Shown: one piece after another, positions 1 to 64,000 of the stretch | Layout: each line of letters begins with the position of its first letter | How positions within the stretch are numbered: position 1 is the stretch's first letter | Notes under the pieces: generated by a model | Database searches by the model: none | Seen by the model: only the letters and a program-made list of their open reading frames with translations | Told to the model about the DNA's origin: nothing | From: Arthrobacter sp. Marseille-P9274 | GTDB lineage: Bacteria > Actinomycetota > Actinomycetes > Actinomycetales > Micrococcaceae | Direction: 5' to 3' | Length of the DNA stretch: 64,000 bases | Assembly: GCF_946892675.1 (NCBI RefSeq) | Contig: NZ_CAMPOV010000001.1 | Coordinates: forward strand, 1,214,033 to 1,278,032 | Translations under genes and position numbers: made by a program

Positions 1-1122
1 CTGCTGTCGATGAGGGGCTCCAGCCTCGGGGCCACCCTCCGGCTGGATCTGCCGGAGGCGGGCGACGACGTCCGGCTCGCCGCCTTCGCCGAAACCGCGG
101 TGTCCTATCTGCGTGCGGATGGGGACGCGGACGGTTCACTGGTGGTGCTCTACACGGATTCTCCGGAGGGGGCAGACCCGACGAATCCGACATCGTTCGC
201 GTACTGGCCGCTCGCGGTGTTCCTGGAGGACCTGCTCGGAGCCGCCGGCACGCCGGTGCGCGGCGCCTGGGTGGTCGGTCCGGACTCGTTCCGCTGCGTC
301 CAATGCCGGACGTCGCCATGCTGTCCGCCGCAGGGACATCCCAAGGAGCGGATCACAGAGAGCCATGTGAACCTTGAGCTGATGCTGCTCGGCAGCAGCG
401 TCGCCGCGACTGCCGGAGAGGCGGCCGTCCTGGTCCGCTCGGGTAGCCTTCCGGACGCCGCGCCCGCGATCCGTTCCCGGGCGCGGGACCTCGCAGCAGG
501 CTTCGACGGCCAGTGGGAAGCCGGCGGCGTATTCATGCGGCTGCTGGGAAGCTGGGACGAGGCGATCAGTAGCGGCGACGCCGAACCCGGGGTACTGGCC
601 GTGCTCCTCGCCAGCCTCGAGTCGCACCACGTGCGGGACGCCGTCCTGGTCCTGGCCTGCCTCGATCCGGCGGCCGCCTATTACGGTGCGGCCGCCCACG
701 GACGGGTGGATCCTCTGCGGCCGGTTCCCCCCGAGCTGGCGGCAGCGCTGCCGTTCGAAGGGTACCTTCCCGGCCGCAGCGGTCCGGAACCCGGGGCCGA
801 CCTCTTCACGGACATCCTCCTGGGCAGCTACGAGCCGCCGGTCGACCGGGAGCGAATTGCACGGGCATCGGAACTGCTGGCCCTGCTGCACCGGATGGCG
901 GAAGGAGCCGCCAAACCGGCCGCCGGAACGATGCTCGCGTGGCTGGAATGGGCCCAGGGCCGCAGCTCGCTGGCCCACGAACACCTGCGCACCGTGCTTG
1001 CGGAGTCGCCCGACTACCGGTTGGCAGGACTCCTGGAAAGCTATTTCGGGCTGGGCACCCTGCCGGCCTGGTTGCGCAGGCCTCCCGGGGCGGCAGGACA
1101 GAGCCCGTCGGCGGCGGCCTGA
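1..1122 (+). CDS. DUF4192 domain-containing protein (5'-partial)
   Basis: The frame is open from base 1, so the start codon lies outside the window; the visible part is 373 codons. The stretch SMRGSSLGATLRLDLP at the start matches the early conserved segment of the DUF4192 family, where it normally follows a segment about 20-30 residues from the start, so little is missing. DUF4192 proteins are about 350-400 residues, common in actinobacteria, and of unknown biochemical role. A cluster of cysteines (CVQCRTSPCC, near residues 97-106) is visible and could bind metal, but this is only an impression. The C-terminal half is helical and alanine-rich. The next gene is sigA on the same strand after about 265 bp, so the two are probably transcribed separately. 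Confidence 0.75.
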   Translation: MLSMRGSSLGATLRLDLPEAGDDVRLAAFAETAVSYLRADGDADGSLVVLYTDSPEGADPTNPTSFAYWPLAVFLEDLLGAAGTPVRGAWVVGPDSFRCVQCRTSPCCPPQGHPKERITESHVNLELMLLGSSVAATAGEAAVLVRSGSLPDAAPAIRSRARDLAAGFDGQWEAGGVFMRLLGSWDEAISSGDAEPGVLAVLLASLESHHVRDAVLVLACLDPAAAYYGAAAHGRVDPLRPVPPELAAALPFEGYLPGRSGPEPGADLFTDILLGSYEPPVDRERIARASELLALLHRMAEGAAKPAAGTMLAWLEWAQGRSSLAHEHLRTVLAESPDYRLAGLLESYFGLGTLPAWLRRPPGAAGQSPSAAA

Positions 1123-1248
1123 CCTCCATGCGCCGGCCCCGGCAGCCGAAGGGACGACCGGCGCAGCGTTCACTTCCCTGGCCAAGTCGTGAGACAATGG
1201 GAGCCAAGACCCGGTCGGGTCCGTGTTTCAAATGTATTCGCCGTAACG

Positions 1249-1275
1249 GGGAATAGGGCTGAGATGGTGAGTGTT
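1249..1275 (+). promoter_or_regulatory. SigR/SigH-type promoter upstream of sigA
   Basis: GGGAATA at 1249-1255 is followed by GTT at 1273-1275, with 18 bases between GGAAT and GTT. This matches the GGGAAT-N18-GTT consensus of actinobacterial SigR (Streptomyces) or SigH (mycobacteria, corynebacteria). The element would start transcripts about 105 bases before the sigA GTG. A separate TTGACA at 1326-1331 may be the -35 of a housekeeping promoter, although no convincing -10 lies at the right distance. Confidence 0.5.
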
Positions 1276-1388
1276 TCCGAAGGGAGACCCTGCACCGTGG
1301 CCTGCGTTTGGAAATCACCACGGACTTGACAGGGTCATAGTGGTGTTACCCGCAGGTAGCACTGCAGACCGGATATGAAAGGTTCTCT

Positions 1389-2675
<1,287 letters not shown>

Positions 2676-2690
2676 GGCCGGACAGGCATT

Positions 2691-2741
2691 AAACGACGGC
2701 GCCGGCCTCCTTCGCGAAAGGAGGCCGGCGCCGTCGTTTTT
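2691..2741 (+). terminator. Rho-independent terminator of sigA
   Basis: A 22-bp inverted repeat (2691-2712 with 2718-2739) has a 5-base loop and a GC-rich centre. It ends in a run of five T. It lies 16 bases after the sigA stop and is convergent with the DUF7455 gene, so the AAA/TTT-flanked stem may stop transcription from both sides. Confidence 0.9.
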
Positions 2742-2798
2742 GGTCCGTTGTTATTGACCAGAGGCAACCGCGGCTGAGCCGGGCTGCTCACACCGTGC

Positions 2799-3026
2799 TT
2801 ACTGGGTTTCCTCCGCCATCTCGGCGTTGGTGTTCAGCCGGCCGGTCTCATCCTGCCATTCGGCCGCGATGGGGCGAAGCTGCGGTTCATGCTGACGGGC
2901 GTGGTGTCCGCAGAAAAGCAATTCCCCTCCGGAGGACTCCAACACAACACGGACGTAGGCCTGGGCGCCGCAGCGGTCACAGCGGTCCATTGCGGTCAGT
3001 TCTCGGGTGGCTACTGCTGTTGTCAT
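2799..3026 (-). CDS. DUF7455 small zinc-ribbon-like protein
   Basis: A 75-residue protein. An early CDRC pair (MDRCDRCGAQA) and a later CGHH cluster (LLFCGHHARQHE) look like a two-part zinc-binding fold. This matches DUF7455, a small actinobacterial family usually found beside the primary sigma factor gene. Function is unknown. The ATG is preceded by an excellent ribosome-binding site (AAGGAGGT, four bases before the start). It is convergent with sigA and divergent from parE across about 270 bp. I infer metal binding from cysteine spacing only. Confidence 0.8.
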   Translation of the reverse strand: MTTAVATRELTAMDRCDRCGAQAYVRVVLESSGGELLFCGHHARQHEPQLRPIAAEWQDETGRLNTNAEMAEETQ

Positions 3027-3295
3027 GATGACCTCCTTACAAGTGCGTACCTACATACAACCACTTGGCGGCCCGTTTTCTTCGTCTCTACCATCAACTT
3101 TCGCTGACCGCGTATCACCGGGGCGTTACCCGGCAGCCGCTGTGACCATCGCCGCCACGCGCCCGGCGGTGCGTTGTGCGGGTCCGGGCCCCGAGGGGGA
3201 CTAGCCTAGAGGGGGTGCCCGACGGCCGGGCGCCGAGACTGCGGGGCGGCGTGCCTGTCCCGGTTCCACCTGCATGGCCTAGGAGTATTGGTTAA

Positions 3296-5407
3296 GTGAC
3301 CCCACCGAGCACCGACTACACCGCGCGGCATCTGTCCGTCCTGGAAGGATTGGAGGCGGTCCGCAAGCGTCCGGGCATGTACATCGGTTCCACGGACTCC
3401 CGCGGGCTGATGCACTGCCTCTGGGAGATCATCGATAACTCCGTCGATGAGGCGCTGGCCGGGTTCGGGCAGAACATCACCGTGATCCTGCATGCCGACG
3501 GTTCGGTGGAGGTCCATGACGACGGCCGCGGCGTCCCGGTGGACGTGGAGCCGCGGACCGGCCTGACCGGCGTCGAGGTGGTCTTCACCAAACTCCACGC
3601 CGGCGGCAAGTTCGGCGGCGGTTCCTACACCGCCTCAGGCGGGCTGCACGGCGTCGGCGCCAGCGTGGTCAACGCGCTGTCCTCGCGGCTGGACGTCCAG
3701 GTGGACCGCGGCGGCAAGACCTACCAGATGTCGTTCCGGCGGGGAGAGCCGGGGCACTTCATCGATACCGGGCGGACGCCGAGTCCCGAGGCGAAATTCG
3801 AGCCGTTCCTGGAGAGCTCCTCGCTGGACATCGTGGGTAAGGCCAAGCGAGGCGTGACGGGTACGCGCATCCGGTACTGGGCGGACCACCAGATCTTCAC
3901 CCCGGACGCCAAGTTCTCCTACGAGGAACTGCAGTCCCGGGTGCGGCAGACGTCGTTCCTGGTCCCCGGCCTGCGGGTGACGCTTCGGGACGAGCGCCGG
4001 CAGCCGGGAACGCCGGGGGAGAACGGTCCGGTGGAGGAGGTTTTCCAGCACGACGGCGGCATCGCGGAGTTCGTGGAGTACCTCGCCAACGACAGCGGGG
4101 TCACCGACGTATGGCGGATCCACGGCGCCGGCTCCTTCAAGGAGACGGTTCCGGTGCTCGACGAGCGTGGCCACAGCAAGATCGCCGAGGTGGAGCGCAA
4201 GTGCGAGGTGGACGTGGCCCTGCGCTGGGGCGTCGGCTACGACACGTCGGTGCGAAGCTTCGTGAACATCATCGCTACACCCAAGGGCGGTACGCACCAG
4301 GCCGGGTTCGAACAGGCCCTGCTGAAGACCTTCCGCAAGGTGATCGAGGCCAACGCACGCAAGCTGAAGGCCGGCAACGACAAGGTCGAAAAGGACGATG
4401 TCTTCGCGGGCCTGACCGCCGTGCTCACCGTCCGGTTGGCCGAGCCGCAGTTCGAGGGCCAGACCAAGGAGGTCCTGGGCACCTCGGCTGTCCGCGCAAT
4501 CGTCTCCCGCGTGGTGGAGAAGGAGATCACCGCGAAGCTGAACTCCTCGGCGCGGGCCGACAAGGCGCAGTCCGCCCTCCTGCTGGAGAAGGTCGTCAGC
4601 GAGATGAAGTCCCGCGTCTCGGCCCGCATGCACAAGGAAACCCAGCGGCGCAAGAACGCGCTGGAGACCTCCACGATGCCGGCCAAGCTCCTGGACTGCC
4701 GCACTACCGCGGTGGACCGCTCCGAACTGTTCATCGTCGAGGGCGACAGCGCCCTGGGCACCGCCCGGCTGGCCCGTTCCTCAGACCATCAGGCCCTGCT
4801 GCCCATCCGAGGCAAGATTTTGAACGTCCAGAAGGCCTCGATCGGGGACATGCTCAACAATGCCGAATGCGCGGCGCTGATCCAGGTGGTCGGCGCCGGC
4901 TCCGGCCGGAGCTTCCAGCTGGAGGCGGCACGCTACGGCAAGGTCATCCTGATGACCGACGCGGACGTCGACGGGGCGCACATCCGCACGCTGCTCCTGA
5001 CGCTGTTCTTCCGCTACATGCGGCCCCTGGTGGAAGCCGGGCGGGTCTACGCGGCCGTACCGCCGCTGCACCGGGTGGAGATCATCAATCCCGGGGCGAA
5101 GTCCAACGAAATCGTCTACACCTACTCGGAGCAGGAGCTGCACCAGCTGCTGGGCGGTCTCGAGGCCTCCGGCCGCAAGTACAAGGAGCCGATCCAGCGC
5201 TACAAGGGCCTGGGCGAGATGGACGCCGACCAGCTGGCGGAAACCACCATGGATCCGAGGCACCGGACGCTGCGGCGCGTGGGCATCGAGGACGCCGAGG
5301 CGGCCGAGCGGGCCTTCGACCTGCTCATGGGCTCGGACGTGGCTCCGCGCAAGGAGTTCATCATCGCCGGCGCGGCCGTGCTGGACCGGGAACAGATCGA
5401 CGCCTGA
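3296..5407 (+). CDS. parE: DNA topoisomerase IV subunit B (GyrB/ParE family)
   Basis: ATPase and Toprim subunit of a type IIA topoisomerase that decatenates chromosomes with ParC. The 703-residue protein opens with the GHKL ATPase region (RKRPGMYIGSTDSRGLMHCL, then the ATP-binding IIDNSVDEALAG). The Toprim signature EGDSALGTARLARS begins near residue 482 and MTDADVDGAHIRTLLL near 553; the C-terminal RYKGLGEMDADQLAETTMDP closes the core. EGDSALGTA rather than EGDSAGGSA favours the ParE branch over gyrase. The GTG start is chosen because AGGAG lies at 3281-3285. The partner parC is about 9 kb away on the other strand. True gyrase genes are presumably elsewhere, near dnaA. Confidence 0.92.
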   Translation: MTPPSTDYTARHLSVLEGLEAVRKRPGMYIGSTDSRGLMHCLWEIIDNSVDEALAGFGQNITVILHADGSVEVHDDGRGVPVDVEPRTGLTGVEVVFTKLHAGGKFGGGSYTASGGLHGVGASVVNALSSRLDVQVDRGGKTYQMSFRRGEPGHFIDTGRTPSPEAKFEPFLESSSLDIVGKAKRGVTGTRIRYWADHQIFTPDAKFSYEELQSRVRQTSFLVPGLRVTLRDERRQPGTPGENGPVEEVFQHDGGIAEFVEYLANDSGVTDVWRIHGAGSFKETVPVLDERGHSKIAEVERKCEVDVALRWGVGYDTSVRSFVNIIATPKGGTHQAGFEQALLKTFRKVIEANARKLKAGNDKVEKDDVFAGLTAVLTVRLAEPQFEGQTKEVLGTSAVRAIVSRVVEKEITAKLNSSARADKAQSALLLEKVVSEMKSRVSARMHKETQRRKNALETSTMPAKLLDCRTTAVDRSELFIVEGDSALGTARLARSSDHQALLPIRGKILNVQKASIGDMLNNAECAALIQVVGAGSGRSFQLEAARYGKVILMTDADVDGAHIRTLLLTLFFRYMRPLVEAGRVYAAVPPLHRVEIINPGAKSNEIVYTYSEQELHQLLGGLEASGRKYKEPIQRYKGLGEMDADQLAETTMDPRHRTLRRVGIEDAEAAERAFDLLMGSDVAPRKEFIIAGAAVLDREQIDA

Positions 5408-5484
5408 CGGCGGTGCCGGACCGGGAACAGGCCGACGACTGCCTGCCGCCGCGGAACGCGTTGGGCGGTGCCTGAGTCGGCGCC

Positions 5485-6444
5485 CTAGCCGGCGAGCCCG
5501 GGGACGATCAGCAGCACTGTCGGCACCGCCAGCAGCAGGGCTGCGCCGGCCACGACGAGCGTCTGGGCCGCGCTGCCCAGAGGCGCCATCGGCGTGAGCA
5601 GCCGGCGGATCCGGTGGGCCGAGGTGAGGGCCTGGGCCTCTTCGGGGCTCAGCAGTTCACGCGCCGGAGCCCCGACGGCGCCGCCGCCGGGGCGTTCGCC
5701 GCCGGCGACCAGTGCGACCGCGCGGATGAGGGTCTGCCGGTCCGTGGTTTCCAGGGCCGCGTCATCGGCCAGCATCTCGATGAGTTCGTTGACGGCCCGC
5801 TGCGCGAGCTGCGAGGTGGGAAGCCAGGGCAGGGCGGCCCGCCAGGCCGCGAAGGCCCACAGCAGGAGATGGTGCCGCTGGTTCAGGTGTGCCCGCTCGT
5901 GCTGCAGCACGGATTGCAGTTCCGCCGGAGTCAGCAGTTCCATCAGGCCTTCCGAAAGCACGGTGACGGATCCACTGCCGCCGGGCAGGCAGTAGGCGAC
6001 CGGGGCGGGATGGTTGATGACCAGCGTCTTGGGGGAGTCCTTGGCCGGCGAGCTCAACAGGTTCAGCAGCATTCGGTGCCGGTGGCGCTGCTTGGCGATC
6101 CGGTAGTAGGTCAGCAGCAGCGTGAAGACGAGGTGGACGCCTAGCAGGAGGGCAGCGCTCAGGGCGAAGACGTGGATCAGGTCGAGTCCTGGGGCGGGTT
6201 CATAGCTGGCCAGTAGGGCGGTGAGTCCGCGCAGGCCAGCCAGCAGGTTGTCGCCGAGCGGTTCCAGCCCCCAGGTCAGCATCGCGCCGATCATGGAGAG
6301 GCCGCCGGCGAGCGCGATCGCCTGCCAGAGGATCAGCGCCGTCTTGGGCGCCCTCGCCGGCCAGCGGGCGCGCGAGAGCATGACCGGCACCGGCCAAGCC
6401 AGCATTACGGCCAGGGCGGCCAGCAGGTAGGAGGCCCAGAACAC
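5485..6444 (-). CDS. M56 family membrane metallopeptidase (BlaR1-like, no sensor domain)
   Basis: A 319-residue integral membrane zinc protease. Hydrophobic segments lie near residues 1-22, 36-58, 88-112 and 292-316. The HExxH zinc motif appears as HERAH at residues 182-186, and the later NELIEMLADDAA (220-230) supplies the third ligand. BlaR1/MecR1 carry a C-terminal penicillin-binding sensor after this domain; here the protein simply ends, so beta-lactam sensing is not supported. It is encoded 27 bp after the BlaI-type repressor gene, the usual pairing in which the protease leads to repressor inactivation. Because the divergent genes encode cytochrome bd oxidase, a respiratory or envelope signal is a reasonable inference. 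Confidence 0.85.
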   Translation of the reverse strand: MFWASYLLAALAVMLAWPVPVMLSRARWPARAPKTALILWQAIALAGGLSMIGAMLTWGLEPLGDNLLAGLRGLTALLASYEPAPGLDLIHVFALSAALLLGVHLVFTLLLTYYRIAKQRHRHRMLLNLLSSPAKDSPKTLVINHPAPVAYCLPGGSGSVTVLSEGLMELLTPAELQSVLQHERAHLNQRHHLLLWAFAAWRAALPWLPTSQLAQRAVNELIEMLADDAALETTDRQTLIRAVALVAGGERPGGGAVGAPARELLSPEEAQALTSAHRIRRLLTPMAPLGSAAQTLVVAGAALLLAVPTVLLIVPGLAG

Positions 6445-6471
6445 CTCGGTTTATGCGATCCGCACGGAGGC

Positions 6472-6858
6472 TTAGGCCGTCAGCATCTTCCGCAGGGCCT
6501 CGGCTTCCTGGGCCGAGACCGAACCGATGAAGGCGGCGAGCACGGCCTCGCGGTCCCGGGCGGAGCCGAGAACCTCGTGCATGAGCTCCACGGTGTGTGC
6601 CTCGCGGCTCGTCACTGCGCGGTAGCGGTGCGGCCGAATGTCCCGCTCACGCTGGACCAGGCTCTTCTTCTCCAGCCGGGACAGCACCGTGAGCACCGTC
6701 GTCACGGCGAGCTCCTTGCCGTCCCTCGTCGCGCTGCCGCTGTGGGCGAGCCGGTCGCGCAGCTCGTTCGCGGTCAGTGCATTCTCCCCCTGGGGCTGTC
6801 CGTTCTGCTCCCACAGCAGATCCATGACTGCCCGTTCCAGCTCTCCAAGAGTGGCCAT
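6472..6858 (-). CDS. BlaI/MecI/CopY family transcriptional repressor
   Basis: A 128-residue winged-helix repressor. The N-terminus MATLGELERAVMDLLWEQ is the family's first helix. The recognition region is TVLTVLSRLEKKSLVQRERD, followed by the wing (RPHRYRAVTSREAHT) and a C-terminal dimerisation segment. The ATG has GAAGGATG just upstream. It is the first gene of a two-gene operon with the M56 protease. It is divergent from cydA across 160 bp that hold two TTCTAC-N5-GTAGAA palindromes. BlaI proteins bind such dyads as dimers and are removed by proteolysis. Likely targets are its own operon and cydAB-cydDC. Confidence 0.9.
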   Translation of the reverse strand: MATLGELERAVMDLLWEQNGQPQGENALTANELRDRLAHSGSATRDGKELAVTTVLTVLSRLEKKSLVQRERDIRPHRYRAVTSREAHTVELMHEVLGSARDREAVLAAFIGSVSAQEAEALRKMLTA

Positions 6859-6934
6859 TTACATCCTTCATCCGCGCCCAAAAACAACCCCACACCGGCA
6901 GCCTGAGCGCTGCCCGTGTGGCTTCCCTATCCAA

Positions 6935-6963
6935 TTTACAGGCTTTGCCGGATTTGTTCTACA
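6935..6963 (+). promoter_or_regulatory. Predicted cydA promoter
   Basis: TTTACA (6935-6940), a 17-base spacer and TCTACA (6958-6963) form a plausible sigma-70 promoter pointing at cydA. The -10 lies entirely inside the left operator palindrome, so a bound dimer would block polymerase. The second operator would fall in the leader just after the start site. Confidence 0.5.
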
Positions 6964-6998
6964 CTGCGTAGAAGCAAGTTGTTCTACGTTCTGTAGAA
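6957..6998. promoter_or_regulatory. Tandem palindromic operators, probable BlaI-family sites
   Basis: Two perfect dyads, TTCTAC-N5-GTAGAA, occupy 6957-6973 and 6982-6998. Their centres are 25 bp apart, so both face roughly the same side of the helix. They resemble the TACA/TGTA-type dyads bound by BlaI and MecI. They lie between blaI and cydA and overlap the predicted cydA -10. Confidence 0.65.
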
Positions 6999-7018
6999 AT
7001 CACGTCGAAGGGGAGAAT

Positions 7019-8599
7019 GTGGAAGCCCTCGAAGTCGCCCGGTGGCAGTTCGGCATCACCACGGTTTATCACTTCCTGATGGTGCCGCTGACCATAGGCC
7101 TGGGCCTGACCGTGGCCGTCCTGCAGACGGCCTGGTACCGCACGGGCAAGGACCAGTACCTGCGGATGACCAAGTTCTGGGGCAAGCTGTTCCTGATTAA
7201 CTTCATCATGGGCGTGGCCACGGGCCTGGTGCAGGAATTCCAGTTCGGCATGGCCTGGAGCGAGTACAGCCGCTTCGTTGGTGACGTTTTCGGCGCTCCG
7301 CTGGCACTGGAGTCGCTGCTCGCATTCTTCGTCGAGTCGATCTTCCTGGGTCTGTGGATCTTCGGCTGGAAGCGCCTGCCCAAGGGGATGCACCTGCTGA
7401 GCATCTGGGCAGCCTCGCTGGCCACCATGGGTTCGGCCTACTTCATCCTGGCCGCGAACTCCTGGATGCAGCATCCGGTGGGCGTCGAGATGATCGACGG
7501 CCGGCCGGTCATGGTGGACATCTGGGCGGTGCTGACCAACAACACGCTCCTGGTCGCCTACCCGCACACCCTCTTCGGCGCCTTCTCCGTGGCCGGCGGC
7601 TTCCTGCTCGGCATCGCCTGGTACCACCTGTGGAAGCGCCGCCGGGACGGCACCGACACCGTCGGCGCCGACGGCAAGGTGATGGTGGGCAGCAACCCGG
7701 CCACCGGCCGCGACGCCACCGATCACAAGGTCTGGCTGACGTCGCTGCGGGTCGGCGCCGTCGTCGCCATGGTGTCCTTCGCAGGTGTCTCCCTGACCGG
7801 CGACCTGCAGGCCAAATTGATGTTCGACCAGCAGCCGATGAAGATGGCCGCCGCCGAGGCTGCCTGCCACGACGGCACCGGCTTCTCCGTCCTCTCCGTG
7901 GGCGACCTCGGCTCCAACGACTGCGACGACATGGTTGCGGTGGTAGAACTGCCCGGGCTGCTCTCCTTCCTGGCCAACGGCGACTTCACCACCGAAGTCC
8001 AAGGCATCAACACGCTGATCCCGGAGTACCAGGAACGCTTCGGCACGCACCTGCCCGACAACCCCGTCTACGGCGAGCGCGCCGGCACGGAGATCGACTA
8101 CGTCCCGGTCATGGAGGTCACCTACTGGGGCTTCCGGATCATGATCACCTTCGGCATGCTCGCGGCCGGCGCCGCGCTGGTGGCCCTCTGGATCGCCCGC
8201 AAGGGCACGGTTCCGGAGTCGAAATGGCTGATGCGACTGGCCGTGTTCGGCATCCTGGCGCCGTTCGGGGCGAACTCTGCCGGCTGGATCTTCACCGAGA
8301 TGGGCCGCCAGCCCTTCGTGGTGGCGCCTAACCCGGATCCCGACGGCATCGACAACGTCTTCATGTTCACCGCTGCCGCGGTCTCGCCGGGGGTGTCCCT
8401 CGCCGAACTGGTCTTCTCGCTCTGCGCCTTCGCGCTGGTCTACGGCGTGCTCCTGGTGGTGGAGGTCAAGCTGCTCTTCGCCTACTGCAAGGGCGGCGTG
8501 CCTTCGGCCATGCCCGAAGTGCTGGAGCACCCGGACGGCGGCGCCGGCAGCGGCGGCCAGGGAAAGGACGACGACGATGTCCTCGCCTTCGCGTACTGA
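7019..8599 (+). CDS. cydA: Cytochrome bd ubiquinol oxidase subunit I
   Basis: Haem-carrying subunit of the high-affinity quinol oxidase, 526 residues, in the cytoplasmic membrane. The start VARWQFGITTVYHFLMVPLT holds the conserved N-terminal histidine that ligates haem b595. GRQPF in TEMGRQPFVV is the family's GRQPW-type motif near the haem b558 methionine ligand. The Q loop is short, as in other actinobacteria. About nine hydrophobic helices are visible. The start is GTG 7019, preceded by AAGGGGAG; an ATG at 7017 is out of frame. It is the first gene of cydA-cydB-cydDC and probably repressed through the upstream BlaI-type operators. Confidence 0.96.
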   Translation: MEALEVARWQFGITTVYHFLMVPLTIGLGLTVAVLQTAWYRTGKDQYLRMTKFWGKLFLINFIMGVATGLVQEFQFGMAWSEYSRFVGDVFGAPLALESLLAFFVESIFLGLWIFGWKRLPKGMHLLSIWAASLATMGSAYFILAANSWMQHPVGVEMIDGRPVMVDIWAVLTNNTLLVAYPHTLFGAFSVAGGFLLGIAWYHLWKRRRDGTDTVGADGKVMVGSNPATGRDATDHKVWLTSLRVGAVVAMVSFAGVSLTGDLQAKLMFDQQPMKMAAAEAACHDGTGFSVLSVGDLGSNDCDDMVAVVELPGLLSFLANGDFTTEVQGINTLIPEYQERFGTHLPDNPVYGERAGTEIDYVPVMEVTYWGFRIMITFGMLAAGAALVALWIARKGTVPESKWLMRLAVFGILAPFGANSAGWIFTEMGRQPFVVAPNPDPDGIDNVFMFTAAAVSPGVSLAELVFSLCAFALVYGVLLVVEVKLLFAYCKGGVPSAMPEVLEHPDGGAGSGGQGKDDDDVLAFAY

Positions 8600-8646
8600 T
8601 TCCGCCGGCCGCAACATGCGCAACCTGACCATCTTGGAGAGCTGAC

Positions 8647-9666
8647 ATGGATTTCCTGCCCACTCTGTGGTTCATCATCATCGCCTTCTTCTGGACCGGC
8701 TACCTGTTCCTGGAAGGCTTCGACCTGGGCGTCGGCATGCTGATGCGCGGCTTCGCCCGGAACAACACGGACCGCCGGGTGCTGCTCAACACCGTCGGCC
8801 CGGTCTGGGACGGCAACGAGGTGTGGCTGATCACCGCCGGCGCCGCCACCTTCGCCGCGTTCCCGCACTGGTATGCCTCGCTCTTCGCCGGCCTCTACCT
8901 TCCGCTGGTGCTGGTACTGCTTGCCCTGATCTTCCGGGCCGTGGCGATCGAATACCGCGGCAAGCACGACTCCCCGCGCTGGCGGGCCACCTGGGACTGG
9001 GCCATCGCGCTCGGCTCCTTCGTGGCGGCCTTCGGCGTGGGCGCCATGCTGGCGCTGACCACCACCGGCCTGCCACTGGACGCCAACGGCGACCGCGTGG
9101 GCGGCCCGTTCGCCTGGTTCAACGGCTACGCGGTGCTCGGCGGGCTGGCGGTCGTGCTGTTCTGCCTGGTCCACGCCGCCGCGTTCCTGGTCCTGAAGAC
9201 CGACGGCGACATCCGGGTGCGGGCGCGCAGGCTGCTGCTGCGCTGGCTACCGGTGGCTCTGCTGCCGATGGCGCTGTGGGCGATCCTCGTGGTGCTGGCC
9301 GGCGGGAAGCCCGTGACCTGGGTGACCTTGGCCATGGCCGTGTTCGGCGCCGTCGCGGCGTGGCTGCTGGCCCGGCGGGAGCGGGACGGCCTGAGCTTCG
9401 CCGGACTCGGGATCTTCCTGGTGGCCGGGACCACCACGATCTTCACCGCCGTGTTCCCCAACGTGCTGCCCTCGAGCCTCGATCCGGCGTTCTCGCTGAC
9501 GGTGGAGAACGCGTCCTCGTCCGACTACACGCTGGGCGTGATGAGCGTGATCGGCGCGTTCGGCATTCCCGCCGTGCTGGTCTACCAGGGCTACACGTAC
9601 TGGGTGTTCCGCAAGCGCGTCAGCGCGGAGTCCATCCCCGCCGCCCACGCCGTCGTCCCGCAGTGA
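8647..9666 (+). CDS. cydB: Cytochrome bd ubiquinol oxidase subunit II
   Basis: Second structural subunit of cytochrome bd oxidase, 339 residues, strongly hydrophobic with about eight or nine transmembrane helices. The start MDFLPTLWFIIIAFFWTGYLFLEGFDLGVG is diagnostic (the EGFDLGVGML element is conserved in CydB), as is GPVWDGNEVWLITAGAA. GGAGAG lies just before the ATG. It follows cydA after 47 bp. Its TGA overlaps the GTG of cydDC by four bases, implying translational coupling of the oxidase to the exporter needed for its assembly. Confidence 0.96.
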   Translation: MDFLPTLWFIIIAFFWTGYLFLEGFDLGVGMLMRGFARNNTDRRVLLNTVGPVWDGNEVWLITAGAATFAAFPHWYASLFAGLYLPLVLVLLALIFRAVAIEYRGKHDSPRWRATWDWAIALGSFVAAFGVGAMLALTTTGLPLDANGDRVGGPFAWFNGYAVLGGLAVVLFCLVHAAAFLVLKTDGDIRVRARRLLLRWLPVALLPMALWAILVVLAGGKPVTWVTLAMAVFGAVAAWLLARRERDGLSFAGLGIFLVAGTTTIFTAVFPNVLPSSLDPAFSLTVENASSSDYTLGVMSVIGAFGIPAVLVYQGYTYWVFRKRVSAESIPAAHAVVPQ

Positions 9667-12600
9667 AGCCGCTGCTGCCGGTCGGCGCCGCCGGCAAGCG
9701 TGCGCTCTACCTGCTGGGCGTCCTGGCCGCAGCAAAGGCCGCCGGGCTCGTCCTGCTCGCGCAGGCCGTGGCGGCCGGCGTGGCCGGGCTGGCCGGCGGC
9801 GGCCCGGACTGGAACGCCGTGGCGGTCGAGGCGGTGGCCGGGGCCGTGCTCCGGGCCCTCGCGGCCTGGGGGCAGGAGGTTCTGTCCCAGCGCGCCGCGG
9901 CCGGCGTCAAGGCGCAGCTGCGGGCCGGTCTCGCCGAGCGGGTCATTAACGACGGCGGCGCGACGGGAGCCGGCGGCGGTCCGGGCAGCGGGGCGCTGAG
10001 CGTGCTGGCCACCCGCGGTCTGGACGCGCTGGATGACTACTATGCAAAGTTCCTGCCGGCGCTGGTGGGCTGCGCCGTCATTCCCCTGCTGGTAGGCCTG
10101 CGGATCCTGGGAGCGGATTTCACCAGCGCCCTGGTGGTGCTGCTGACCGTGCCGCTGGTGCCGGTGTTCATGGTCCTGATCGGCCTGCACACCGAGGACC
10201 GGACCAGCCAGGCCGCGCAGGCGCTGCAGCGGCTCTCGGACCAGCTGCTGGAGCTGGCCCGCGGCCTGCCGGTGCTGGTGGGCCTGGGGCGGGCGTCCGC
10301 CCAGACGCGGGCGCTGGCGGACATGGCGGCGGCGTACCGCAGCCGCACCATGGACACGCTCCGCGTCGCCTTCATGTCCTCGCTGGCGCTCGAGCTGATC
10401 TCCACCATCTCCGTAGCGGTGGTGGCGGTGTTCATCGGCGTCCGGCTGGTCCACGGCGAGATGGGCCTCGAGGCCGGACTGCTCGCGCTGATCCTCGCCC
10501 CGGAGTGCTTCCAGCCGCTGCGGGACCTCGGCACGGCGCACCACGCGAGCGAGGACGGGCTGGAGTCGCTCAAGCGCAGCAACGCCGTCCTGCAGGCACC
10601 GGCCGGCCGCCCGCTGGTGGCCGCTGCGCCGCAGGCCGGCGCCGACGGGGCCGCCGCACGGACCTGCGACCCCGGGCTGGCCCAACCGGCAGGTCGGCCC
10701 GATCTGGAGGTGCGCGGGCTGTCCGTCCGTTACCCGGACCGGGACCTGCCCGCCGTCGAGGGGCTGGACTTCACCGTGCCGGCCGGCAACATCGCGCTCC
10801 TGGCGGGGCCGAGCGGAAGCGGCAAGACCACGGTGCTGGAGGTGCTCGCCGGGCTGCGGCAGGACGGACCGCAGGCCGCCGTGTTCGGTGTCGTCAGCGG
10901 CGTCTACCGGGACGGGATCGCATGGGTCCCGCAGCACCCCGTGCCGGCGGAAGAGACCGTCGCGGCGGAAATCGCCCTGTACGCGGGACTGGCCGGACCG
11001 GCCGCCCGCGAGGCCGCTCTGGAGGTGCTGGCCGAGGTCAACGCCGCCCATCTCATCGACGCGCAGACCGGCGAACTCAGCCCGGGCGAACTGCGGCGGC
11101 TCGCCGTCGCCCGCGCCCTCGCCCGGATCGGCCACGTTCCCGGCGTCCGCGTGCTGCTGGCCGACGAGCCCACCGCGCACGTGGACGACGCGAGCGCGCG
11201 CGCCATCGAGCGGGCGCTCTCGCGCCTGCGGGGCCGTGTGACGACCGTGCTGGTGGCGCATGATCCGCAGACCGCGCGGCTGGCCGACCTAGTCGTGCCC
11301 GTGGACGCCGCCCGTAACGGCGCCGATGGTGCCGGTCGGCCGGCGCGGCCCAAGGACGATCCGACGCCCGCCGTCCGGAAGGGTGCCGTCCGGTACGAGG
11401 GCGCCGTGCGGGAGGACATCCCGCAGGAGTGTGCCGCGCCGGCGACGGCGCAGCAACAGGACGCGCGGGGACGGACCGCTTCCCCGGGCGAGTTCGGCGG
11501 ACGGTCGTCGGGGCGCTCCCGCGTTCCGCTCTGGCGGAACCTGGGGATGCTCCAGCCATGGAGCCGGCAGTTCATCGCAGCGCTCTTCCTCGGGCTGGGC
11601 GCCACGCTTTTCGGCGTCGCCCTGACCGCGCTGTCCGGCTGGCTGATTGTCCGGGCGAGCGAGCAGCCGCCCATCCTGCACCTGATGACGGCCATTGTGG
11701 GGGTCCGGTTCTTCGGCATCGGCCGGGCGGTGCTGCGCTACCACGAGCGGCTGCGGCTGCACGACGCCGTCTTCGCGGCCACCGACCGGCTGCGGATCCG
11801 GCTCTGGAACGGGCTGCAGCAGCGCCCGGCCGGGTGGCGCAAGCTCGCCCGCGGCGGCGAGGCGCTGGAGAAGCTGGTGGGCGACGTCGATGAGCTGCGC
11901 GACGTGGCGCCGCGCGCGGTGTTCGCGCCGCTGGTCGGCGTGCTCACGGCAGCCGCGTCGTGCATCGCAACCGGACTGCTGATGCCGGCGGGACTGGGCT
12001 GGCAGCTGCTGCTCGCCGCTGCCGGGCTCGGCCTCGCCCCGGCGGTAACCCGGTGGGCCGACCGCTCCGGCCAGGCCGCCAGCGTCGGGCTGAAGGGCCG
12101 GACCCTGCATGCCTTCACCCGGCTCCTGCAGGCAGCGGCGGACCTGGCGCCCAACCGCGCCGCGGGACCGTTGCTGGCGCGGGCACGTGAGCTGGAGGAA
12201 AGGACGACGGCGGTGCTCCGGAGGGGTGCCTGGGCGCAGGGCCTGGGACAGGCCGTCATCGTCCTGGCCTGCTCGCTCTCTGCCCTGGCCATGATCGGTT
12301 CGGCCGGCGGAACGGATCCGGGGGCCGCTGCCGTGGTCATCCTCATGCAGCTGGCCCTGGTGGAGCCGTTCGTGGCGGTCAACGCCGCGGCCCACCAGTG
12401 GGGCGCCTGGCGCGAGCTGGGCGAGCGGGTGCTGCCGCAGCTGGGCAGCGCCGACCAGCAGCCGGAAACCCGGCGCCCGGCAGCCGGGGCAGGCCAGGCG
12501 GGTGCACCTGCGGGCGCCCGGCCCGAAGCGGAGGGCGCGCCCGTGGCGTCGCTGCAGCTGCGCGATGCCGGCTACGCCTATCCGGGGCAGGCGGAGCCGG

Positions 12601-13214
12601 TCTTCACCGGACTGGAACTCGACCTGGCGCCGGGGGACTGGCTGGCCGTCACCGGCCCTTCGGGCAGCGGCAAGTCGACCTTGCTCGGCGTGCTGCTGGG
12701 CTTCCTGCCGCTGCGGCAGGGCCACTACCTGGTCAATGGAGTCCCGGTCGAGGCGGGAGGCGGGCTGGCCGGGCGGATTGCGTGGACGCCCCAGGAAGCC
12801 CACCTGTTCAACTCCAGCCTGCGGGCCAACCTGCTGCTGGCCCGGGAACGCGGCAACCCGCCGTCGGACGCCGAAATGCACGCGGCACTTGCCGCCGTCG
12901 GGCTCGGATCCTTCACTGCGGCCCTGCCGCAGGGAATGGACACCCGGCTGGGACCGGACGGGCACTTCCTCTCCGGCGGCCAGCGCCAGCGCGTCGCCGT
13001 CGCCAGGGCGCTGCTGACGGAAGCGGATGTGGTGCTGCTGGACGAGCCGACCGCGCATCTGGACCCGGAGTCGGCCTCGAGCCTGCTGGCCGACCTGCGG
13101 ACGGCGCTGGCGGGAAAGGCTGTGGTCATGGTGACGCATGATCCGGCCGAGGCGGCGGCGTGTCCGCGCATCCTGGAGCTGGGTTCCGCCGCGAAGGCAG
13201 CTGTCCTACGCTGA
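9663..13214 (+). CDS. cydDC: Fused thiol/haem ABC exporter CydD-CydC
   Basis: One 1183-residue protein holds two complete ABC half-transporters that are separate genes in E. coli. CydDC exports thiols or transports haem and is needed to assemble cytochrome bd. First half: membrane domain to about residue 340, then Walker A AGPSGSGKTT, a degenerate signature ELSPGELRRLAVARAL and Walker B VLLADEPTAHVD. An alanine/arginine-rich linker of roughly 90 residues follows. Second half: membrane domain, Walker A TGPSGSGKST, canonical LSGGQRQRVAVARAL and VVLLDEPTAHLD. The GTG start at 9663 overlaps the cydB stop. CydDC fusions are common in actinobacteria. The unequal signatures suggest only one composite ATP site is fully active. 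Confidence 0.93.
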   Translation: MKPLLPVGAAGKRALYLLGVLAAAKAAGLVLLAQAVAAGVAGLAGGGPDWNAVAVEAVAGAVLRALAAWGQEVLSQRAAAGVKAQLRAGLAERVINDGGATGAGGGPGSGALSVLATRGLDALDDYYAKFLPALVGCAVIPLLVGLRILGADFTSALVVLLTVPLVPVFMVLIGLHTEDRTSQAAQALQRLSDQLLELARGLPVLVGLGRASAQTRALADMAAAYRSRTMDTLRVAFMSSLALELISTISVAVVAVFIGVRLVHGEMGLEAGLLALILAPECFQPLRDLGTAHHASEDGLESLKRSNAVLQAPAGRPLVAAAPQAGADGAAARTCDPGLAQPAGRPDLEVRGLSVRYPDRDLPAVEGLDFTVPAGNIALLAGPSGSGKTTVLEVLAGLRQDGPQAAVFGVVSGVYRDGIAWVPQHPVPAEETVAAEIALYAGLAGPAAREAALEVLAEVNAAHLIDAQTGELSPGELRRLAVARALARIGHVPGVRVLLADEPTAHVDDASARAIERALSRLRGRVTTVLVAHDPQTARLADLVVPVDAARNGADGAGRPARPKDDPTPAVRKGAVRYEGAVREDIPQECAAPATAQQQDARGRTASPGEFGGRSSGRSRVPLWRNLGMLQPWSRQFIAALFLGLGATLFGVALTALSGWLIVRASEQPPILHLMTAIVGVRFFGIGRAVLRYHERLRLHDAVFAATDRLRIRLWNGLQQRPAGWRKLARGGEALEKLVGDVDELRDVAPRAVFAPLVGVLTAAASCIATGLLMPAGLGWQLLLAAAGLGLAPAVTRWADRSGQAASVGLKGRTLHAFTRLLQAAADLAPNRAAGPLLARARELEERTTAVLRRGAWAQGLGQAVIVLACSLSALAMIGSAGGTDPGAAAVVILMQLALVEPFVAVNAAAHQWGAWRELGERVLPQLGSADQQPETRRPAAGAGQAGAPAGARPEAEGAPVASLQLRDAGYAYPGQAEPVFTGLELDLAPGDWLAVTGPSGSGKSTLLGVLLGFLPLRQGHYLVNGVPVEAGGGLAGRIAWTPQEAHLFNSSLRANLLLARERGNPPSDAEMHAALAAVGLGSFTAALPQGMDTRLGPDGHFLSGGQRQRVAVARALLTEADVVLLDEPTAHLDPESASSLLADLRTALAGKAVVMVTHDPAEAAACPRILELGSAAKAAVLR

Positions 13215-13219
13215 AGGAC

Positions 13220-14206
13220 ATGACGATCGCCGCGCCGCCGCCCTTTCCAGACCACGGCCTCTCCTGGCGGGCCCTCACCGAGGCCGACATCGACGCGTGG
13301 CATGCGCTGATCGGGCGCATGTCCGAGGCGGACAAGCCTGTGTGGACCGAGACCCGGGCGGACCTGGAGGAAGTCTTCGGGACCGCGCACAACGACCCGG
13401 CCGCGACCACGGCGGCCGGTTTCGACGAGGGCGGCGTGCTGCGTGCCGTCGGACGGGTGCATGGGAACGCCGGCTCGGCCGTCGCCCACACCTGGGGCGG
13501 AGTGGACCCGGGGTGGCGCCGCCGGGGGATCGGCCGGGCACTCTACGCCTGGCAGGCGGACTGCCAGCGGGCCCGCTTTGAGGCCGCCGGGACCTCCGGC
13601 GGGGTCCTGCGGACCTACACGGAGGAACAGAACACCGGCCACAACGCGCTGATGCAGGCCGTGGGCACCCGCATCGTCCGGTACTTCACCGAGATGACGC
13701 GTTCTCTGGACGTCCCCATACCGGACCTGCCGCTGCCGGCCGGTTATGTCTTCCGAACCCTCGATTCTGCGGACAGCGAGGCCGTGCGGCTCGCCCATAA
13801 TGAGGCATTCGCCGACCATTGGGGCAGCGAGCCGCGCGACCGGCAGCGCTGGAAGTTCACCGTGGAGCATCCTCAGCTCAAGCCGGAGTGGAGCATGTCG
13901 GTCGTGGAGACGGCCACCGGCGAGACCGTGGCCTACCAGCTCGCGAGCTTCGACCCGGACTACCGCAAGCACGCCGGCTACGACGAGGGCTTCACCGACC
14001 TGCTCGGCGTGCGCCGGGCCTGGCGCGGGCGCGGGTTCGCCCCGGCACTGCTGGCCGAGGCCATGCGCCGGTTCAAGGCCGCCGGCATCGCGCATGCCGG
14101 GCTGGGCGTCGACACCGAGAATCCCAGCGGTGCCCTCGGCCTCTACACCCGGATGGGGTACGAGCCGACCAAACGCGACTTCGCCTGGCAGCTGCCGCTG
14201 ACCTGA
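13220..14206 (+). CDS. Tandem GNAT-family N-acetyltransferase
   Basis: A 328-residue protein with two GNAT-like halves. The first shows a degenerate acetyl-CoA loop (GGVDPGWRRRGIGRALYAWQ, near residues 93-112). The second has the classic pattern in TDLLGVRRAWRGRGFAPALL, then a conserved terminal NPSGALGLYTRMGYEPTKR. Two-domain GNATs in actinobacteria include mycothiol synthase and Eis-like enzymes; nothing here singles out a substrate, and it lacks features I would need to call it MshD. The ATG at 13220 sits five bases after the cydDC stop with AAGGA next to it, so it may be co-transcribed with the cyd operon, although no functional link is evident. Confidence 0.8.
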   Translation: MTIAAPPPFPDHGLSWRALTEADIDAWHALIGRMSEADKPVWTETRADLEEVFGTAHNDPAATTAAGFDEGGVLRAVGRVHGNAGSAVAHTWGGVDPGWRRRGIGRALYAWQADCQRARFEAAGTSGGVLRTYTEEQNTGHNALMQAVGTRIVRYFTEMTRSLDVPIPDLPLPAGYVFRTLDSADSEAVRLAHNEAFADHWGSEPRDRQRWKFTVEHPQLKPEWSMSVVETATGETVAYQLASFDPDYRKHAGYDEGFTDLLGVRRAWRGRGFAPALLAEAMRRFKAAGIAHAGLGVDTENPSGALGLYTRMGYEPTKRDFAWQLPLT

Positions 14207-14212
14207 CCCGCT

Positions 14213-14260
14213 GACTCAGGCGCGGACTCAGGCGCGGACTCAGGCTCGGACTCAGGCCCC
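14213..14260. repeat. Four tandem copies of a 12-bp repeat
   Basis: GACTCAGGCGCG is repeated head-to-tail at 14213, 14225, 14237 and 14249, the last two copies with small changes. It lies between the GNAT stop and the stop of the decayed DinB gene. On the minus strand every 12-base unit carries an in-frame TGA, so the array multiplies the stop codon of that gene. Confidence 0.9.
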
Positions 14261-14540
14261 GACGTCGTGCAGGTGATGGACGACGTCGTGCGCGAAATAG
14301 GCGCCCAGGGTGCGCACGGTGAAGGCCGAACCGTTGCTCCGGAGGCCGCGCCGGTCCCACTGTTCCCGTGGGACCGCCGCGAAGGCGACCGCCACGGCGG
14401 CGGCGCCGGCCTCCAGCTCCTGCGCTACGCGGTGCGGATCCGCTTCCGAGTACGCGCCCTCCAGTGCTTCCCGGTCCTGGTCCCAGTCCGGGAAGCCGGG
14501 TGACCCAGGTCCAGTCCTTGGTGTCGGGAACGATCGGCAT
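14252..14540 (-). pseudogene. Remnant of a DinB-family (maleylpyruvate isomerase-like) gene
   Basis: Two pieces of one family sit in different frames. From 14540 the frame reads MPIVPDTKDWTWV, the diagnostic start of an actinobacterial DinB-superfamily protein. After 13 codons homology jumps to another frame, which reads GSPGFPDWDQDREALEGAYS and onward through AYFAHDVVHHLHDVGA to the stop at 14252. In intact relatives about 75-80 residues, including the conserved CPECGFD-type region and the first metal-ligand histidine, separate these parts (family knowledge, from memory). The gene has therefore lost its middle and is out of frame at the junction near 14502-14506. The C-terminal HDVVHH metal motif remains but cannot be reached from the start. 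Confidence 0.75.
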
Positions 14541-14560
14541 GGCAGAAGTGTAGGCGCGGG

Positions 14561-17041
14561 TCAGCCGAGCGCGGGCCCGACAGCGTCGATTGTCTGCGAG
14601 AGCGGGACGCCGGAGCCGTCCCGGCGCCCGTGTTCCACCGGCAGCGTCCGGACCACCCCGGCGGACGTCGAGGCCTTGGCCGGACCGTGGCCCGCCCAGC
14701 CGAGGCTGAGCTGGTCTTCGCCCTTGAGGAAACGGTGCGCCCGCAGGCCGGCGGTGGCCCTGCCCTTGGCCGGGAACTCGGCCAGCGCCGTGACCTTGAC
14801 CGAGCCGGGGGAGGTGCCGGGGAGGGCCGCGGAGGCGGAGGCGATGGTGACGACGACGGCCGCGTCGTCCGTCGGGTCGGCCGCGCCGAAGAAGACTACC
14901 GAGTCCTCGGCGGCCAGCTTGATCCCGTTCACGCCGCCCGCCGTGCGGCCCTGGGGCCGGACCGTCGACGAGGGGAAGCGCAGCAGCTGGGCGTGCCGGG
15001 TCAGGAACACCAGGTCCTCGTCCTCACGCGCGACGCAGACTCCGATGATGTGGTCCTGCGGCTTGAGCGTGATGATCTCCCAGTCTTCGCGGTTCAGCGG
15101 GTAATCGGGGCTGACCCGCTTGACCATGCCGCCGGCAGTGCCGATGGCCAGCACGGCGTTGAGCGGCGCGAGGGCGACGAGCGTTTCGCCCTTGGCCAGC
15201 GTGATGAACTCCCGGGCGGGCACGCCGCCGGCGAGGTTGGGCGTGCCGGAGCCGGGGGAGAGCGTGGGCATGTCCACGACCTGCAGGCGCAGCATCCGGC
15301 CCAGCGAGGTGACGGCGCCGATTTCCGCGCGGGCCGAGGTGCGGACAACGGAGGTGAACACGTCATGCTTGATGCGCTGACCGCCGTCCGCCAGCTCCTG
15401 CTGGTCGGCGGTGCGGGCGAGCTGGCCCGAGGCCGAGAGGATGGCCCAGCACGGGTCGTCCGCGATCTCCAGCTGCACGGGAGCCTTCTTGCCCGCCGGT
15501 GCCGGGGCGGCGCCGGCGAGCGCGGCGGTGGCCTCGGTTTCCAGCAGCAGCGTGCGGCGCGGGGTTGCGTAGCTGGCGGCGACCTCGCCCAGTTCGTCGG
15601 AGACCAGCTTGCGCAGCTTCGGCTCGGAGGCGAGGATTTCCTCCAGCTCGGCGATCGCCTGGCGCAGTTCCTCCTGCTCCTTCTCCAGTTCGATGCGGGA
15701 GTACTTGGTCAGCTGGCGCAGGCGCAGTTCCAGGATGTGGTTGGCCTGGATCTCGGTCAGGTCGAAGACCCCCATCAGCCGCTCACGGGCCTGGGCGGTC
15801 TCGTCCGAGGACCGGATGATCTGGATGACCTCGTCGATGTCCACGATCGCGATCAGCAGGCCCTCGACCAGGTGGAGGCGGTCCTTCTTCTTGCCGAGGC
15901 GGAAGGTGGTGCGGCGGCGGACCACGCCGATGCGGTGGTCCACGTAGACCTGGAGCAGTTCCAGCAGGCCGAGCGTGCGCGGCTGGCCGTCGACGAGCGT
16001 GACGTTGTTGATGCCGAAGGAATCCTCCATCGGCGTGTAGCGGTACAGCTGCTGGAGCACGGCGTTCGGGTTGAAACCGTTCTTCAGCTCGATGATCAGG
16101 CGCAGCCCGTGGTGGCGGTCCGTCAGGTCCACCACATCGCTGATGCCCTGCAGCTTCTTGGACGTGACCGCGTCCTTGATCTTCTCGATCACTTTTTCCG
16201 GACCCACCAGGTACGGCAGTTCGGTGACGACCAGGCCCGTGCGGCGGGCCGAGATCTGCTCGACCTGCACGGTGGCCCGGGTCTTGAAGGAACCGCGGCC
16301 GGTGGCGTAGGCGTCGCGGATGCCGGCCAGGCCGACGATCTTGCCGCCGGTGGGCAGGTCCGGCCCCGGGACGAAGGCCATGATGTCGTCCAGCTGGGCG
16401 TCCGGGTTGGCGATCAGGTGCTGGGCGGCGGCGATGACCTCGCCGAGGTTGTGCGGGGCCATGTTGGTGGCCATGCCGACGGCGATGCCGGAGGATCCGT
16501 TGACCAGGAGGTTCGGGAACGCGGCCGGGAGGACCTCCGGCTGCATGAACTGGTTGTCGTAGTTCGGGATGAAATCGACGACTTCTTCGTCCAGATGGTT
16601 CGTCATGGCCAACGCCGGAGCCGCCAGCCTCGCCTCGGTGTACCGCGGGGCCGCGGGGCCGTCATCGAGGGAGCCGAAGTTGCCGTGCCCGTCGATCAGC
16701 GGCATGCGCAGTGCGAAGTCCTGGGCCATGCGGACCATCGCGTCGTAGATGGCGGTGTCCCCGTGCGGGTGCAGCTTGCCCATGACCTCGCCGACGACGC
16801 GGGCGGACTTCACGTGTCCGCGGTCCGGGCGCAGCCCCATCTCCGACATCATGAACAGGATGCGCCGCTGGACCGGCTTCAGCCCGTCGCGCGCGTCCGG
16901 CAGTGCCCGGGAGTAGATCACCGAGTACGCGTATTCGAGGAAGGAGACCTCCATCTCGGAGGTGACGTCGATATCGACGATGTTCTCGACGAGGTCTTCG
17001 GGCAGTGCCTGGCTGGCAGAGGGCTTGGGTCGGCGGGCCAT
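14561..17041 (-). CDS. parC: DNA topoisomerase IV subunit A (GyrA/ParC family)
   Basis: DNA-cleaving subunit of the type IIA topoisomerase that partners ParE; 826 residues. Landmarks are [18 protein letters not shown], the quinolone-determining stretch [17 protein letters not shown] (residues 91-107), and the catalytic Arg-Tyr pair at 133-134 in [11 protein letters not shown]. The C-terminal third contains beta-pinwheel repeats that bind DNA. The position of the usual Ser of the quinolone pocket is Thr96 here. The start [10 protein letters not shown] is chosen because family similarity begins there; the frame stays open further upstream but runs into the divergent gene. Only 48 bp separate it from the GNAT-synthetase gene. 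Confidence 0.92.
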
Positions 17042-17077
17042 ATGGAGAGATCGGGTCCTTACATCTGTTGAAGCAGT

Positions 17078-17083
17078 TAAAGT
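17078..17083 (+). promoter_or_regulatory. -10 element for the GNAT-synthetase gene, leaderless geometry
   Basis: TAAAGT ends six bases before the ATG at 17090, so transcription would start at or next to the start codon. No Shine-Dalgarno sequence is visible. The 48-bp divergent gap must also hold the parC promoter. Confidence 0.45.
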
Positions 17084-17089
17084 GAGTTT

Positions 17090-19798
17090 ATGGCTCAAGA
17101 GGCGCAAACCCGGGATTATCCGGACTACTGGGAGGCCGATGTCGTGCTGCGCGACGGGGGGACCGCGCACCTGCGGCCCATCGTCCCGGAGGACGGACCG
17201 GCGCTGCAGGCTTTCCACATGGGACAGTCGGAGAGCTCGATCTACCTGCGCTTCTTCACCTTCAAGGCGAAGCTTAGCGCCCGCGAACTGGAGCGGTTCA
17301 CCAACGTCGACTACCACAGCCGGGTCGCCTTCGTCATCACCATCGCCGGCGACATCATCGGCATCGGTCGCTACGACCGGCTGGACGACCCGGACGAGGC
17401 GGAAGTCGCCTTCAACATCGCGGACAGCCATCAGGGCCGCGGGCTCGGGTCCATCCTGCTGGAGCATCTGGCGGCGGCGGCGCGCGAAAACGGCATCCGC
17501 CGGTTCTCCGCGGAGGTGCTGCCGGAGAACCGCAAGATGGTCACGGTGTTCAACGACGCCGGCTACGAGGTGCGGAGGCATTTCGACGACGGGGTCGTGA
17601 TGCTCGAATTCAATATCGACCCGACGGAACGTTCGCGCGCCGTGATGGAATCACGCGAGCACCGCGCGGAGGCGCGCAGCGTCGCCAGCCTGCTGGCGCC
17701 GTCGTCCGTTGCCGTCATAGGGGCCAGCCGGGAATACGGCAGCATCGGTTACGCCCTGCTCGAGCACATCGTCGAGGGCGGCTTTACCGGCCCGGTATAC
17801 GCCATCAACCCGCAGGCGCTGGAGCTGGGCGGGATGATTTCCTACGGCACGATCGGCGAGGTGCCCGAGCCCGTCCAGCTGGCCATCATCGCGGTGCCCT
17901 ACGACCAGGTGCTCAAGGTCGCGCAGGAGTGCGCCGACGCCGGCGTGAAGGGCCTGATCGTCGCCACGGCCGGTTTCGCGGACACCGGGCAGGAGGGACT
18001 GGCCCGGCAGCGCGAGCTGGTCCGCAACGCCCGGGCGAACGGCATGCGGGTGGTCGGACCGGCCTCCCTGGGCATCATCAACACGGATCCGGCGGTCACG
18101 CTGAACGCGTCGATGGCACCGCACCTGCCGCGGCGGGGGCGGCTGGGCCTGTTCAGCCAGTCGGCCGCGATCGGCGTGATGCTCTACGCCGCCGCCACGC
18201 GCCGCGGACTGGGCCTGTCCTCGACGTTGTCGGCGGGCAACCGGGCCGACGTCTCCGGCAACGACGTGATGCAGTACTGGGAGGACGATCCGGCGACGGG
18301 GGCCGTGGGCCTCTACCTGGAGTCCTTCGGCAACCCGCGCAAGTTTTCCCGGATCGCCCGGCGGCTCTCCCGCAGCAAACCGGTCATCGTGGCGAAGTCG
18401 GATCTGATGGGCCTGCAGCTGCCGCCCGGCCACCATGTGCGGACAACGCAGGCGCCCGGCGGCGCCCTCGACGCCATGATGCGGCAGTCCGGCGTGGTCC
18501 GGGTCGACACCTACGAACAGCTGATGGACGTGGCCCAGATCGTGGTCAGCCAGCCGCTGCCGGCCGGGCCCGGGGTCGCGGTGCTGAGCAATTCCCTGGC
18601 GCTGGGGAAGGTCATCGCGGACGCGGCGGCCACGCACCAGCTGCAGGCGGTGCATCTCGCGACGTCGCTCGGACTCGACGCCGCGCGGTCGGAGGCGCTG
18701 GACCTGCTCCGCGGCAAGCTGCGCGAGGCGCTGGCGCTTCAGGAGGTGCATTCGGCCTTCGTCACCCTGCTGCCCGTGAACGGCCTGGACAACGAAGAGA
18801 TCGCGCAGGTGCTCCGTGCCTGCGGCGAGGAAGCCGGCAAGCCCGTCATCGCCGCATTCACCGGCGTCCTGGATCCCCAGGCGGTTGCGGAGGGACTGCT
18901 CGCGGTCGGGGCGGCGGACGAAGGCGCGGCGCGGCAGCCCGCGGTGCCCACGTTCTCCAGCCCGGGCAGCGGCATCGAGGCACTGGCCGCCGTGGTGCGC
19001 TACACCGAATGGCTCGGGCGCGACCAGGGCGAGGTCGTGGAACCCAGCGGCCTGGAGCGGGACCGCGCCGCGGACATGATCGATGCACTGCTCGAGGGCG
19101 TTGCGGGGGACCAATTGGTGCAGACCACCACCGAGCAGGCCGGCGAGCTGCTCGGCTGCTACGGGATCAGCGTGCTGCCCTCTGCTGCTTTTTCGACGGC
19201 GGACGAAGCGGTCGCGGCGGCCGATCGCCTGGGCTGGCCGGTGGCGTTGAAGGCAATGGACGACAGGCTGCGCCAGCGGCTCGACCTCGGCGGCGTGCGG
19301 CTGAACATCGTCGACGCCGATTCGCTGCGGCGGAACATCGAGCACATGCGCCAGGTGCTACGCCCGTTCGGGGACATCGGGCTGGAGCTCCAGTCCATGG
19401 CGGCGTCCGGCCAGTCCTGCACCATCCGGGCGATCGAGGACCCGCTCCTGGGGCCGGTCGTCTCCTTCGGCTTGTCCGGGGACGCAGTCAATCTGCTGGG
19501 GGACTGGTCGCACCGGATTCCGCCGCTGACCTCCGTCGACGTCGCGGACCTGATCCGCAGCCCGCGGGCCGCCCCCAAGCTGTTCGGCTACCAGGGCCTG
19601 CCGGCCGTGGACGTGGCCGCGCTGGAAGACCTGGTCAACCGGGTGGCGCTGATGAAGGACGACCATCCTGAGATCGCGCTGCTGGAATTCAACCCCGTCC
19701 TGGTGTCGCCGCAGGGACTCACCGTTCTGAGCGCGGACCTGCGCCTGGGCAATTACGCGCAGCGCACGGACAGCGCGCGTAGGGCCATGCGGGACTGA
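17090..19798 (+). CDS. GNAT acetyltransferase fused to ADP-forming acyl-CoA synthetase-like domains
   Basis: A 902-residue multidomain protein of the Pat/PatA protein-acetyltransferase type. Residues 1-175 form a GNAT domain ([20 protein letters not shown] is its acetyl-CoA loop; [20 protein letters not shown] follows). From about 195 a CoA-binding Rossmann domain begins ([20 protein letters not shown]). A succinyl-CoA-ligase-like domain follows ([20 protein letters not shown]). The last 220 residues form an ATP-grasp domain ([31 protein letters not shown]). In E. coli PatZ the GNAT is C-terminal; here it is N-terminal, as in several actinobacteria. The likely role is lysine acetylation of metabolic enzymes such as acyl-CoA synthetases, tuned by a ligand on the synthetase part. 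Confidence 0.9.
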
Positions 19799-19876
19799 TC
19801 GTACCGGCGCGGACCCCGGCCGGTGGCCGCGGTGCCGGGTTCGCAATCGGCCAGCGGCTGGGCCAGAATGGAATTC

Positions 19877-20539
19877 ATGAGCCATTCGCCAACCACTGAA
19901 GAACGCAGCCTCGACGAGGACCTTAACCGTGCCGGCTTTTACCCGGTCATGGTGGCCGACGTGGTTCACGATGCGCTCGACGGACGCGAGCCGCTGTCCC
20001 ACCTGGTCCATCTGGAGACCCACTTCGACCGCAACGAGGTCCACCGGCACATCACGGTGCTGGTCCTGACCGACGACATGCTCGTCATCACCCACGTTGA
20101 TGACCAGCAGCTGGACGAGGAAGGCGAGCAGGTTGTCGCGCAGATCTCTACGGAATCCGTGCCGGTCAGCCAGATCCGCTCGGTGGTGCTCAGCTACATC
20201 TACGCGCAGCCGCAGGACTACAAGCCCTCCGACCAGGCCCGCGAGCTGACCTTGGCGATCGCCTGGTCCGGCGGCCAGCGCCTCGACATGGGGCCTGCGG
20301 GCTGCGCCGATCCGCAGTGCGACGCGGACCACGGCTACACCGGCAACATCGTCCAGGAAGACATCGTCCTCAGGGTGAGCTCGGAAGCGGACGGGGCGCA
20401 GGCCGTGCAGAACGCCAAGGCCTTCGCCCGCGCCCTGCGGAAGGTCAACACGGCTCCGCCGGCACTGCCCAGGATGGTGGATCCGGTCCAGCCGCGACGG
20501 CTCGGAACCCGGCTGTCCCGCGGCCACCACCAGCGCTAG
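19877..20539 (+). CDS. DUF5998 family protein
   Basis: A 220-residue soluble protein of an actinobacterial family without assigned function. Conserved blocks include LEDLNRAGFYPVMVADVV-like text near the start and a beta-rich middle (HRHITVLVLTDDMLVITHVDD). A Cys/His group CADPQCDADHGYTG near residues 142-155 could bind a metal. ATG 19877 is preferred over ATG 19868 because the core begins at MSHSP and a CAGAAT -10-like element ends seven bases before it, a leaderless arrangement. The phosphodiesterase gene starts two bases after its stop, so the two are surely one transcript, and from memory they are neighbours in related genomes. Confidence 0.78.
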   Translation: MSHSPTTEERSLDEDLNRAGFYPVMVADVVHDALDGREPLSHLVHLETHFDRNEVHRHITVLVLTDDMLVITHVDDQQLDEEGEQVVAQISTESVPVSQIRSVVLSYIYAQPQDYKPSDQARELTLAIAWSGGQRLDMGPAGCADPQCDADHGYTGNIVQEDIVLRVSSEADGAQAVQNAKAFARALRKVNTAPPALPRMVDPVQPRRLGTRLSRGHHQR

Positions 20540-20541
20540 GG

Positions 20542-21747
20542 ATGGTCCGGCACCTGGATGTACTGCCGCCCGCCCCCGGTTACGGGCGGGACAGCGTCGC
20601 GGAGGTCTTCACGAGTGCCGCCGCCTCGCTCGGGGTAGCCGGCTTCGCCAACACGCTCGCGCTGCCGGCCGCCCGGCGGGTCTGCGTGGTGCTGGTGGAC
20701 GGGCTCGGCAAGGCGCTCCTCAAGCAGCGCGGCGGCCACGCGCCGTTCCTGCGCCGGTCGATGGAGAACTCCCGGACGTTGAGCAGCGCCTTTCCGTCCA
20801 CGACGGCGTCGGCCCTGGCCACTTTCGGCACGGGCCTGGCTCCTGGTGCCCACGGGCTGGCGGGCTACGACGTGCTCGACCCGGACCAGGACAAGGTCGT
20901 CAACCAGCTCGGCGGCTGGGACGCCGGGGTGGATCCGCTGCGCTGGCAGCCCCATCCAACGGTCTTCGAACGTGTCGCCGCAGAGCTGCCGGTGGTTACC
21001 GTCAGCCTCCCCCGGTTCGCGGAGTCCGGCCTGACCCGGGCTGCCCTGCGCGGAGGCTCGTTTGTGCCGGCTACCTCCGGACATGCCCGCACACTCGCGG
21101 CGGCGCAGGCCTTGTCTGAGCACGAGCGGGTGCTCGTATACCTCTACTTCAACGAGCTGGATAAGGCCGGCCACCGCCACGGCTGTGCGTCAGCCGAGTG
21201 GGGCAACGCGCTGGAAGAAGTGGACTCGCACCTGCGCCGGCTGGCGGGCCAGCTTCCCGCAGACACGCTCCTGCTGCTGACGGCGGACCACGGAATGCTC
21301 GACGTGCCTGCCAGCCAGCGGCACGACTACTCGCAGGATCCGGCGCTGGTGGCCGGGGTGCGGCATACCGGCGGGGAACCGCGCATGGTCCACCTGTATC
21401 TGGAGCCCGACGCCGGCGACCGGCACCGGGAGCAGCTGGCGGAAGCCTGGCAGGCGGCGTTCGGCAAGTACGCATGGGTGCTGGAACGGGACGAGGCGAT
21501 TGCGCACGGTCTGTTCGGCGAGGTCCAGCCGTCGGTGCTGCCGAGGATCGGGGACCTAATGATTGCCGCGCGGGAACCGGTCGCCCTCTACGACACCCGG
21601 CGGGTTCCGCCGCATGCCCTCGAGGTCGTGGGCCAGCACGGATCGCTCACCCGTCCCGAGCGGGACGTCCCCTTGCTGGTGCTGGGCTCCACGGTGGGCA
21701 AACCGGGCAAGGCCGGCGGGAATCAGGGGCGGCGAAAACGCTCCTGA
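20542..21747 (+). CDS. Alkaline phosphatase superfamily protein (nucleotide pyrophosphatase/phosphodiesterase type)
   Basis: A 401-residue enzyme. The metal-binding site appears as VVLVDGLGKALL (Asp ligand), the nucleophile as FPSTTASALATFGTG (first Thr), then NELDKAGHRHG (Asp and His ligands) and LLLTADHGMLDVP (Asp-His ligands). This order fits nucleotide pyrophosphatase/phosphodiesterases, which hydrolyse phosphodiester or pyrophosphate bonds with two zinc ions. There is no signal peptide, so it is probably cytoplasmic. The C-terminus is a basic, glycine-rich tail. It is convergent with sepH, 10 bp apart. The substrate is unknown. Confidence 0.85.
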   Translation: MVRHLDVLPPAPGYGRDSVAEVFTSAAASLGVAGFANTLALPAARRVCVVLVDGLGKALLKQRGGHAPFLRRSMENSRTLSSAFPSTTASALATFGTGLAPGAHGLAGYDVLDPDQDKVVNQLGGWDAGVDPLRWQPHPTVFERVAAELPVVTVSLPRFAESGLTRAALRGGSFVPATSGHARTLAAAQALSEHERVLVYLYFNELDKAGHRHGCASAEWGNALEEVDSHLRRLAGQLPADTLLLLTADHGMLDVPASQRHDYSQDPALVAGVRHTGGEPRMVHLYLEPDAGDRHREQLAEAWQAAFGKYAWVLERDEAIAHGLFGEVQPSVLPRIGDLMIAAREPVALYDTRRVPPHALEVVGQHGSLTRPERDVPLLVLGSTVGKPGKAGGNQGRRKRS

Positions 21748-21757
21748 GCCCGGCAGC

Positions 21758-22999
21758 TCACTCGTGCCGGGTGCCGAAGACGATTTCGTCCCAGCTCGGC
21801 ACGCTCGACCGCTTGGGCCGCAGCGACCGCTTCGGCTGCGCCTCGGCTTCTTCCGCAGCGTCTGCCTTGCCGTCAGCGTCCTCTGCAGGCCCGCCCCCGG
21901 CCTCCTCCGCGGCGGCCGGACCGGCGGCAGGTTGCTCCTTGCCGCGGACGGGCGCGCCGGAGACGGTGATCTCGCGGGTTTCCGTGCTCACGCCCTCCGG
22001 GAGATCGAGCGGACCGTCGCCCCCGTCGTCGTACGCCGGAGCGAGGCTCAGCCCGAAGGGAAGGCCCTTGGACGGGTGGTCTCCGCCCTCCTCTGCGCCG
22101 GTGTGGCTCTCGCCCGAATTACTGTCGCGGGGGTGCGCCGCCGGAACGGCGCCGCGGTTCAGCATCAGGGCCAGGGCATCGTCCGCGTCCTCATCGACGC
22201 CGAGCCGCTGGCCGCGGCGCGAGCGCAGGACCTCGAGCAGGTTGTCCGGATCCGCGTCTTCCTGCGCCTCCGCCGACGTATCCTGGCCGTCCGCTTCCGG
22301 CTCCGCATCCGTTTCGAAGTCGAAGACCCGGTCTGCAACGGCGGTCAGGCGGCGGCCCGGGACGGGGCCGTCCAGAGGCTCGATTTCGCTCAGCTGCTGT
22401 GCCCAGCGGCTGGTGTTCCGGATGGTGCGGCGGCTGTGGTCGTAGATCCAGCGCGCCGGCGGCTCTTCGCCGACCGTGCCAGTGGCTTCGGCCGGCAGGC
22501 TGAACTGCGCGAGCACCTCCCAGGTGCCGTCCGCGCGCCGCCAGGAGTCCCAGACGAGGGTGTCCGGGTCGATGCCAAAGGCCGGGAGGCGGTGGAGCAC
22601 CATGGCGCCGAGCGTGGCTGGCTGATCGCCCTGGCCGGACCGGTAGCCCTCATGCGCGGGGAGGGCGGCGGCGACCTCGACCAGCTGAGCCTGCTCGGCC
22701 ATGTAGTCGCGTTCCGCGCGGACCGGGCCCTCATAGCGCAGGACGCGTTCCATGGAAACACCGGACTCGGCCGCCACTTCCTCGGCGGAAGCACCGGCAC
22801 GGATCCGCGCCTGGATCTCCCGCGGCGACATCACGGGGCCGGATGCCGAGGAGTCCGCCGCAGGCACACGCATGGACGGGCGGGCCGCCGCAGAGCGGAG
22901 CGCCTCGTCGATGGCCAGGCGGTAGCTTTCTCCGCCTTCGCCGCCCAACAGCAGATGTTCGCCATCCTCATGGACACCCACCAGCCGCAGATCCTGCAT
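21758..22999 (-). CDS. sepH: Septation protein SepH
   Basis: A 413-residue cell-division protein of the DUF3071/SepH family, which stimulates FtsZ assembly in Streptomyces and mycobacteria. The conserved N-terminal part is MQDLRLVGVHEDGEHLLLGG. A helix-turn-helix-like segment (SPREIQARIRAGASAEEVAA) follows near residues 58-77, then VLHRLPAFGIDPDTLVWDSW and ARWIYDHSRRTIRNTSRWAQ. The C-terminal 200 residues are acidic, proline/alanine-rich and disordered. A basic patch (AQPKRSLRPKRSSVPSWDEI) closes it and is conserved in the family. GGAGGG precedes the ATG. Confidence 0.92.
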   Translation of the reverse strand: MQDLRLVGVHEDGEHLLLGGEGGESYRLAIDEALRSAAARPSMRVPAADSSASGPVMSPREIQARIRAGASAEEVAAESGVSMERVLRYEGPVRAERDYMAEQAQLVEVAAALPAHEGYRSGQGDQPATLGAMVLHRLPAFGIDPDTLVWDSWRRADGTWEVLAQFSLPAEATGTVGEEPPARWIYDHSRRTIRNTSRWAQQLSEIEPLDGPVPGRRLTAVADRVFDFETDAEPEADGQDTSAEAQEDADPDNLLEVLRSRRGQRLGVDEDADDALALMLNRGAVPAAHPRDSNSGESHTGAEEGGDHPSKGLPFGLSLAPAYDDGGDGPLDLPEGVSTETREITVSGAPVRGKEQPAAGPAAAEEAGGGPAEDADGKADAAEEAEAQPKRSLRPKRSSVPSWDEIVFGTRHE

Positions 23000-23335
23000 G
23001 AAAACCCTCCACCCGACGACAATTCCTGCTGAAACTCTGCCATCGAAAGGGCCTATTTCCTACTGTTTGCGCGGGTGTGGCGCGGACTAGCTGGGCGGGC
23101 GGCAGCCCGTCGGCCCGCGTCCACGGCCCAACGCAGTCGCTCGTGCGCGCGGGCCTTGCGGTTTCGTCCCGGCGGCCGGTTGGCGTTTGCGCGGCAAGTA
23201 GGCAACAATCTTCGCGTTGCGGGCACAAACCCGGCATCCCGGGCGTTGTGCTCTGACACACCCGCCAGAAGCCTGCCTCGGGCTTCCGTCCGCGGAGGAC
23301 CCAACCCACAGAACCGGAGCGTGAAGAAGACGATC
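23000..23335. other. 336-bp intergenic region between sepH and the DUF4193 gene
   Basis: This divergent gap must hold promoters for both genes. On the plus strand TTGGCG (23180-23185) and AACAAT (23204-23209) are 18 bases apart and are the best promoter candidate for the DUF4193 gene, leaving a leader of about 120 bases. I see no convincing reading frame, RNA gene or repeat in the rest, which is very GC-rich. Confidence 0.4.
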
Positions 23336-23635
23336 ATGGCCACTGACTACGATGCGCCGCGCAAACCCGACGAGGAGCTGAGCGAGGACTCGATCGAAGA
23401 GCTGAAGTCGCACCGGACCGACAAACAGTCAGCCGTGGTGGACGAAGACGAAGCGGAGGCCGCCGAGGGATTCGAGCTGCCCGGCGCGGACCTGTCGGGC
23501 GAAGAGTTGCTGGTCCGTGTCATGCCGGCGCAGTCGGACGAATTCACCTGCGCTTCATGCTTCCTGGTCCGCCACCGCTCGCAGGTAGCGAAGGAGAAGG
23601 ACGGGCTGCTCTACTGCAAGGACTGCGAAGGCTGA
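23336..23635 (+). CDS. DUF4193 domain-containing protein
   Basis: A 99-residue acidic protein of a family nearly universal in actinobacteria (Rv2699c-like). It starts MATDYDAPRKPDEELSEDSI and ends with two CxxC-type pairs (FTCASCFLVRHRSQ and LLYCKDCEG), typical of a zinc ribbon. The acidic first two-thirds are probably disordered. In relatives it lies next to dut, as here. The role is not established; RNA polymerase or nucleic-acid association has been discussed for some small actinobacterial zinc ribbons, but nothing here proves it. Its 3' end overlaps the convergent DUF3093 gene by 25 bp. Confidence 0.9.
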   Translation: MATDYDAPRKPDEELSEDSIEELKSHRTDKQSAVVDEDEAEAAEGFELPGADLSGEELLVRVMPAQSDEFTCASCFLVRHRSQVAKEKDGLLYCKDCEG

Positions 23636-24111
23636 CCCAGGGCGGCGACCAGCTGTTCCGGGCGGCGCGTGGACGTCAGCCAGTAGGGTGTGCGGTCTGC
23701 TTCGTCCGTGATTTCGATTTTCACGACCGGCGAGATCCAGCCGCGGATGCATTGGTACGCGGTGGCGTTGAGCTTGGGTCCGCGCTGTTCGACGGCGGCG
23801 TCTCCGCGGAAGCCTTCGACCGCACCGATGAATTCGCGTTCGATCTGCGCGCGGCCCACCTGCAGGGTCCGGCCGGTCACGGTGATCCGCGGCGTGGAGA
23901 TGAAGAGCAGGAAGCCCAGGATGAGGGCGGTGACGACGGCGGCGATGTAGCCGGTGGTCAGGCTGATCGGAGCCAGCACGAAGATGACCGCCCCGGAAAC
24001 GCCCGCCGCGATGAGCCAGACCCAGAAGTTCGGCCAGAGCCGCTCCTGGTAGATCGGTTCCGTAGCTGATCCGGTGGGCTGGCCGGCGGCGGGGGAAGGT
24101 GTTGCGCTCAT
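23611..24111 (-). CDS. DUF3093 membrane protein
   Basis: A 166-residue protein with two transmembrane helices (about residues 28-47 and 52-70) after a short N-terminus containing YQERLWPNFWVWLI. A soluble C-terminal beta-rich domain of about 95 residues follows. This is the DUF3093 layout (Rv2698-like), conserved beside dut in actinobacteria. Function is unknown. ATG 24111 has no ribosome-binding site, but a TAAGCT -10-like element lies seven bases upstream, pointing to a leaderless transcript. The last 25 bases overlap the end of the DUF4193 gene on the opposite strand. Confidence 0.85.
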   Translation of the reverse strand: MSATPSPAAGQPTGSATEPIYQERLWPNFWVWLIAAGVSGAVIFVLAPISLTTGYIAAVVTALILGFLLFISTPRITVTGRTLQVGRAQIEREFIGAVEGFRGDAAVEQRGPKLNATAYQCIRGWISPVVKIEITDEADRTPYWLTSTRRPEQLVAALGQPSQSLQ

Positions 24112-24118
24112 GCGTTTC

Positions 24119-24124
24119 AGCTTA
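24119..24124 (-). promoter_or_regulatory. -10 element of the DUF3093 gene, leaderless geometry
   Basis: On the minus strand TAAGCT is followed by seven bases and the ATG (24111). This is the spacing expected when transcription starts at the A of the start codon. No ribosome-binding site is present. Confidence 0.4.
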
Positions 24125-24191
24125 TCCCGGCGGGCGGCGCTGCCGGGACGCCGGCGCACGGGCGCCGTAGCTGGGCCCGGGCCAAAGGGGA

Positions 24192-24197
24192 TAGAGT
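24192..24197 (+). promoter_or_regulatory. -10 element upstream of dut
   Basis: TAGAGT at this place would start transcripts near 24204. That is after the in-frame ATG at 24199 but before the GTG at 24253, and so supports the GTG as the true dut start. Confidence 0.35.
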
Positions 24198-24252
24198 GAT
24201 GTGCGGAAACGCCCGCGGCGGCTTCGCCGCGCCGAACGAGGAACGGTCACGA

Positions 24253-24720
24253 GTGCAGGAAATTCAACCAACGCTGAACGTTCAGCTGAAAATGCTCGAC
24301 GCCGCGCTGGAGGCACCTTCGTATGCCCACCCCGGCGACGCCGGCGCCGACCTGCGCACCAGGATCGATTTCCGGATCGGGCCTGGGGAGCGCGTCCTGG
24401 TGCCGACGGGCGTGGCGATTGCCCTTCCCGTGGGCTACGTTGCGCTGATCCATCCGCGCTCCGGACTGGCCACTAAGCACGGGCTGACCATCGTGAACGC
24501 CCCCGGCACCGTGGACGCCGGCTACCGGGGCGAGATCGCCGTGACGCTGCTGAATACGGACGCCTCGGCGGCACTCGAGATCAAGCGCGGGGACCGCATC
24601 GCCCAGATGGTGATCCAGCGCGTCGAAACGGCGTCCTTCGAACTGGTTGCCGAGCTGCCTGGCTCCGTCCGCGGCACCGGCGGCTTCGGATCCACCGGCG
24701 GGTTCACAGCCGCGCAGTAA
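24253..24720 (+). CDS. dut: dUTP diphosphatase
   Basis: Trimeric dUTPase, 155 residues. It hydrolyses dUTP to dUMP and pyrophosphate, keeping uracil out of DNA and supplying dUMP for thymidylate. The five family motifs can be read in order: AHPGDAGADLRT, PRSGLATKHGLT, GTVDAGYRGEIAVTLLN, RGDRIAQMVIQ, and the C-terminal arm RGTGGFGSTGG that closes over the nucleotide. GTG 24253 is chosen because GAGGAA lies nine bases upstream; an in-frame ATG at 24199 would add 18 unconserved residues. It is followed by the DUF3710 and OB-fold genes on the same strand, a conserved actinobacterial order. Confidence 0.95.
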   Translation: MQEIQPTLNVQLKMLDAALEAPSYAHPGDAGADLRTRIDFRIGPGERVLVPTGVAIALPVGYVALIHPRSGLATKHGLTIVNAPGTVDAGYRGEIAVTLLNTDASAALEIKRGDRIAQMVIQRVETASFELVAELPGSVRGTGGFGSTGGFTAAQ

Positions 24721-24783
24721 AGGAACGTCCCGGCGCGCCCTCCGGCCGCCGGCCACCGCATCAAGTCCGAGAGGAAAGCCACG

Positions 24784-25548
24784 ATGGTATTTGGGCGCCG
24801 CAAGAAGCGCAGTGACGCTGCCGAACCTGTCGAGCCTGCCGATGGCACCGAGGCCGCGGGCACGGAAGAAGTTGCCGCCTCCGGACAGGAGCCCGGCAGC
24901 GAAACCGGCTCCGCGGGCCTGCCGGACAAGGACGCCTTCCGTTCCGACGGGCCCTTCGACAGCGCCGAAAAGGACACCGGGGAAGACTACCTGGACCTCG
25001 GTGCCCTGAAGATCCGGCCGCGCGAAGGCCTCCAGCTGCGGCTGGAGGTCGAGGAACGCACCCAGCGCGTCATCGCCGTAACGCTGGACCTGGCCGGGTC
25101 GAGCCTTCAGCTGCAGGCATTTGCCGCGCCGAAGACCGAGTCGCTCTGGCCGGAGATCCGGGAGCAGATCGCTGCCTCGGTCGGATCGCAGGGCGGGCAG
25201 ATCGAGGAGCTTGAGGGACCGCTCGGTACCGAAGTAGTGGCCAAGCTTCCGGCACAGACCCCGGACGGCAAGACCGGCTACCGGGTCGCACGCTTCGTCG
25301 GCGTGGACGGGCCGCGCTGGTTCCTGCGCGGAGTGATCGGCGGCGCCGCGGCTCTCGACCGGGAGAAGTCGGCAGACCTGGAAGAACTGTTCCGCTCCAC
25401 CGTCGTGGTCCGCGGAAGCCAGCCGCTGCCTCCCCGGGACCTGCTGCAGCTGCGCCTTCCGAAGGACGCGGCTCCGCAGCCCGAGGCCGAGGCCGCACCG
25501 GGGCTCAGCGCCCCGGAACGCGGGCCGGAAATCACGCACATTGGTTGA
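24784..25548 (+). CDS. DUF3710 domain-containing protein
   Basis: A 254-residue protein of a family found directly downstream of dut in actinobacteria (Rv2696c-like). After a basic start (MVFGRRKKRS) comes an acidic disordered stretch to about residue 70. The conserved domain follows: YLDLGALKIRPREGLQLRLE, SSLQLQAFAAPKTESLWPEI, and the RVARFVGVDGPRWFLRGVIG block. The function is unknown. GAGAGGAAA precedes the ATG. The last eight bases overlap the next gene, which implies coupled translation. Confidence 0.9.
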   Translation: MVFGRRKKRSDAAEPVEPADGTEAAGTEEVAASGQEPGSETGSAGLPDKDAFRSDGPFDSAEKDTGEDYLDLGALKIRPREGLQLRLEVEERTQRVIAVTLDLAGSSLQLQAFAAPKTESLWPEIREQIAASVGSQGGQIEELEGPLGTEVVAKLPAQTPDGKTGYRVARFVGVDGPRWFLRGVIGGAAALDREKSADLEELFRSTVVVRGSQPLPPRDLLQLRLPKDAAPQPEAEAAPGLSAPERGPEITHIG

Positions 25549-25900
25549 TTCCGGTGCACGGCTGCGGCCGGCGGCGGCAACGGTGCCGCTGGACCGGATG
25601 CCCGGGCGCGGGCGGATCCGTTCGTCCGGTTTCGTTGAGTCGGTGACCATCCTGCCCGCGGGCGAGGCCCCGAGCTTCTCGGCCGTGGTCGCCTCCGAAC
25701 TGCCCGCCGCCGAGCCCGGGGCCAAGACGGCGTCCCGGCGGGGCCGGATCCGCCTGGTCTGGCTCGGCCAGCGCAGGGTGCCGGGGATCGACGCCGGAAT
25801 TCGGTTGGGGTTCGACGGTATGGTGTCCGAGGTCGACGGCCTGCCGACCATGTACAACCCGGGGTACGAGATCCTGAGCCTGTTGGAGAACGAGTCATGA
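25541..25900 (+). CDS. OB-fold nucleic-acid-binding domain protein
   Basis: A 119-residue protein (Rv2694c-like). The beta-strand pattern RIRSSGFVESVTILP ... RIRLVWLGQRRVPGIDAGIRLGF fits an OB fold of the type that binds nucleic acid or protein. It starts with TTG at 25541, overlapping the DUF3710 stop by eight bases; an ATG at 25598 is a possible shorter start that would remove the first 19 residues. The end overlaps the DUF3159 gene by four bases (ATGA). The tight dut-DUF3710-OB-DUF3159 coupling is conserved in actinobacteria, but no common process has been shown to my knowledge. Confidence 0.8.
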   Translation: MVDSGARLRPAAATVPLDRMPGRGRIRSSGFVESVTILPAGEAPSFSAVVASELPAAEPGAKTASRRGRIRLVWLGQRRVPGIDAGIRLGFDGMVSEVDGLPTMYNPGYEILSLLENES

Positions 25901-26628
25901 CTGAAAAGCCCGCACCGCGGGACGAACCCGAGAAGTCGCTGTCCGACCTGGCCGGCAGCTATGCCGCCAAGGCGGGCATGGAGCGGCGCGACGACGGGCA
26001 AATCGACGTCCTCAAATCCATCGGCGGAGTCCGCGGCCTTGTCGAGAGCGTCCTGCCCGGCATCATCTTCCTGGTTGTCTTTACCGTCAGCCGGGACCTC
26101 GGTCCCGCCCTGATCGGCGCCCTCGGCACGGCGGCCGTATTCACTGTGCTGCGGCTCATCCAGCGCGGAACCGTGACTCAGGCCTTCTCGGGCCTGGTCG
26201 GCGTAGGTATCTGCGCGTTCGTGGCCAACAGCACGGGGCGTGCCGAGGATTTCTACGTCTGGGGCTTCATCACCAACGCCGCGTACATCGTCGGCATGGT
26301 GGTATCCGTCCTGGTGAAATGGCCGCTCGCCGGGCTGCTCTTCGGCTTCATCCGCGGCGAAGGCATCGACTGGCGGAAGCACCCGCGCCGGCTCAAGGCG
26401 TACGTGCTGGCCACCTGGATCGTCACCTCGGTCCTGGTGCTGCGGCTGCTGGTGCAGGTGCCGCTGTACTTCATGGGCGAAGACGGCCTGGTCGCACTCG
26501 GCACCGCGCGGCTGGTCATGGGCCTGCCGCTATATGCCCTCGGGCTGTGGCTGGCCTGGCTGGTTTCACGCCCGGCCGGCAGCGCCCTCCCCGGCGGCAG
26601 CGCCGGCCGGGCGGGCGAGCAGGACTGA
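25897..26628 (+). CDS. DUF3159 membrane protein
   Basis: A 243-residue integral membrane protein with about six hydrophobic helices after a charged start ending in DVLKSIGGVRGLVESVLPG, the signature of DUF3159 (Rv2693c-like). The transport substrate or enzymatic role is unknown. It is the last gene of the dut cluster. Its final 63 bases overlap the 3' end of the convergent TrkA gene, and its C-terminal glycine/arginine-rich tail is encoded opposite that gene's end. Confidence 0.88.
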   Translation: MTEKPAPRDEPEKSLSDLAGSYAAKAGMERRDDGQIDVLKSIGGVRGLVESVLPGIIFLVVFTVSRDLGPALIGALGTAAVFTVLRLIQRGTVTQAFSGLVGVGICAFVANSTGRAEDFYVWGFITNAAYIVGMVVSVLVKWPLAGLLFGFIRGEGIDWRKHPRRLKAYVLATWIVTSVLVLRLLVQVPLYFMGEDGLVALGTARLVMGLPLYALGLWLAWLVSRPAGSALPGGSAGRAGEQD

Positions 26629-27267
26629 CCGCAGTTCCTGTTCGGCGGCGATCGTGGTGACGAAGAACAGTTCGTCGCTTGCCTCGATCACGTCATCGGC
26701 GCTGGGGGTAATGGGTGCGTCGTCGCGGAGGATGGCGACCACCGTCGCGTCCTGGGGCCAGTCCACCGAGCCGAGCGTGCTGCCGATCAGTGCAGAGTCC
26801 CCGGGTACGGTGAATTCCACGATCGAGGCCACGCCTGTCTGCAGCGTCAGCAGGCGGACCAGGTCGCCGATCTCGACGGCCTCTTCCACCAGGGCCGTCA
26901 TGAGCCGCGGGGTGTTGACGGCGACGTCGACTCCCCAGGAATCGTCGAACATCCAGTCATTCTTCGGGTTATTGACCCGGCCCACGGTCCGGCCGACGCC
27001 GAACTCGCTCTTGGCCAGCAGGGACACCACGAGGTTCACCTTGTCATCGCCGGTCGCGGACACAACGACGTCGGCTTCTTCCAGCTTCGCGTCGCGCAGG
27101 GTAGTGATCTCGCACGCGTCACCGATCAGCCAGCGTGCTCCCTTGAGCCCGCTGCGGCCGATCACCTCGGGCTTCTGGTCGATGAGCAGGATGTCGTGGT
27201 TGTTGGACAGCAGTTCGCGGGCGATCGAGGAGCCGACGCTGCCGGCGCCGGCAATGACGACCTTCAT
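26566..27267 (-). CDS. TrkA-family K+ uptake regulatory protein (CeoC-like)
   Basis: A 233-residue cytoplasmic regulator of potassium uptake. The N-terminal RCK domain binds NAD(H) or ATP through MKVVIAGAGSVGSSIARELL, and a following acidic strand end (DILLIDQKPE) supplies the ribose-binding Asp. A TrkA-C domain starts near residue 140. It is the second gene of a pair with a four-base overlap (ATGA at 27264-27267). This arrangement, in opposite orientation to DUF3159, matches ceoB-ceoC of mycobacteria. The 3' end overlaps DUF3159 by 63 bp. No Trk/Ktr membrane subunit is in the window; the APC permease next door is the natural partner to suspect. Confidence 0.9.
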   Translation of the reverse strand: MKVVIAGAGSVGSSIARELLSNNHDILLIDQKPEVIGRSGLKGARWLIGDACEITTLRDAKLEEADVVVSATGDDKVNLVVSLLAKSEFGVGRTVGRVNNPKNDWMFDDSWGVDVAVNTPRLMTALVEEAVEIGDLVRLLTLQTGVASIVEFTVPGDSALIGSTLGSVDWPQDATVVAILRDDAPITPSADDVIEASDELFFVTTIAAEQELRSVLLARPAGAAAGEGAAGRA

Positions 27268-27938
27268 TCGGACTCCTTCACCGGAGGCTTGGACAGGACT
27301 GCGGAAATTTCATGCGTGGCATCGACGCGCATCATGGCATGCACGATGTCCCCGTGCTGGAAGCGGGTCTCCGGGCCCGGCAGCATGCCCTCGCCGAAGC
27401 GGGTGAGGTAGGCCACCCGAGCCCCCGACAGGGCCTCGATCTCGGTGAGGAAGTGGCCGGCCCACGCCTCGTGCAGCGACACCTCGCCCAGGATCAGCCG
27501 GCCGGAGGCTTCGCGGTAGTCGCCCTTGATGCTCTGCTCGGGCAGGATCCTGCGCAGCACCTGGTCCGCGCTCCAGCGCACCGCCGCCACCGTGGGAATG
27601 CCCAGCCGCTGGTAGATTTCCGCGCGCCCCGGGTCGTAGATGCGGGCGACGACGTGCTGTACGTGGAAGGTCTCCCGCGCCACCCGGGTCGCGAGGATGT
27701 TCGAATTGTCGCCGCTCGAAACCGCCGCGAAGGCGTAGGCCTTCTCGATGCCGGCGTGGCGGAGCGTGTCCCGGTCGAAGCCCACGCCGGTGACCTTGCG
27801 GCCGGAAAAATCGCTGCGCAGGCGACGGAAGGCGCGGTCGTCCTGGTCGATGACCGCGACGCTGTGGCCGGAGTCGTCGAGCGTGTGGGCCAGGGTGACG
27901 CCTACGCGTCCGCAGCCCATGATGACGAAATGCGCCAC
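27264..27938 (-). CDS. TrkA-family K+ uptake regulatory protein (CeoB-like)
   Basis: A 224-residue protein with an RCK domain (MAHFVIMGCGRVGVTLAHTL, then SVAVIDQDDRAFRRL) and a C-terminal TrkA-C domain (EVSLHEAWAGHFLTEIEALS). It starts at GTG 27938, where homology begins, with GGAAGAGG upstream; the frame is open further but unconserved. It is the first gene of the ceoBC-like pair and divergent from the APC permease. Two paralogous RCK proteins probably assemble as a hetero-ring on one transporter. Confidence 0.9.
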   Translation of the reverse strand: MAHFVIMGCGRVGVTLAHTLDDSGHSVAVIDQDDRAFRRLRSDFSGRKVTGVGFDRDTLRHAGIEKAYAFAAVSSGDNSNILATRVARETFHVQHVVARIYDPGRAEIYQRLGIPTVAAVRWSADQVLRRILPEQSIKGDYREASGRLILGEVSLHEAWAGHFLTEIEALSGARVAYLTRFGEGMLPGPETRFQHGDIVHAMMRVDATHEISAVLSKPPVKESE

Positions 27939-28009
27939 TGTCGATGCCTCTTCCGCTGATCCAAGCTGTCCTGCTGCCAGCTTAACCCTTTGTTGCCCGC
28001 CCGGCGGCT

Positions 28010-28015
28010 TAGAGT
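28010..28015 (+). promoter_or_regulatory. -10 element in front of the APC permease operon
   Basis: TAGAGT is followed after six bases by ATG 28022, the start of a 14-codon frame. A T-rich stretch at 27987-27995 may serve as a weak -35. Placement fits a leaderless transcript. Confidence 0.35.
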
Positions 28016-28021
28016 GATTCC

Positions 28022-28066
28022 ATGACAACCCTGCAGGCAAGCGGTTACGGTTGTGGGCTGTGCTGA
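28022..28066 (+). CDS. Possible 14-residue upstream peptide
   Basis: ATG 28022 opens a frame encoding MTTLQASGYGCGLC, which stops at TGA 28064-28066. That stop overlaps the likely GTG start of the permease (GTGCTGA), the arrangement used for termination-reinitiation. The permease start itself has no ribosome-binding site. Expression is unproven and a frame this short can occur by chance. Confidence 0.25.
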   Translation: MTTLQASGYGCGLC

Positions 28067-30033
28067 CATATCTCGACGCCCTCAAGCGGATCTTGGTGGG
28101 CCGGCCCTTCCGGACGGAGCGGGCCAAGGTGCAGCCGCTGCCGCAGTGGCTGGCCCTGCCGGTGTTTTCGGCCAACGCGCTGTCCTCGGTGGCTTACTCG
28201 CCGGACGAGATCCTGCTCACGCTGGCGCTGGCCGGCGTCGCGGCCGTGGCGCTGTCGCCGCTGGTCGGACTGGCGGTCATGGTGGTCCTGCTGGTTATCA
28301 TCGCCTCCTACCGGCAGAGCGTGCACGCCTACCCCTCCGGCGGCGATTACCAGATTGCCAGCGAGAACCTCGGCAAGACCGCGGGCATCACCGTCGGCTC
28401 GGCGCTGATGTTCGACTACGTGCTCACCGTCGCGGTGTCGATGTCGTCGGCGGCACACTACCTGATTGCCGCGTTCCCCGCACTCCACGGAGGACAACCG
28501 ATGGCCGCTGCCCTCGGCGTCGTTGTCCTGGCGTTCCTCCACCTGCGCGGTCTGCGCCGCGGCGGTCGAGCCGTAGCCATCCCCACCTACGCGTTCGTCG
28601 GCCTCATCCTGCTGATGTGCTTGGTCGGCTTCATCCAGGACCTTAGCGGACAGCTGGAACTGGCCCCCAGCGCCGCGCTGGACATCGTGCCGGACGCCGA
28701 GTTCCAGGCCGGCCTGACCGGCCTGGCCGGCGCCTTCCTGGTGCTGCGGGCGTTCTCCACCGGCGCCGCCGCGCTGACCGGCGTGGAGACCCCGGCCAGC
28801 AACGTGAGGGCCTTCCGGCCGCCGCGGGCCAGGAACGCGGCGACGGCGCTGCTCGTGCTTGGCGTCGCCGCGACCGTGATGACCATGGCCGTGCTGTACC
28901 TCGCCCGGGCCACCCGCGTGCACGTGGTGCAGGTTCCCGCGGAGCAGTTGCGCCTGAATGGCGGGCCGCTGCCGGCCGACTACGTGCAGATGCCGGTCAT
29001 CAGCCAGCTGGCAGCCGCCGTGTTCGACCGCGGCAACGTGCTCTTCTACCTCGTGGTCGCCGTGACCGGCCTGATCCTCGTGCTGGCCAGCCACTCGGCC
29101 TTCACCGCTTTCCCTGCGCTGGCGTCCATCCTGGCCACGGACGGGTTCCTGCCGCGCCAGCTGCGGACCCGCGGCGACCGGCTCAGCTTCAGCAACGGGG
29201 TCCTGGCGCTGGCCGGGGCGGCGCTGCTGTTGATCCTGCTCTTCCGGGCCGACGTGACCCAGCTGATCCAGCTGTATGTGGTTGGTGTCTTCGTTTCCTT
29301 CACCTTCAGCCAGCTGGGCATGATCAAGCACTTCTCGCGGCTGATCCGCTCCACGCCGAACCGGCGCCTGCGGCGGAAGATGATGCGGTCCCGGCTGATC
29401 AACCTCATCGGCTTCATCCTCACCGCCACGGTGCTGGTGGTCGTGCTGGTCAGCAAGTTCGTCTTCGGCGCCTGGATTGCGGTCGCCGGCATCTTCCTGC
29501 TGGGGCTGGCGATGTACAGCATCAACCGGCATTACCAGCAGGTCGCCCGCGAGCTGGCGGTGGACGAGACGGGCCAGGCCACGGCCCTGCCGTCGCGGGT
29601 GCACGCGGTGATTCTTGTCTCGCATGTCCGCAAGCCGGTGCTGCGCGCGCTGGCGTTCGCCCGGGCCTCGCGGCCGTCCAAGCTGGACGCCGTGATCGTG
29701 GACATCGACGAGGAGGAGACCGCGCAGACCCTGGCGGACTGGGACCGGCTGAAGATCCCGGTGCCGATCACCGTGCTCGCATCGCCCTACCGGGACACCA
29801 CCACGCCGATCATCAACTACATCCAGAGCATCCGGCGCAATTCCCCGCGGGACCTGGTGGTCGTGTACATTCCCGAGTACGTCGTGGGGCGCTGGTGGGA
29901 GCAACTCGTGCACAACCAGACCGCCCTGCGGATCAAGACCCGACTGCACTTCGAACCGGGCGTCATGGTGGCCAGCGTGCCATGGCAGCTCGCGTCCTCC
30001 GATGCGGTCCGCAAATTCCAGGAGCTTTCCTAA
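28060..30033 (+). CDS. APC superfamily permease (possible K+ or amino-acid transporter)
   Basis: A 657-residue membrane protein with 12 or so helices, then a C-terminal cytoplasmic domain of about 170 residues. The opening YLDALKRILVGRPF and the helix-1 motif FSANALSSVAYSPDEILLTL are typical of the DUF/amino-acid-permease branch found beside ceoBC in actinobacteria (Rv2690c-like). This branch is related to KimA-type potassium transporters, and the neighbouring TrkA regulators make K+ a plausible substrate, but this is inference. GTG 28060 is preferred because homology starts there; TTG 28051 is the alternative. The RNA methyltransferase gene follows after one base. Confidence 0.85.
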   Translation: MLTYLDALKRILVGRPFRTERAKVQPLPQWLALPVFSANALSSVAYSPDEILLTLALAGVAAVALSPLVGLAVMVVLLVIIASYRQSVHAYPSGGDYQIASENLGKTAGITVGSALMFDYVLTVAVSMSSAAHYLIAAFPALHGGQPMAAALGVVVLAFLHLRGLRRGGRAVAIPTYAFVGLILLMCLVGFIQDLSGQLELAPSAALDIVPDAEFQAGLTGLAGAFLVLRAFSTGAAALTGVETPASNVRAFRPPRARNAATALLVLGVAATVMTMAVLYLARATRVHVVQVPAEQLRLNGGPLPADYVQMPVISQLAAAVFDRGNVLFYLVVAVTGLILVLASHSAFTAFPALASILATDGFLPRQLRTRGDRLSFSNGVLALAGAALLLILLFRADVTQLIQLYVVGVFVSFTFSQLGMIKHFSRLIRSTPNRRLRRKMMRSRLINLIGFILTATVLVVVLVSKFVFGAWIAVAGIFLLGLAMYSINRHYQQVARELAVDETGQATALPSRVHAVILVSHVRKPVLRALAFARASRPSKLDAVIVDIDEEETAQTLADWDRLKIPVPITVLASPYRDTTTPIINYIQSIRRNSPRDLVVVYIPEYVVGRWWEQLVHNQTALRIKTRLHFEPGVMVASVPWQLASSDAVRKFQELS

Positions 30034-30034
30034 A

Positions 30035-31357
30035 ATGCCGCAGGCCACGGAGCGTTACTCCGACCTTGAACTAGAACTGACCGTTTCCGCGCCGGCCCAT
30101 GGCGGCCACTTCGTGGCGCGGCATGAGGGCCGCGTCGTCTTCGTGCGGCACGCCCTGCCGGGGGAGCGGGTGCGGGTCCGCGTCACGGACGGGGGCCCGG
30201 ACGCCGGGTTCTGGCGCGCCGACACCGTCGAGGTGCTGGAGGCCTCGCCGCACCGCGTGGCGCACCCCTGGGCCCCCGCCGACGCGCTCCTGGCCGCCAG
30301 GGCGGGCAAGCCTCCGGTGGGCGGTGCGGAGTTCGGCCATATCGCCCTCGCCGAACAGCGTGCGCTGAAGGCCGCGATCTTCGAGGAACAGCTGCACCGC
30401 CTGGCGGGGGTGGAGCGCAGCGTCAGCGTGGAACCTGCGGACGCCAACGACGACGGCGGGCTGGGCTGGCGTACAAGGGCGGCTTTTGCCGTGGACCCGT
30501 CCGGGCGGCTGGCCATGAATGCCCACCGCTCGGACCAGCTGATCCCGGTGACCGACATGCCGCTGGCCGTGCCCGCCATCAATGAGCTGCGGCTTTGGGA
30601 ACAGGACCTGAGCCAGCTGGTGCGGGTGGAGGTGGCGGCGCCTGCCAACGGTTCTGCGCCGCTGGTGCTGCTTGTGCCGGCCGAGGGAGCGAGCCCCCGC
30701 CGGCTGGCCGCCATCGCGGGCCGGATTCCGGCGCCGGCGTCGGTCGCCGTATGGCAACCCGAGGAACAGCGGCTGACGCGGCTGCGCGGCCGGACCTGGG
30801 TGGCCGAAAGCTGCCGTGGCCACGAATACCGCGTGACCGGGGAGGGGTTCTGGCAGATCCACCGCTTGGCTCCGCAGGTGCTGACCGGCGCCGTGCTGGC
30901 GGGGGTGGACCCCCAGCCGGGGCAGCGGGTCGCGGACCTCTACGCCGGTGCCGGACTGTTCACCGCGCCACTGGGCGCCGCCGTCGGGCCTTCCGGGGCG
31001 GTACTCTCCGTGGAAGGTTCCCCGGGCACCAGCCGCGACGCCCGCAAGAACCTGCACGGGATGGAACAGGTGCAGATCGTGCAGGGCAAGGTCGAGAACG
31101 TCCTGAGCCGCCACCACGACCGGCTGGATGCCGTGGTGCTCGATCCGCCTCGCGCCGGCGCCGGCCGGAAGGTGGTGGAGCAGCTGCACGGCAAACGCCC
31201 CTCGGTGGTCGGCTACGTGGCGTGCGACCCTGCGTCCTTCGCGCGTGACCTTGGCTACTTCCTCAAGCTTGGATGGGAGCTGCAGGATCTGCGGGTGTTC
31301 GACCTCTATCCGAACACGCACCACATGGAGTCCTTCGCCCGGCTGGTGCGCGCCTGA
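30035..31357 (+). CDS. TRAM-domain SAM-dependent RNA methyltransferase (TrmA/RlmD family)
   Basis: A 440-residue uracil-C5 methyltransferase of the TrmA/RumA group, acting on tRNA or 23S rRNA. The N-terminal TRAM domain (LELELTVSAPAHGGHFVARH to about residue 65) binds RNA. The SAM-binding motif is VADLYAGAGLFTAPLGAAVG. The catalytic nucleophile lies in VGYVACDPASFARDLGYF, and the C-terminal HHMESFARLVRA carries the catalytic Glu region. The N-terminal Fe-S cysteine cluster of E. coli RlmD is absent, as in other actinobacterial members (Rv2689c-like). The target base cannot be read from sequence. It is co-transcribed with the permease. Confidence 0.9.
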   Translation: MPQATERYSDLELELTVSAPAHGGHFVARHEGRVVFVRHALPGERVRVRVTDGGPDAGFWRADTVEVLEASPHRVAHPWAPADALLAARAGKPPVGGAEFGHIALAEQRALKAAIFEEQLHRLAGVERSVSVEPADANDDGGLGWRTRAAFAVDPSGRLAMNAHRSDQLIPVTDMPLAVPAINELRLWEQDLSQLVRVEVAAPANGSAPLVLLVPAEGASPRRLAAIAGRIPAPASVAVWQPEEQRLTRLRGRTWVAESCRGHEYRVTGEGFWQIHRLAPQVLTGAVLAGVDPQPGQRVADLYAGAGLFTAPLGAAVGPSGAVLSVEGSPGTSRDARKNLHGMEQVQIVQGKVENVLSRHHDRLDAVVLDPPRAGAGRKVVEQLHGKRPSVVGYVACDPASFARDLGYFLKLGWELQDLRVFDLYPNTHHMESFARLVRA

Positions 31358-31380
31358 CGCGCAAGGGACGGTGGAAGCGG

Positions 31381-31908
31381 CTAGGCCTCGATCCGCGCCA
31401 GCAGCTCGCGCAGCCGGTCCACCAGCGGCTGGCGGTCGGCGTCCCGGATGGAGCCGAGGAGCTCGTGCTCGATGCGCAGGAGCTCGACGAACGCGGCATC
31501 CACGATCCGCCGCCCTTCCGGGTGGAGCTTCACCCGGACGATCCGCGCGTCGGCGACGTCCGCCGAGCGGCCCACCAGGCCCCGGGCCACCAGCCGGTCG
31601 ATGCGGTTGGTCATGGTGCCTGAGGTCACCAGGTTCTCCTTGGCCAGCTGCCCGGCGGTCATCGTGCCGTCCGGGGAGCGTCGGATGGCCGAGAGCACAT
31701 CGAAGTCACCCAGCTGCAGGCCGTGGGCGGCCAAGGCGTTGCGCCGCAGAGCGTCGAAGCGCTGGGCCAGCCGGCCGATGCGGCTGAAGACGCCCATCGG
31801 CTCGACGTCCTCCGACGGCAAAACACGCTGCCATCCATCGATGATTTCGTCCACCGCATCCATGTGCCGCTCCAGGTCCCGTTGATCGTTCGCGCCGGCT
31901 CTGTCCAC
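31381..31908 (-). CDS. MarR family transcriptional regulator
   Basis: A 175-residue winged-helix regulator. The N-terminal dimerisation helix (VFSRIGRLAQRFDALRR) precedes the helix-turn-helix (TAGQLAKENLVTSGTMTNRI) and the wing (LVARGLVGRSADVADARIVR). The GTG start at 31908 is used here; ATG 31863 would give a 160-residue protein and is nearly as likely. It is divergent from acnA across a gap with two near-identical palindromes, one of them eight bases from the GTG. The expected role is autoregulation and control of aconitase. Streptomyces TamR, a MarR protein sensing citrate-like ligands, is reported to bind the aconitase promoter, which offers a model. Confidence 0.88.
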   Translation of the reverse strand: MDRAGANDQRDLERHMDAVDEIIDGWQRVLPSEDVEPMGVFSRIGRLAQRFDALRRNALAAHGLQLGDFDVLSAIRRSPDGTMTAGQLAKENLVTSGTMTNRIDRLVARGLVGRSADVADARIVRVKLHPEGRRIVDAAFVELLRIEHELLGSIRDADRQPLVDRLRELLARIEA

Positions 31909-31915
31909 CCCAAAC

Positions 31916-31971
31916 TATCTTGACATCAAGATATGGGGAAAGTAGGGTCGTTGTAAATCTTGATGTCAAGA
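31916..31971. promoter_or_regulatory. Two palindromic operators between marR and acnA
   Basis: TATCTTGA-CA-TCAAGATA at 31916-31933 is a perfect dyad with 8-bp arms. TCTTGA-TG-TCAAGA at 31958-31971 repeats its core with 6-bp arms. Centres are 40 bp apart. The length and symmetry fit MarR dimers, and the left site sits at the start of the divergent marR gene. Confidence 0.7.
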
Positions 31972-32124
31972 GATCCCCGGCCCCGGGGGTCTGCCCTCAG
32001 GGGTGCGGGGATAGGCTGGCCACGGCTCGGCCGCAATCCAACCGCACCCCTGCCGATAAGGCCGCCCTAACTGGCGGCTCGCCCGGACGGGCAACAAAGA
32101 TGTGAATGGCGAGAGGAGTCCCCT

Positions 32125-34926
<2,802 letters not shown>

Positions 34927-34941
34927 GCGCGTTCGGCCCCA

Positions 34942-34995
34942 GCGCAGCGGGCCCCCGGCAATCCGTCCTTCGGGCGGGCCGGGGGCCCGCTGCGC
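34942..34995 (+). terminator. Hairpin terminator after acnA
   Basis: A perfect 18-bp GC-rich inverted repeat (34942-34959 with 34978-34995) lies 15 bases after the acnA stop. The loop can pair further. Only a weak T-rich tail follows, so termination may depend on hairpin strength alone, as is common in high-GC actinobacteria. Confidence 0.75.
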
Positions 34996-35069
34996 GTTAT
35001 GGTTAAGTGTTGGCCACCGCGAAGTCTTCAGCGCGCGGAGGCAGTCTAGACACCGGCAAGGGAGGCACT

Positions 35070-37043
35070 ATGGGCCTACTGGAGACAATCCGTAATCCTC
35101 AGGACCTCAGCAAGCTCAGCACGGCGCAGCTGATGAGCCTGGCGGCGGAGATCCGGCAGTTCCTGATCACGAATGTCGCCCAGACCGGCGGGCACCTCGG
35201 CCCGAACCTCGGCGTGGTGGAGCTGACGCTGGGGATCCACCGTGTCTTCGATTCCCCGCGCGACAGCATTGTCTTCGACACGGGGCACCAGTCGTACGTG
35301 CACAAGCTCCTCACGGGGCGGCAGGACTTCTCCACGCTCCGCCAGCAGGGCGGCTTGTCGGGCTACCCGGACCGCGCGGAATCCATCCACGACATCGTCG
35401 AATCATCGCACGCGTCGTCCTCCCTGTCCTGGGCGGACGGCATCTCCCGCGCCCGCCAGCTGAACGGCGAGGGGGAACGCTACGTCGTCGTCATGATCGG
35501 CGATGGCGCCCTGACCGGCGGCATGGCCTGGGAGGCCATCAACAACATCGCCGCGGACAAGAGCCGCCGCGTGGTCATCGTGGTCAACGACAACGGCCGG
35601 TCCTACGCCCCGACGATCGGCGGCCTCGCTGACCAGCTGGCCGCGCTCCGCGCCACGATCGACAGGGTCCGCACGCATAAGGCCTACGAGGGCACGCTCG
35701 ACTGGTGGAAGCGGCGCCTTCAGCACGGCGGCCTGCTCAGCCAGCTGGCCTACAAGAGCCTGCACGCGGCCAAGAAGGGCATCAAGGACTGGTGGGCCCC
35801 GCAGGGCCTGTTCGAGGACCTGGGCATGAAGTACATCGGCCCCATCGACGGCCATGACATGGCGTCGGTGGAAGATGCCCTGACCCAGGCCCGCAAGTAC
35901 GGCGGCCCGGTGATCGTGCACGCGCTGACGGAGAAGGGGCGCGGCTACGCGCCCGCCCGTGCCCACGAGGCCGACCAGTTCCACGCCGTCGGGGTCATCG
36001 ACCCGGAAACCGGCGAGCCGCTGGACGCCGGCGGCGTGCAGTCCTGGACGTCCGTGTTCTCGGACGAGATCGCGGCGATCGCGGACGAGCGCCCGGACAT
36101 CGTCGGCATCACCGGCGCCATGCTCATCCCGGTCGGCCTGCACAAGCTGGCGGCCAAGCACCCGGACCGGGTATTCGACGTCGGCATCGCCGAACAGCAC
36201 GCGCTGACCAGCGCCGCGGGAATGGCCTACGGCGGCCTGCATCCCGTGGTCGCGGTCTACGCCTCCTTCCTGAACCGCGCCTTCGACCAGCTGCTGATGG
36301 ATGTTGCGTTGCACAAGGCCGGCGTGACCGTGGTGCTGGACCGTGCCGGCGTCACCGGGCCGGACGGGCCCAGCCACCACGGCATGTGGGACCTGTCGAT
36401 GCTGCAGATCGTCCCGGGACTGCACCTTGCGGCTCCCCGCGACGCCACCCGGCTGCGCGAGGAACTGCGCGAGGCGGTGGCGATCAATGACGCGCCCACC
36501 GTGGTGCGCTTCTCCAAGGGCTCCGTGGGCGAGGAGGTCCGTGCCATCGAGCGGCTGTCCGACGGCGTGGACGTGCTTGCGCGGCGCCCCTCCGGATCCA
36601 CCGAGAACGACGTCCTCATCGTCAGCGTCGGCGCCATGGGAGAGCTGGCGCTGGAAGTCTCCAACCGGCTCGGAGCCCAGGGCATCAGCTCCACCGTGGT
36701 GGATCCGCGCTGGGTGCTGCCGGTCCCGCCGTCGATCATCTCGCTGGCCGCCCGGCACCGGATCGTCATCGTCATCGAGGACGGCGTCCGGGCCGGCGGC
36801 GTCGGCTCGCGGATCCGCCAGGAGATGCGCGCGGCCGGCGTGGACACAGCGCTGAACGAGGTCGGACTTCCGGTCGAGTTCCTCGCCCACGGTACCCGCC
36901 CGCAGGTGATGGAGCGGGTGGGGCTCACCGCGCAGCAGGTGACGCACGACGTCGTTGCCCAGGTTTTGGGCACGAAGGTTCCGTTCGCGCGGCCGCTGCC
37001 GGGGCAGGAACTGCCCACCGGACAGATCCCGAAGATCCAGTGA
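35070..37043 (+). CDS. dxs: 1-Deoxy-D-xylulose-5-phosphate synthase
   Basis: First enzyme of the MEP isoprenoid pathway; condenses pyruvate and glyceraldehyde 3-phosphate using thiamine diphosphate. The 657-residue protein shows [34 protein letters not shown], the thiamine-diphosphate site [16 protein letters not shown], and the transketolase-like second domain with [19 protein letters not shown]. The ATG has GGAGG six bases upstream; the frame stays open further back but is not conserved there. The stop overlaps the next start (GTGA). Confidence 0.96.
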
Positions 37044-37591
37044 GGGAACCGGACTCCATCGACCGCGGCCAGCTGGTGGTGCTGCGCAACCGCAAGTGGG
37101 ACGGGACGCCCCATTGGGTGGTCCCGGGCGAATACCTGGGCCGGGACGGCTTCGGACACTGGATCTGGCAGCCGGAGGGCTCCTTCGTGTCCAAGCCCGG
37201 CTACGGATTCTACGCGGCCTCGGATGCGCTGGTGATGGTGCCGCACAGCGGCAACCATGTGGTGACGTTCTTCGACGAGCTGCACCCGAAAGACGTGGAA
37301 ATCTATGTTGATATCGCCACGGACATCAGGTGGGGCGAGCTGCACGCCGGCCGCGGCTTCGAGGTGACCCTCGTCGATATGGACCTGGATGTGATCAGGA
37401 CCTTCAACGGGCCCGGCACCTGGATCGATGACGAAGACGAGTTCGCCGCGCACCAGGCGGCCATGTCCTATCCGGAACCGGTGATCGAGGCGATGCGCGC
37501 GGAGGCGGACCGCATCTACACCGCTGTGCGGGACCATGCGGCCCCCTTCGACGGCACGGCAGCAGACTGGTTCAGGAAGGCACGCGCATGA
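37040..37591 (+). CDS. DUF402 domain-containing protein
   Basis: A 183-residue protein of the DUF402/FomD-like family. The core reads [18 protein letters not shown], then [20 protein letters not shown] and the acidic strand [14 protein letters not shown], which contains the metal-binding Asp pattern seen in nucleoside-diphosphate hydrolases such as FomD and SA1684. A role as a small phosphohydrolase is plausible but unproven. The GTG start overlaps the dxs stop by four bases and its own stop overlaps the next ATG (ATGA), so translation of the three genes is coupled. Confidence 0.8.
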
Positions 37592-38148
37592 ATTTCCTCC
37601 GACTCTACAAGCGTCTCGACGACGGCACCCTGGTATTCCGGGAGGCGTGGTTCGACGAGGACTATGCCCAGTTCGTGGTCAACCACGGCACCGTCGGACA
37701 CCAGAGCAGCACCAAGGAGACCCGCGACGTCACGGCCGAGGCCGCGGGCGCGCTGCTGGACGCCTTCGCGCAGCAGTGTGCCGAGGACGGCTATGCCGAG
37801 ATCCCGCCGGAGGAACAGTCCACGGTGGTGGCCCAGTACGCGCTGAAGACCGCGGACGGCAGCGAGCGGGACCGCTACCTGGAGGACAAGGCCCGGCGCG
37901 CCATCACCGAGTTCTTTGCCTGGCGCGGCCTTGGCACCGTGGAGCGCACCGAGTTCGCCCCGCACAAGCTGAACATCTACTGCCTGGCCCCGGACGCTTC
38001 CAAGGCCGTGGCCGGCCTGAAGGTCTGCCTGCGCGAGGCCAAGCTGGACTTCACCAAGCTGACCATCGCCACCGCCCCGCCTGAGGACCGGGCCGCGCTG
38101 AAGCAGAAGCATCCGCTCCCGGCCAAGGCGCCGTTCAGCCTGGGCTGA
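37588..38148 (+). CDS. Conserved hypothetical protein with a WGR-like N-terminus
   Basis: A 186-residue protein not assigned to a named family. Residues 1-75 (RLYKRLDDGTLVFREAWFDE, VVNHGTVGHQSSTKE, then a helix ending EDGYAEIP) follow the pattern of WGR domains, which bind nucleic acids in PARPs and MolR-type proteins; the usual WGR triplet reads NHGTVG here. A separate C-terminal domain of about 90 residues (RRAITEFFAWRGLGTVERTE; KVCLREAKLDFTKLTIATAP) is unrecognised. It is translationally coupled to the DUF402 gene, so it may be part of the same small pathway. Confidence 0.65.
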   Translation: MNFLRLYKRLDDGTLVFREAWFDEDYAQFVVNHGTVGHQSSTKETRDVTAEAAGALLDAFAQQCAEDGYAEIPPEEQSTVVAQYALKTADGSERDRYLEDKARRAITEFFAWRGLGTVERTEFAPHKLNIYCLAPDASKAVAGLKVCLREAKLDFTKLTIATAPPEDRAALKQKHPLPAKAPFSLG

Positions 38149-38168
38149 CCGGAAGCGCTCTTTGGGGG

Positions 38169-38762
38169 CTACGCCTCGCCGTCCGCGCCGTTTCCGGGCA
38201 GGCACAGGCCTGCGGCGCGCGCCGCGGCGCGATAGGCGTCCGCCAGGCTGGCCACGCTCTCATGCGCGTTCAGGCCGCTGGGGTTCGGTACGGCCCACAG
38301 CTCGGCCCCGGCGATCGTCTCGGGCTGCCGTCCGAGCCGCGCCTTCGGCCTGCCGAACCCGACGCGGTAGGCGGTGATTCCGGCCACCGCCACGACGCGC
38401 GGGCCCAGCGACCCGACCTTCGCGGCGAGGCGGTCCGCTCCGTCCCTGAGCTCCGCAGCCGCCAGTTCGTCCGCCCTCGCCGTGGCCCGGGCGACGATGT
38501 TGGTGATGCCCACACCGCGGGCCACCAGCTGGCCGCGGTCTGCATCCGCCATGCCGCTTCCTGCATCGATCAGGTGGTCCGTGATGCCCGCGGCCGCCAG
38601 AGCGGGGTAGAAGCGGTTGCCCGGCCGCGCGAAGTGGGTTCCCGTCGCCGCCGACCACAGGCCGGGATTGATGCCCACGAAGAGCAGGCGCAGCCCCGGC
38701 CCCAGCAGGTCCGGCACCGTGGCGTCGCGGTAGCTGAGCAGTTCGTCACGGGTAAAGCGCAC
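38169..38762 (-). CDS. mug: Mismatch-specific (G/U, G/T) DNA glycosylase
   Basis: A 197-residue uracil-DNA-glycosylase superfamily enzyme that removes U or T mispaired with G. LRLLFVGINPGLWSAATG contains the family-2 active site (GINPG, with Asn as the catalytic residue). THFARPGNRFYPAL is the second conserved element. The C-terminal motif is VPNPSGLNAHES, the DNA-intercalating loop. The start is GTG 38762. It lies downstream of argG in the same direction but behind a hairpin, so it probably has its own promoter. Confidence 0.92.
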   Translation of the reverse strand: MRFTRDELLSYRDATVPDLLGPGLRLLFVGINPGLWSAATGTHFARPGNRFYPALAAAGITDHLIDAGSGMADADRGQLVARGVGITNIVARATARADELAAAELRDGADRLAAKVGSLGPRVVAVAGITAYRVGFGRPKARLGRQPETIAGAELWAVPNPSGLNAHESVASLADAYRAAARAAGLCLPGNGADGEA

Positions 38763-38810
38763 CGTCCCACTCTGTCACGCACGAGCCGTCCAGGGCGAAG
38801 TGCCGGGCAT

Positions 38811-38860
38811 GGCAAGGGCCCGGCGCCCCGCCTCTCAGGCGGGAGCACCGGGCCCTTGCC
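38811..38860 (-). terminator. Hairpin between argG and mug
   Basis: A perfect 13-bp arm (38811-38823 with 38848-38860) encloses a second inner stem (CCGCCT with AGGCGG). It lies 30 bases beyond the argG stop in its direction of transcription. No T-run follows. It is probably the argG terminator. Confidence 0.65.
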
Positions 38861-38890
38861 CGCCGTCACGTGCGACGGCGGGGAATACCC

Positions 38891-40393
<1,503 letters not shown>

Positions 40394-40430
40394 TCACCCG
40401 TGCACCCGGTTTTGCACCAGCATGGAGCGG

Positions 40431-40436
40431 TAGGAT
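40431..40436 (+). promoter_or_regulatory. -10 element of the aldo/keto reductase gene
   Basis: TAGGAT lies 40 bases before the ATG. A TTGCAC at 40412-40417 is too close (13-base spacer) to be a standard -35, so only the -10 is credible. Confidence 0.3.
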
Positions 40437-40475
40437 GCGAGGCGGGTTACATAGGCCAACGCGAAGGAACCAAGG

Positions 40476-41450
40476 ATGGAATACCGCCGACTCGGCAACT
40501 CCGGTCTCACTGTCTCCGCTGTGGGGCTCGGCTGCAACAACCTGGGCCGTGCCGGCACGCCCACGGAAAGCCAGGACGGGACGGACGCCGTCGTACATGC
40601 GGCGCTGGAGGCCGGCGTCACGCTGTTCGACGTCGCGGACAGCTACGGGAAAGAGCCCGGGCTGAGCGAGGAGTTCCTTGGGCGGGCCCTGGGACAGCGG
40701 CGGGATGACGTCGTCGTCGCCACCAAATTCGGGATGGACATGCGCGGTGCCAACGGCGAGGACTTCGGCGCCCGCGGTTCGCGGCGCTACATCGTCAGGG
40801 CAGCCGAGGCCTCGCTGCGGCGGCTGGGCACGGAGTGGATCGACCTCTACCAGTTCCACACCCCGGACCCGCTGACGCCGATCGAGGAGACCCTCTCCGC
40901 CCTGGACGACCTGGTCCGGGCCGGAAAGGTGCGCTACATCGGGCACTCCAACCGTGCCGGCTGGCAGATCGCCGAGGCCGAGTTCACCGCCCGGATGCAT
41001 GGCTTCACGCGCTTCGTCTCCAGCCAGAACCACTACAATCTGCTGGACCGCCGGGCGGAGCTTGAGGTCACCCCGGCGGCCGAGGCGTACGGGCTGGGCG
41101 TGCTGCCGTACTTCCCGCTGGCCAACGGGCTGCTGACCGGCAAGTACAAGGACGGCAAGGCGCCCGAGGGCAGCCGGCTGAGCCATTCGCGTACCAACCT
41201 GCTCCAGGACGCCGACTGGGAGCAGCTCGGTGCGTTCTCCAAGTTCGCGGCGGACCGCGGGCTGGCGGAAATCGAGGTGGCCTTCTCCTGGCTCGCGTCC
41301 CGCCCGTCGGTCGGTTCGGTGATTGCCGGAGCCACCAAGCCGGAGCAGATCCGGCAGAACGCCTCGTCCGCAGGGTGGAAGCCATCAGCCGACGACCTGG
41401 CCGCGCTGGACGGGATCTTCCCGGCAACGCCCAAGGTCGCCCTCTTCTAG
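40476..41450 (+). CDS. Aldo/keto reductase
   Basis: A 324-residue NADPH-dependent oxidoreductase with a TIM-barrel fold. The N-terminus MEYRRLGNSGLTVSAVGLGCNN, the catalytic region DVADSYGKEPGLSEEFLGRAL (Asp-Tyr), the Lys in VVVATKFGMDMRG and the His in HSNRAG-type text are all in order. The cofactor-binding end shows SVIAGATKPEQIRQN. It resembles the YghZ/AKR11 group, for which physiological substrates are seldom known. GAAGGA lies before the ATG. It is nine bases from the nucleoside hydrolase gene, so it may be the first gene of the ECF operon. Confidence 0.9.
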   Translation: MEYRRLGNSGLTVSAVGLGCNNLGRAGTPTESQDGTDAVVHAALEAGVTLFDVADSYGKEPGLSEEFLGRALGQRRDDVVVATKFGMDMRGANGEDFGARGSRRYIVRAAEASLRRLGTEWIDLYQFHTPDPLTPIEETLSALDDLVRAGKVRYIGHSNRAGWQIAEAEFTARMHGFTRFVSSQNHYNLLDRRAELEVTPAAEAYGLGVLPYFPLANGLLTGKYKDGKAPEGSRLSHSRTNLLQDADWEQLGAFSKFAADRGLAEIEVAFSWLASRPSVGSVIAGATKPEQIRQNASSAGWKPSADDLAALDGIFPATPKVALF

Positions 41451-41458
41451 GCCGGTCC

Positions 41459-42502
41459 GTGCGCGTCATCTTCGACAACGACACCGGGATCGACGACGCC
41501 CTGGCGCTCGTCTACCTGCTCAGCCGGCCCGACGTCGAACTGGCGGCGATCACCTGCTCCGCCGGCAACGTCTCGGCCGAGCAGGTGGCCCGGAACAACC
41601 TCGCCCTGCTGCGGCTGTGCGGCCGGCCGGACGTGGAGGTGGCGGCCGGGGCCAGCGATCCGCTGTCCATCCCGCTGGTCACCACCCCGGAGACGCACGG
41701 AGAGCAGGGCCTCGGCTACGCGGAACTCGCCGCAGGCTCCGCACAGGTCTCGCCGCGCGCCGCCGTCGACCTCTGGATCGAGGAAGTCCGCCGGGCCCCC
41801 GGCGAACTGACGGCGCTGCTAACGGCGCCGCTGACGAACTTCGCGCTTGCGCTGCGCCGCGACCCGGAGCTGCCGCGGCTGCTCAAGCGCACCGTGATCA
41901 TGGGCGGCTGCTACTTCTACCAGGGCAACACCACGCCCACGGCCGAGTGGAACACCCATGTGGACCCGCACGCGGCGGCCGAGGTCTTCGCCGCGTTCGA
42001 GGGGCTGCCGGAGGAGCAGTTGCCGGTCGTCTGTGCCCTGGAGACCACCGAGCGGATCGAGCTGCAGCCGGCGCATGTGGCCCGGCTCGCCCGGGAGTCC
42101 GGCTGCGCGGCGGAGGAGCTGCTTCGCCCGGACGATGCCGCGGGGACCCGCAGCACGGCCTCCAGCCCGCTGGTCCGCTTCCTCTCGGACGCGCTGCGCT
42201 TCTACTTCGAGTTCCACCGCCAGTACGACCAGGGCTACGTCGCGCACGTGCACGACGTCTTCGCCGCGGCCGTGGCCGCCGGGACCGTCGAGTACCGCGC
42301 CCGGCCGGCCACCGTGCACGTCGAGACGGCGCCGGGCCCGCTGGTGGGCACCACCGTGGCCGACTACCGCGGGCTGTGGGGGAGGAAGCCCAACGCGCGC
42401 ATCGTGAGCTGGAACGACCCGCCGGCGGTGTTCGACGAAGTCCTCGGCTCCATCTCCGCCCTGGCCCGCCGGCTGGAAGGGCAGCCCGGGCCGGTTCGGT
42501 AG
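41459..42502 (+). CDS. Inosine/uridine-preferring nucleoside hydrolase
   Basis: A 347-residue N-ribohydrolase that splits nucleosides into base and ribose. The calcium-binding signature DNDTGIDDALAL is at the N-terminus. LTAPLTNFALALRRDPEL and the HVDPHAAAEVFAA element (NxDPEAA-type, with Asn replaced by His) are also present. The GTG at 41459 starts directly at the conserved MRVIFDNDTG. It precedes an S component, a T component and a fused ATPase of an ECF transporter, which suggests uptake and cleavage of the same nucleoside or analogue. A -10-like TAGAAT overlaps its stop codon. Confidence 0.9.
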   Translation: MRVIFDNDTGIDDALALVYLLSRPDVELAAITCSAGNVSAEQVARNNLALLRLCGRPDVEVAAGASDPLSIPLVTTPETHGEQGLGYAELAAGSAQVSPRAAVDLWIEEVRRAPGELTALLTAPLTNFALALRRDPELPRLLKRTVIMGGCYFYQGNTTPTAEWNTHVDPHAAAEVFAAFEGLPEEQLPVVCALETTERIELQPAHVARLARESGCAAEELLRPDDAAGTRSTASSPLVRFLSDALRFYFEFHRQYDQGYVAHVHDVFAAAVAAGTVEYRARPATVHVETAPGPLVGTTVADYRGLWGRKPNARIVSWNDPPAVFDEVLGSISALARRLEGQPGPVR

Positions 42503-42505
42503 AAT
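42500..42505 (+). promoter_or_regulatory. Possible internal promoter for the ECF transporter genes
   Basis: TAGAAT overlaps the stop codon of the nucleoside hydrolase. It would start a transcript about 50 bases before the S-component ATG. The short leader carries CATAGG ... CCTATG as an inverted repeat that reaches the start codon. No clear -35 is seen. Confidence 0.35.
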
Positions 42506-42562
42506 GGGCACCGGGTCGAGGTGACATAGGCCCATCCCCGCCAGCTTTTCCGAGGAAGACCT

Positions 42563-43351
42563 ATGTCCAATTCCCTGCTCCTGCCCGCCCGTTCCAGAGC
42601 CACGCTGCGCACACGGCTGCTGCCGCTGGTTGGCGCGGCCCTCATCGCCGCCACCTACGCCATGCTCGTGCTGCTCCAGCCCGCGGAGGCCGCAGCAGGG
42701 CTCTCCAGCTGGCCGGCCGTCGTTGCCTTCGCGGGCTACCTGGCCGGCGCCGTCCTGCTGCTGGCCGGCGTCCTGCCGCAGCTGCCGGCCTCCGTCCTGA
42801 CCGTCATCCCCGTGGGCCTGGTGCTCAACATCGTGTTCGGCCAGTTCGTCGGCAGCACGCTCGTGCCGCTGTACCTGGATTCCATCGGCACCGTGCTGGT
42901 GGGCCTGCTCGCGGGCCGCTCCGCCGGTGCCGCCACCGGGGTGCTCGGTTCGCTCGTCTGGTCCCTGTTCAACCCCACCGTGCTGCCCTTCGCCGCGGGC
43001 GCAGCCGTGGTCGGCTTCCTGGCCGGTTCCGTCGGCACGCTGGTGCTGCGCCGCGCCTGGCTGGCCCCGGTCGCCGGGTTCCTCACCGGCATCGTCGCCG
43101 CCGTGGTCTCCGCGCCGGTCGCGGCCTTCGTCTACGGCGGCACGTCCGGTGCCGCTACGGGCGCCATCGTGGGCATGTTCCGCGCCATGGGCGATTCGCT
43201 GCTCGCCTCGGTGACCAAGCAGGCTCTGATCTCCGACCCGGCGGACAAGGCGGTGGCCTTCCTGGTCGCGGCCGTGCTCGTGCTGGTCCTGCCGCGGCGG
43301 ACCCGGCTGCAGTTCCCGCTTCCGCGCCGCGCCGCCGCGAACCGGGACTGA
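42563..43351 (+). CDS. ECF transporter substrate-binding (S) component
   Basis: A 262-residue membrane protein with six or seven hydrophobic helices, rich in Ala, Gly, Val and Leu. The motif STLVPLYLDSIGTVLVGLLAG with repeated AGRSAGAATGVLGSLVW is the pattern of a family of predicted S components that sit beside nucleoside hydrolase genes. S components capture vitamins, metals or nucleobases and dock on a shared energising module; here the module is encoded immediately downstream. The substrate is not known, and the upstream hydrolase argues for a nucleoside or its ribose or base product. AGGAAG precedes the ATG. Confidence 0.8.
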   Translation: MSNSLLLPARSRATLRTRLLPLVGAALIAATYAMLVLLQPAEAAAGLSSWPAVVAFAGYLAGAVLLLAGVLPQLPASVLTVIPVGLVLNIVFGQFVGSTLVPLYLDSIGTVLVGLLAGRSAGAATGVLGSLVWSLFNPTVLPFAAGAAVVGFLAGSVGTLVLRRAWLAPVAGFLTGIVAAVVSAPVAAFVYGGTSGAATGAIVGMFRAMGDSLLASVTKQALISDPADKAVAFLVAAVLVLVLPRRTRLQFPLPRRAAANRD

Positions 43352-43361
43352 CCTCCGCACG

Positions 43362-44093
43362 ATGGCACGCCTCCATCCGTTCACCGGCCTGGCCTTTGCC
43401 GGCGCCGCTGCCATGGTCAGCCTGGCCGCCGACCGCTGGTGGTTGAGCCTTGCTATTGTCGCCGCGTGCCTGGTGCTGGCCCACCGGCGCGGCATCACCC
43501 GGCGCCTGGCGGGCACGGCCGCCGCGGTGCTGGCGCCGCTCTGGCTCTCCCAGCTGCTGGTGCACGCGGTATTCGACCGGACCGGCAGCCACGTGCTCCT
43601 CGCCTGGGGACCGGTGCGCCTGACGGCGGAGGGATTGACGACGGCGGGCGGGCTGGGGCTGCGGGTGGCGGCCTTCGCCACGGTGTTCCTGCTCTACTCG
43701 CTGACCCTGGACCGCTACGCCCTCGTCAGGGCGCTGGACCGGGCCGGGGTGCCCGCCCAGCTCGGCTACGTCATCGCCGCCACCCTGGCGCTGGTGCCCG
43801 CCACGATGGAGCGCGCGAGGGCGATTTCCCAGGCACAGGCCGTCCGTGGCGCGGGCGGCCGAGGCCCCGCCAGTCGCCTCATGGCGGCCCGGATGCTGGC
43901 GGTGCCGCTGGTGCTCGCCAGCCTCCAGGACGCCACGGAGCGATCCGTGAGCCTGCAGCTGCGCGGGTTCCCTGGCGGCCCCGAACGTACCCAATACGTC
44001 ACGGTGAGGGCCCGGCGGTGGGAGCTGCCTGCCGCCGCCGCCGTGCTGTTCCTCGCCGCCCTGGTGGTGTTCCTGCTGGCTGGCGGCCTCTGA
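43362..44093 (+). CDS. ecfT: ECF transporter transmembrane (T) component
   Basis: A 243-residue membrane protein with about five helices. The cytoplasmic coupling helices carry the two short Arg-Gly motifs that contact the ATPases: AQAVRGAGGRG and SLQLRGFPGG (family pattern Ala-Arg-Gly). It links the S component to the ATP-binding subunits. The stop overlaps the start of the ATPase gene (TGATG), and it begins 10 bases after the S component stop, so the set is one operon. Confidence 0.85.
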   Translation: MARLHPFTGLAFAGAAAMVSLAADRWWLSLAIVAACLVLAHRRGITRRLAGTAAAVLAPLWLSQLLVHAVFDRTGSHVLLAWGPVRLTAEGLTTAGGLGLRVAAFATVFLLYSLTLDRYALVRALDRAGVPAQLGYVIAATLALVPATMERARAISQAQAVRGAGGRGPASRLMAARMLAVPLVLASLQDATERSVSLQLRGFPGGPERTQYVTVRARRWELPAAAAVLFLAALVVFLLAGGL

Positions 44094-45745
44094 TGCAGCT
44101 GGAGCTTGAGCACTACTGGCACCAGGAGCGCAGCGCCCCCGCGCTCTCCGGGCTCCGCCTGACCGTCGAGCCGGGCACGCTGACCGTGATTGCCGGCGGC
44201 TCCGGCAGCGGCAAGAGCACCCTCGCCGGGATCCTGGCCGGCACCCTCCCCGGGCGGACCGGCGGGCGGATGGCCGGCACGGTCCGCCTCGCCGGGGAAC
44301 AGGTGGCGTACGACGGCGGCGCGGAGCCGCCCGCCGTCGACCTCCGGCAGTGGTCAGGCCAGGTGTCCTGCGTGCCGCAGGATGCGCGGAACTACCTGTC
44401 CCAGGTGCGTCCCACCGTCGCGGAAGAGCTCTCCTTCGGTCTGGAGAACGCCGGCCTGCCGCTCGCAGCGATGCGGGAGCGGGTGCGCGAGGCTGCCGCG
44501 CTGTTCGGCCTCGAACACCTGCTGCCGCGCCACCCCGCCCGGCTCTCCGGCGGCCAGGAACGGCTCGTCGCCATCGCGGCCGCCGCCGTGGGGCGGGCCC
44601 CGGTGCTGGTGCTGGACGAGCCCCTGGCCGGACTCGACCGGGACGTGGCCTCGCGGGTGACCGCCGCGGTGCGGGAACTGCGCGGCGCGGGCACCGCCGT
44701 CGTGCTCCTGACCCAGACGCTCGATGATCTGGTGGAAGAAGCCGGACACCTGCTGCTGCTGAAGGACGGCGCGGTGACGGCCGAGGGCGCGGCCGGCGTG
44801 CGCCGTGAAGCTGCCGTGGCCGGGGTTGTGTTGGGTGCCGATAGCGCATTCGGGGCAGTCGCCGGGCCGGTCATGGAACCGGCGACGTCGGGCAGGCCGG
44901 CGGCCCGGCGCTGCCCAGGCACCCCTTCCGTACCCGCCGCCGTGCCGCCGCCCGGGGAGCCCGGTTCCGCCGGCAAGCCGGATCCGGCCGCCGGTTCCGG
45001 CCCGGAGGTGCTGCTGTCCTACCGGGACGTCGGCTTCAGCTTCCCCGCGGAGGACCGCACCGAGCTGGACGCCCCGGCGACCCCGCGCCGTCGTCCACGC
45101 TTCCGTCGGACTGCCCGCCGTCCCGGACCGCGTGGCCGGCAGCCGGGCCGGCGGCTGCTGGACGACGTTTGGCTCGACGTGCGGGCGGGGGAGTGCGTGG
45201 CACTGACCGGGCCCAACGGGGCCGGCAAGACCACGCTGCTCAAGATGGGGCTCGGGCTGGTGCGTCCGGACACGGGCGCCGTCATCCTGGACGGCCGCGA
45301 CGCCGCGGACGCTGCCGTCACCCGGCTGGCAGCCTCGGCCGGCCTGCTCTTCCAGAACCCGGCCGACCAGCTCTTCGAGCGGACAGTCCGGCGCGAGGTT
45401 GGCTTCGGCCCGAAAGGGGTGCGGCCCGGGCAGGACGCAGTCGAGGCCGCCCTGGCGGATTGCGGCCTGACGGACCTGGCCGACGAGCACCCCTACGAAC
45501 TGCCCGCTTCGCAGCGCCGGCTGGTCGCGCTCGGCACGGTGCTGGCCAGGCGTCCCCGGGTGCTCATCCTCGACGAGCCCACGGTCTCGCTGGACGGGCA
45601 CGGCCGCGAGATCCTGGCCCGCATCCTCACTGCGGCCACCGGGCGCGGGGCGGGCGTCCTGCTGTCGACGCATGACCTGCCCTTTGCCCGGGAGAACTGC
45701 CACCGGACCGTGGAATTGGGCCGTAGCGTAGCAGCGCGGCGCTAG
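44093..45745 (+). CDS. Fused ECF transporter ATP-binding subunits (EcfA-EcfA')
   Basis: A 550-residue protein with two ABC ATPase domains. First: Walker A IAGGSGSGKSTLAG, Q-loop VSCVPQDARNYLSQ, signature RLSGGQERLVAIAAA, Walker B VLVLDEPLAGLD. A linker of about 100 residues rich in Pro, Ala, Arg and Gly follows. Second: Walker A LTGPNGAGKTTLLKM, Q-loop GLLFQNPADQLFE, a degraded signature ELPASQRRLVALG and Walker B VLILDEPTVSLD. One active and one impaired signature is typical of a working heterodimer. Most ECF systems encode the two ATPases separately. Confidence 0.88.
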   Translation: MQLELEHYWHQERSAPALSGLRLTVEPGTLTVIAGGSGSGKSTLAGILAGTLPGRTGGRMAGTVRLAGEQVAYDGGAEPPAVDLRQWSGQVSCVPQDARNYLSQVRPTVAEELSFGLENAGLPLAAMRERVREAAALFGLEHLLPRHPARLSGGQERLVAIAAAAVGRAPVLVLDEPLAGLDRDVASRVTAAVRELRGAGTAVVLLTQTLDDLVEEAGHLLLLKDGAVTAEGAAGVRREAAVAGVVLGADSAFGAVAGPVMEPATSGRPAARRCPGTPSVPAAVPPPGEPGSAGKPDPAAGSGPEVLLSYRDVGFSFPAEDRTELDAPATPRRRPRFRRTARRPGPRGRQPGRRLLDDVWLDVRAGECVALTGPNGAGKTTLLKMGLGLVRPDTGAVILDGRDAADAAVTRLAASAGLLFQNPADQLFERTVRREVGFGPKGVRPGQDAVEAALADCGLTDLADEHPYELPASQRRLVALGTVLARRPRVLILDEPTVSLDGHGREILARILTAATGRGAGVLLSTHDLPFARENCHRTVELGRSVAARR

Positions 45746-45805
45746 TCCGGACCGCCGCTTCCGCGCCGCCATGACTTGCAAAAGCCGGCCGGGGCGCGCC
45801 GCGGT

Positions 45806-46126
45806 TCACCGTCCCGACTCTGCGAGCTCCTTGATGCTCGAGAGCCGGCGGTCCCAGGCGGAGCCGATACGTTCCAGGTCGCGGCCGAGCGAACTCAGGC
45901 GGGCGCCGAGGACGCTGTACCGGACTTCGCGTCCGCGCCGGGCCGTTTCCACGAGGCCTGCCGCCTGGAGCACGTCGAGATGCTTGACGATGGCCTGCCG
46001 GCTGATCGGGAACTCGGCTGCCAAGGCCGAGGCGGAGGCCGGCCCCGTGCCCAGCCTGGTCAGGATCTGCCAACGGGTCTCGTCGCCCAGCGCCGCGAAG
46101 ACCGGCGCCAGCTGCGGTGCCGGCAC
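45806..46126 (-). CDS. ArsR family transcriptional regulator
   Basis: A 106-residue winged-helix repressor. LAPVFAALGDETRWQILTRL opens the family, the helix-turn-helix reads ASALAAEFPISRQAIVKHLD and the wing LVETARRGREVRYSV. The metal-binding CxC of ArsR/SmtB is absent, so this is one of the non-metal members often paired with SRPBCC proteins. It starts with GTG two bases after the SRPBCC stop and is the second gene of that operon. The two TGCAAC-N6-GTTGCA dyads upstream of the operon are the obvious binding sites. Confidence 0.9.
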   Translation of the reverse strand: MPAPQLAPVFAALGDETRWQILTRLGTGPASASALAAEFPISRQAIVKHLDVLQAAGLVETARRGREVRYSVLGARLSSLGRDLERIGSAWDRRLSSIKELAESGR

Positions 46127-46128
46127 CG

Positions 46129-46596
46129 CTAGCCGGCGCTTTCCGTGGCCGCATCCATCAGGAAGGCCCGGGCGGCGGCCAACTCGATGTTCCAGCCCTC
46201 GGTGTTCTCCTCCAGGGCCTTGCGCCGCTTCTCCTCACCGCCGGGCAGCGTGGAGAAGCCGCTCTCTGCCACACGGAGGGTCACGCCTCCCTCCGGCCGT
46301 TCGTCGATCCAAAACTCCACGAGCGTCGACTCGTCCTCCCGGAACCCCTCGCGGGAGGAGCCTGCGAGCCAGCGGAAGGCGGCATAGCGTGGCGCATCAA
46401 GCTTCTCTGTTCGGATCGGAAACGTTCCGTGAACGGGATCATGCACGATGTCCACGTCCCCGGACCGTTCGATCCGGTGCTCGATGATGGTTCCGTTGTT
46501 GATGTACCAGCCAGGCTCCGACACAAGCTCCCACACGCGCTCGGCGCTGGCCTCGATGTCGATCTGCCGCTCGATCCGGTCCAGTGTTCCGTCCAT
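46129..46596 (-). CDS. SRPBCC family (AHSA1-like) protein
   Basis: A 155-residue START/AHSA1-fold protein with a hydrophobic ligand pocket. It opens DRIERQIDIEASAERVWELV and contains LVEFWIDERPEGGVTLRVAE. Such proteins, encoded with an ArsR-type repressor, are widespread in actinobacteria; ligands are unknown. ATG 46596 is chosen because AAGGAA lies just upstream and homology begins at MDGTLD. It is the first gene of the operon, the reverse of the usual regulator-first order. Confidence 0.87.
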   Translation of the reverse strand: MDGTLDRIERQIDIEASAERVWELVSEPGWYINNGTIIEHRIERSGDVDIVHDPVHGTFPIRTEKLDAPRYAAFRWLAGSSREGFREDESTLVEFWIDERPEGGVTLRVAESGFSTLPGGEEKRRKALEENTEGWNIELAAARAFLMDAATESAG

Positions 46597-46616
46597 GGCC
46601 GTTCCTTCCGTTGTTA

Positions 46617-46669
46617 TGCAACTCCATGGTTGCACAACGGAAATGCTAGCTGCAACCCAAAAGTTGCAG
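46617..46669. promoter_or_regulatory. Two palindromic operators upstream of the SRPBCC-ArsR operon
   Basis: TGCAAC-N6-GTTGCA at 46617-46634 and CTGCAAC-N6-GTTGCAG at 46650-46669 share the same 18-base dyad. Centres are 34 bp apart. The site pair lies 20-75 bases upstream of the SRPBCC start and is between it and the divergent amidohydrolase gene, which could also be affected. Confidence 0.7.
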
Positions 46670-46789
46670 ATCGATGTGATCCTACTGCCGTAGAAATCAA
46701 GTGACGTGCGCTGGAAACCAAGTTCCGCCGTCGTCGGCTGGCTAGTCTGACTTCAATTCGTAGGATGACTGCACCTGAAGGGGAACTGC

Positions 46790-48484
46790 ATGGCAACGGA
46801 ATCAGCGGATTTACTGCTGCTCAACGGCACTATCGACACGTTGGATCGGGATCTTCCGCGCAGCAACGCGATGGCGGTCAAGGACGGACTTGTGCTGGCT
46901 TTCGGCAGCAGCGCCTTGGAGCTGCAGGGACCGGGCACGCGGGTGCTCGACCTCGCCGGCGCCTATGTGATGCCGGGCCTGCTGGACGTCCATAACCACC
47001 ACATGATCGCCGGACAGATGGACTTGTTCGAACTCGACGCCCCGCCCACGTTGGATCTTGAGGGTTTCCTCGCCGCCATCGATGACTATGCGGCCACGCT
47101 TGGGCGGGATGAATGGGTAGTCGGCGGCAGCTGGGGATCGGGCCTGATGAACCAGATGAACTCGGCGGAGGCGCTGGCCCGCCTTGATGCCGCGACCGGC
47201 GGCCGGCCTGCGCTGCTCAAGGACGACTCCAAGCACAACCGCTGGGCCAACTCCCGGGCGCTTGAACTCGCGGAAATCGGCGACGGCACCCCGGACCCCG
47301 AAGGCGGCCAAATCCTGCGCGACCCCTCCGGCAGGGCGACCGGCGTCCTCATTGAGGCGGGTGGCGTCCTGGTCGAGCACACTCTTTCGAGGCTGCAGCC
47401 GGTGAGCACGGAGCAGCTGGCCCGGGCCGCCAGGCGAGGCATCGAGATTCTGCACTCCTTCGGGGTGACTGCGTTCCAGGATGCGGCCGCTTCGCTTCAG
47501 CTGATGAGGGCCCTCAAGCGGCTGGACGACGAGGGCGCCCTGGATGCCTGGGTTGTCACGTCCATGCAAGCGAACGATTTCATCCTGGGAACCACCCCGC
47601 TGGGCGAGGGCATCATCGAGCACCGGGAGGAAACCCGTTCGCGCCACCACCGGCCGGACTTCATCAAGATCTTCCTGGACGGCGTGCCGCCTGCAGGAAC
47701 AGCGGCCTTCATCGAGCCCTACCTGCCGGATGCCGGCTTTCCCAAGTGCCACTGCGGCAGCACCACCATGGACCCGGCCGAGCTCGAGGATTGGCTCATG
47801 GGCACAGCGGCCCGCGGAATCTCGGCGAAGATCCATTGCACGGGGGACGCGTCGGTGCGGCTCGTTCTCGACACGGTGCAGAACGTCCGGGCGGCGGGCT
47901 TCTCTACGCCCAAGTACCACGTCGCGCACGGCCAGTTCGTGCATCCGGACGACATCGCGAGGTTCGCTGAGCTGGACGTGACGGCAGACATCTCGCCGTC
48001 GCTGTGGTTCCCGGGTGTCATTTCCGAGGCCATTGCCACCGTGCTTCCGCCTGAGCGCGCCGCCAGGATGCAGCCCAACCGGGCCCTGCTCGACGCCGGT
48101 GCCAGAGTCGCCGGCGGCTCCGACTGGCCGGTCTCGGTATCGCCGAACGCCTGGGAAGGGATCTACGGCCTCGTGACACGAGAGGACCCGACGGGTCAGT
48201 TCCCCGGTAGCTTGTGGCCGGAGCAGGCGGTCACGCTGGAGGAAGCAATCCGTATCTACACCACGGCCAGTGCCGAGGCCATGGGAGTCGATGACGTCAC
48301 GGGCTCCCTGGTTCCAGGTAAATCAGCGGACTTTATCGTCCTTCCGGATGATCCGCACGACATTCCACTGGATGCCGTTCGCCACATCAGCGCCCGCCAG
48401 ACCTGGTTCGCGGGGCGCAAAGTGTACGACGCCGACGAGGCCCGGGCGGGCATGCCGGTGGCTGGACAGTCCGCGTCGGCCTGA
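46790..48484 (+). CDS. Amidohydrolase family protein (YtcJ-like)
   Basis: A 564-residue metal-dependent hydrolase of the YtcJ branch. The metal site is read from PGLLDVHNHHMIAG (His-x-His), KIHCTGDASVRLVLDTV and VAHGQFVHPDD (His ligands) and GGSDWPVSVSPN (catalytic Asp). KDDSKHNRWANSRALE is the branch signature. GAAGGGGA precedes the ATG. There is no signal peptide. It is followed after 22 bp by a major-facilitator transporter, so the pair probably imports and hydrolyses one amide, imide or cyclic compound. The substrate cannot be told from sequence. Confidence 0.88.
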   Translation: MATESADLLLLNGTIDTLDRDLPRSNAMAVKDGLVLAFGSSALELQGPGTRVLDLAGAYVMPGLLDVHNHHMIAGQMDLFELDAPPTLDLEGFLAAIDDYAATLGRDEWVVGGSWGSGLMNQMNSAEALARLDAATGGRPALLKDDSKHNRWANSRALELAEIGDGTPDPEGGQILRDPSGRATGVLIEAGGVLVEHTLSRLQPVSTEQLARAARRGIEILHSFGVTAFQDAAASLQLMRALKRLDDEGALDAWVVTSMQANDFILGTTPLGEGIIEHREETRSRHHRPDFIKIFLDGVPPAGTAAFIEPYLPDAGFPKCHCGSTTMDPAELEDWLMGTAARGISAKIHCTGDASVRLVLDTVQNVRAAGFSTPKYHVAHGQFVHPDDIARFAELDVTADISPSLWFPGVISEAIATVLPPERAARMQPNRALLDAGARVAGGSDWPVSVSPNAWEGIYGLVTREDPTGQFPGSLWPEQAVTLEEAIRIYTTASAEAMGVDDVTGSLVPGKSADFIVLPDDPHDIPLDAVRHISARQTWFAGRKVYDADEARAGMPVAGQSASA

Positions 48485-48506
48485 CCCAAACTTCGAAAGG
48501 TGCCCC

Positions 48507-49691
48507 ATGACTACACTGCTGACTTCCGCGCGCCCAAAAACAGGAGCGGATCGCGGAATCTATACGTATATCGCTGTCTTCAGCGCCGTGCTCTACATGG
48601 TGCTCCTGATCGCCCCCGTCATAGCCGGCAAGCTGGCGGCCCAGTTTGACCTGGCGCCGACCGAGCTCGGCATGCTGTTCTCGCTGGAACTGGGTGCCTT
48701 CAGCCTGGCCACAGTCCCCGCCTACCTCTGGCTGAACCGGACGAACCTGCGGACGGTCACCTACGTGTGCACCGCCGTCGTTATTGCCGGCAACATCGTC
48801 TCGGGCTTCCTGGACAGTTTCGCCTTGCTGGTGCTGGCGCGGGTGGTGACTTCGCTCGCAGCGGGCTCGATCACCGTGATCATCCTGACGCTGAGCGGCA
48901 AGACCGCCAACCCGAGCCGCGCCTTCGGAGTGTTCGTGGTGTTCCAGTTGCTCATGGGCGCCATCATCCTGTTTGGTTTCCCGCTGCTGTACGCGGATTC
49001 TACCGTCGCGGCCATCTACTGGACCATGGCGGCGCTGGCACTCTGCTGCCTGCCCGTCGTTCGGATGATCGACGGCGAGGTCCTCCGCCGGCCCGGCGAC
49101 GACGATGCCGCCGCACTCCGGTCCGCGCGGGTTGATCGTCCCGCACCGAAGGCCCGGTTCGCCGTGGGACTAGCCGCGGTGCTGCTCTTTTATGTCTCCC
49201 TGAGCGGAGTGTGGTCTTTCATGGCCCAGCTCTCGGGGGCCGCCGGAATCGACCTCCCGACATCGAGCCTGATCCTGGCCATCGCCACCCTCCCCGGCAT
49301 CGCGGCCCCGTTGATCGCCACGTTCCTTGGCGACAGCCCGAAGCGCAGGTGGTTCCTTCTGGCGGGCTACGCCGGGCTGGGGACGGGCGTGGCACTGCTC
49401 TTCGGTGCTCCCGGCGTCATCCGGTTCGCCATGGCTGCGATGATTTTCAAGTTCGCCTGGACGTTCATCCTGCCGTACCTGCTCTCCTCCTTGACGGATA
49501 TCGGTGGCCGGCACGTGATGAACTCGACCAACCTGATGATCGGTTCCGGCTTCGCCGTGGGGCCGATGGCCAGCGGCATGCTGATTGAATCATCCGGCGG
49601 TGGCTTCGGCGCCATGCTGGCGTTTTCGGCAGCCGGGGTCCTGCTGTCGCTCGCCTGCGCGATGGCAATCCAGCGGCCCGTCCGGCGGTAG
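48507..49691 (+). CDS. MFS transporter
   Basis: A 394-residue membrane protein with 12 predicted helices. It has the central cytoplasmic loop between helices 6 and 7 (LRRPGDDDAAALRSARVDRP) and MFS-like loops. The first half carries FALLVLARVVTSLAAGSITV, the helix-4 region of the family. It is co-transcribed with the amidohydrolase (CGAAAGG before the ATG), suggesting uptake of that enzyme's substrate. A hairpin follows its stop. Confidence 0.87.
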   Translation: MTTLLTSARPKTGADRGIYTYIAVFSAVLYMVLLIAPVIAGKLAAQFDLAPTELGMLFSLELGAFSLATVPAYLWLNRTNLRTVTYVCTAVVIAGNIVSGFLDSFALLVLARVVTSLAAGSITVIILTLSGKTANPSRAFGVFVVFQLLMGAIILFGFPLLYADSTVAAIYWTMAALALCCLPVVRMIDGEVLRRPGDDDAAALRSARVDRPAPKARFAVGLAAVLLFYVSLSGVWSFMAQLSGAAGIDLPTSSLILAIATLPGIAAPLIATFLGDSPKRRWFLLAGYAGLGTGVALLFGAPGVIRFAMAAMIFKFAWTFILPYLLSSLTDIGGRHVMNSTNLMIGSGFAVGPMASGMLIESSGGGFGAMLAFSAAGVLLSLACAMAIQRPVRR

Positions 49692-49702
49692 TCGCGGAAG
49701 TG

Positions 49703-49728
49703 GCGGGACCGGCTGACCGGTCCCGCCG
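49703..49728. terminator. Hairpin between convergent MFS and Rieske genes
   Basis: GGCGGGACCGG (49703-49713) pairs perfectly with CCGGTCCCGCC (49718-49728) over a four-base loop. It sits in the 51-bp gap between two converging genes and can serve both. There is no T-run. Confidence 0.6.
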
Positions 49729-49742
49729 TACCGAGGACAGTA

Positions 49743-50174
49743 CTAAACGACGACGGTGATCCACTCGCCGTCGATGGCGGCGGCGTAGCGGGGGAGCGGC
49801 GCGGGGGCCGGGCCGCCCGTCACGGCGCCGTCCTCCAGCGCGAACGTCGAGCCGTGGCAGGGGCAGGCGATCTCGCTTTCCGTCGCCGCGACCTTGCAGC
49901 CTTGGTGGGTGCACTTGGCGCTGAAGGCCAGGACCGTCTCCTCGTCCGGGCGGTGGATCAGGATTGGCTTGCCGTCGACGTCCCGGCTGGCGGAGCCGCC
50001 GACCGGTACCTCGCTGAGCTTGCCCACCCGAACGGCTGCGCCGTTGGTTTCGACGGTGGAGGGTTTTCCGCTTGTATCCCCGACCAGGTCCTGGAACGGA
50101 GAGCAGCCGGCAAGGACGCCGGCCGTTCCTGCGGCGGCGGTGACGGTCAGGAGGGAGCGGCGTGAGGTTTCCAT
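49743..50174 (-). CDS. Rieske [2Fe-2S] domain lipoprotein
   Basis: A 143-residue exported electron-transfer protein. The N-terminus METSRRSLLTVTAAAGTAGV followed by LAGC is a signal with a twin-arginine-like pair and a lipobox, so the mature protein is probably lipid-anchored outside. The 2Fe-2S site is complete: KCTHQGCKVAA and IACPCHGSTFALEDG (Cys-x-His and Cys-x-x-His). There is no oxygenase or cytochrome partner next to it. It starts 59 bp after the fused beta-oxidation gene, so co-transcription is possible. ATG 50174 is used; 50183 is an in-frame alternative. Confidence 0.9.
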   Translation of the reverse strand: METSRRSLLTVTAAAGTAGVLAGCSPFQDLVGDTSGKPSTVETNGAAVRVGKLSEVPVGGSASRDVDGKPILIHRPDEETVLAFSAKCTHQGCKVAATESEIACPCHGSTFALEDGAVTGGPAPAPLPRYAAAIDGEWITVVV

Positions 50175-50233
50175 GCCTGCCATTCTTGCCGTGGAATCTT
50201 GGATTTTTCCAGAGGCACGGGCCAACTTGGTTA

Positions 50234-53200
50234 TCATTTCTGGTTAAATTTCCTGCCAGTGGTCCGTTCGGCGGCTCCTACCCGGTCCAGATAGGGCGTG
50301 ATGCCGCCCAGGTGCAGCGGCCACCCGGCTCCCATGATCATGCAGAGGTCGATGTCCTCGGGCGCCTGGACGACGCCTTCCTCCAGCATCAGGCCCACTT
50401 CCTCGGCGAGGGCGTCCTGGGTGCGGCGAAGCAGTTCCTCGACCGTGCTGGGTGTCCCGCCGAACTCGAGCAGCGCCAGCGTGGAGGCGGGAACCACCTG
50501 CCGTCCGCCCTCGTCCGTGGACCACAAAGACGTGACGCCGGCGTCGATGAGCCGCTGCAGGTTGGCGGAGACCCGGAACCGGTCGCCGAAGGCCGCGCGG
50601 AGCGACTCCGTGACGTGCTGCGCGACGGGCAGGCCGACCATGGCCAGCAGGTTGAACGGGGTCATGGGGAGGCCCATCGGCTTCAATGCGTTGTCGGCGA
50701 CCTCGGCGGGAGTGCCTTCATCGAACGCCGCGGTGATCTCGCCGAGCAGGCGCAGCAGGACGCGGTTGACCACGAAGGCGGCGGAGTCCTGGACCAGCAC
50801 CGTGGTCTTCTTCAGGGCCTGGCCCAGGGAGAAGGCCGTCGCGAGGACCTCGTCGCTGGTTTTCGGAGCACGGACGATCTCCAGCAGCGGCATCGCGGCG
50901 ACCGGGTTGAAGAAGTGGAAGCCCACCACACGCTCGGGGTGCAGCAGGTCTGCGGCCATGGCGCCCACCGACAGCGACGAGGTGTTGGTGGCAAGGACGC
51001 AGTCGTCGGAGACCACGGCCTCGACTTCGGCGAAGACCTGCTTCTTGACGGCGAGGTCCTCGAACACCGCCTCGATCACAAAGTCCGCATCGGCGAAGGC
51101 CTCCTTGGAGACCGAGCCGGTGACCAGGGACCTGGTGCGGTTGGCCGCATCCGGCGCCAGGCGGTTCTTCGCGAGCAGTTTGTCCACTTCGGCCCGCACA
51201 TACGCCACGCCCTTGTCCACTTTGGCCTGGTCCACATCCGTCATGACCACGGGCACTTTGAGCTGGCGGGCGAAGAGCAGTGCGAGCTGGCTCGCCATCA
51301 GCCCGGCTCCCACGATCCCGACCTTGGCCACCGGCCGTGCCAGGGCCTTGTCCGGGGCGCCGGCCGGCCGCTTGGCGCGCTTCTGCACGAGTTCCAGGAA
51401 TGCGTGGACGGTGTCGCGGAACTGCGGGGTCTGCATCAGCGCGGCCAGGGCATCGATTTCCAATGCCGCGGATTCGGCCTGCGTCTTTCCGCGGCCCGCC
51501 GCCATCACCTCGAGCAGCTTGGCGGGGGCGGGCGCGGCACCGCCCGTCCGGGCACCAACGAAGGAGCGGGCCGCGGAAATGGCCTGCTCCCAGTCGTCCT
51601 CGGAGGCTGCGGCCTTCTGCGCGCGGCGCTCCGCGACTGTGGCGCGCTCGGCGTCCTCGGCCAGAATGCGGCCGGCCCAGGCGAGGGACTGCTCGAGGAA
51701 GTCCGCCGGCTCGAAGCATGCATCGGCGATGCCCAGCTCGTACGCCTCCGGGCCCCTGAGCGCCCTGTTGTTGCCCAAGGCGTTCTCGATCATGACCTTC
51801 AGCGCGTTCCGCGGACCGATGAGCCGCGGCAGCCGGTAGACGCCGCCCCAGCCGGGGATCAGGCCGAGGAAGGCCTCGGGCAGCGAGATCCCGTTGGCGG
51901 CCACCGATACGGTGCGGTAGTCGGCGGCCAGCGCGATCTCCAGTCCGCCGCCCATCGCGGCACCGTTGATGAAGGCGAACGTCGGCACACCCAGGCCGGA
52001 CAATGTGCCGTAAACGTCGTGGCCGAGCCGGGCCATCTGCCGGCCGTCCTCCTCGGTGGCCAGCCTTCCCACCGCTGACAGGTCCGCGCCGGCCGCAAGG
52101 TAGTAGGGCTTGCCGGTGACGGCGACAGCCGCCAGCGAGCCCGCTGCCGTGCGGGCCTTCAGCTGCTCGAAGAGGGCGCCAAGCTCCACCAGCGAGTTCG
52201 GGCCGAGGGTTGTCGGCCTGCGGTGGTCGAGGTCATTGTCCAGGGTCACCAGGGCGAGCGTCCCGGCCCCTGGCAATTCGACGTCGCGGACGTAGGCATG
52301 GGTCACCGTCTCGTCCGGGAACTTGGCGGCCAGGTCTGCGTAGTCTGCCGGGATCATGCTTGCTCCTTCTTGGGGGCGGACGGGGTCGAGCGGGCATACT
52401 CGGTGCGGGTTCTCCCAGATCACAGTGCCGCCCATACCCAGGCCGACGCACATGGTGGTCAGCCCGTACCGGACGTCCGGGTCCTCCTCGAACTGCCGGG
52501 CTAGCTGCGTCATCAGCCGCACCCCGGATGCAGCCAGCGGATGTCCGACGGCGATCGCCCCGCCGTAGCGGTTCACGCGCGGGTCGTCGTCGGCCAGTCC
52601 GAAGTGGTCCAGGAAAGAGAGCACCTGCACGGCGAACGCCTCGTTGATCTCGAACAGGCCGATGTCCGCTATGTCCAGCCCGGCCAGCTTGAGCGCTTTC
52701 GCGGTCGCAGGGATCGGGCCGATGCCCATGACCTCTGGATCGACACCGGCGAACGCGTAGGAAACCAGGCGCATCCTGGCCGGCAGGCCCAGCTCGGCCG
52801 CTGTGTCGCCCGACGCCAGGACGGCCGCGGTGGCGCCGTCGGTGAGCCCGGCGGCATTGCCCGCGGTGACCCGCCCGTGGGGACGGAACGGCGTGCGCAG
52901 CCCGGCCAGGTCTGCCACCGTGGTGCCGGGACGCGGAGGCTCGTCGGCGCGGTGCAGCGCCCAGCCTTCGCCCGGCTTCCGGCCCGCCACCGGGACAAGA
53001 TCCTGCTGTATCGCGCCCGCCTCGTAGGCCGCCGCCAGCCTGGCCTGGCTGGCCGCCGCGTAGGCGTCGGCGCGCTCCTTGGTGATGCCGGGCGAGCGGT
53101 CGTGGAGGGTCTCGGCAGTGCTGCCCATGTTCAGGGCGTCCGGGTGAACGAGCCTCTCGGCGGCGAAGCGCGGATTCGGCTCCGCACCCTGGCCCATCGG

Positions 53201-53602
53201 GTGGTTGCCCATGTGCTCCACGCCGCCGGCGATGACGACGTCGTAGGCACCAAAGGCGATGCCGCCCGCCGTCGTTGTTACCGCCGTCATGGCCCCGGCG
53301 CACATGCGGTCCACGGCAAAGCCGGGAACGGAGCGGGGGAGGCCGGCAAGCAGGGCGGCGCTCCGGCCGATGGTCAGGCCCTGGTCTCCGGTTTGGGTGG
53401 TGGCGGCAACGGCGACCTCATCGATGCGCTCGGGCGGGAGGGACGGATTGCGGCGCAGCAGTTCGCGGATGCACTTTACCACCAGGTCGTCGGCCCGGCT
53501 GCCGGCGTGGATGCCCTTGTCACCCGCCTTGCCGAACGGGGTGCGGACGCCGTCGACGAAGACGACGTCGCGCAGGGCGCGGGCAGGCAGGGCAGGATTC
53601 AC
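50234..53602 (-). CDS. Fused acetyl-CoA acyltransferase (FadA) and 3-hydroxyacyl-CoA dehydrogenase/enoyl-CoA hydratase (FadB)
   Basis: One uninterrupted frame of 1122 residues encodes the full fatty-acid beta-oxidation complex. Residues 1-402 are a thiolase: VDRMCAGAMTAVTTTAGG holds the catalytic Cys; YGGAIAVGHPLAASGVRL and TTMCVGLGMGGTVIWENP the His and second Cys. After 13 linker residues comes a FadB part (from Met 416, ATG at 52357): a crotonase domain with AAMGGGLEIALAADYRTVS, then GIVGAGLMASQLALLFARQL (NAD site) and VGFHFFNPVAAMPLLEIV. AAGAAGGAG precedes the inner ATG, so FadB may also be made separately. In relatives I recall two genes. The GTG start at 53602 has GAGGAG upstream. Confidence 0.85.
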   Translation of the reverse strand: MNPALPARALRDVVFVDGVRTPFGKAGDKGIHAGSRADDLVVKCIRELLRRNPSLPPERIDEVAVAATTQTGDQGLTIGRSAALLAGLPRSVPGFAVDRMCAGAMTAVTTTAGGIAFGAYDVVIAGGVEHMGNHPMGQGAEPNPRFAAERLVHPDALNMGSTAETLHDRSPGITKERADAYAAASQARLAAAYEAGAIQQDLVPVAGRKPGEGWALHRADEPPRPGTTVADLAGLRTPFRPHGRVTAGNAAGLTDGATAAVLASGDTAAELGLPARMRLVSYAFAGVDPEVMGIGPIPATAKALKLAGLDIADIGLFEINEAFAVQVLSFLDHFGLADDDPRVNRYGGAIAVGHPLAASGVRLMTQLARQFEEDPDVRYGLTTMCVGLGMGGTVIWENPHRVCPLDPVRPQEGASMIPADYADLAAKFPDETVTHAYVRDVELPGAGTLALVTLDNDLDHRRPTTLGPNSLVELGALFEQLKARTAAGSLAAVAVTGKPYYLAAGADLSAVGRLATEEDGRQMARLGHDVYGTLSGLGVPTFAFINGAAMGGGLEIALAADYRTVSVAANGISLPEAFLGLIPGWGGVYRLPRLIGPRNALKVMIENALGNNRALRGPEAYELGIADACFEPADFLEQSLAWAGRILAEDAERATVAERRAQKAAASEDDWEQAISAARSFVGARTGGAAPAPAKLLEVMAAGRGKTQAESAALEIDALAALMQTPQFRDTVHAFLELVQKRAKRPAGAPDKALARPVAKVGIVGAGLMASQLALLFARQLKVPVVMTDVDQAKVDKGVAYVRAEVDKLLAKNRLAPDAANRTRSLVTGSVSKEAFADADFVIEAVFEDLAVKKQVFAEVEAVVSDDCVLATNTSSLSVGAMAADLLHPERVVGFHFFNPVAAMPLLEIVRAPKTSDEVLATAFSLGQALKKTTVLVQDSAAFVVNRVLLRLLGEITAAFDEGTPAEVADNALKPMGLPMTPFNLLAMVGLPVAQHVTESLRAAFGDRFRVSANLQRLIDAGVTSLWSTDEGGRQVVPASTLALLEFGGTPSTVEELLRRTQDALAEEVGLMLEEGVVQAPEDIDLCMIMGAGWPLHLGGITPYLDRVGAAERTTGRKFNQK

Positions 53603-53638
53603 CGGGGCTCCTCGGGACGGCAGCGTGACGCCCCTCAT

Positions 53639-53654
53639 GTTACCCATGGGTAAC
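53639..53654. promoter_or_regulatory. 16-bp perfect palindrome upstream of the fadA-fadB gene
   Basis: GTTACCCATGGGTAAC is fully self-complementary and lies 37 bases before the GTG start. Its size and position fit an operator for a TetR-type regulator of fatty-acid degradation. No such regulator is encoded in the window. Confidence 0.5.
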
Positions 53655-53700
53655 TTAGGCGGCAAGCCTCATACGAGCGGCGGCCCGGCGGTCGGAGATG

Positions 53701-55029
53701 CTAGGCGGCGCTTCCCCGGTGGTTCCCCTTGCCCTTCGGCTCCGGCAGCGGGTCCGGATCGAGGAAGGCCTTGGTGATGACAGGAACGGCGAGCTCCAGC
53801 TGCCAGGGGCGGGCGCCCAGTCCGCGCAGGGCCGCGGCGATGGATTCCTCGGTGACGGCGGCCGGCGGACGCCACGCCACGCGGCGCAGGAAGTCCGGGG
53901 TGAGCAGGTTCTCCACCGGCATGTCCAGCTTCTCCGCTAAGGCGGCGAGCCGGGGCCGGGCGGTCTGCAGGCGCGCTGCCGCCGCCGGGTCCTTTTCCGC
54001 CCAGACCCGGGGCGGCGGGGGAGCGTTGGTCGGCAGCTGCAGTTCGGGCAGCTCCTTCAACTGGCGGGCGGCGCTGATGCAGCGGAGCCAGCGCGGGGCC
54101 TCCCGCTGGGCGGCCCGCCCGTGGAAGCCGTTGACCTCCAGCAGCTGCGGCACGGTCGTGGGCATCGCCCGGGCCGCGGCCACGATGGCGGAGTCCGGGA
54201 TGAGGCGGCCGGGGGCGATGTCCCGCTTCTCGGCCAGCTGCTCGCGTTCCTGCCACAGCTCCCGGACCGCAGCCAGCTGCCGCCGGTCGCGGATCTGGTG
54301 GAGTCCCGAGGTCTTCCGCCACGGGTCCGGGCGCGGCGGGGCCGGCGGCGTCTTGCGCAGGGCCTCGAACTCCTGCTCGGCAAAGCGCAGCTTGTCCTGC
54401 TGCGTGAGCAGCTCGACCATGGCCTCGCGGAGTTCGATCAGCACCTCGACGTCCAGGGCGGCGTAGCGGAGCCAGGGTTCGGGCAGCGGGCGGGTGGACC
54501 AGTCCGCCGCGGAATGCTCCTTGGCCAGCGTGAAGCCCAGCAGGTTCTCGATGACGGCGGCCAGGCCGACGCGCGGGAGCCCGGCCAGTCGGGCGGCGAG
54601 CTCCGTGTCGAAGAGCCGGTCCGGCCACATGCCAAGCTCGGAGAGGCAGGGCAGGTCCTGGGTGGCCGCGTGCAGGATCCACTCGGCGCCGCGGATCGCA
54701 TCGTTGATGACCACCAGGTCGTCGAAGGGCTCGGGGTCGATCAGCCAGGTGCCCGATCCTTCGCGGCGGAGCTGCACGAGGAAGGCGCGCTGGCCGTAGC
54801 GGAAGCCGGACGCGCGCTCGGCGTCCACGGCCACCGGTCCCCGTCCGCCGGCCAGCGCGGCCGCGGCACGCGCCAGCCCGTTGGCGGTGGTGATGACGGG
54901 GGGCACGCCCTCTCGGGGCGCGGTCAGCTCGACCAGTTCGGGGGCCTGCTCCGGGGCCGCTTCCGCGGGTGGTGCACCCATAGCGGGGCGCGACGGTCCG
55001 GCGGAAGAGTCCGAAGTCAAGAAAGTCAT
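53701..55029 (-). CDS. HRDC domain ribonuclease D-like 3'-5' exonuclease
   Basis: A 442-residue protein with a DEDD exonuclease domain and C-terminal HRDC domains, as in RNase D and mycobacterial Rv2681. GPVAVDAERASGFRYGQRAFL holds the first Asp-x-Glu pair. LFDTELAARLAGLPRVGLAA (second Asp) and EPWLRYAALDVEVLIELRE (third motif, Tyr-x-x-x-Asp) follow. An HRDC segment appears as TSGLHQIRDRRQLAAVRELW, and a second lies near the end. A role in stable-RNA 3' processing is likely. AAAGGA precedes the ATG. It is 23 bp downstream of DUF3000, a conserved pairing. Confidence 0.88.
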   Translation of the reverse strand: MTFLTSDSSAGPSRPAMGAPPAEAAPEQAPELVELTAPREGVPPVITTANGLARAAAALAGGRGPVAVDAERASGFRYGQRAFLVQLRREGSGTWLIDPEPFDDLVVINDAIRGAEWILHAATQDLPCLSELGMWPDRLFDTELAARLAGLPRVGLAAVIENLLGFTLAKEHSAADWSTRPLPEPWLRYAALDVEVLIELREAMVELLTQQDKLRFAEQEFEALRKTPPAPPRPDPWRKTSGLHQIRDRRQLAAVRELWQEREQLAEKRDIAPGRLIPDSAIVAAARAMPTTVPQLLEVNGFHGRAAQREAPRWLRCISAARQLKELPELQLPTNAPPPPRVWAEKDPAAAARLQTARPRLAALAEKLDMPVENLLTPDFLRRVAWRPPAAVTEESIAAALRGLGARPWQLELAVPVITKAFLDPDPLPEPKGKGNHRGSAA

Positions 55030-55052
55030 GGTCCTTTCAGTCTACTGCGCAG

Positions 55053-55697
55053 TTAATTGCGGCGGCGATTCGGCAGCGGGGCCACGCCGTCCGGCAGCGG
55101 GGGCAGGCCGGCGAAGGTGCAGACCATGTCGGACCAGGCCTCGAGGTGGGCCTGGACCTGGGCCGAGTCGGGCGTCCAGGAGGCGCGCAGCTCGATGTCG
55201 ATGGCGTCCTGCTGGCCCGCGAGGGTTCCGAAGCTCTCCGAGAGGATCCGCGTCGCCGTTCCGCCGGCGTTGCGGTATCCGGCGTGGTGGACGTCCAGCG
55301 CCTCCACCAGCCAGGTCCAGGCGACCGAACCCAGCAGCGAGTCATTACCCATCTCGGCATCGAGCTGGGCACGGATGTAGGTCACGATGCGGAAGGTGCC
55401 GTCCCAGAGTTCAGATCCCTCGGCATCGTAGAGCAGGACGAACCGGCCGGTGGCCAGTTCCGTCTCGCCGGAATTGCCGACGGCGGCGAGGGCCGGGCCG
55501 TGCAGCGGCCGGCCGGCGGGAGCCGCGGGCTGGACGACTTCGGCGCCAATGGCCACGGCGAACGGGGCGAGGCGCGAGGGAGCGGGCAGCTCTTCGAGGC
55601 GGAGCTCGCTGCGGCACTGTGCCCGGCGCAACGCGGCCAGGGCGGTCATGAAGTCCGCAGGTACCGCGGACAGATCACCAATCGCACTCACACCCAC
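55053..55697 (-). CDS. DUF3000 domain-containing protein
   Basis: A 214-residue protein of an actinobacterial family (Rv2680-like) that sits upstream of the RNase D-like gene in many genomes. Conserved stretches are FMTALAALRRAQCRSELRLE, RFVLLYDAEGSELWDGTFRI and SVAWTWLVEALDVHHAGYRN. There is no signal peptide or membrane segment. Function is unknown; the constant neighbourhood suggests a link to RNA metabolism. The start is GTG 55697, with GTG 55691 as a possible alternative. Confidence 0.88.
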   Translation of the reverse strand: MGVSAIGDLSAVPADFMTALAALRRAQCRSELRLEELPAPSRLAPFAVAIGAEVVQPAAPAGRPLHGPALAAVGNSGETELATGRFVLLYDAEGSELWDGTFRIVTYIRAQLDAEMGNDSLLGSVAWTWLVEALDVHHAGYRNAGGTATRILSESFGTLAGQQDAIDIELRASWTPDSAQVQAHLEAWSDMVCTFAGLPPLPDGVAPLPNRRRN

Positions 55698-55752
55698 AGG
55701 CTAATTCGCGGCACTGACAGCCGGGAACGGGACGCGCCGGAGCCATGAATCG

Positions 55753-56835
55753 TTATGCTCCTGTGCTGTCCCGGACCTCGGCGCGGATGGCCTCGGCGAA
55801 CGCATCCACGTCGGCTTCCGATGTATCGAACGAGCACATCCAGCGGACCTCGCCGCGGGCGGCGTCCCAGTCGTAGAACCGGAACTTCTTGCGGATCCGG
55901 TCCGCCGCGCCCGCCGGCAGCGTGGCGAACACGGCATTGGCCTGCGTCTCCTGGGTGGGCCGGACGCCGTCGATCCCGGCCACCGCCGCGCGAAGCCGGG
56001 CCGCCATCGCGTTCGCATGCGCCGCCGAGCGTAGCCACAGGCCGTCCTCCAGCAGCGCCACGAACTGCGCCGAGATGAAGCGCATCTTCGAGGCCAGCTG
56101 CATGTTCATCTTGCGCAGGTACGGCAGGCCGGCTGCCGCCTCCGGGTTCAGCACCACGACGCATTCGCCGAAGAGCAGGCCGTTCTTGGTGCCGCCGAGG
56201 GAGACGATGTCCACCCCCGCGTCCGTCGTGAACTCGCGCAGCGGAACGTCCAGGGCCGCGGCCGCGTTGGCCAGCCGCGCCCCGTCCATGTGCAGCTTCA
56301 TCCCGTGACCGTGGGCGTGGTCGGCGATCGCCCTGACCTCCTCGATGCTGTACAGCGTCCCGAGCTCCGTGCTCTGGGTGAGGGACACCGCCAGCGGCTG
56401 GGCACGGTGCTCGTCGCCCCAGCCCCAGGCCTCGCGGTCGATCAGCTCGGGCGTCAGCTTGCCGTCACTGGTGGGCACGGGCAGCAGTTTCATCCCGCCG
56501 ACCCGTTCGGGGGCGCCGTTCTCGTCCACGTTAATGTGCGCGGTGGCCGCGCAGATGACGGCTCCCCAGCGCGGCAGCATCGACTGCAGGCTCAGCACGT
56601 TCGCGCCGGTGCCGTTGAACACCGGGTACGCGACCGACTGCGGGCCGAAATGCGTTTGGATGAGTTCCTGCAGCCGCGCCGTATAGTCGTCCTCGCCGTA
56701 CGAAACCTGGTGGCCGCCGTTGGCGTGGGCCAGCGCCGTCAGGATTTCGGGATGCACCCCCGAATAGTTGTCCGAGGCGAAGCCCCGTGCGGCGGTGTCG
56801 TGCAGGGGAGCGGCGAGCAGGGAGGAATCGGTCAC
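55753..56835 (-). CDS. Threonine aldolase/beta-eliminating lyase family PLP enzyme
   Basis: A 360-residue fold-type I PLP enzyme. FASDNYSGVHPEILTALA and YGEDDYTARLQELIQTHFG are the family N-terminus. MKLHMDGARLANAA holds the cofactor-binding Asp and Arg. DIVSLGGTKNGLLFGE contains the Schiff-base lysine. Relatives cleave threonine or allo-threonine to glycine and acetaldehyde, but several family members act on other beta-hydroxy amino acids. It is the third gene of an operon with an SDR and a DUF6421 protein, which makes a specialised substrate likely. The start codon is GTG. Confidence 0.88.
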   Translation of the reverse strand: MTDSSLLAAPLHDTAARGFASDNYSGVHPEILTALAHANGGHQVSYGEDDYTARLQELIQTHFGPQSVAYPVFNGTGANVLSLQSMLPRWGAVICAATAHINVDENGAPERVGGMKLLPVPTSDGKLTPELIDREAWGWGDEHRAQPLAVSLTQSTELGTLYSIEEVRAIADHAHGHGMKLHMDGARLANAAAALDVPLREFTTDAGVDIVSLGGTKNGLLFGECVVVLNPEAAAGLPYLRKMNMQLASKMRFISAQFVALLEDGLWLRSAAHANAMAARLRAAVAGIDGVRPTQETQANAVFATLPAGAADRIRKKFRFYDWDAARGEVRWMCSFDTSEADVDAFAEAIRAEVRDSTGA

Positions 56836-56877
56836 GATGGCAATGTCCTTCTCGGAAGAGGTATGGGGCGGATGCGC

Positions 56878-57645
56878 TCACACGAGCGGAATCCTGTGTC
56901 CGTTCAGATCGGCGGCGGGCGTGCCGAACAAATTCTTCACGGCCTCGGCCAGCTGTGCAACGTCGGTGAAGCCGTCGAACGCCTTCTCCGGTTCCGCGCG
57001 GCGCATGCCGTCATCCACCAGCGCCTTGACCACCAGTACGACGGCGGCGGCCCGGGCGGGCGCGGGGCGTCCGGTGTCCTTTTCGGCGGCTTTCCGCTCC
57101 CGCTCGAAGCCGTCCGCGAGGGACTGCATCCAGCTCTCGGCCGCCGCCTTGGCCGCCGCGTAGTTCGCCCCGCCGGCGGTGGCGGAGCCCACGGCCGTCG
57201 AGGAGACGATGGCGGCCCGGCCGCACTTCGACGAAGCCAGCTGCGGGTAGAAGGCGCGGGTCGTGTTGCGCAGGGTCGTGACCAGGTTGCGGTGGAGGAA
57301 GTCCCAGTCCTCGTCGCTCTGGCCCGTGATGCCTTTGCCGCCGCGCCAGCCGCCGACCAGATGGATGAGGCCGTCGGCGCCGCCGCGGGCCAGGACATCC
57401 GCGGCCAGCCCCTCGACGGCCACGCGGTCGGCGAGGTCGCAGACGAACGTGGCCACGCCGTCGTCGTCGCCGTACGCCTGCCGAAGGCGCTCCGCATTGC
57501 TGCCCACGGCGATGACCCCCGCCCCGGCCCGGCGCAGCGCCGCGGTGACGGCCTTGCCCGAGGCGCCCGAGGCGCCTGCGACCACCACGCGCAGGCCCGT
57601 CGGGATGTCCGCGCCTTCTGGTTCCTCCGGCTGGTTGCCGCTCAC
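56878..57645 (-). CDS. Short-chain dehydrogenase/reductase
   Basis: A 255-residue NAD(P)-dependent oxidoreductase. The dinucleotide motif is RVVVAGASGASGKAVTAALR (Gly-x-x-Gly-x-x-Gly spacing). HLVGGWRGG replaces the usual NNAG strand, and the catalytic Ser-Tyr-Lys set is AIVSSTAVGSATAGGANYAA followed by AKAA. It is translationally coupled to the DUF6421 gene (four-base overlap, GTG start at 57645) and 42 bp from the aldolase gene. The three-gene set recurs, as far as I recall, in other actinobacteria, so it probably acts on the same compound. Confidence 0.87.
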   Translation of the reverse strand: MSGNQPEEPEGADIPTGLRVVVAGASGASGKAVTAALRRAGAGVIAVGSNAERLRQAYGDDDGVATFVCDLADRVAVEGLAADVLARGGADGLIHLVGGWRGGKGITGQSDEDWDFLHRNLVTTLRNTTRAFYPQLASSKCGRAAIVSSTAVGSATAGGANYAAAKAAAESWMQSLADGFERERKAAEKDTGRPAPARAAAVVLVVKALVDDGMRRAEPEKAFDGFTDVAQLAEAVKNLFGTPAADLNGHRIPLV

Positions 57646-59021
57646 GCGGCGGCTCCGGTGATGCCGGAGGTCGATTCAATGACGGATTTCATCTTCTTCC
57701 CCAGTGCCTCGTAGAACATGGACAGTGGGAACTCATCATCCATGACCTGGTCGGTAATTTCACGCAGAGGCGACGTCAGCGGCAGCGCGGCGGGCCCCTT
57801 GGCCCAGACGGAGGCCGGATTCGGCGTCAGCGTGCCCGTCAGCATTTCGTAGGCGGCCAGCCAGTGCGCCAGCTTCGGGCGGTCGATCGATCGCCAGTAC
57901 AGGTCGTCGATCAGCTGACCAAGGGCGACGACGGCGTCCGCGACGTGCGCCCAGTCGATGCTCAGCTTGGAATCGGTCCAGTGCAGCACATGGTGCTGGT
58001 GCAGCCAGGCGAACAGCAGCTGGCCGCCGAGGCCGTCGTAGTTGCGGACCCGGCTTCCGGTGATGGCGAAGCGGAAGATCCGGTCGAAGATCACCGCGTA
58101 CTGGACAAGCCGGGCGTGGACACGGATGTCCGGCGACGCCTGGACGTCGTGCTCGAGCCGCACCGATTCGCGGAAGGCCGTCAGGTCGCAGCGCAGTTCC
58201 TCTAGCGAGTAGAGGAAGTAGGGCATCCGCTGCTTGATCATGAACGGGTCGAACGGCAGGTCGCCGCGCATGTGGGTGCGGTCGTGGATGAGGTCCCACA
58301 TGACGAAGGTTTCCTCGGCGAGCTGCTGGTCCTGGAGGAGCGCGGCCGCCTCCTCGGGCAGCTCGAGCGAAGTGGTCCGGGCGGCGGAGCTGACAACGCG
58401 GCGGAACCGGGCGGCCTCGCGGTCGGCGAAGATGGCGCCCCACGTGAAGGCAGGGGTCTCGCGGACGGCCACGGTTTCCGGGAAGAGCACGGCGGAGTTC
58501 GTGTCGTAGCCGGCCGTGAAGTCGAGGAAGCGGATCGGGACGAAGAGCTTGTTGGAGTAGTCCCCGGCCTCGAGGTCGTCGATGAAATCCGGCCAGATGA
58601 CTTCGATCAGCACGGCCTCGACCAGCCGGTCCGGGCTGCCGTTCTGCGTGTACATCGGGAAGACCACCAGATGGACCAGGCCGTCGCGGCGCTGCTGCTG
58701 CGGCTGGAACGCCATGAGGGAATCCAGGAAATCCGGAACACCGAAGCCCTCGCCGGCCCACCTCCGGAAGTCCTGCTGCAGCAGGCGGAGGTAGTCGCCG
58801 TCGTACTCCAGGAACGGCGCGAGCTCGGCGATGGCGGCGACAATCGTGTCCACTTGCCGGCCGGCCTCGGCGTGATGGGCAGGATCAGGGATGGACCCAT
58901 CGCGCAGCTGGCGCGGGCGCAGCGCGGAGGCAGCCGCCTTGAGCCGGAGCCAGGCCGGATGCTCGGACAGACCGGAGTTGCTGCGCTGTTCGGCGCCGGA
59001 CGGCGTGATGGCCAGAGTCAT
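57642..59021 (-). CDS. DUF6421 family protein
   Basis: A 459-residue soluble protein of an uncharacterised family. Recognisable blocks are LHP-type N-terminal text, DYLRLLQQDFRRWAGEGFG, FPMYTQNGSPDRLVEAVLIE, LFVPIRFLDFTAGYDTNSAV and the highly polar MWDLIHDRTHMRGDLPFDPF. The HDRTH segment with LEHDVQASPDIRVHARL and LHQHHVLHW offers many conserved-looking His, Asp and Glu residues that could form a metal site; this is my inference. There are no membrane segments. It is the first gene of the operon with SDR and threonine aldolase. AGGGGGG lies before the ATG, and a 9-bp inverted repeat sits 84 bases upstream. Confidence 0.75.
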   Translation of the reverse strand: MTLAITPSGAEQRSNSGLSEHPAWLRLKAAASALRPRQLRDGSIPDPAHHAEAGRQVDTIVAAIAELAPFLEYDGDYLRLLQQDFRRWAGEGFGVPDFLDSLMAFQPQQQRRDGLVHLVVFPMYTQNGSPDRLVEAVLIEVIWPDFIDDLEAGDYSNKLFVPIRFLDFTAGYDTNSAVLFPETVAVRETPAFTWGAIFADREAARFRRVVSSAARTTSLELPEEAAALLQDQQLAEETFVMWDLIHDRTHMRGDLPFDPFMIKQRMPYFLYSLEELRCDLTAFRESVRLEHDVQASPDIRVHARLVQYAVIFDRIFRFAITGSRVRNYDGLGGQLLFAWLHQHHVLHWTDSKLSIDWAHVADAVVALGQLIDDLYWRSIDRPKLAHWLAAYEMLTGTLTPNPASVWAKGPAALPLTSPLREITDQVMDDEFPLSMFYEALGKKMKSVIESTSGITGAAA

Positions 59022-59104
59022 GATGGAGCCCCCTGTTCTGCGGCACGGCCGGGCCGTGCGGACGGATCTGCACTATGGCTCGAGCGTAGCAACGAAAAAG
59101 CTCA

Positions 59105-59133
59105 GCTAATCAGAAAGCGGGCGACTGATTAGC
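59105..59133. repeat. Perfect inverted repeat upstream of the DUF6421 operon
   Basis: GCTAATCAG (59105-59113) and CTGATTAGC (59125-59133) flank 11 bases. The stem is unusually AT-rich for this genome. It could be an operator for the DUF6421 operon or, with the T-rich run that follows on the minus strand, a terminator for msrB. Confidence 0.55.
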
Positions 59134-59219
59134 ATTTCTCACGCTCACGATGGCCGCGCCGGGCGGCAGGCCCAGCGCGGCTCGCTCTGGCGGCGACGGG
59201 CGCGGGTTCCGGTCCGCCG

Positions 59220-59657
59220 CTAGCCGGCGGCGGTGTTTTCCTCCAGCGTCAGCGAGACGGAATTGATGCAGAAGCGCTGGTCGGTCGGTGTCTGGTAGCC
59301 CTCGCCCTCGAAGACGTGGCCCAGGTGCGAGTTGCAGTTGGCGCAGCGGACCTCGATCCGCTCCATTCCCAGGGTCGAATCGTGCAGGTAACGGACCTTG
59401 CCCTCCGCCAGCGGCGCCCAGAAGGACGGCCAGCCGCAGTGCGAGTCGAACTTTTCCTTGCTGGTGAACAGTTCCGCGCCGCAGGCCCGGCACTTGTAGA
59501 CGCCGTTGGTATGGGTGTCCCAGTATTCGCCGGTGTAGGGCCGCTCAGTGCCGGCCTGGCGCAGCACGTGGTATTCCTCCGGCGTCAATTCGCGGCGCCA
59601 CTCGTCCTCGGACTTGGTGACGGGGAAGGCCTTTTCAGTGTTGTCCACGTTGGTCAT
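59220..59657 (-). CDS. msrB: Peptide-methionine (R)-S-oxide reductase
   Basis: Repairs methionine R-sulfoxide in proteins. The 145-residue protein has the zinc-binding pairs YKCRACGAELF and VRCANCNSHLGH, the active-site wall FDSHCGWPSFWAPL and the catalytic Cys in TDQRFCINSVSL. The ATG has AAAGGA next to it. It is downstream of a small stress-like gene (14 bp gap), so it is probably made from the same transcript. Confidence 0.95.
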   Translation of the reverse strand: MTNVDNTEKAFPVTKSEDEWRRELTPEEYHVLRQAGTERPYTGEYWDTHTNGVYKCRACGAELFTSKEKFDSHCGWPSFWAPLAEGKVRYLHDSTLGMERIEVRCANCNSHLGHVFEGEGYQTPTDQRFCINSVSLTLEENTAAG

Positions 59658-59670
59658 ATCCTTTCAACGC

Positions 59671-60159
59671 CTACGAATCGCCGATGTATCCCGATCCGGA
59701 GTAGAGATGGAGCACCGGGATCCCCAGCTTGTCCTGGGCCCGGTTGGCCCAATCGGTGTGGAAGGTGTCCTCGACGGCATGCGGGGTGGTGATGACCACG
59801 GCCCGGTCCACGGCGTGCTGGCGGACATGGTCCACGAGGGCGGACACCGCGTCGTCCCCGACGATCTCCACCGTGCCGGCGAGCCTGCTGGCGGCGAGCG
59901 CTTCGATGGACAGCCGTTTGGCCTCTTCGGCCTCTGTCTTCGCCTCGTCCGCCGACGGCTGCCCGTGGAGCAGCTCCCGGAAGGCGGCGGCGACGTCGAG
60001 CAGGCTCAGGTTGTCCAGGAAGTCCAGCACCAGATTGCGCTTGGTGTCCTCCGGGATCAGCACGTTGAACGTGGTGCCCTCCGAGGCCAGCAGTTCAAGA
60101 TTCCTCAGGTCCGCGCCGTTGAGCGGTTCCTCGGCGAGTACCACGATCGTTTCCGTCAT
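59671..60159 (-). CDS. Conserved hypothetical protein, universal-stress-like
   Basis: A 162-residue soluble protein with alternating strands and helices (TIVVLAEEPL; TFNVLIPED; GTVEIVGDDAVSALVDHVRQ; RAVVITTPHAVEDTFHTDWA; LGIPVLHLYSG). The order resembles a universal-stress-protein or HUP fold, but the ATP-binding Gly-x-x-Gly signature is missing, so the assignment is tentative. No ribosome-binding site precedes the ATG; a TACGCT box six bases upstream suggests a leaderless transcript. It is co-transcribed with msrB, consistent with a stress role. Confidence 0.65.
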   Translation of the reverse strand: MTETIVVLAEEPLNGADLRNLELLASEGTTFNVLIPEDTKRNLVLDFLDNLSLLDVAAAFRELLHGQPSADEAKTEAEEAKRLSIEALAASRLAGTVEIVGDDAVSALVDHVRQHAVDRAVVITTPHAVEDTFHTDWANRAQDKLGIPVLHLYSGSGYIGDS

Positions 60160-60165
60160 GCGCCC

Positions 60166-60192
60166 AGCGTAGCCAGCATCGGCGACCGTCAA
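60166..60192 (-). promoter_or_regulatory. Promoter of the stress-like/msrB operon
   Basis: On the minus strand TTGACG (60187-60192) and TACGCT (60166-60171) are 15 bases apart, a short spacer. The -10 ends six bases before the ATG at 60159, which fits a leaderless mRNA. Confidence 0.45.
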
Positions 60193-60284
60193 CAATACGG
60201 CGGCACATTCCGTCCTCCTGCCGGGACGATGCCCTTCGGCGGGGGATGGCGGCACCCGATCGTGCGTGGGGTAAAAATGGAACC

Positions 60285-61568
60285 ATGGCCCTGTTTGTTT
60301 CCCGGAAGTCACCGACGGCGTCAGCGGCGGGGGAGGCCGCGGCCAGGACCCTGCCGTGGGTCCGCTGGATCAGCCTGGGCGCCATGATCGGTGCCGGGAC
60401 GGGATCGGTGCTGGCCGCGGCCAGCTCCGGGCTCGCGTCCTATTTCGCGCGGCAACTGCTGACACCCGTGCGCGAGCACGAGCACAACCTGGAAATCTTC
60501 GCCGTCGTCGGCAACGGCGAGGAGCAGGAAATCATCCTGCCGGCCACCCTGGACACCATTTCCCCGGGGATCTACAGCATCTATTTCGACGGCGGACGCG
60601 GCCACGCGAGGATCGGCGGAATCACGTCGTACTCGCCGAAGGACGGCACCGTGCAGCGCCGGGTGGAGCGGGTCTACAGCGGAGAGCTGGGCTCGGCGCG
60701 CCGGGGCTGGTGGGGCGGCGCGGTCTACCCGGATCCGGCCGCGGCGGGGCTGGCCAACGAAGAGGTCAGGATCGATGTCGACGGCGGCCACGCACCGGCC
60801 TGGCTGATCCGCGGAGACGCGACCAGCCGCACCTGGGCCATCATGGTGCACGGCCGGGGTGCTACCCGGCAGGAAGGCATCCGCGCCGTGCGGACCGCCA
60901 AGGAACTGGGCATGACCTCGCTGCTGATGTCCTACCGCAACGACGGTGAGGCACCGGCGGCGCCGGACGGCAGGTACGGGCTCGGCCTCACCGAATGGCT
61001 CGATGTGGAAGCCGCGATCGGCTATGCCCTGGACCACGGTGCCCACAACGTGGTCCTCTTCGGCTGGTCCATGGGCGGCGCGATCAGCCTCCAGGCGGCG
61101 GACCAGTCCATCCACCGGAACCGGATCCGTGCCCTGGTGCTGGACGCGCCGGTCATCAACTGGATCGATGTGCTGGCCTACCAGGCGCGGCTGAACAGGA
61201 TTCCGGCAGCCATCGGCCGGTTCACGCAGTGGCTGATCTCCAACAAGGCCGGCCGGCTGCTGACGGGGCTGGCGTCGCCGCTGGACCTGCGCAAGATGAA
61301 CTGGGTGGACAGGGCGGACCAGCTCAGCGTGCCCACGCTGATCCTGCACAGCCAGGATGACGACTTTGTGCCGTACGGGCCCTCGGCCGAGCTCGCGGAG
61401 CAGAATCCGCGGCTGGTGACCTTCGAGCGGTTCTCAGGGGCGGGCCACACGAGGGAATGGAACGTCGACCCGGAACGCTGGGAGTCCACGGTGGCCCAGT
61501 GGCTGGCCGAGGTTCTCGGACCGGCCCGGACCGGCCGCATCGGCGGAGAGCGGCCGGCGGAAACCTAG
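60285..61568 (+). CDS. Alpha/beta hydrolase (membrane-anchored)
   Basis: A 427-residue serine hydrolase. An N-terminal hydrophobic helix (WISLGAMIGAGTGSVLAAAS) probably anchors it, followed by an extended beta-rich region. The hydrolase core starts near residue 180: VHGRGATRQEGIRAV (oxyanion loop), VVLFGWSMGGAISLQAA (nucleophile Ser), LILHSQDDDFVPYGPS (Asp) and FSGAGHTREWN (His). The substrate is unknown; esterase or peptidase activity is possible. ATG 60285 is chosen because homology begins at MALFV; there is no clear ribosome-binding site and a TAAAAA box lies seven bases upstream. It is convergent with ybaK, overlapping by four bases. Confidence 0.85.
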   Translation: MALFVSRKSPTASAAGEAAARTLPWVRWISLGAMIGAGTGSVLAAASSGLASYFARQLLTPVREHEHNLEIFAVVGNGEEQEIILPATLDTISPGIYSIYFDGGRGHARIGGITSYSPKDGTVQRRVERVYSGELGSARRGWWGGAVYPDPAAAGLANEEVRIDVDGGHAPAWLIRGDATSRTWAIMVHGRGATRQEGIRAVRTAKELGMTSLLMSYRNDGEAPAAPDGRYGLGLTEWLDVEAAIGYALDHGAHNVVLFGWSMGGAISLQAADQSIHRNRIRALVLDAPVINWIDVLAYQARLNRIPAAIGRFTQWLISNKAGRLLTGLASPLDLRKMNWVDRADQLSVPTLILHSQDDDFVPYGPSAELAEQNPRLVTFERFSGAGHTREWNVDPERWESTVAQWLAEVLGPARTGRIGGERPAET

Positions 61569-62056
61569 TCCGCTCCCAGGTCCGCCACGCTGGCACCGGT
61601 CAGCCGGAGAAGGTCCCGGGCGGCCAGCTCGACGTCGAGGCCGCGGCGGCCGGCCGATACGAGGATGGTGGGAAAGCCGAGGGCGGAACCGTCCAGGACG
61701 GTGGGGCTAGCCTGCCGCTGGCCGAGCGGCGAGATGCCGCCGAGAACGTATCCCGTCCGGCGCTGCGCCAGCGCGGGGTCGGCCATAGCGGCCCGCTTCA
61801 CACCCAGGGCGGCACCGCAGGCCTTGAGGTCGAGGCTGGTGGCCACCGGAATAATCGCGACGGCGAGGGACGGGCCCGTGCTCACCATCAGCGTCTTGAA
61901 AACCCGGGCGGGAGGGAAGCCCAGCGCCTCCGCCGCCTCCTGCCCGTAGCTGGCCGTGCGCGGATCGTGCTCGTAGCCGTGCAGCGTATAGGGGACGCCC
62001 GCTTGATCCAGCAACAGCGTCGCCGGGGTCCCGGACGAGGCAGCGCGCTTGGCCAC
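61565..62056 (-). CDS. ybaK: Cys-tRNA(Pro) deacylase YbaK/EbsC
   Basis: A 163-residue editing enzyme that hydrolyses cysteine mischarged on tRNA(Pro), related to the ProRS insertion domain. Conserved elements are GVPYTLHGYEHDPRTASYGQ, the catalytic region RVFKTLMVSTG (Lys), and YVLGGISPLGQRQASPTVLD (the Gly-Gly-x-Ser-Pro loop). It starts with GTG 15 bp after the sufE stop and is the last gene of the rhodanese-sufE-ybaK set. Its stop overlaps the convergent hydrolase stop by four bases. Confidence 0.92.
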   Translation of the reverse strand: MAKRAASSGTPATLLLDQAGVPYTLHGYEHDPRTASYGQEAAEALGFPPARVFKTLMVSTGPSLAVAIIPVATSLDLKACGAALGVKRAAMADPALAQRRTGYVLGGISPLGQRQASPTVLDGSALGFPTILVSAGRRGLDVELAARDLLRLTGASVADLGAD

Positions 62057-62071
62057 TGGGACGCGGCCCGC

Positions 62072-62527
62072 TCAGGCTGCGGAGCGCGCGTCGGTGATCT
62101 GCCGCTTGATCCGGGCGAGCATCGCGGCCATGCCGCGCATCCGCAGCGGCGTAATCGCGCGGGTCAGCCCGAGCTGGTCCGGCATGTCGTCCGGCACCGC
62201 GAGGATTTCGTCCGCGGGCAGGCCGTTGAGCCCCTCGTGCAGGACGGCAGCAAAGCCCCGGGTCGTCGGGGCCTCCGGGGGAGCCGAGAAGAAGATCTCC
62301 ACGGGCTGCTCCGGAGCGTCCCCGAGTTCCAGGGTCAGGAACAACGGTGACTGGCACTCAACAACCTGCTCGAGCAGTTCCGGATGCCCGGCGAGGTGCT
62401 CGGGCAGTTCCGGCAGCGAGCGGGAGAATTCCAGCAGAAGCTGCAGCCGGTCGGGTTCCTCCATGGCCTGGAAGTCGTCGATGATTTCCGCCAGCGGCGC
62501 CGGGATCTGTTGTTCAGTCACAGTCAT
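62072..62527 (-). CDS. sufE: SufE family sulfur acceptor protein
   Basis: A 151-residue protein of the SufE/CsdE family that takes persulfide sulfur from a cysteine desulfurase. The active cysteine lies in the conserved loop LEQVVECQSPLFLTLELG. RGFAAVLHEGLNGLPADEIL and LTRAITPLRMRGMAAMLARI are further family hallmarks. It is 15 bp after a rhodanese gene. In actinobacteria this pairing is frequent, and the rhodanese may be an alternative sulfur donor; this is inference. The Suf cluster itself is not in the window. Confidence 0.92.
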   Translation of the reverse strand: MTVTEQQIPAPLAEIIDDFQAMEEPDRLQLLLEFSRSLPELPEHLAGHPELLEQVVECQSPLFLTLELGDAPEQPVEIFFSAPPEAPTTRGFAAVLHEGLNGLPADEILAVPDDMPDQLGLTRAITPLRMRGMAAMLARIKRQITDARSAA

Positions 62528-62542
62528 CTATCCTACGCCGGG

Positions 62543-63448
62543 TCAGCGTCGCGGGGCCGGAGCTTCGCCCGGCTCCGAGCCCCTGACGATGGGGACGCGT
62601 ACGGCATTTCCCCATTCGGTCCAGGAGCCGTCGTAGTTGCGTACGTTCCCGAAGCCCAGCAGGTGCTTGAGGACAAACCAGGTGTGGCTCGACCTTTCCC
62701 CGATCCGGCAGTAGGCGACGACGTCGTCCCCTTCCTTGAGGCCGGCCTCGCCCTTATAGATGGCTTCCAGCTCTTCGCGGCTCCTGAAGGTCCCGTCCTC
62801 GGCCGCAGCCCTGGCCCAGGGGACGGAGGCGGCGCTCGGGATGTGGCCGCCGCGCAGGGCGCCTTCCTCCGGGTAGGCCGGCATGGTTGTGCGCAGGCCC
62901 GAGTACTCCTCGGGAGAGCGGACGTCGATCAGCGGCTTGCCGAAATGCGCCAGGACGTCGGACAGGTAGGCACGGATGGGCTCGTCGTTGCGCTCGATGA
63001 CCGGGTAATCGGTGGAGACCGGCTGGGGCGCCTCGGTGGTCAGTTCCCGGCCTTCCGCAATCCACTTGTCGCGGCCACCGTCCAGCAGGCGGACGTCCTC
63101 GTGGCCGAACAGTGTGAAGACCCAGAGGGCGTAGGCGGCCCACCAGTTGCTCTTGTCGCCGTAGATCACCACGGTGCTATCGCGCGAGATGCCCTTGGTG
63201 CTCATGAGCTTGGCGAAGCCGGCGCCGTCCACGTAGTCCCTGGCCACCGGGTCGTTGAGGTCGGTGTGCCAGTCGATCTTCACTGCACCGGGGATATGGC
63301 CGGTGTCGTAGAGCAGGATGTCCTCGTCGGACTCCACGACGACCAGCGATTCGTTGTCCAGATTGGCGGCGAGCCATTCGGTGGACACGAGCCGCTCCGG
63401 ATCGGCGTAGGCGGCAAACTTCTCGTTCGATTCAGCGGCAACGGGCAC
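62543..63448 (-). CDS. Sulfurtransferase (thiosulfate or 3-mercaptopyruvate, tandem rhodanese)
   Basis: A 301-residue protein with two rhodanese domains. The first is inactive-looking ([38 protein letters not shown]). The second carries the catalytic Cys in [20 protein letters not shown]. The CRIGERS loop is typical of thiosulfate sulfurtransferases of the actinobacterial CysA2/SseA type. It moves sulfur to cyanide or protein thiols. It is the first gene of the sufE-ybaK operon, starting with GTG and CGAAAGGA upstream. Confidence 0.9.
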
Positions 63449-63543
63449 GGCTGTCCTTTCGGTAAACGGGGATTTGGGCTCCCGCCTAGCCTAACCACAG
63501 CCCGCGGCAAAAGCTTCCGCCGCCCTATCCGGGGGAAGCGGCA

Positions 63544-63586
63544 AATCCGACAGGAATCCGACAATACAGCTGGCGTAGCGTATCGT
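63544..63586 (+). promoter_or_regulatory. Predicted zapE promoter with direct repeats
   Basis: CCGACA (63558-63563), a 17-base spacer and TATCGT (63581-63586) make a plausible promoter for zapE. The -35 is the end of the second of two AATCCGACA copies (63544-63552 and 63555-63563), spaced 11 bp, about one helical turn. Confidence 0.4.
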
Positions 63587-63643
63587 TTCTCTGGCGGCAA
63601 ATCACCGCCGAGCAGATTTCAGGAAGGCATTGGTCGGCCCAAC

Positions 63644-64000
63644 GTGCCCCAGATCGAACAGCTAACCCGCCGGACCCCGAAGGCTTCCGTCGATGAACTC
63701 CTGAAGGGGTTCCATCCGTCGCCGCGTTTCGGCGAGGTCTCCTTCGCCAGCTACCGCCCCGACCCGTCGCAGCCGTCCCAGGCCACCGCGGTCAAAGCGC
63801 TGCAGGACTTCGCCGCATCCACGGACCATCGCGCGCCGACCGGACTCAAGCGGCTCTTCGGAGCCAAGAAGGCACCCAGCCGGGCGGGCATCTACCTCGA
63901 CGGCGGTTTCGGCGTCGGCAAGACGCACCTGCTGGCGTCCCTGTGGCACGCCGTCGAGGGACCGAAGGCGTTCGGCACCTTCGTCGAGTACACCAACCTC
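63644..64000 (+). CDS. zapE: Cell division protein ZapE (AFG1-like ATPase), 3'-partial
   Basis: The frame runs off the window after 119 codons. It starts MPQIEQLTRRTPKASVDELL and contains FHPSPRFGEVSFASYRPDPS, characteristic of the actinobacterial AFG1/ZapE family. The Walker A motif is YLDGGFGVGKTHLLASLWHA (about residues 87-106), followed by FGTFVEYTNL. ZapE is a cytoplasmic P-loop ATPase that affects Z-ring stability; the mitochondrial relative AFG1 helps handle respiratory-chain proteins. GTG 63644 is the likely start. AGGAAGG at 63621-63627 is rather far (16 bases), so the exact start is uncertain. Confidence 0.88.
   Translation, partial: MPQIEQLTRRTPKASVDELLKGFHPSPRFGEVSFASYRPDPSQPSQATAVKALQDFAASTDHRAPTGLKRLFGAKKAPSRAGIYLDGGFGVGKTHLLASLWHAVEGPKAFGTFVEYTNL

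Follow-up and report, generated by a model that had tools for sequence, protein, structure and literature searches.

A conserved DUF6421–SDR–threonine aldolase operon in Arthrobacter as a possible module for oxidative amino-acid cleavage

The window, the whole stretch of 64,000 nucleotides of Arthrobacter sp. Marseille-P9274 that was analysed, carries a conserved three-gene operon whose first gene encodes a member of the PolE family with a conserved H-x3-H-x23-E site and the PolE fold. We propose, with slightly less than even confidence, that the operon serves to cleave an amino acid oxidatively, in a module where oxidation by an iron- and pterin-dependent enzyme would be followed by recycling of the cofactor by a short-chain dehydrogenase/reductase (SDR) and by aldol cleavage of the product.

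Layout and conservation of the operon

The three genes lie on the minus strand at 59021-55753 in the order DUF6421, SDR, threonine aldolase, and all three reading frames are open. The DUF6421 gene (57642..59021) encodes a protein of 459 aa, predicted to act on an amino acid as an Fe(II)/pterin-dependent oxidase or hydroxylase of the PolE type. It overlaps the SDR gene (56878..57645; 255 aa, a putative dihydropterin-recycling reductase) by 4 bp (57642-57645), and a gap of 42 bp (56836-56877) separates the latter from the gene for a PLP-dependent enzyme of the low-specificity L-threonine aldolase type (55753..56835; 360 aa), assigned by Pfam and structure matches. The tight packing and coordinates reported in the first-pass annotation are thereby confirmed. 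A sigma-70 promoter scan found no site (0.3 in shuffled sequences), while terminator-like sites numbered 4 versus 2.2 in shuffles.

Comparison with relatives showed that the three genes belong together as a genuinely conserved unit. The operon was detected in 97 of the 149 genomes of the family and in 104 of the 394 genomes of the class. In the 80 named loci, the best 80 of 591 confirmed and skewed to Arthrobacter and its kin, the SDR gene immediately follows the DUF6421 gene in every case (80/80), while an aldolase gene lies within 1.3 kb in 62 and none is that near in 18. Genes for MsrB, DUF3000 and RNase D accompany the trio on the same strand in 50 of these best 80 loci, in the family of the window. 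In a count over 122 loci, 16 have the SDR without an aldolase within 3 kb, and in four of these 16 an aldolase sits 4.5-5.1 kb away. In that count, six loci were scored as lacking the SDR by a 700-bp cut, which L034 misses by 14 bp although it has the SDR, and L024 and L120 were scored as aldolase-positive although their aldolase is broken. Among 20 class-wide regions, hand-picked for diversity out of the 104 positives and some of them ending at contig edges, the aldolase is present in 19 and the SDR in 17, so that here the SDR is the partner more often missing; in L184 and L198 the aldolase adjoins DUF6421 even without the SDR. Since adjacency is conserved in this way, the trio is not a set of genes that are rarely neighbours. 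Chance adjacency was rejected on the basis of the 80/80 placement of the SDR (best 80 of 591), the positions of the SDR motif described below, and a second complete DUF6421-SDR-aldolase operon elsewhere in the same genome.

A conserved unit could still consist of three co-inherited proteins that catalyse separate reactions, the aldolase supplying glycine, for example, and the others serving an unrelated redox role. The loss or distance of the aldolase in part of the loci speaks for this, and low-specificity threonine aldolases are useful alone. We regard it as very unlikely, however, given the translational overlap or near-overlap of the genes, the aldolase that directly adjoins DUF6421 in L184 where the SDR is missing, and the duplication of the entire operon within this genome together with a further copy found on a plasmid.

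The DUF6421 protein as a member of the PolE family

The 459-residue protein matches PF19985 (DUF6421) at E 4.5e-239 (793.9 bits against a cut-off of 25), in agreement with its original naming, while no NCBIfam family was found for it at E up to 0.001. It had been set down as the unassigned step of the pathway, a view that no longer stands, because a member of DUF6421, PolE of the polyoxin pathway, is already published as an Fe/pterin-dependent amino-acid oxidase. In that paper, PolE is an L-isoleucine desaturase dependent on Fe(II), O2 and tetrahydrobiopterin (BH4), and the Fe/pterin enzymes reported before it were aromatic amino acid hydroxylases, mostly eukaryotic (PMC12614342).

The metal-ligand motif defined in the same paper is H-[ED]-x-x-H followed by Glu after X21-23, and those PolE mutants in this motif that were soluble showed no activity that could be detected (PMC12614342). 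An equivalent site was found in the window protein: HDRTH at residues 246-250 (58272..58286, minus strand) contains two predicted His ligands of the H-[DE]-x-x-H type, and E274 (58200..58202, minus strand), 23 residues past H250, is the predicted third ligand, both assignments resting on the alignments and on the motif and spacing in PMC12614342. H246, H250 and E274 are invariant in both alignments (9 and 35 rows), and E275 is likewise invariant across the 35 sequences. The conserved metal-type site suspected around HDRTH was thus borne out, with both histidines unchanged in 35 sequences.

The relationship to PolE extends to the fold. A profile built from 35 DUF6421 members matches the SnPolE structures (PDB 9j2e series), for which a literature search found no paper, at E 2.3e-88, and the window protein as a single query matches them at about 1e-9. 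The complex of SnPolE with L-Ile is entry 9j2r. Its AlphaFold model (pLDDT 86.8) superimposes on SnPolE (9j2e) with Z 30.8 and rmsd 3.7 over 366 residues, and on dipeptidyl peptidase III (DPP III; 6eom) with Z 17.8 and rmsd 4.0 over 364 residues. A DPP III-type peptidase was considered and rejected: the fold is common to both, but the window protein has HDRTH, and the PolE paper states that neither the HExxGH site nor the catalytic His of DPP III is conserved (PMC12614342). The window protein therefore shares with PolE its Pfam family, the H-[DE]-x-x-H-X23-E site and the DPP III-like fold, and in our reading of the alignment F140 and Y280, two residues mutated in PolE, are retained as F180 and Y328. 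It differs in sharing about 22-24% identity with a PolE-like relative, in being about 70-85 residues longer, in having I197 where SnPolE has the pocket residue Y157, and in being encoded next to a dedicated SDR and aldolase in place of PolF. Activity with iron, O2 and a pterin on an amino acid substrate is accordingly a prediction for the window protein.

A PolE-like relative at locus L035 lies near a gene for a non-ribosomal peptide synthetase (NRPS) that contains domains of the condensation, AMP-binding and carrier types. The window protein differs from L035 at the acidic residues D167, E202 and D243.

Candidate role of the SDR

The SDR matches PF00106 (adh_short) at E 1.3e-18, and its model (pLDDT 96.7) has the SDR fold. 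It carries the catalytic Tyr and Lys as Y162 and K166 of YAAAK (57148..57162, minus strand), both present in 127 of 127 operon SDRs, a set made up of the window and loci L003 and L020-L145 minus L035, which has no SDR. The description of this protein as an atypical SDR was upheld, as the alignments place VGGWRGG (residues 97-103; 57337..57357, minus strand) where ordinary SDRs have NNAG. VGGW is present in all 127 sequences of this first set. The distant set, loci L183-L206, was checked separately and has it in 19 of 20 SDRs, L196 being the one that shows no GGW. The motif was found in none of the 29 alignable other SDRs of the same genome (30 of 48 PF13561 places were fetched; L177 and L182 are gapped at the motif). 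At the DNA level, the pattern HLVGGWR[GA] occurs in 89 of 97 DUF6421-positive versus 0 of 52 negative genomes of the family, with a reversed control of 0 in every row. Of 94 matches, 93 lie 262-437 bp past DUF6421, the single exception being located at base 206 of a contig.

The motif aligns with a GGW common to the quinonoid dihydropteridine reductases (QDPR) of human, worm and slime mould. In human QDPR, a P-E-x-x-F-x-x-x-T stretch further along can be aligned with the SDR as well. The two proteins thus share the Rossmann SDR fold, YxxxK, GGW-x-GG in place of NNAG and a similar distal stretch. Overall, however, the window SDR is closer to ordinary SDRs and retains the catalytic Ser (Ser149), and with it a complete Ser-Tyr-Lys set. 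The position of this Ser is occupied by Ala in the three QDPRs, again by reading of the alignment. The SDR profile scored YdfG at 73.5, FabG at 69.6, YciK at 67.9, HdhA at 58.7, EntA at 50.3 and human QDPR at 46.0, the sixth of nine tested proteins. In the opposite direction, a QDPR profile scored the window SDR at 19.5, below E. coli HdhA (24.5) and below five of the 30 further SDRs compared from this genome. A phmmer search of the PDB with the 47-residue region around GGW did not retrieve any QDPR, even with E values of up to 10 allowed. In a first fold search the matches listed tie at Z 27.2-28.2 and in a second one ordinary SDRs lead; QDPR is not among the 50 matches listed in either search, which says nothing for or against it. 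True membership of the QDPR family was therefore rejected, as the window SDR lacks the Ala at the catalytic Ser position and QDPR is not its closest relative by sequence.

These similarities leave room for an SDR that acts on carbon, oxidising or reducing a beta-hydroxy or beta-keto amino acid or reducing the aldehyde released by the aldolase. The overall profile, nearest to classical SDRs with the annotated 3-hydroxy acid dehydrogenase YdfG at the top of the nine tested, agrees with such a role, as does the full catalytic set. L184 and L198 from the diverse set, with an aldolase and no SDR, fit it too, although they are equally compatible with pterin recycling. We nevertheless consider a carbon-acting SDR rather unlikely, because the SDR follows DUF6421 without a near aldolase in the 16 of 122 loci, and because the catalytic Ser varies among the 127 operon SDRs (83 Ser, 38 Ala, 6 Thr) while GGW is nearly constant. 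The first-pass annotation had pointed, from reductase plus aldolase, to a beta-hydroxy or beta-keto amino acid, and a reading of the SDR as a beta-keto amino acid reductase is now less well supported, since DUF6421 is the steadier partner and the signature resembles that of dihydropteridine reductase; overall similarity does not decide the matter. As the SDR stays more steadily with DUF6421 than with the aldolase and has a QDPR-like signature, a pterin-recycling reductase is the better guess from its sequence.

Proposed pathway, pterin and substrate

The third enzyme matches PF01212 (Beta_elim_lyase) at E 6.2e-50, and its best solved matches are L-threonine aldolases. The full-length matches to low-specificity L-threonine aldolases (5vye, 7w0i, 7yvr, 9l9g) and to the aldolase 1v72 range from E 4.6e-79, for 5vye over residues 16-352, to 1e-69. 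It scores below the NCBIfam cut-offs of GntG (NF041359; 81.4 against 230) and of the LtaE-type PRK10534 (41.5 against 312). K217 in GGTKNG (56185..56187, minus strand), which from the fold type we take to be the PLP-binding lysine, is Lys in 99 of 111 rows and a gap in 12. The enzyme is predicted to cleave L-threonine or some other beta-hydroxy amino acid, and the presence of such an aldolase supports the earlier suggestion of a beta-hydroxy amino acid in this pathway.

In the proposed module, DUF6421 would bind Fe(II) through H246, H250 and E274 and, with O2 and a reduced pterin, oxidise an L-amino acid in its free form. The most likely outcome appears to be hydroxylation of the beta carbon, a guess made because an aldolase is present, whereas the characterised PolE desaturates instead. 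The quinonoid dihydropterin leaving this step would then be reduced by the SDR at the expense of NAD(P)H, in parallel to the quinonoid dihydropteridine reductase that serves animal phenylalanine hydroxylase, and the PLP aldolase would split the beta-hydroxy amino acid to give glycine together with an aldehyde or ketone, cleavage being the presumed direction. Guanitoxin biosynthesis (GntD/GntG) and carnitine formation from trimethyllysine follow the same logic, in which beta-hydroxylation precedes a PLP-dependent aldol cleavage that releases glycine and an aldehyde. The hydroxylases of both routes are 2-oxoglutarate dependent, whereas our proposal involves a pterin-dependent enzyme with a different fold and a reductase of its own. 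In the PolE paper, added QDPR stimulates PolE about 2-3-fold (PMC12614342).

None of the 149 genomes of the family contains an aromatic amino acid hydroxylase, the enzyme for which reduced pterin is usually needed, yet pterin-4a-carbinolamine dehydratase (PF01329) was found in 70 of 97 DUF6421-positive versus 21 of 52 negative genomes in a test that ignores kinship, by which the association is confounded, and 27 of the 97 positive genomes are without it. This genome yielded no 6-pyruvoyl-tetrahydropterin synthase (PTPS; PF01242), so that BH4 made by the animal route is unlikely.

Side loci carry transporters of the basic-amino-acid type, a ureohydrolase, or gabT/gabD, which hints at Lys or Arg, and a basic amino acid is our leading guess for the substrate of some relatives, while that of the window copy is not fixed. 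It is conceivable, though improbable, that the operon forms a new breakdown route in which Lys, Arg or methylated Lys would be hydroxylated at C3 by the pterin-dependent iron enzyme, the SDR recharging it, and then be split by the aldolase, which would release glycine along with an aldehyde of the omega-amino or guanidino type; 4-aminobutanal, for example, would feed GABA catabolism and 3-guanidinopropanal a ureohydrolase. No aldehyde-processing gene was seen to be regularly present, and the three genes fall short of a carbon sink. Among ten ORFs family-searched in Microbacteriaceae and class-mate loci (GDPD, a transglutaminase-like protein, GNAT, a glyoxalase-type protein, a flavin reductase, thioredoxin, an SDR, a DNA-alkylation repair protein and two with no family above the cut-off), no evident link was seen.

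Alternatively, DUF6421 might desaturate or otherwise modify an amino acid for biosynthesis, with the aldolase working synthetically or on another intermediate to give an unusual amino acid. PolE, the characterised member, is biosynthetic, and its authors propose pathways to unusual amino acids from co-localised genes (PMC12614342); the NRPS gene close to the PolE-like L035 points the same way. Such a role is improbable for the window family, as its operon has a conserved chromosomal setting (MsrB, DUF3000 and RNase D), no biosynthetic cluster genes were seen beside the trio in the few loci whose neighbours were family-searched, and side copies of the operon are accompanied by import systems.

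The expectation of an undescribed pathway still holds within the literature searches made. The DUF6421 family extends the Fe/pterin enzymes beyond the aromatic hydroxylases, here in a common and chromosomally stable operon that brings a candidate dedicated bacterial pterin reductase. A single reconstituted reaction would bring up the matter of which pterin serves these bacteria, as no PTPS was found in this genome. It would also show what a very large family of enzymes does physiologically and might uncover a new pathway of amino-acid catabolism.

Organisation and distribution of the trio

The trio runs from 59021 to 55753 on the reverse strand and encodes a DUF6421 protein of 459 residues (57642-59021, Pfam PF19985), an SDR of 255 residues (56878-57645, PF00106) and a threonine-aldolase-type enzyme of 360 residues (55753-56835, PF01212). 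In the window, the DUF6421 and SDR reading frames overlap by 4 bp, and a 42-bp gap separates the SDR and aldolase genes. Neither a sigma-70-like promoter nor an excess of terminators emerged from the scans. An MsrB gene (59220-59657) lies upstream, and genes for a DUF3000 and an RNase D-like protein lie downstream. In the arrangement found at 53701-59657, MsrB, the trio partners, DUF3000 and RNase D all share the strand of DUF6421 in 50 of the 80 named loci (the best 80 of 591 confirmed), placing the trio of the family in a stable chromosomal neighbourhood. On the same strand, a single open frame of 1143 aa (50234-53665) encodes both thiolase and FadB-type (ECH, 3HCDH) domains, which could reflect a fusion or a matter of assembly.

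PF19985 was present in 15 of 296 genomes at the level of the phylum, in 104 of 394 genomes (35 of 138 genera) of the class, and in 97 of 149 genomes of the family Micrococcaceae. Among the best 80 of the 591 confirmed loci, the SDR gene directly follows DUF6421 in all 80, while the aldolase gene begins at most 1.3 kb away in 62 and at a distance of 2.5-5.1 kb in 8; in the other 10, none was found in the 4.5-6 kb covered downstream. For loci from all sources, the SDR was located within 700 bp in 116/122 (L034 misses this cut by 14 bp) and the aldolase within 3 kb in 103/122; the 20 class-wide regions alone contain an SDR in 17 cases and an aldolase in 19. Two loci (L184 and L198) carry the aldolase next to DUF6421 and lack the SDR, and three have neither partner: L202, L205 and the PolE-like locus L035, which has an NRPS gene nearby. 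In L035 (5956-12965), the short DUF6421 protein has an HEYHH site and the NRPS comprises condensation, AMP-binding, methyltransferase and carrier domains. The lone DUF6421 gene of L205 (5477-8323), whose product shows 33% identity, lies on a Nocardia plasmid near a tryptophan 2,3-dioxygenase gene. Taken together, the trio is a conserved unit. The literature searched gives no account of the operon with its candidate dedicated reductase and its aldolase, a weak negative given that subscription papers were mostly beyond reach.

The DUF6421 protein and its relation to PolE

The first-pass annotation had left DUF6421 as the unassigned step of the operon, a view overtaken by published work on PolE of the polyoxin pathway, a member of this family characterised as an L-isoleucine desaturase (PMC12614342). 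The reaction strictly requires Fe2+, O2 and BH4, and is stimulated about 2-3-fold by addition of QDPR; mutants of the HExxH-xn-E motif showed no detectable activity where soluble, and one was insoluble (PMC12614342). The authors propose that ~10,000 relatives constitute a new Fe/pterin enzyme family, and remark in general terms that many of them have other genes putatively involved in amino acid modification as neighbours; "short-chain", "threonine" and "aldolase" appear nowhere in the main text (PMC12614342). The Fe/pterin nature of the DUF6421 family has been known since 2025.

The window protein contains the motif H246-D-R-T-H250 and E274, with a spacing of 23 residues, and H246, H250 and E274 do not vary across two alignments, one of 9 and one of 35 sequences. 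A search with the single sequence retrieved the solved PolE structures with an E-value of about 1e-9, and a 35-row profile, which takes in one PolE-like row, did so with 2.3e-88. The structural model (pLDDT 86.8) superimposes on apo SnPolE with Z 30.8 and rmsd 3.7 over 366 residues, followed by DPP III (Z 17.8, rmsd 4.0, 364 residues), while the remaining listed folds reach at most Z 5.1. According to the alignment, F140 and Y280, which are mutated in the SnPolE entries, correspond to the invariant F180 and Y328, but the third mutated residue, Y157, corresponds to I197. The iron site of PolE is thus retained, while the pocket is different. The protein is very probably an Fe/pterin oxidase.

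In a tree of 65 rows, the window copy groups with that of Arthrobacter mangrovi (100/99). The very long branch of the PolE-like row lies outside, with an uncertain point of attachment. Five of six scanned long DUF6421 ORFs (~700 aa; L204, L187, L034, L184 and L191) possess an extra N-terminal domain of ~260 residues, absent from the window protein, that resembles DUF4350 (above cut-off) and ThuA/GATase-like folds.

The SDR as a candidate pterin reductase

All 127 operon SDRs contain VGGW, Tyr162 and Lys166, while the catalytic Ser position is occupied by Ser in 83, Ala in 38 (including all eight loci of g8, a genus of the same class) and Thr in 6. VGGW was also present in 19 of 20 further SDRs from distant loci; the exception, L196, encodes an SDR ~52% identical to SDR204 yet without the GGW motif. 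None of the 29 alignable other SDRs of the source genome has GGW (2 of them are gapped there), most showing NNAG or a relative of it at this position. At the DNA level, the pattern HLVGGWR[GA] was detected in 89 of 149 family genomes, namely in 89/97 DUF6421-positive and 0/52 DUF6421-negative ones. Of its 94 matches, 93 are found 262-437 bp past DUF6421 in the same orientation. The odd one occupies base 206 of its contig; the genome concerned has a DUF6421 match at base 103 of another contig.

The GGW-x-GG of the operon SDRs is common to human, worm and slime-mould QDPR in the same alignment column, a distal stretch of human QDPR (P-E-x-x-F-x-x-x-T) also aligns, and the three QDPRs appear to carry Ala at the catalytic Ser position. 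These features speak for pterin recycling. By overall score, however, YdfG, FabG, YciK, HdhA and EntA are nearer to the operon SDRs than QDPR is, and with a QDPR profile, 5 of 30 other SDRs of the genome and E. coli HdhA rank above the window SDR, although as a group the operon SDRs score higher than the genome's other SDRs (median 18.9 against 7.4). Judged from these comparisons, the SDR may share the function of QDPR while standing outside the QDPR family, and we give its recycling of a pterin an even chance.

The aromatic amino acid hydroxylase domain PF00351 was absent from all 149 family genomes, while pterin-4a-carbinolamine dehydratase (PF01329) was found in 70/97 DUF6421-positive and 21/52 negative ones (Fisher p 2e-4, without correction for kinship). 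It is therefore plausible that these genomes encode a pterin-dependent enzyme distinct from the aromatic hydroxylases. The source genome yielded no match to PTPS (PF01242).

The aldolase, side loci and a possible pathway

The nearest solved proteins of the window aldolase are the L-threonine aldolases 5vye (E 4.6e-79), 7w0i, 7yvr and 9l9g and the aldolase 1v72; its best NCBIfam model is GntG (81.4 bits, below the cut-off of 230). L-threonine aldolases catalyse the reversible cleavage of beta-hydroxy amino acids, which yields glycine and an aldehyde. That the enzyme acts on the product of DUF6421 is somewhat favoured. In locus L199, an FAD-dependent oxidoreductase (8132-9505) starts 55 bp past the aldolase ORF, with aminophosphonate oxidoreductase and L-pipecolate oxidase as best models, far below cut-off.

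A second, complete copy on another contig of the same genome (L003) comprises aldolase (3697-4791), SDR (4788-5546) and DUF6421 (5543-6988) genes, all on the reverse strand, whose products share about 70, 54 and 70% identity, respectively, with the window trio. An amino acid permease (7882-9447) is divergent to it and recurs in L024, L114, L120 and L141; its best model is NF008094 (PRK10836, LysP; 639 bits, below the cut-off of 735). A polar amino acid ABC transporter is found in L085, L107 and L108. For the binding protein, the highest-scoring model overall describes a kinase fused to a binding domain (220 of 900), the best transport model is the lysine/arginine/ornithine subfamily (117.9 of 256), both below cut-off, and the best PDB match is the ancestral binding protein AncQR. 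As for the aldolase of these side loci, most of it can be read in L003 and L141. It is broken in L024 and L120, and none was found in the downstream neighbourhood of L085, L107, L108 and L114.

On a Paenarthrobacter plasmid (L203, 10525-15286), the trio is accompanied by a permease, a binding protein, LysR and an agmatinase-family ureohydrolase that exceeds two cut-offs. Amino acid ABC genes are also present, as is a PLP enzyme that stays below the cut-off of every model it matched: PdxR leads, followed by the enduracididine enzyme MppQ, and GntC is among them. On a Tsukamurella tyrosinosolvens plasmid (L204, 1-10097; L200 is a near copy), amine oxidase, stress protein, APC permease, gabT, gabD and YdcF genes lead to the trio, and a 58% identical gabD lies near DUF6421 in L184, from another family. 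Lrp/AsnC-type regulators occur near the operon in L020, L034, L197, L198 and L201. The transporters, ureohydrolase, gabT/gabD and regulators suggest that some copies act on amino acids taken up by the cell, perhaps basic ones. These hints do not extend to the window's own clade, which shows only MsrB, DUF3000 and RNase D as neighbours, and isoleucine is the specific substrate of PolE itself. A basic amino acid is unlikely to be the general substrate.

In the pathway that we propose, the DUF6421 protein would hydroxylate an amino acid at C-beta by Fe/pterin chemistry, the SDR would drive recycling of the pterin, and the aldolase, whose family is established, would work in the retro-aldol direction to release glycine and an aldehyde. 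The complete scheme, with both carbon steps as drawn and the SDR serving the oxidase, has a little less than an even chance of describing what the trio does.
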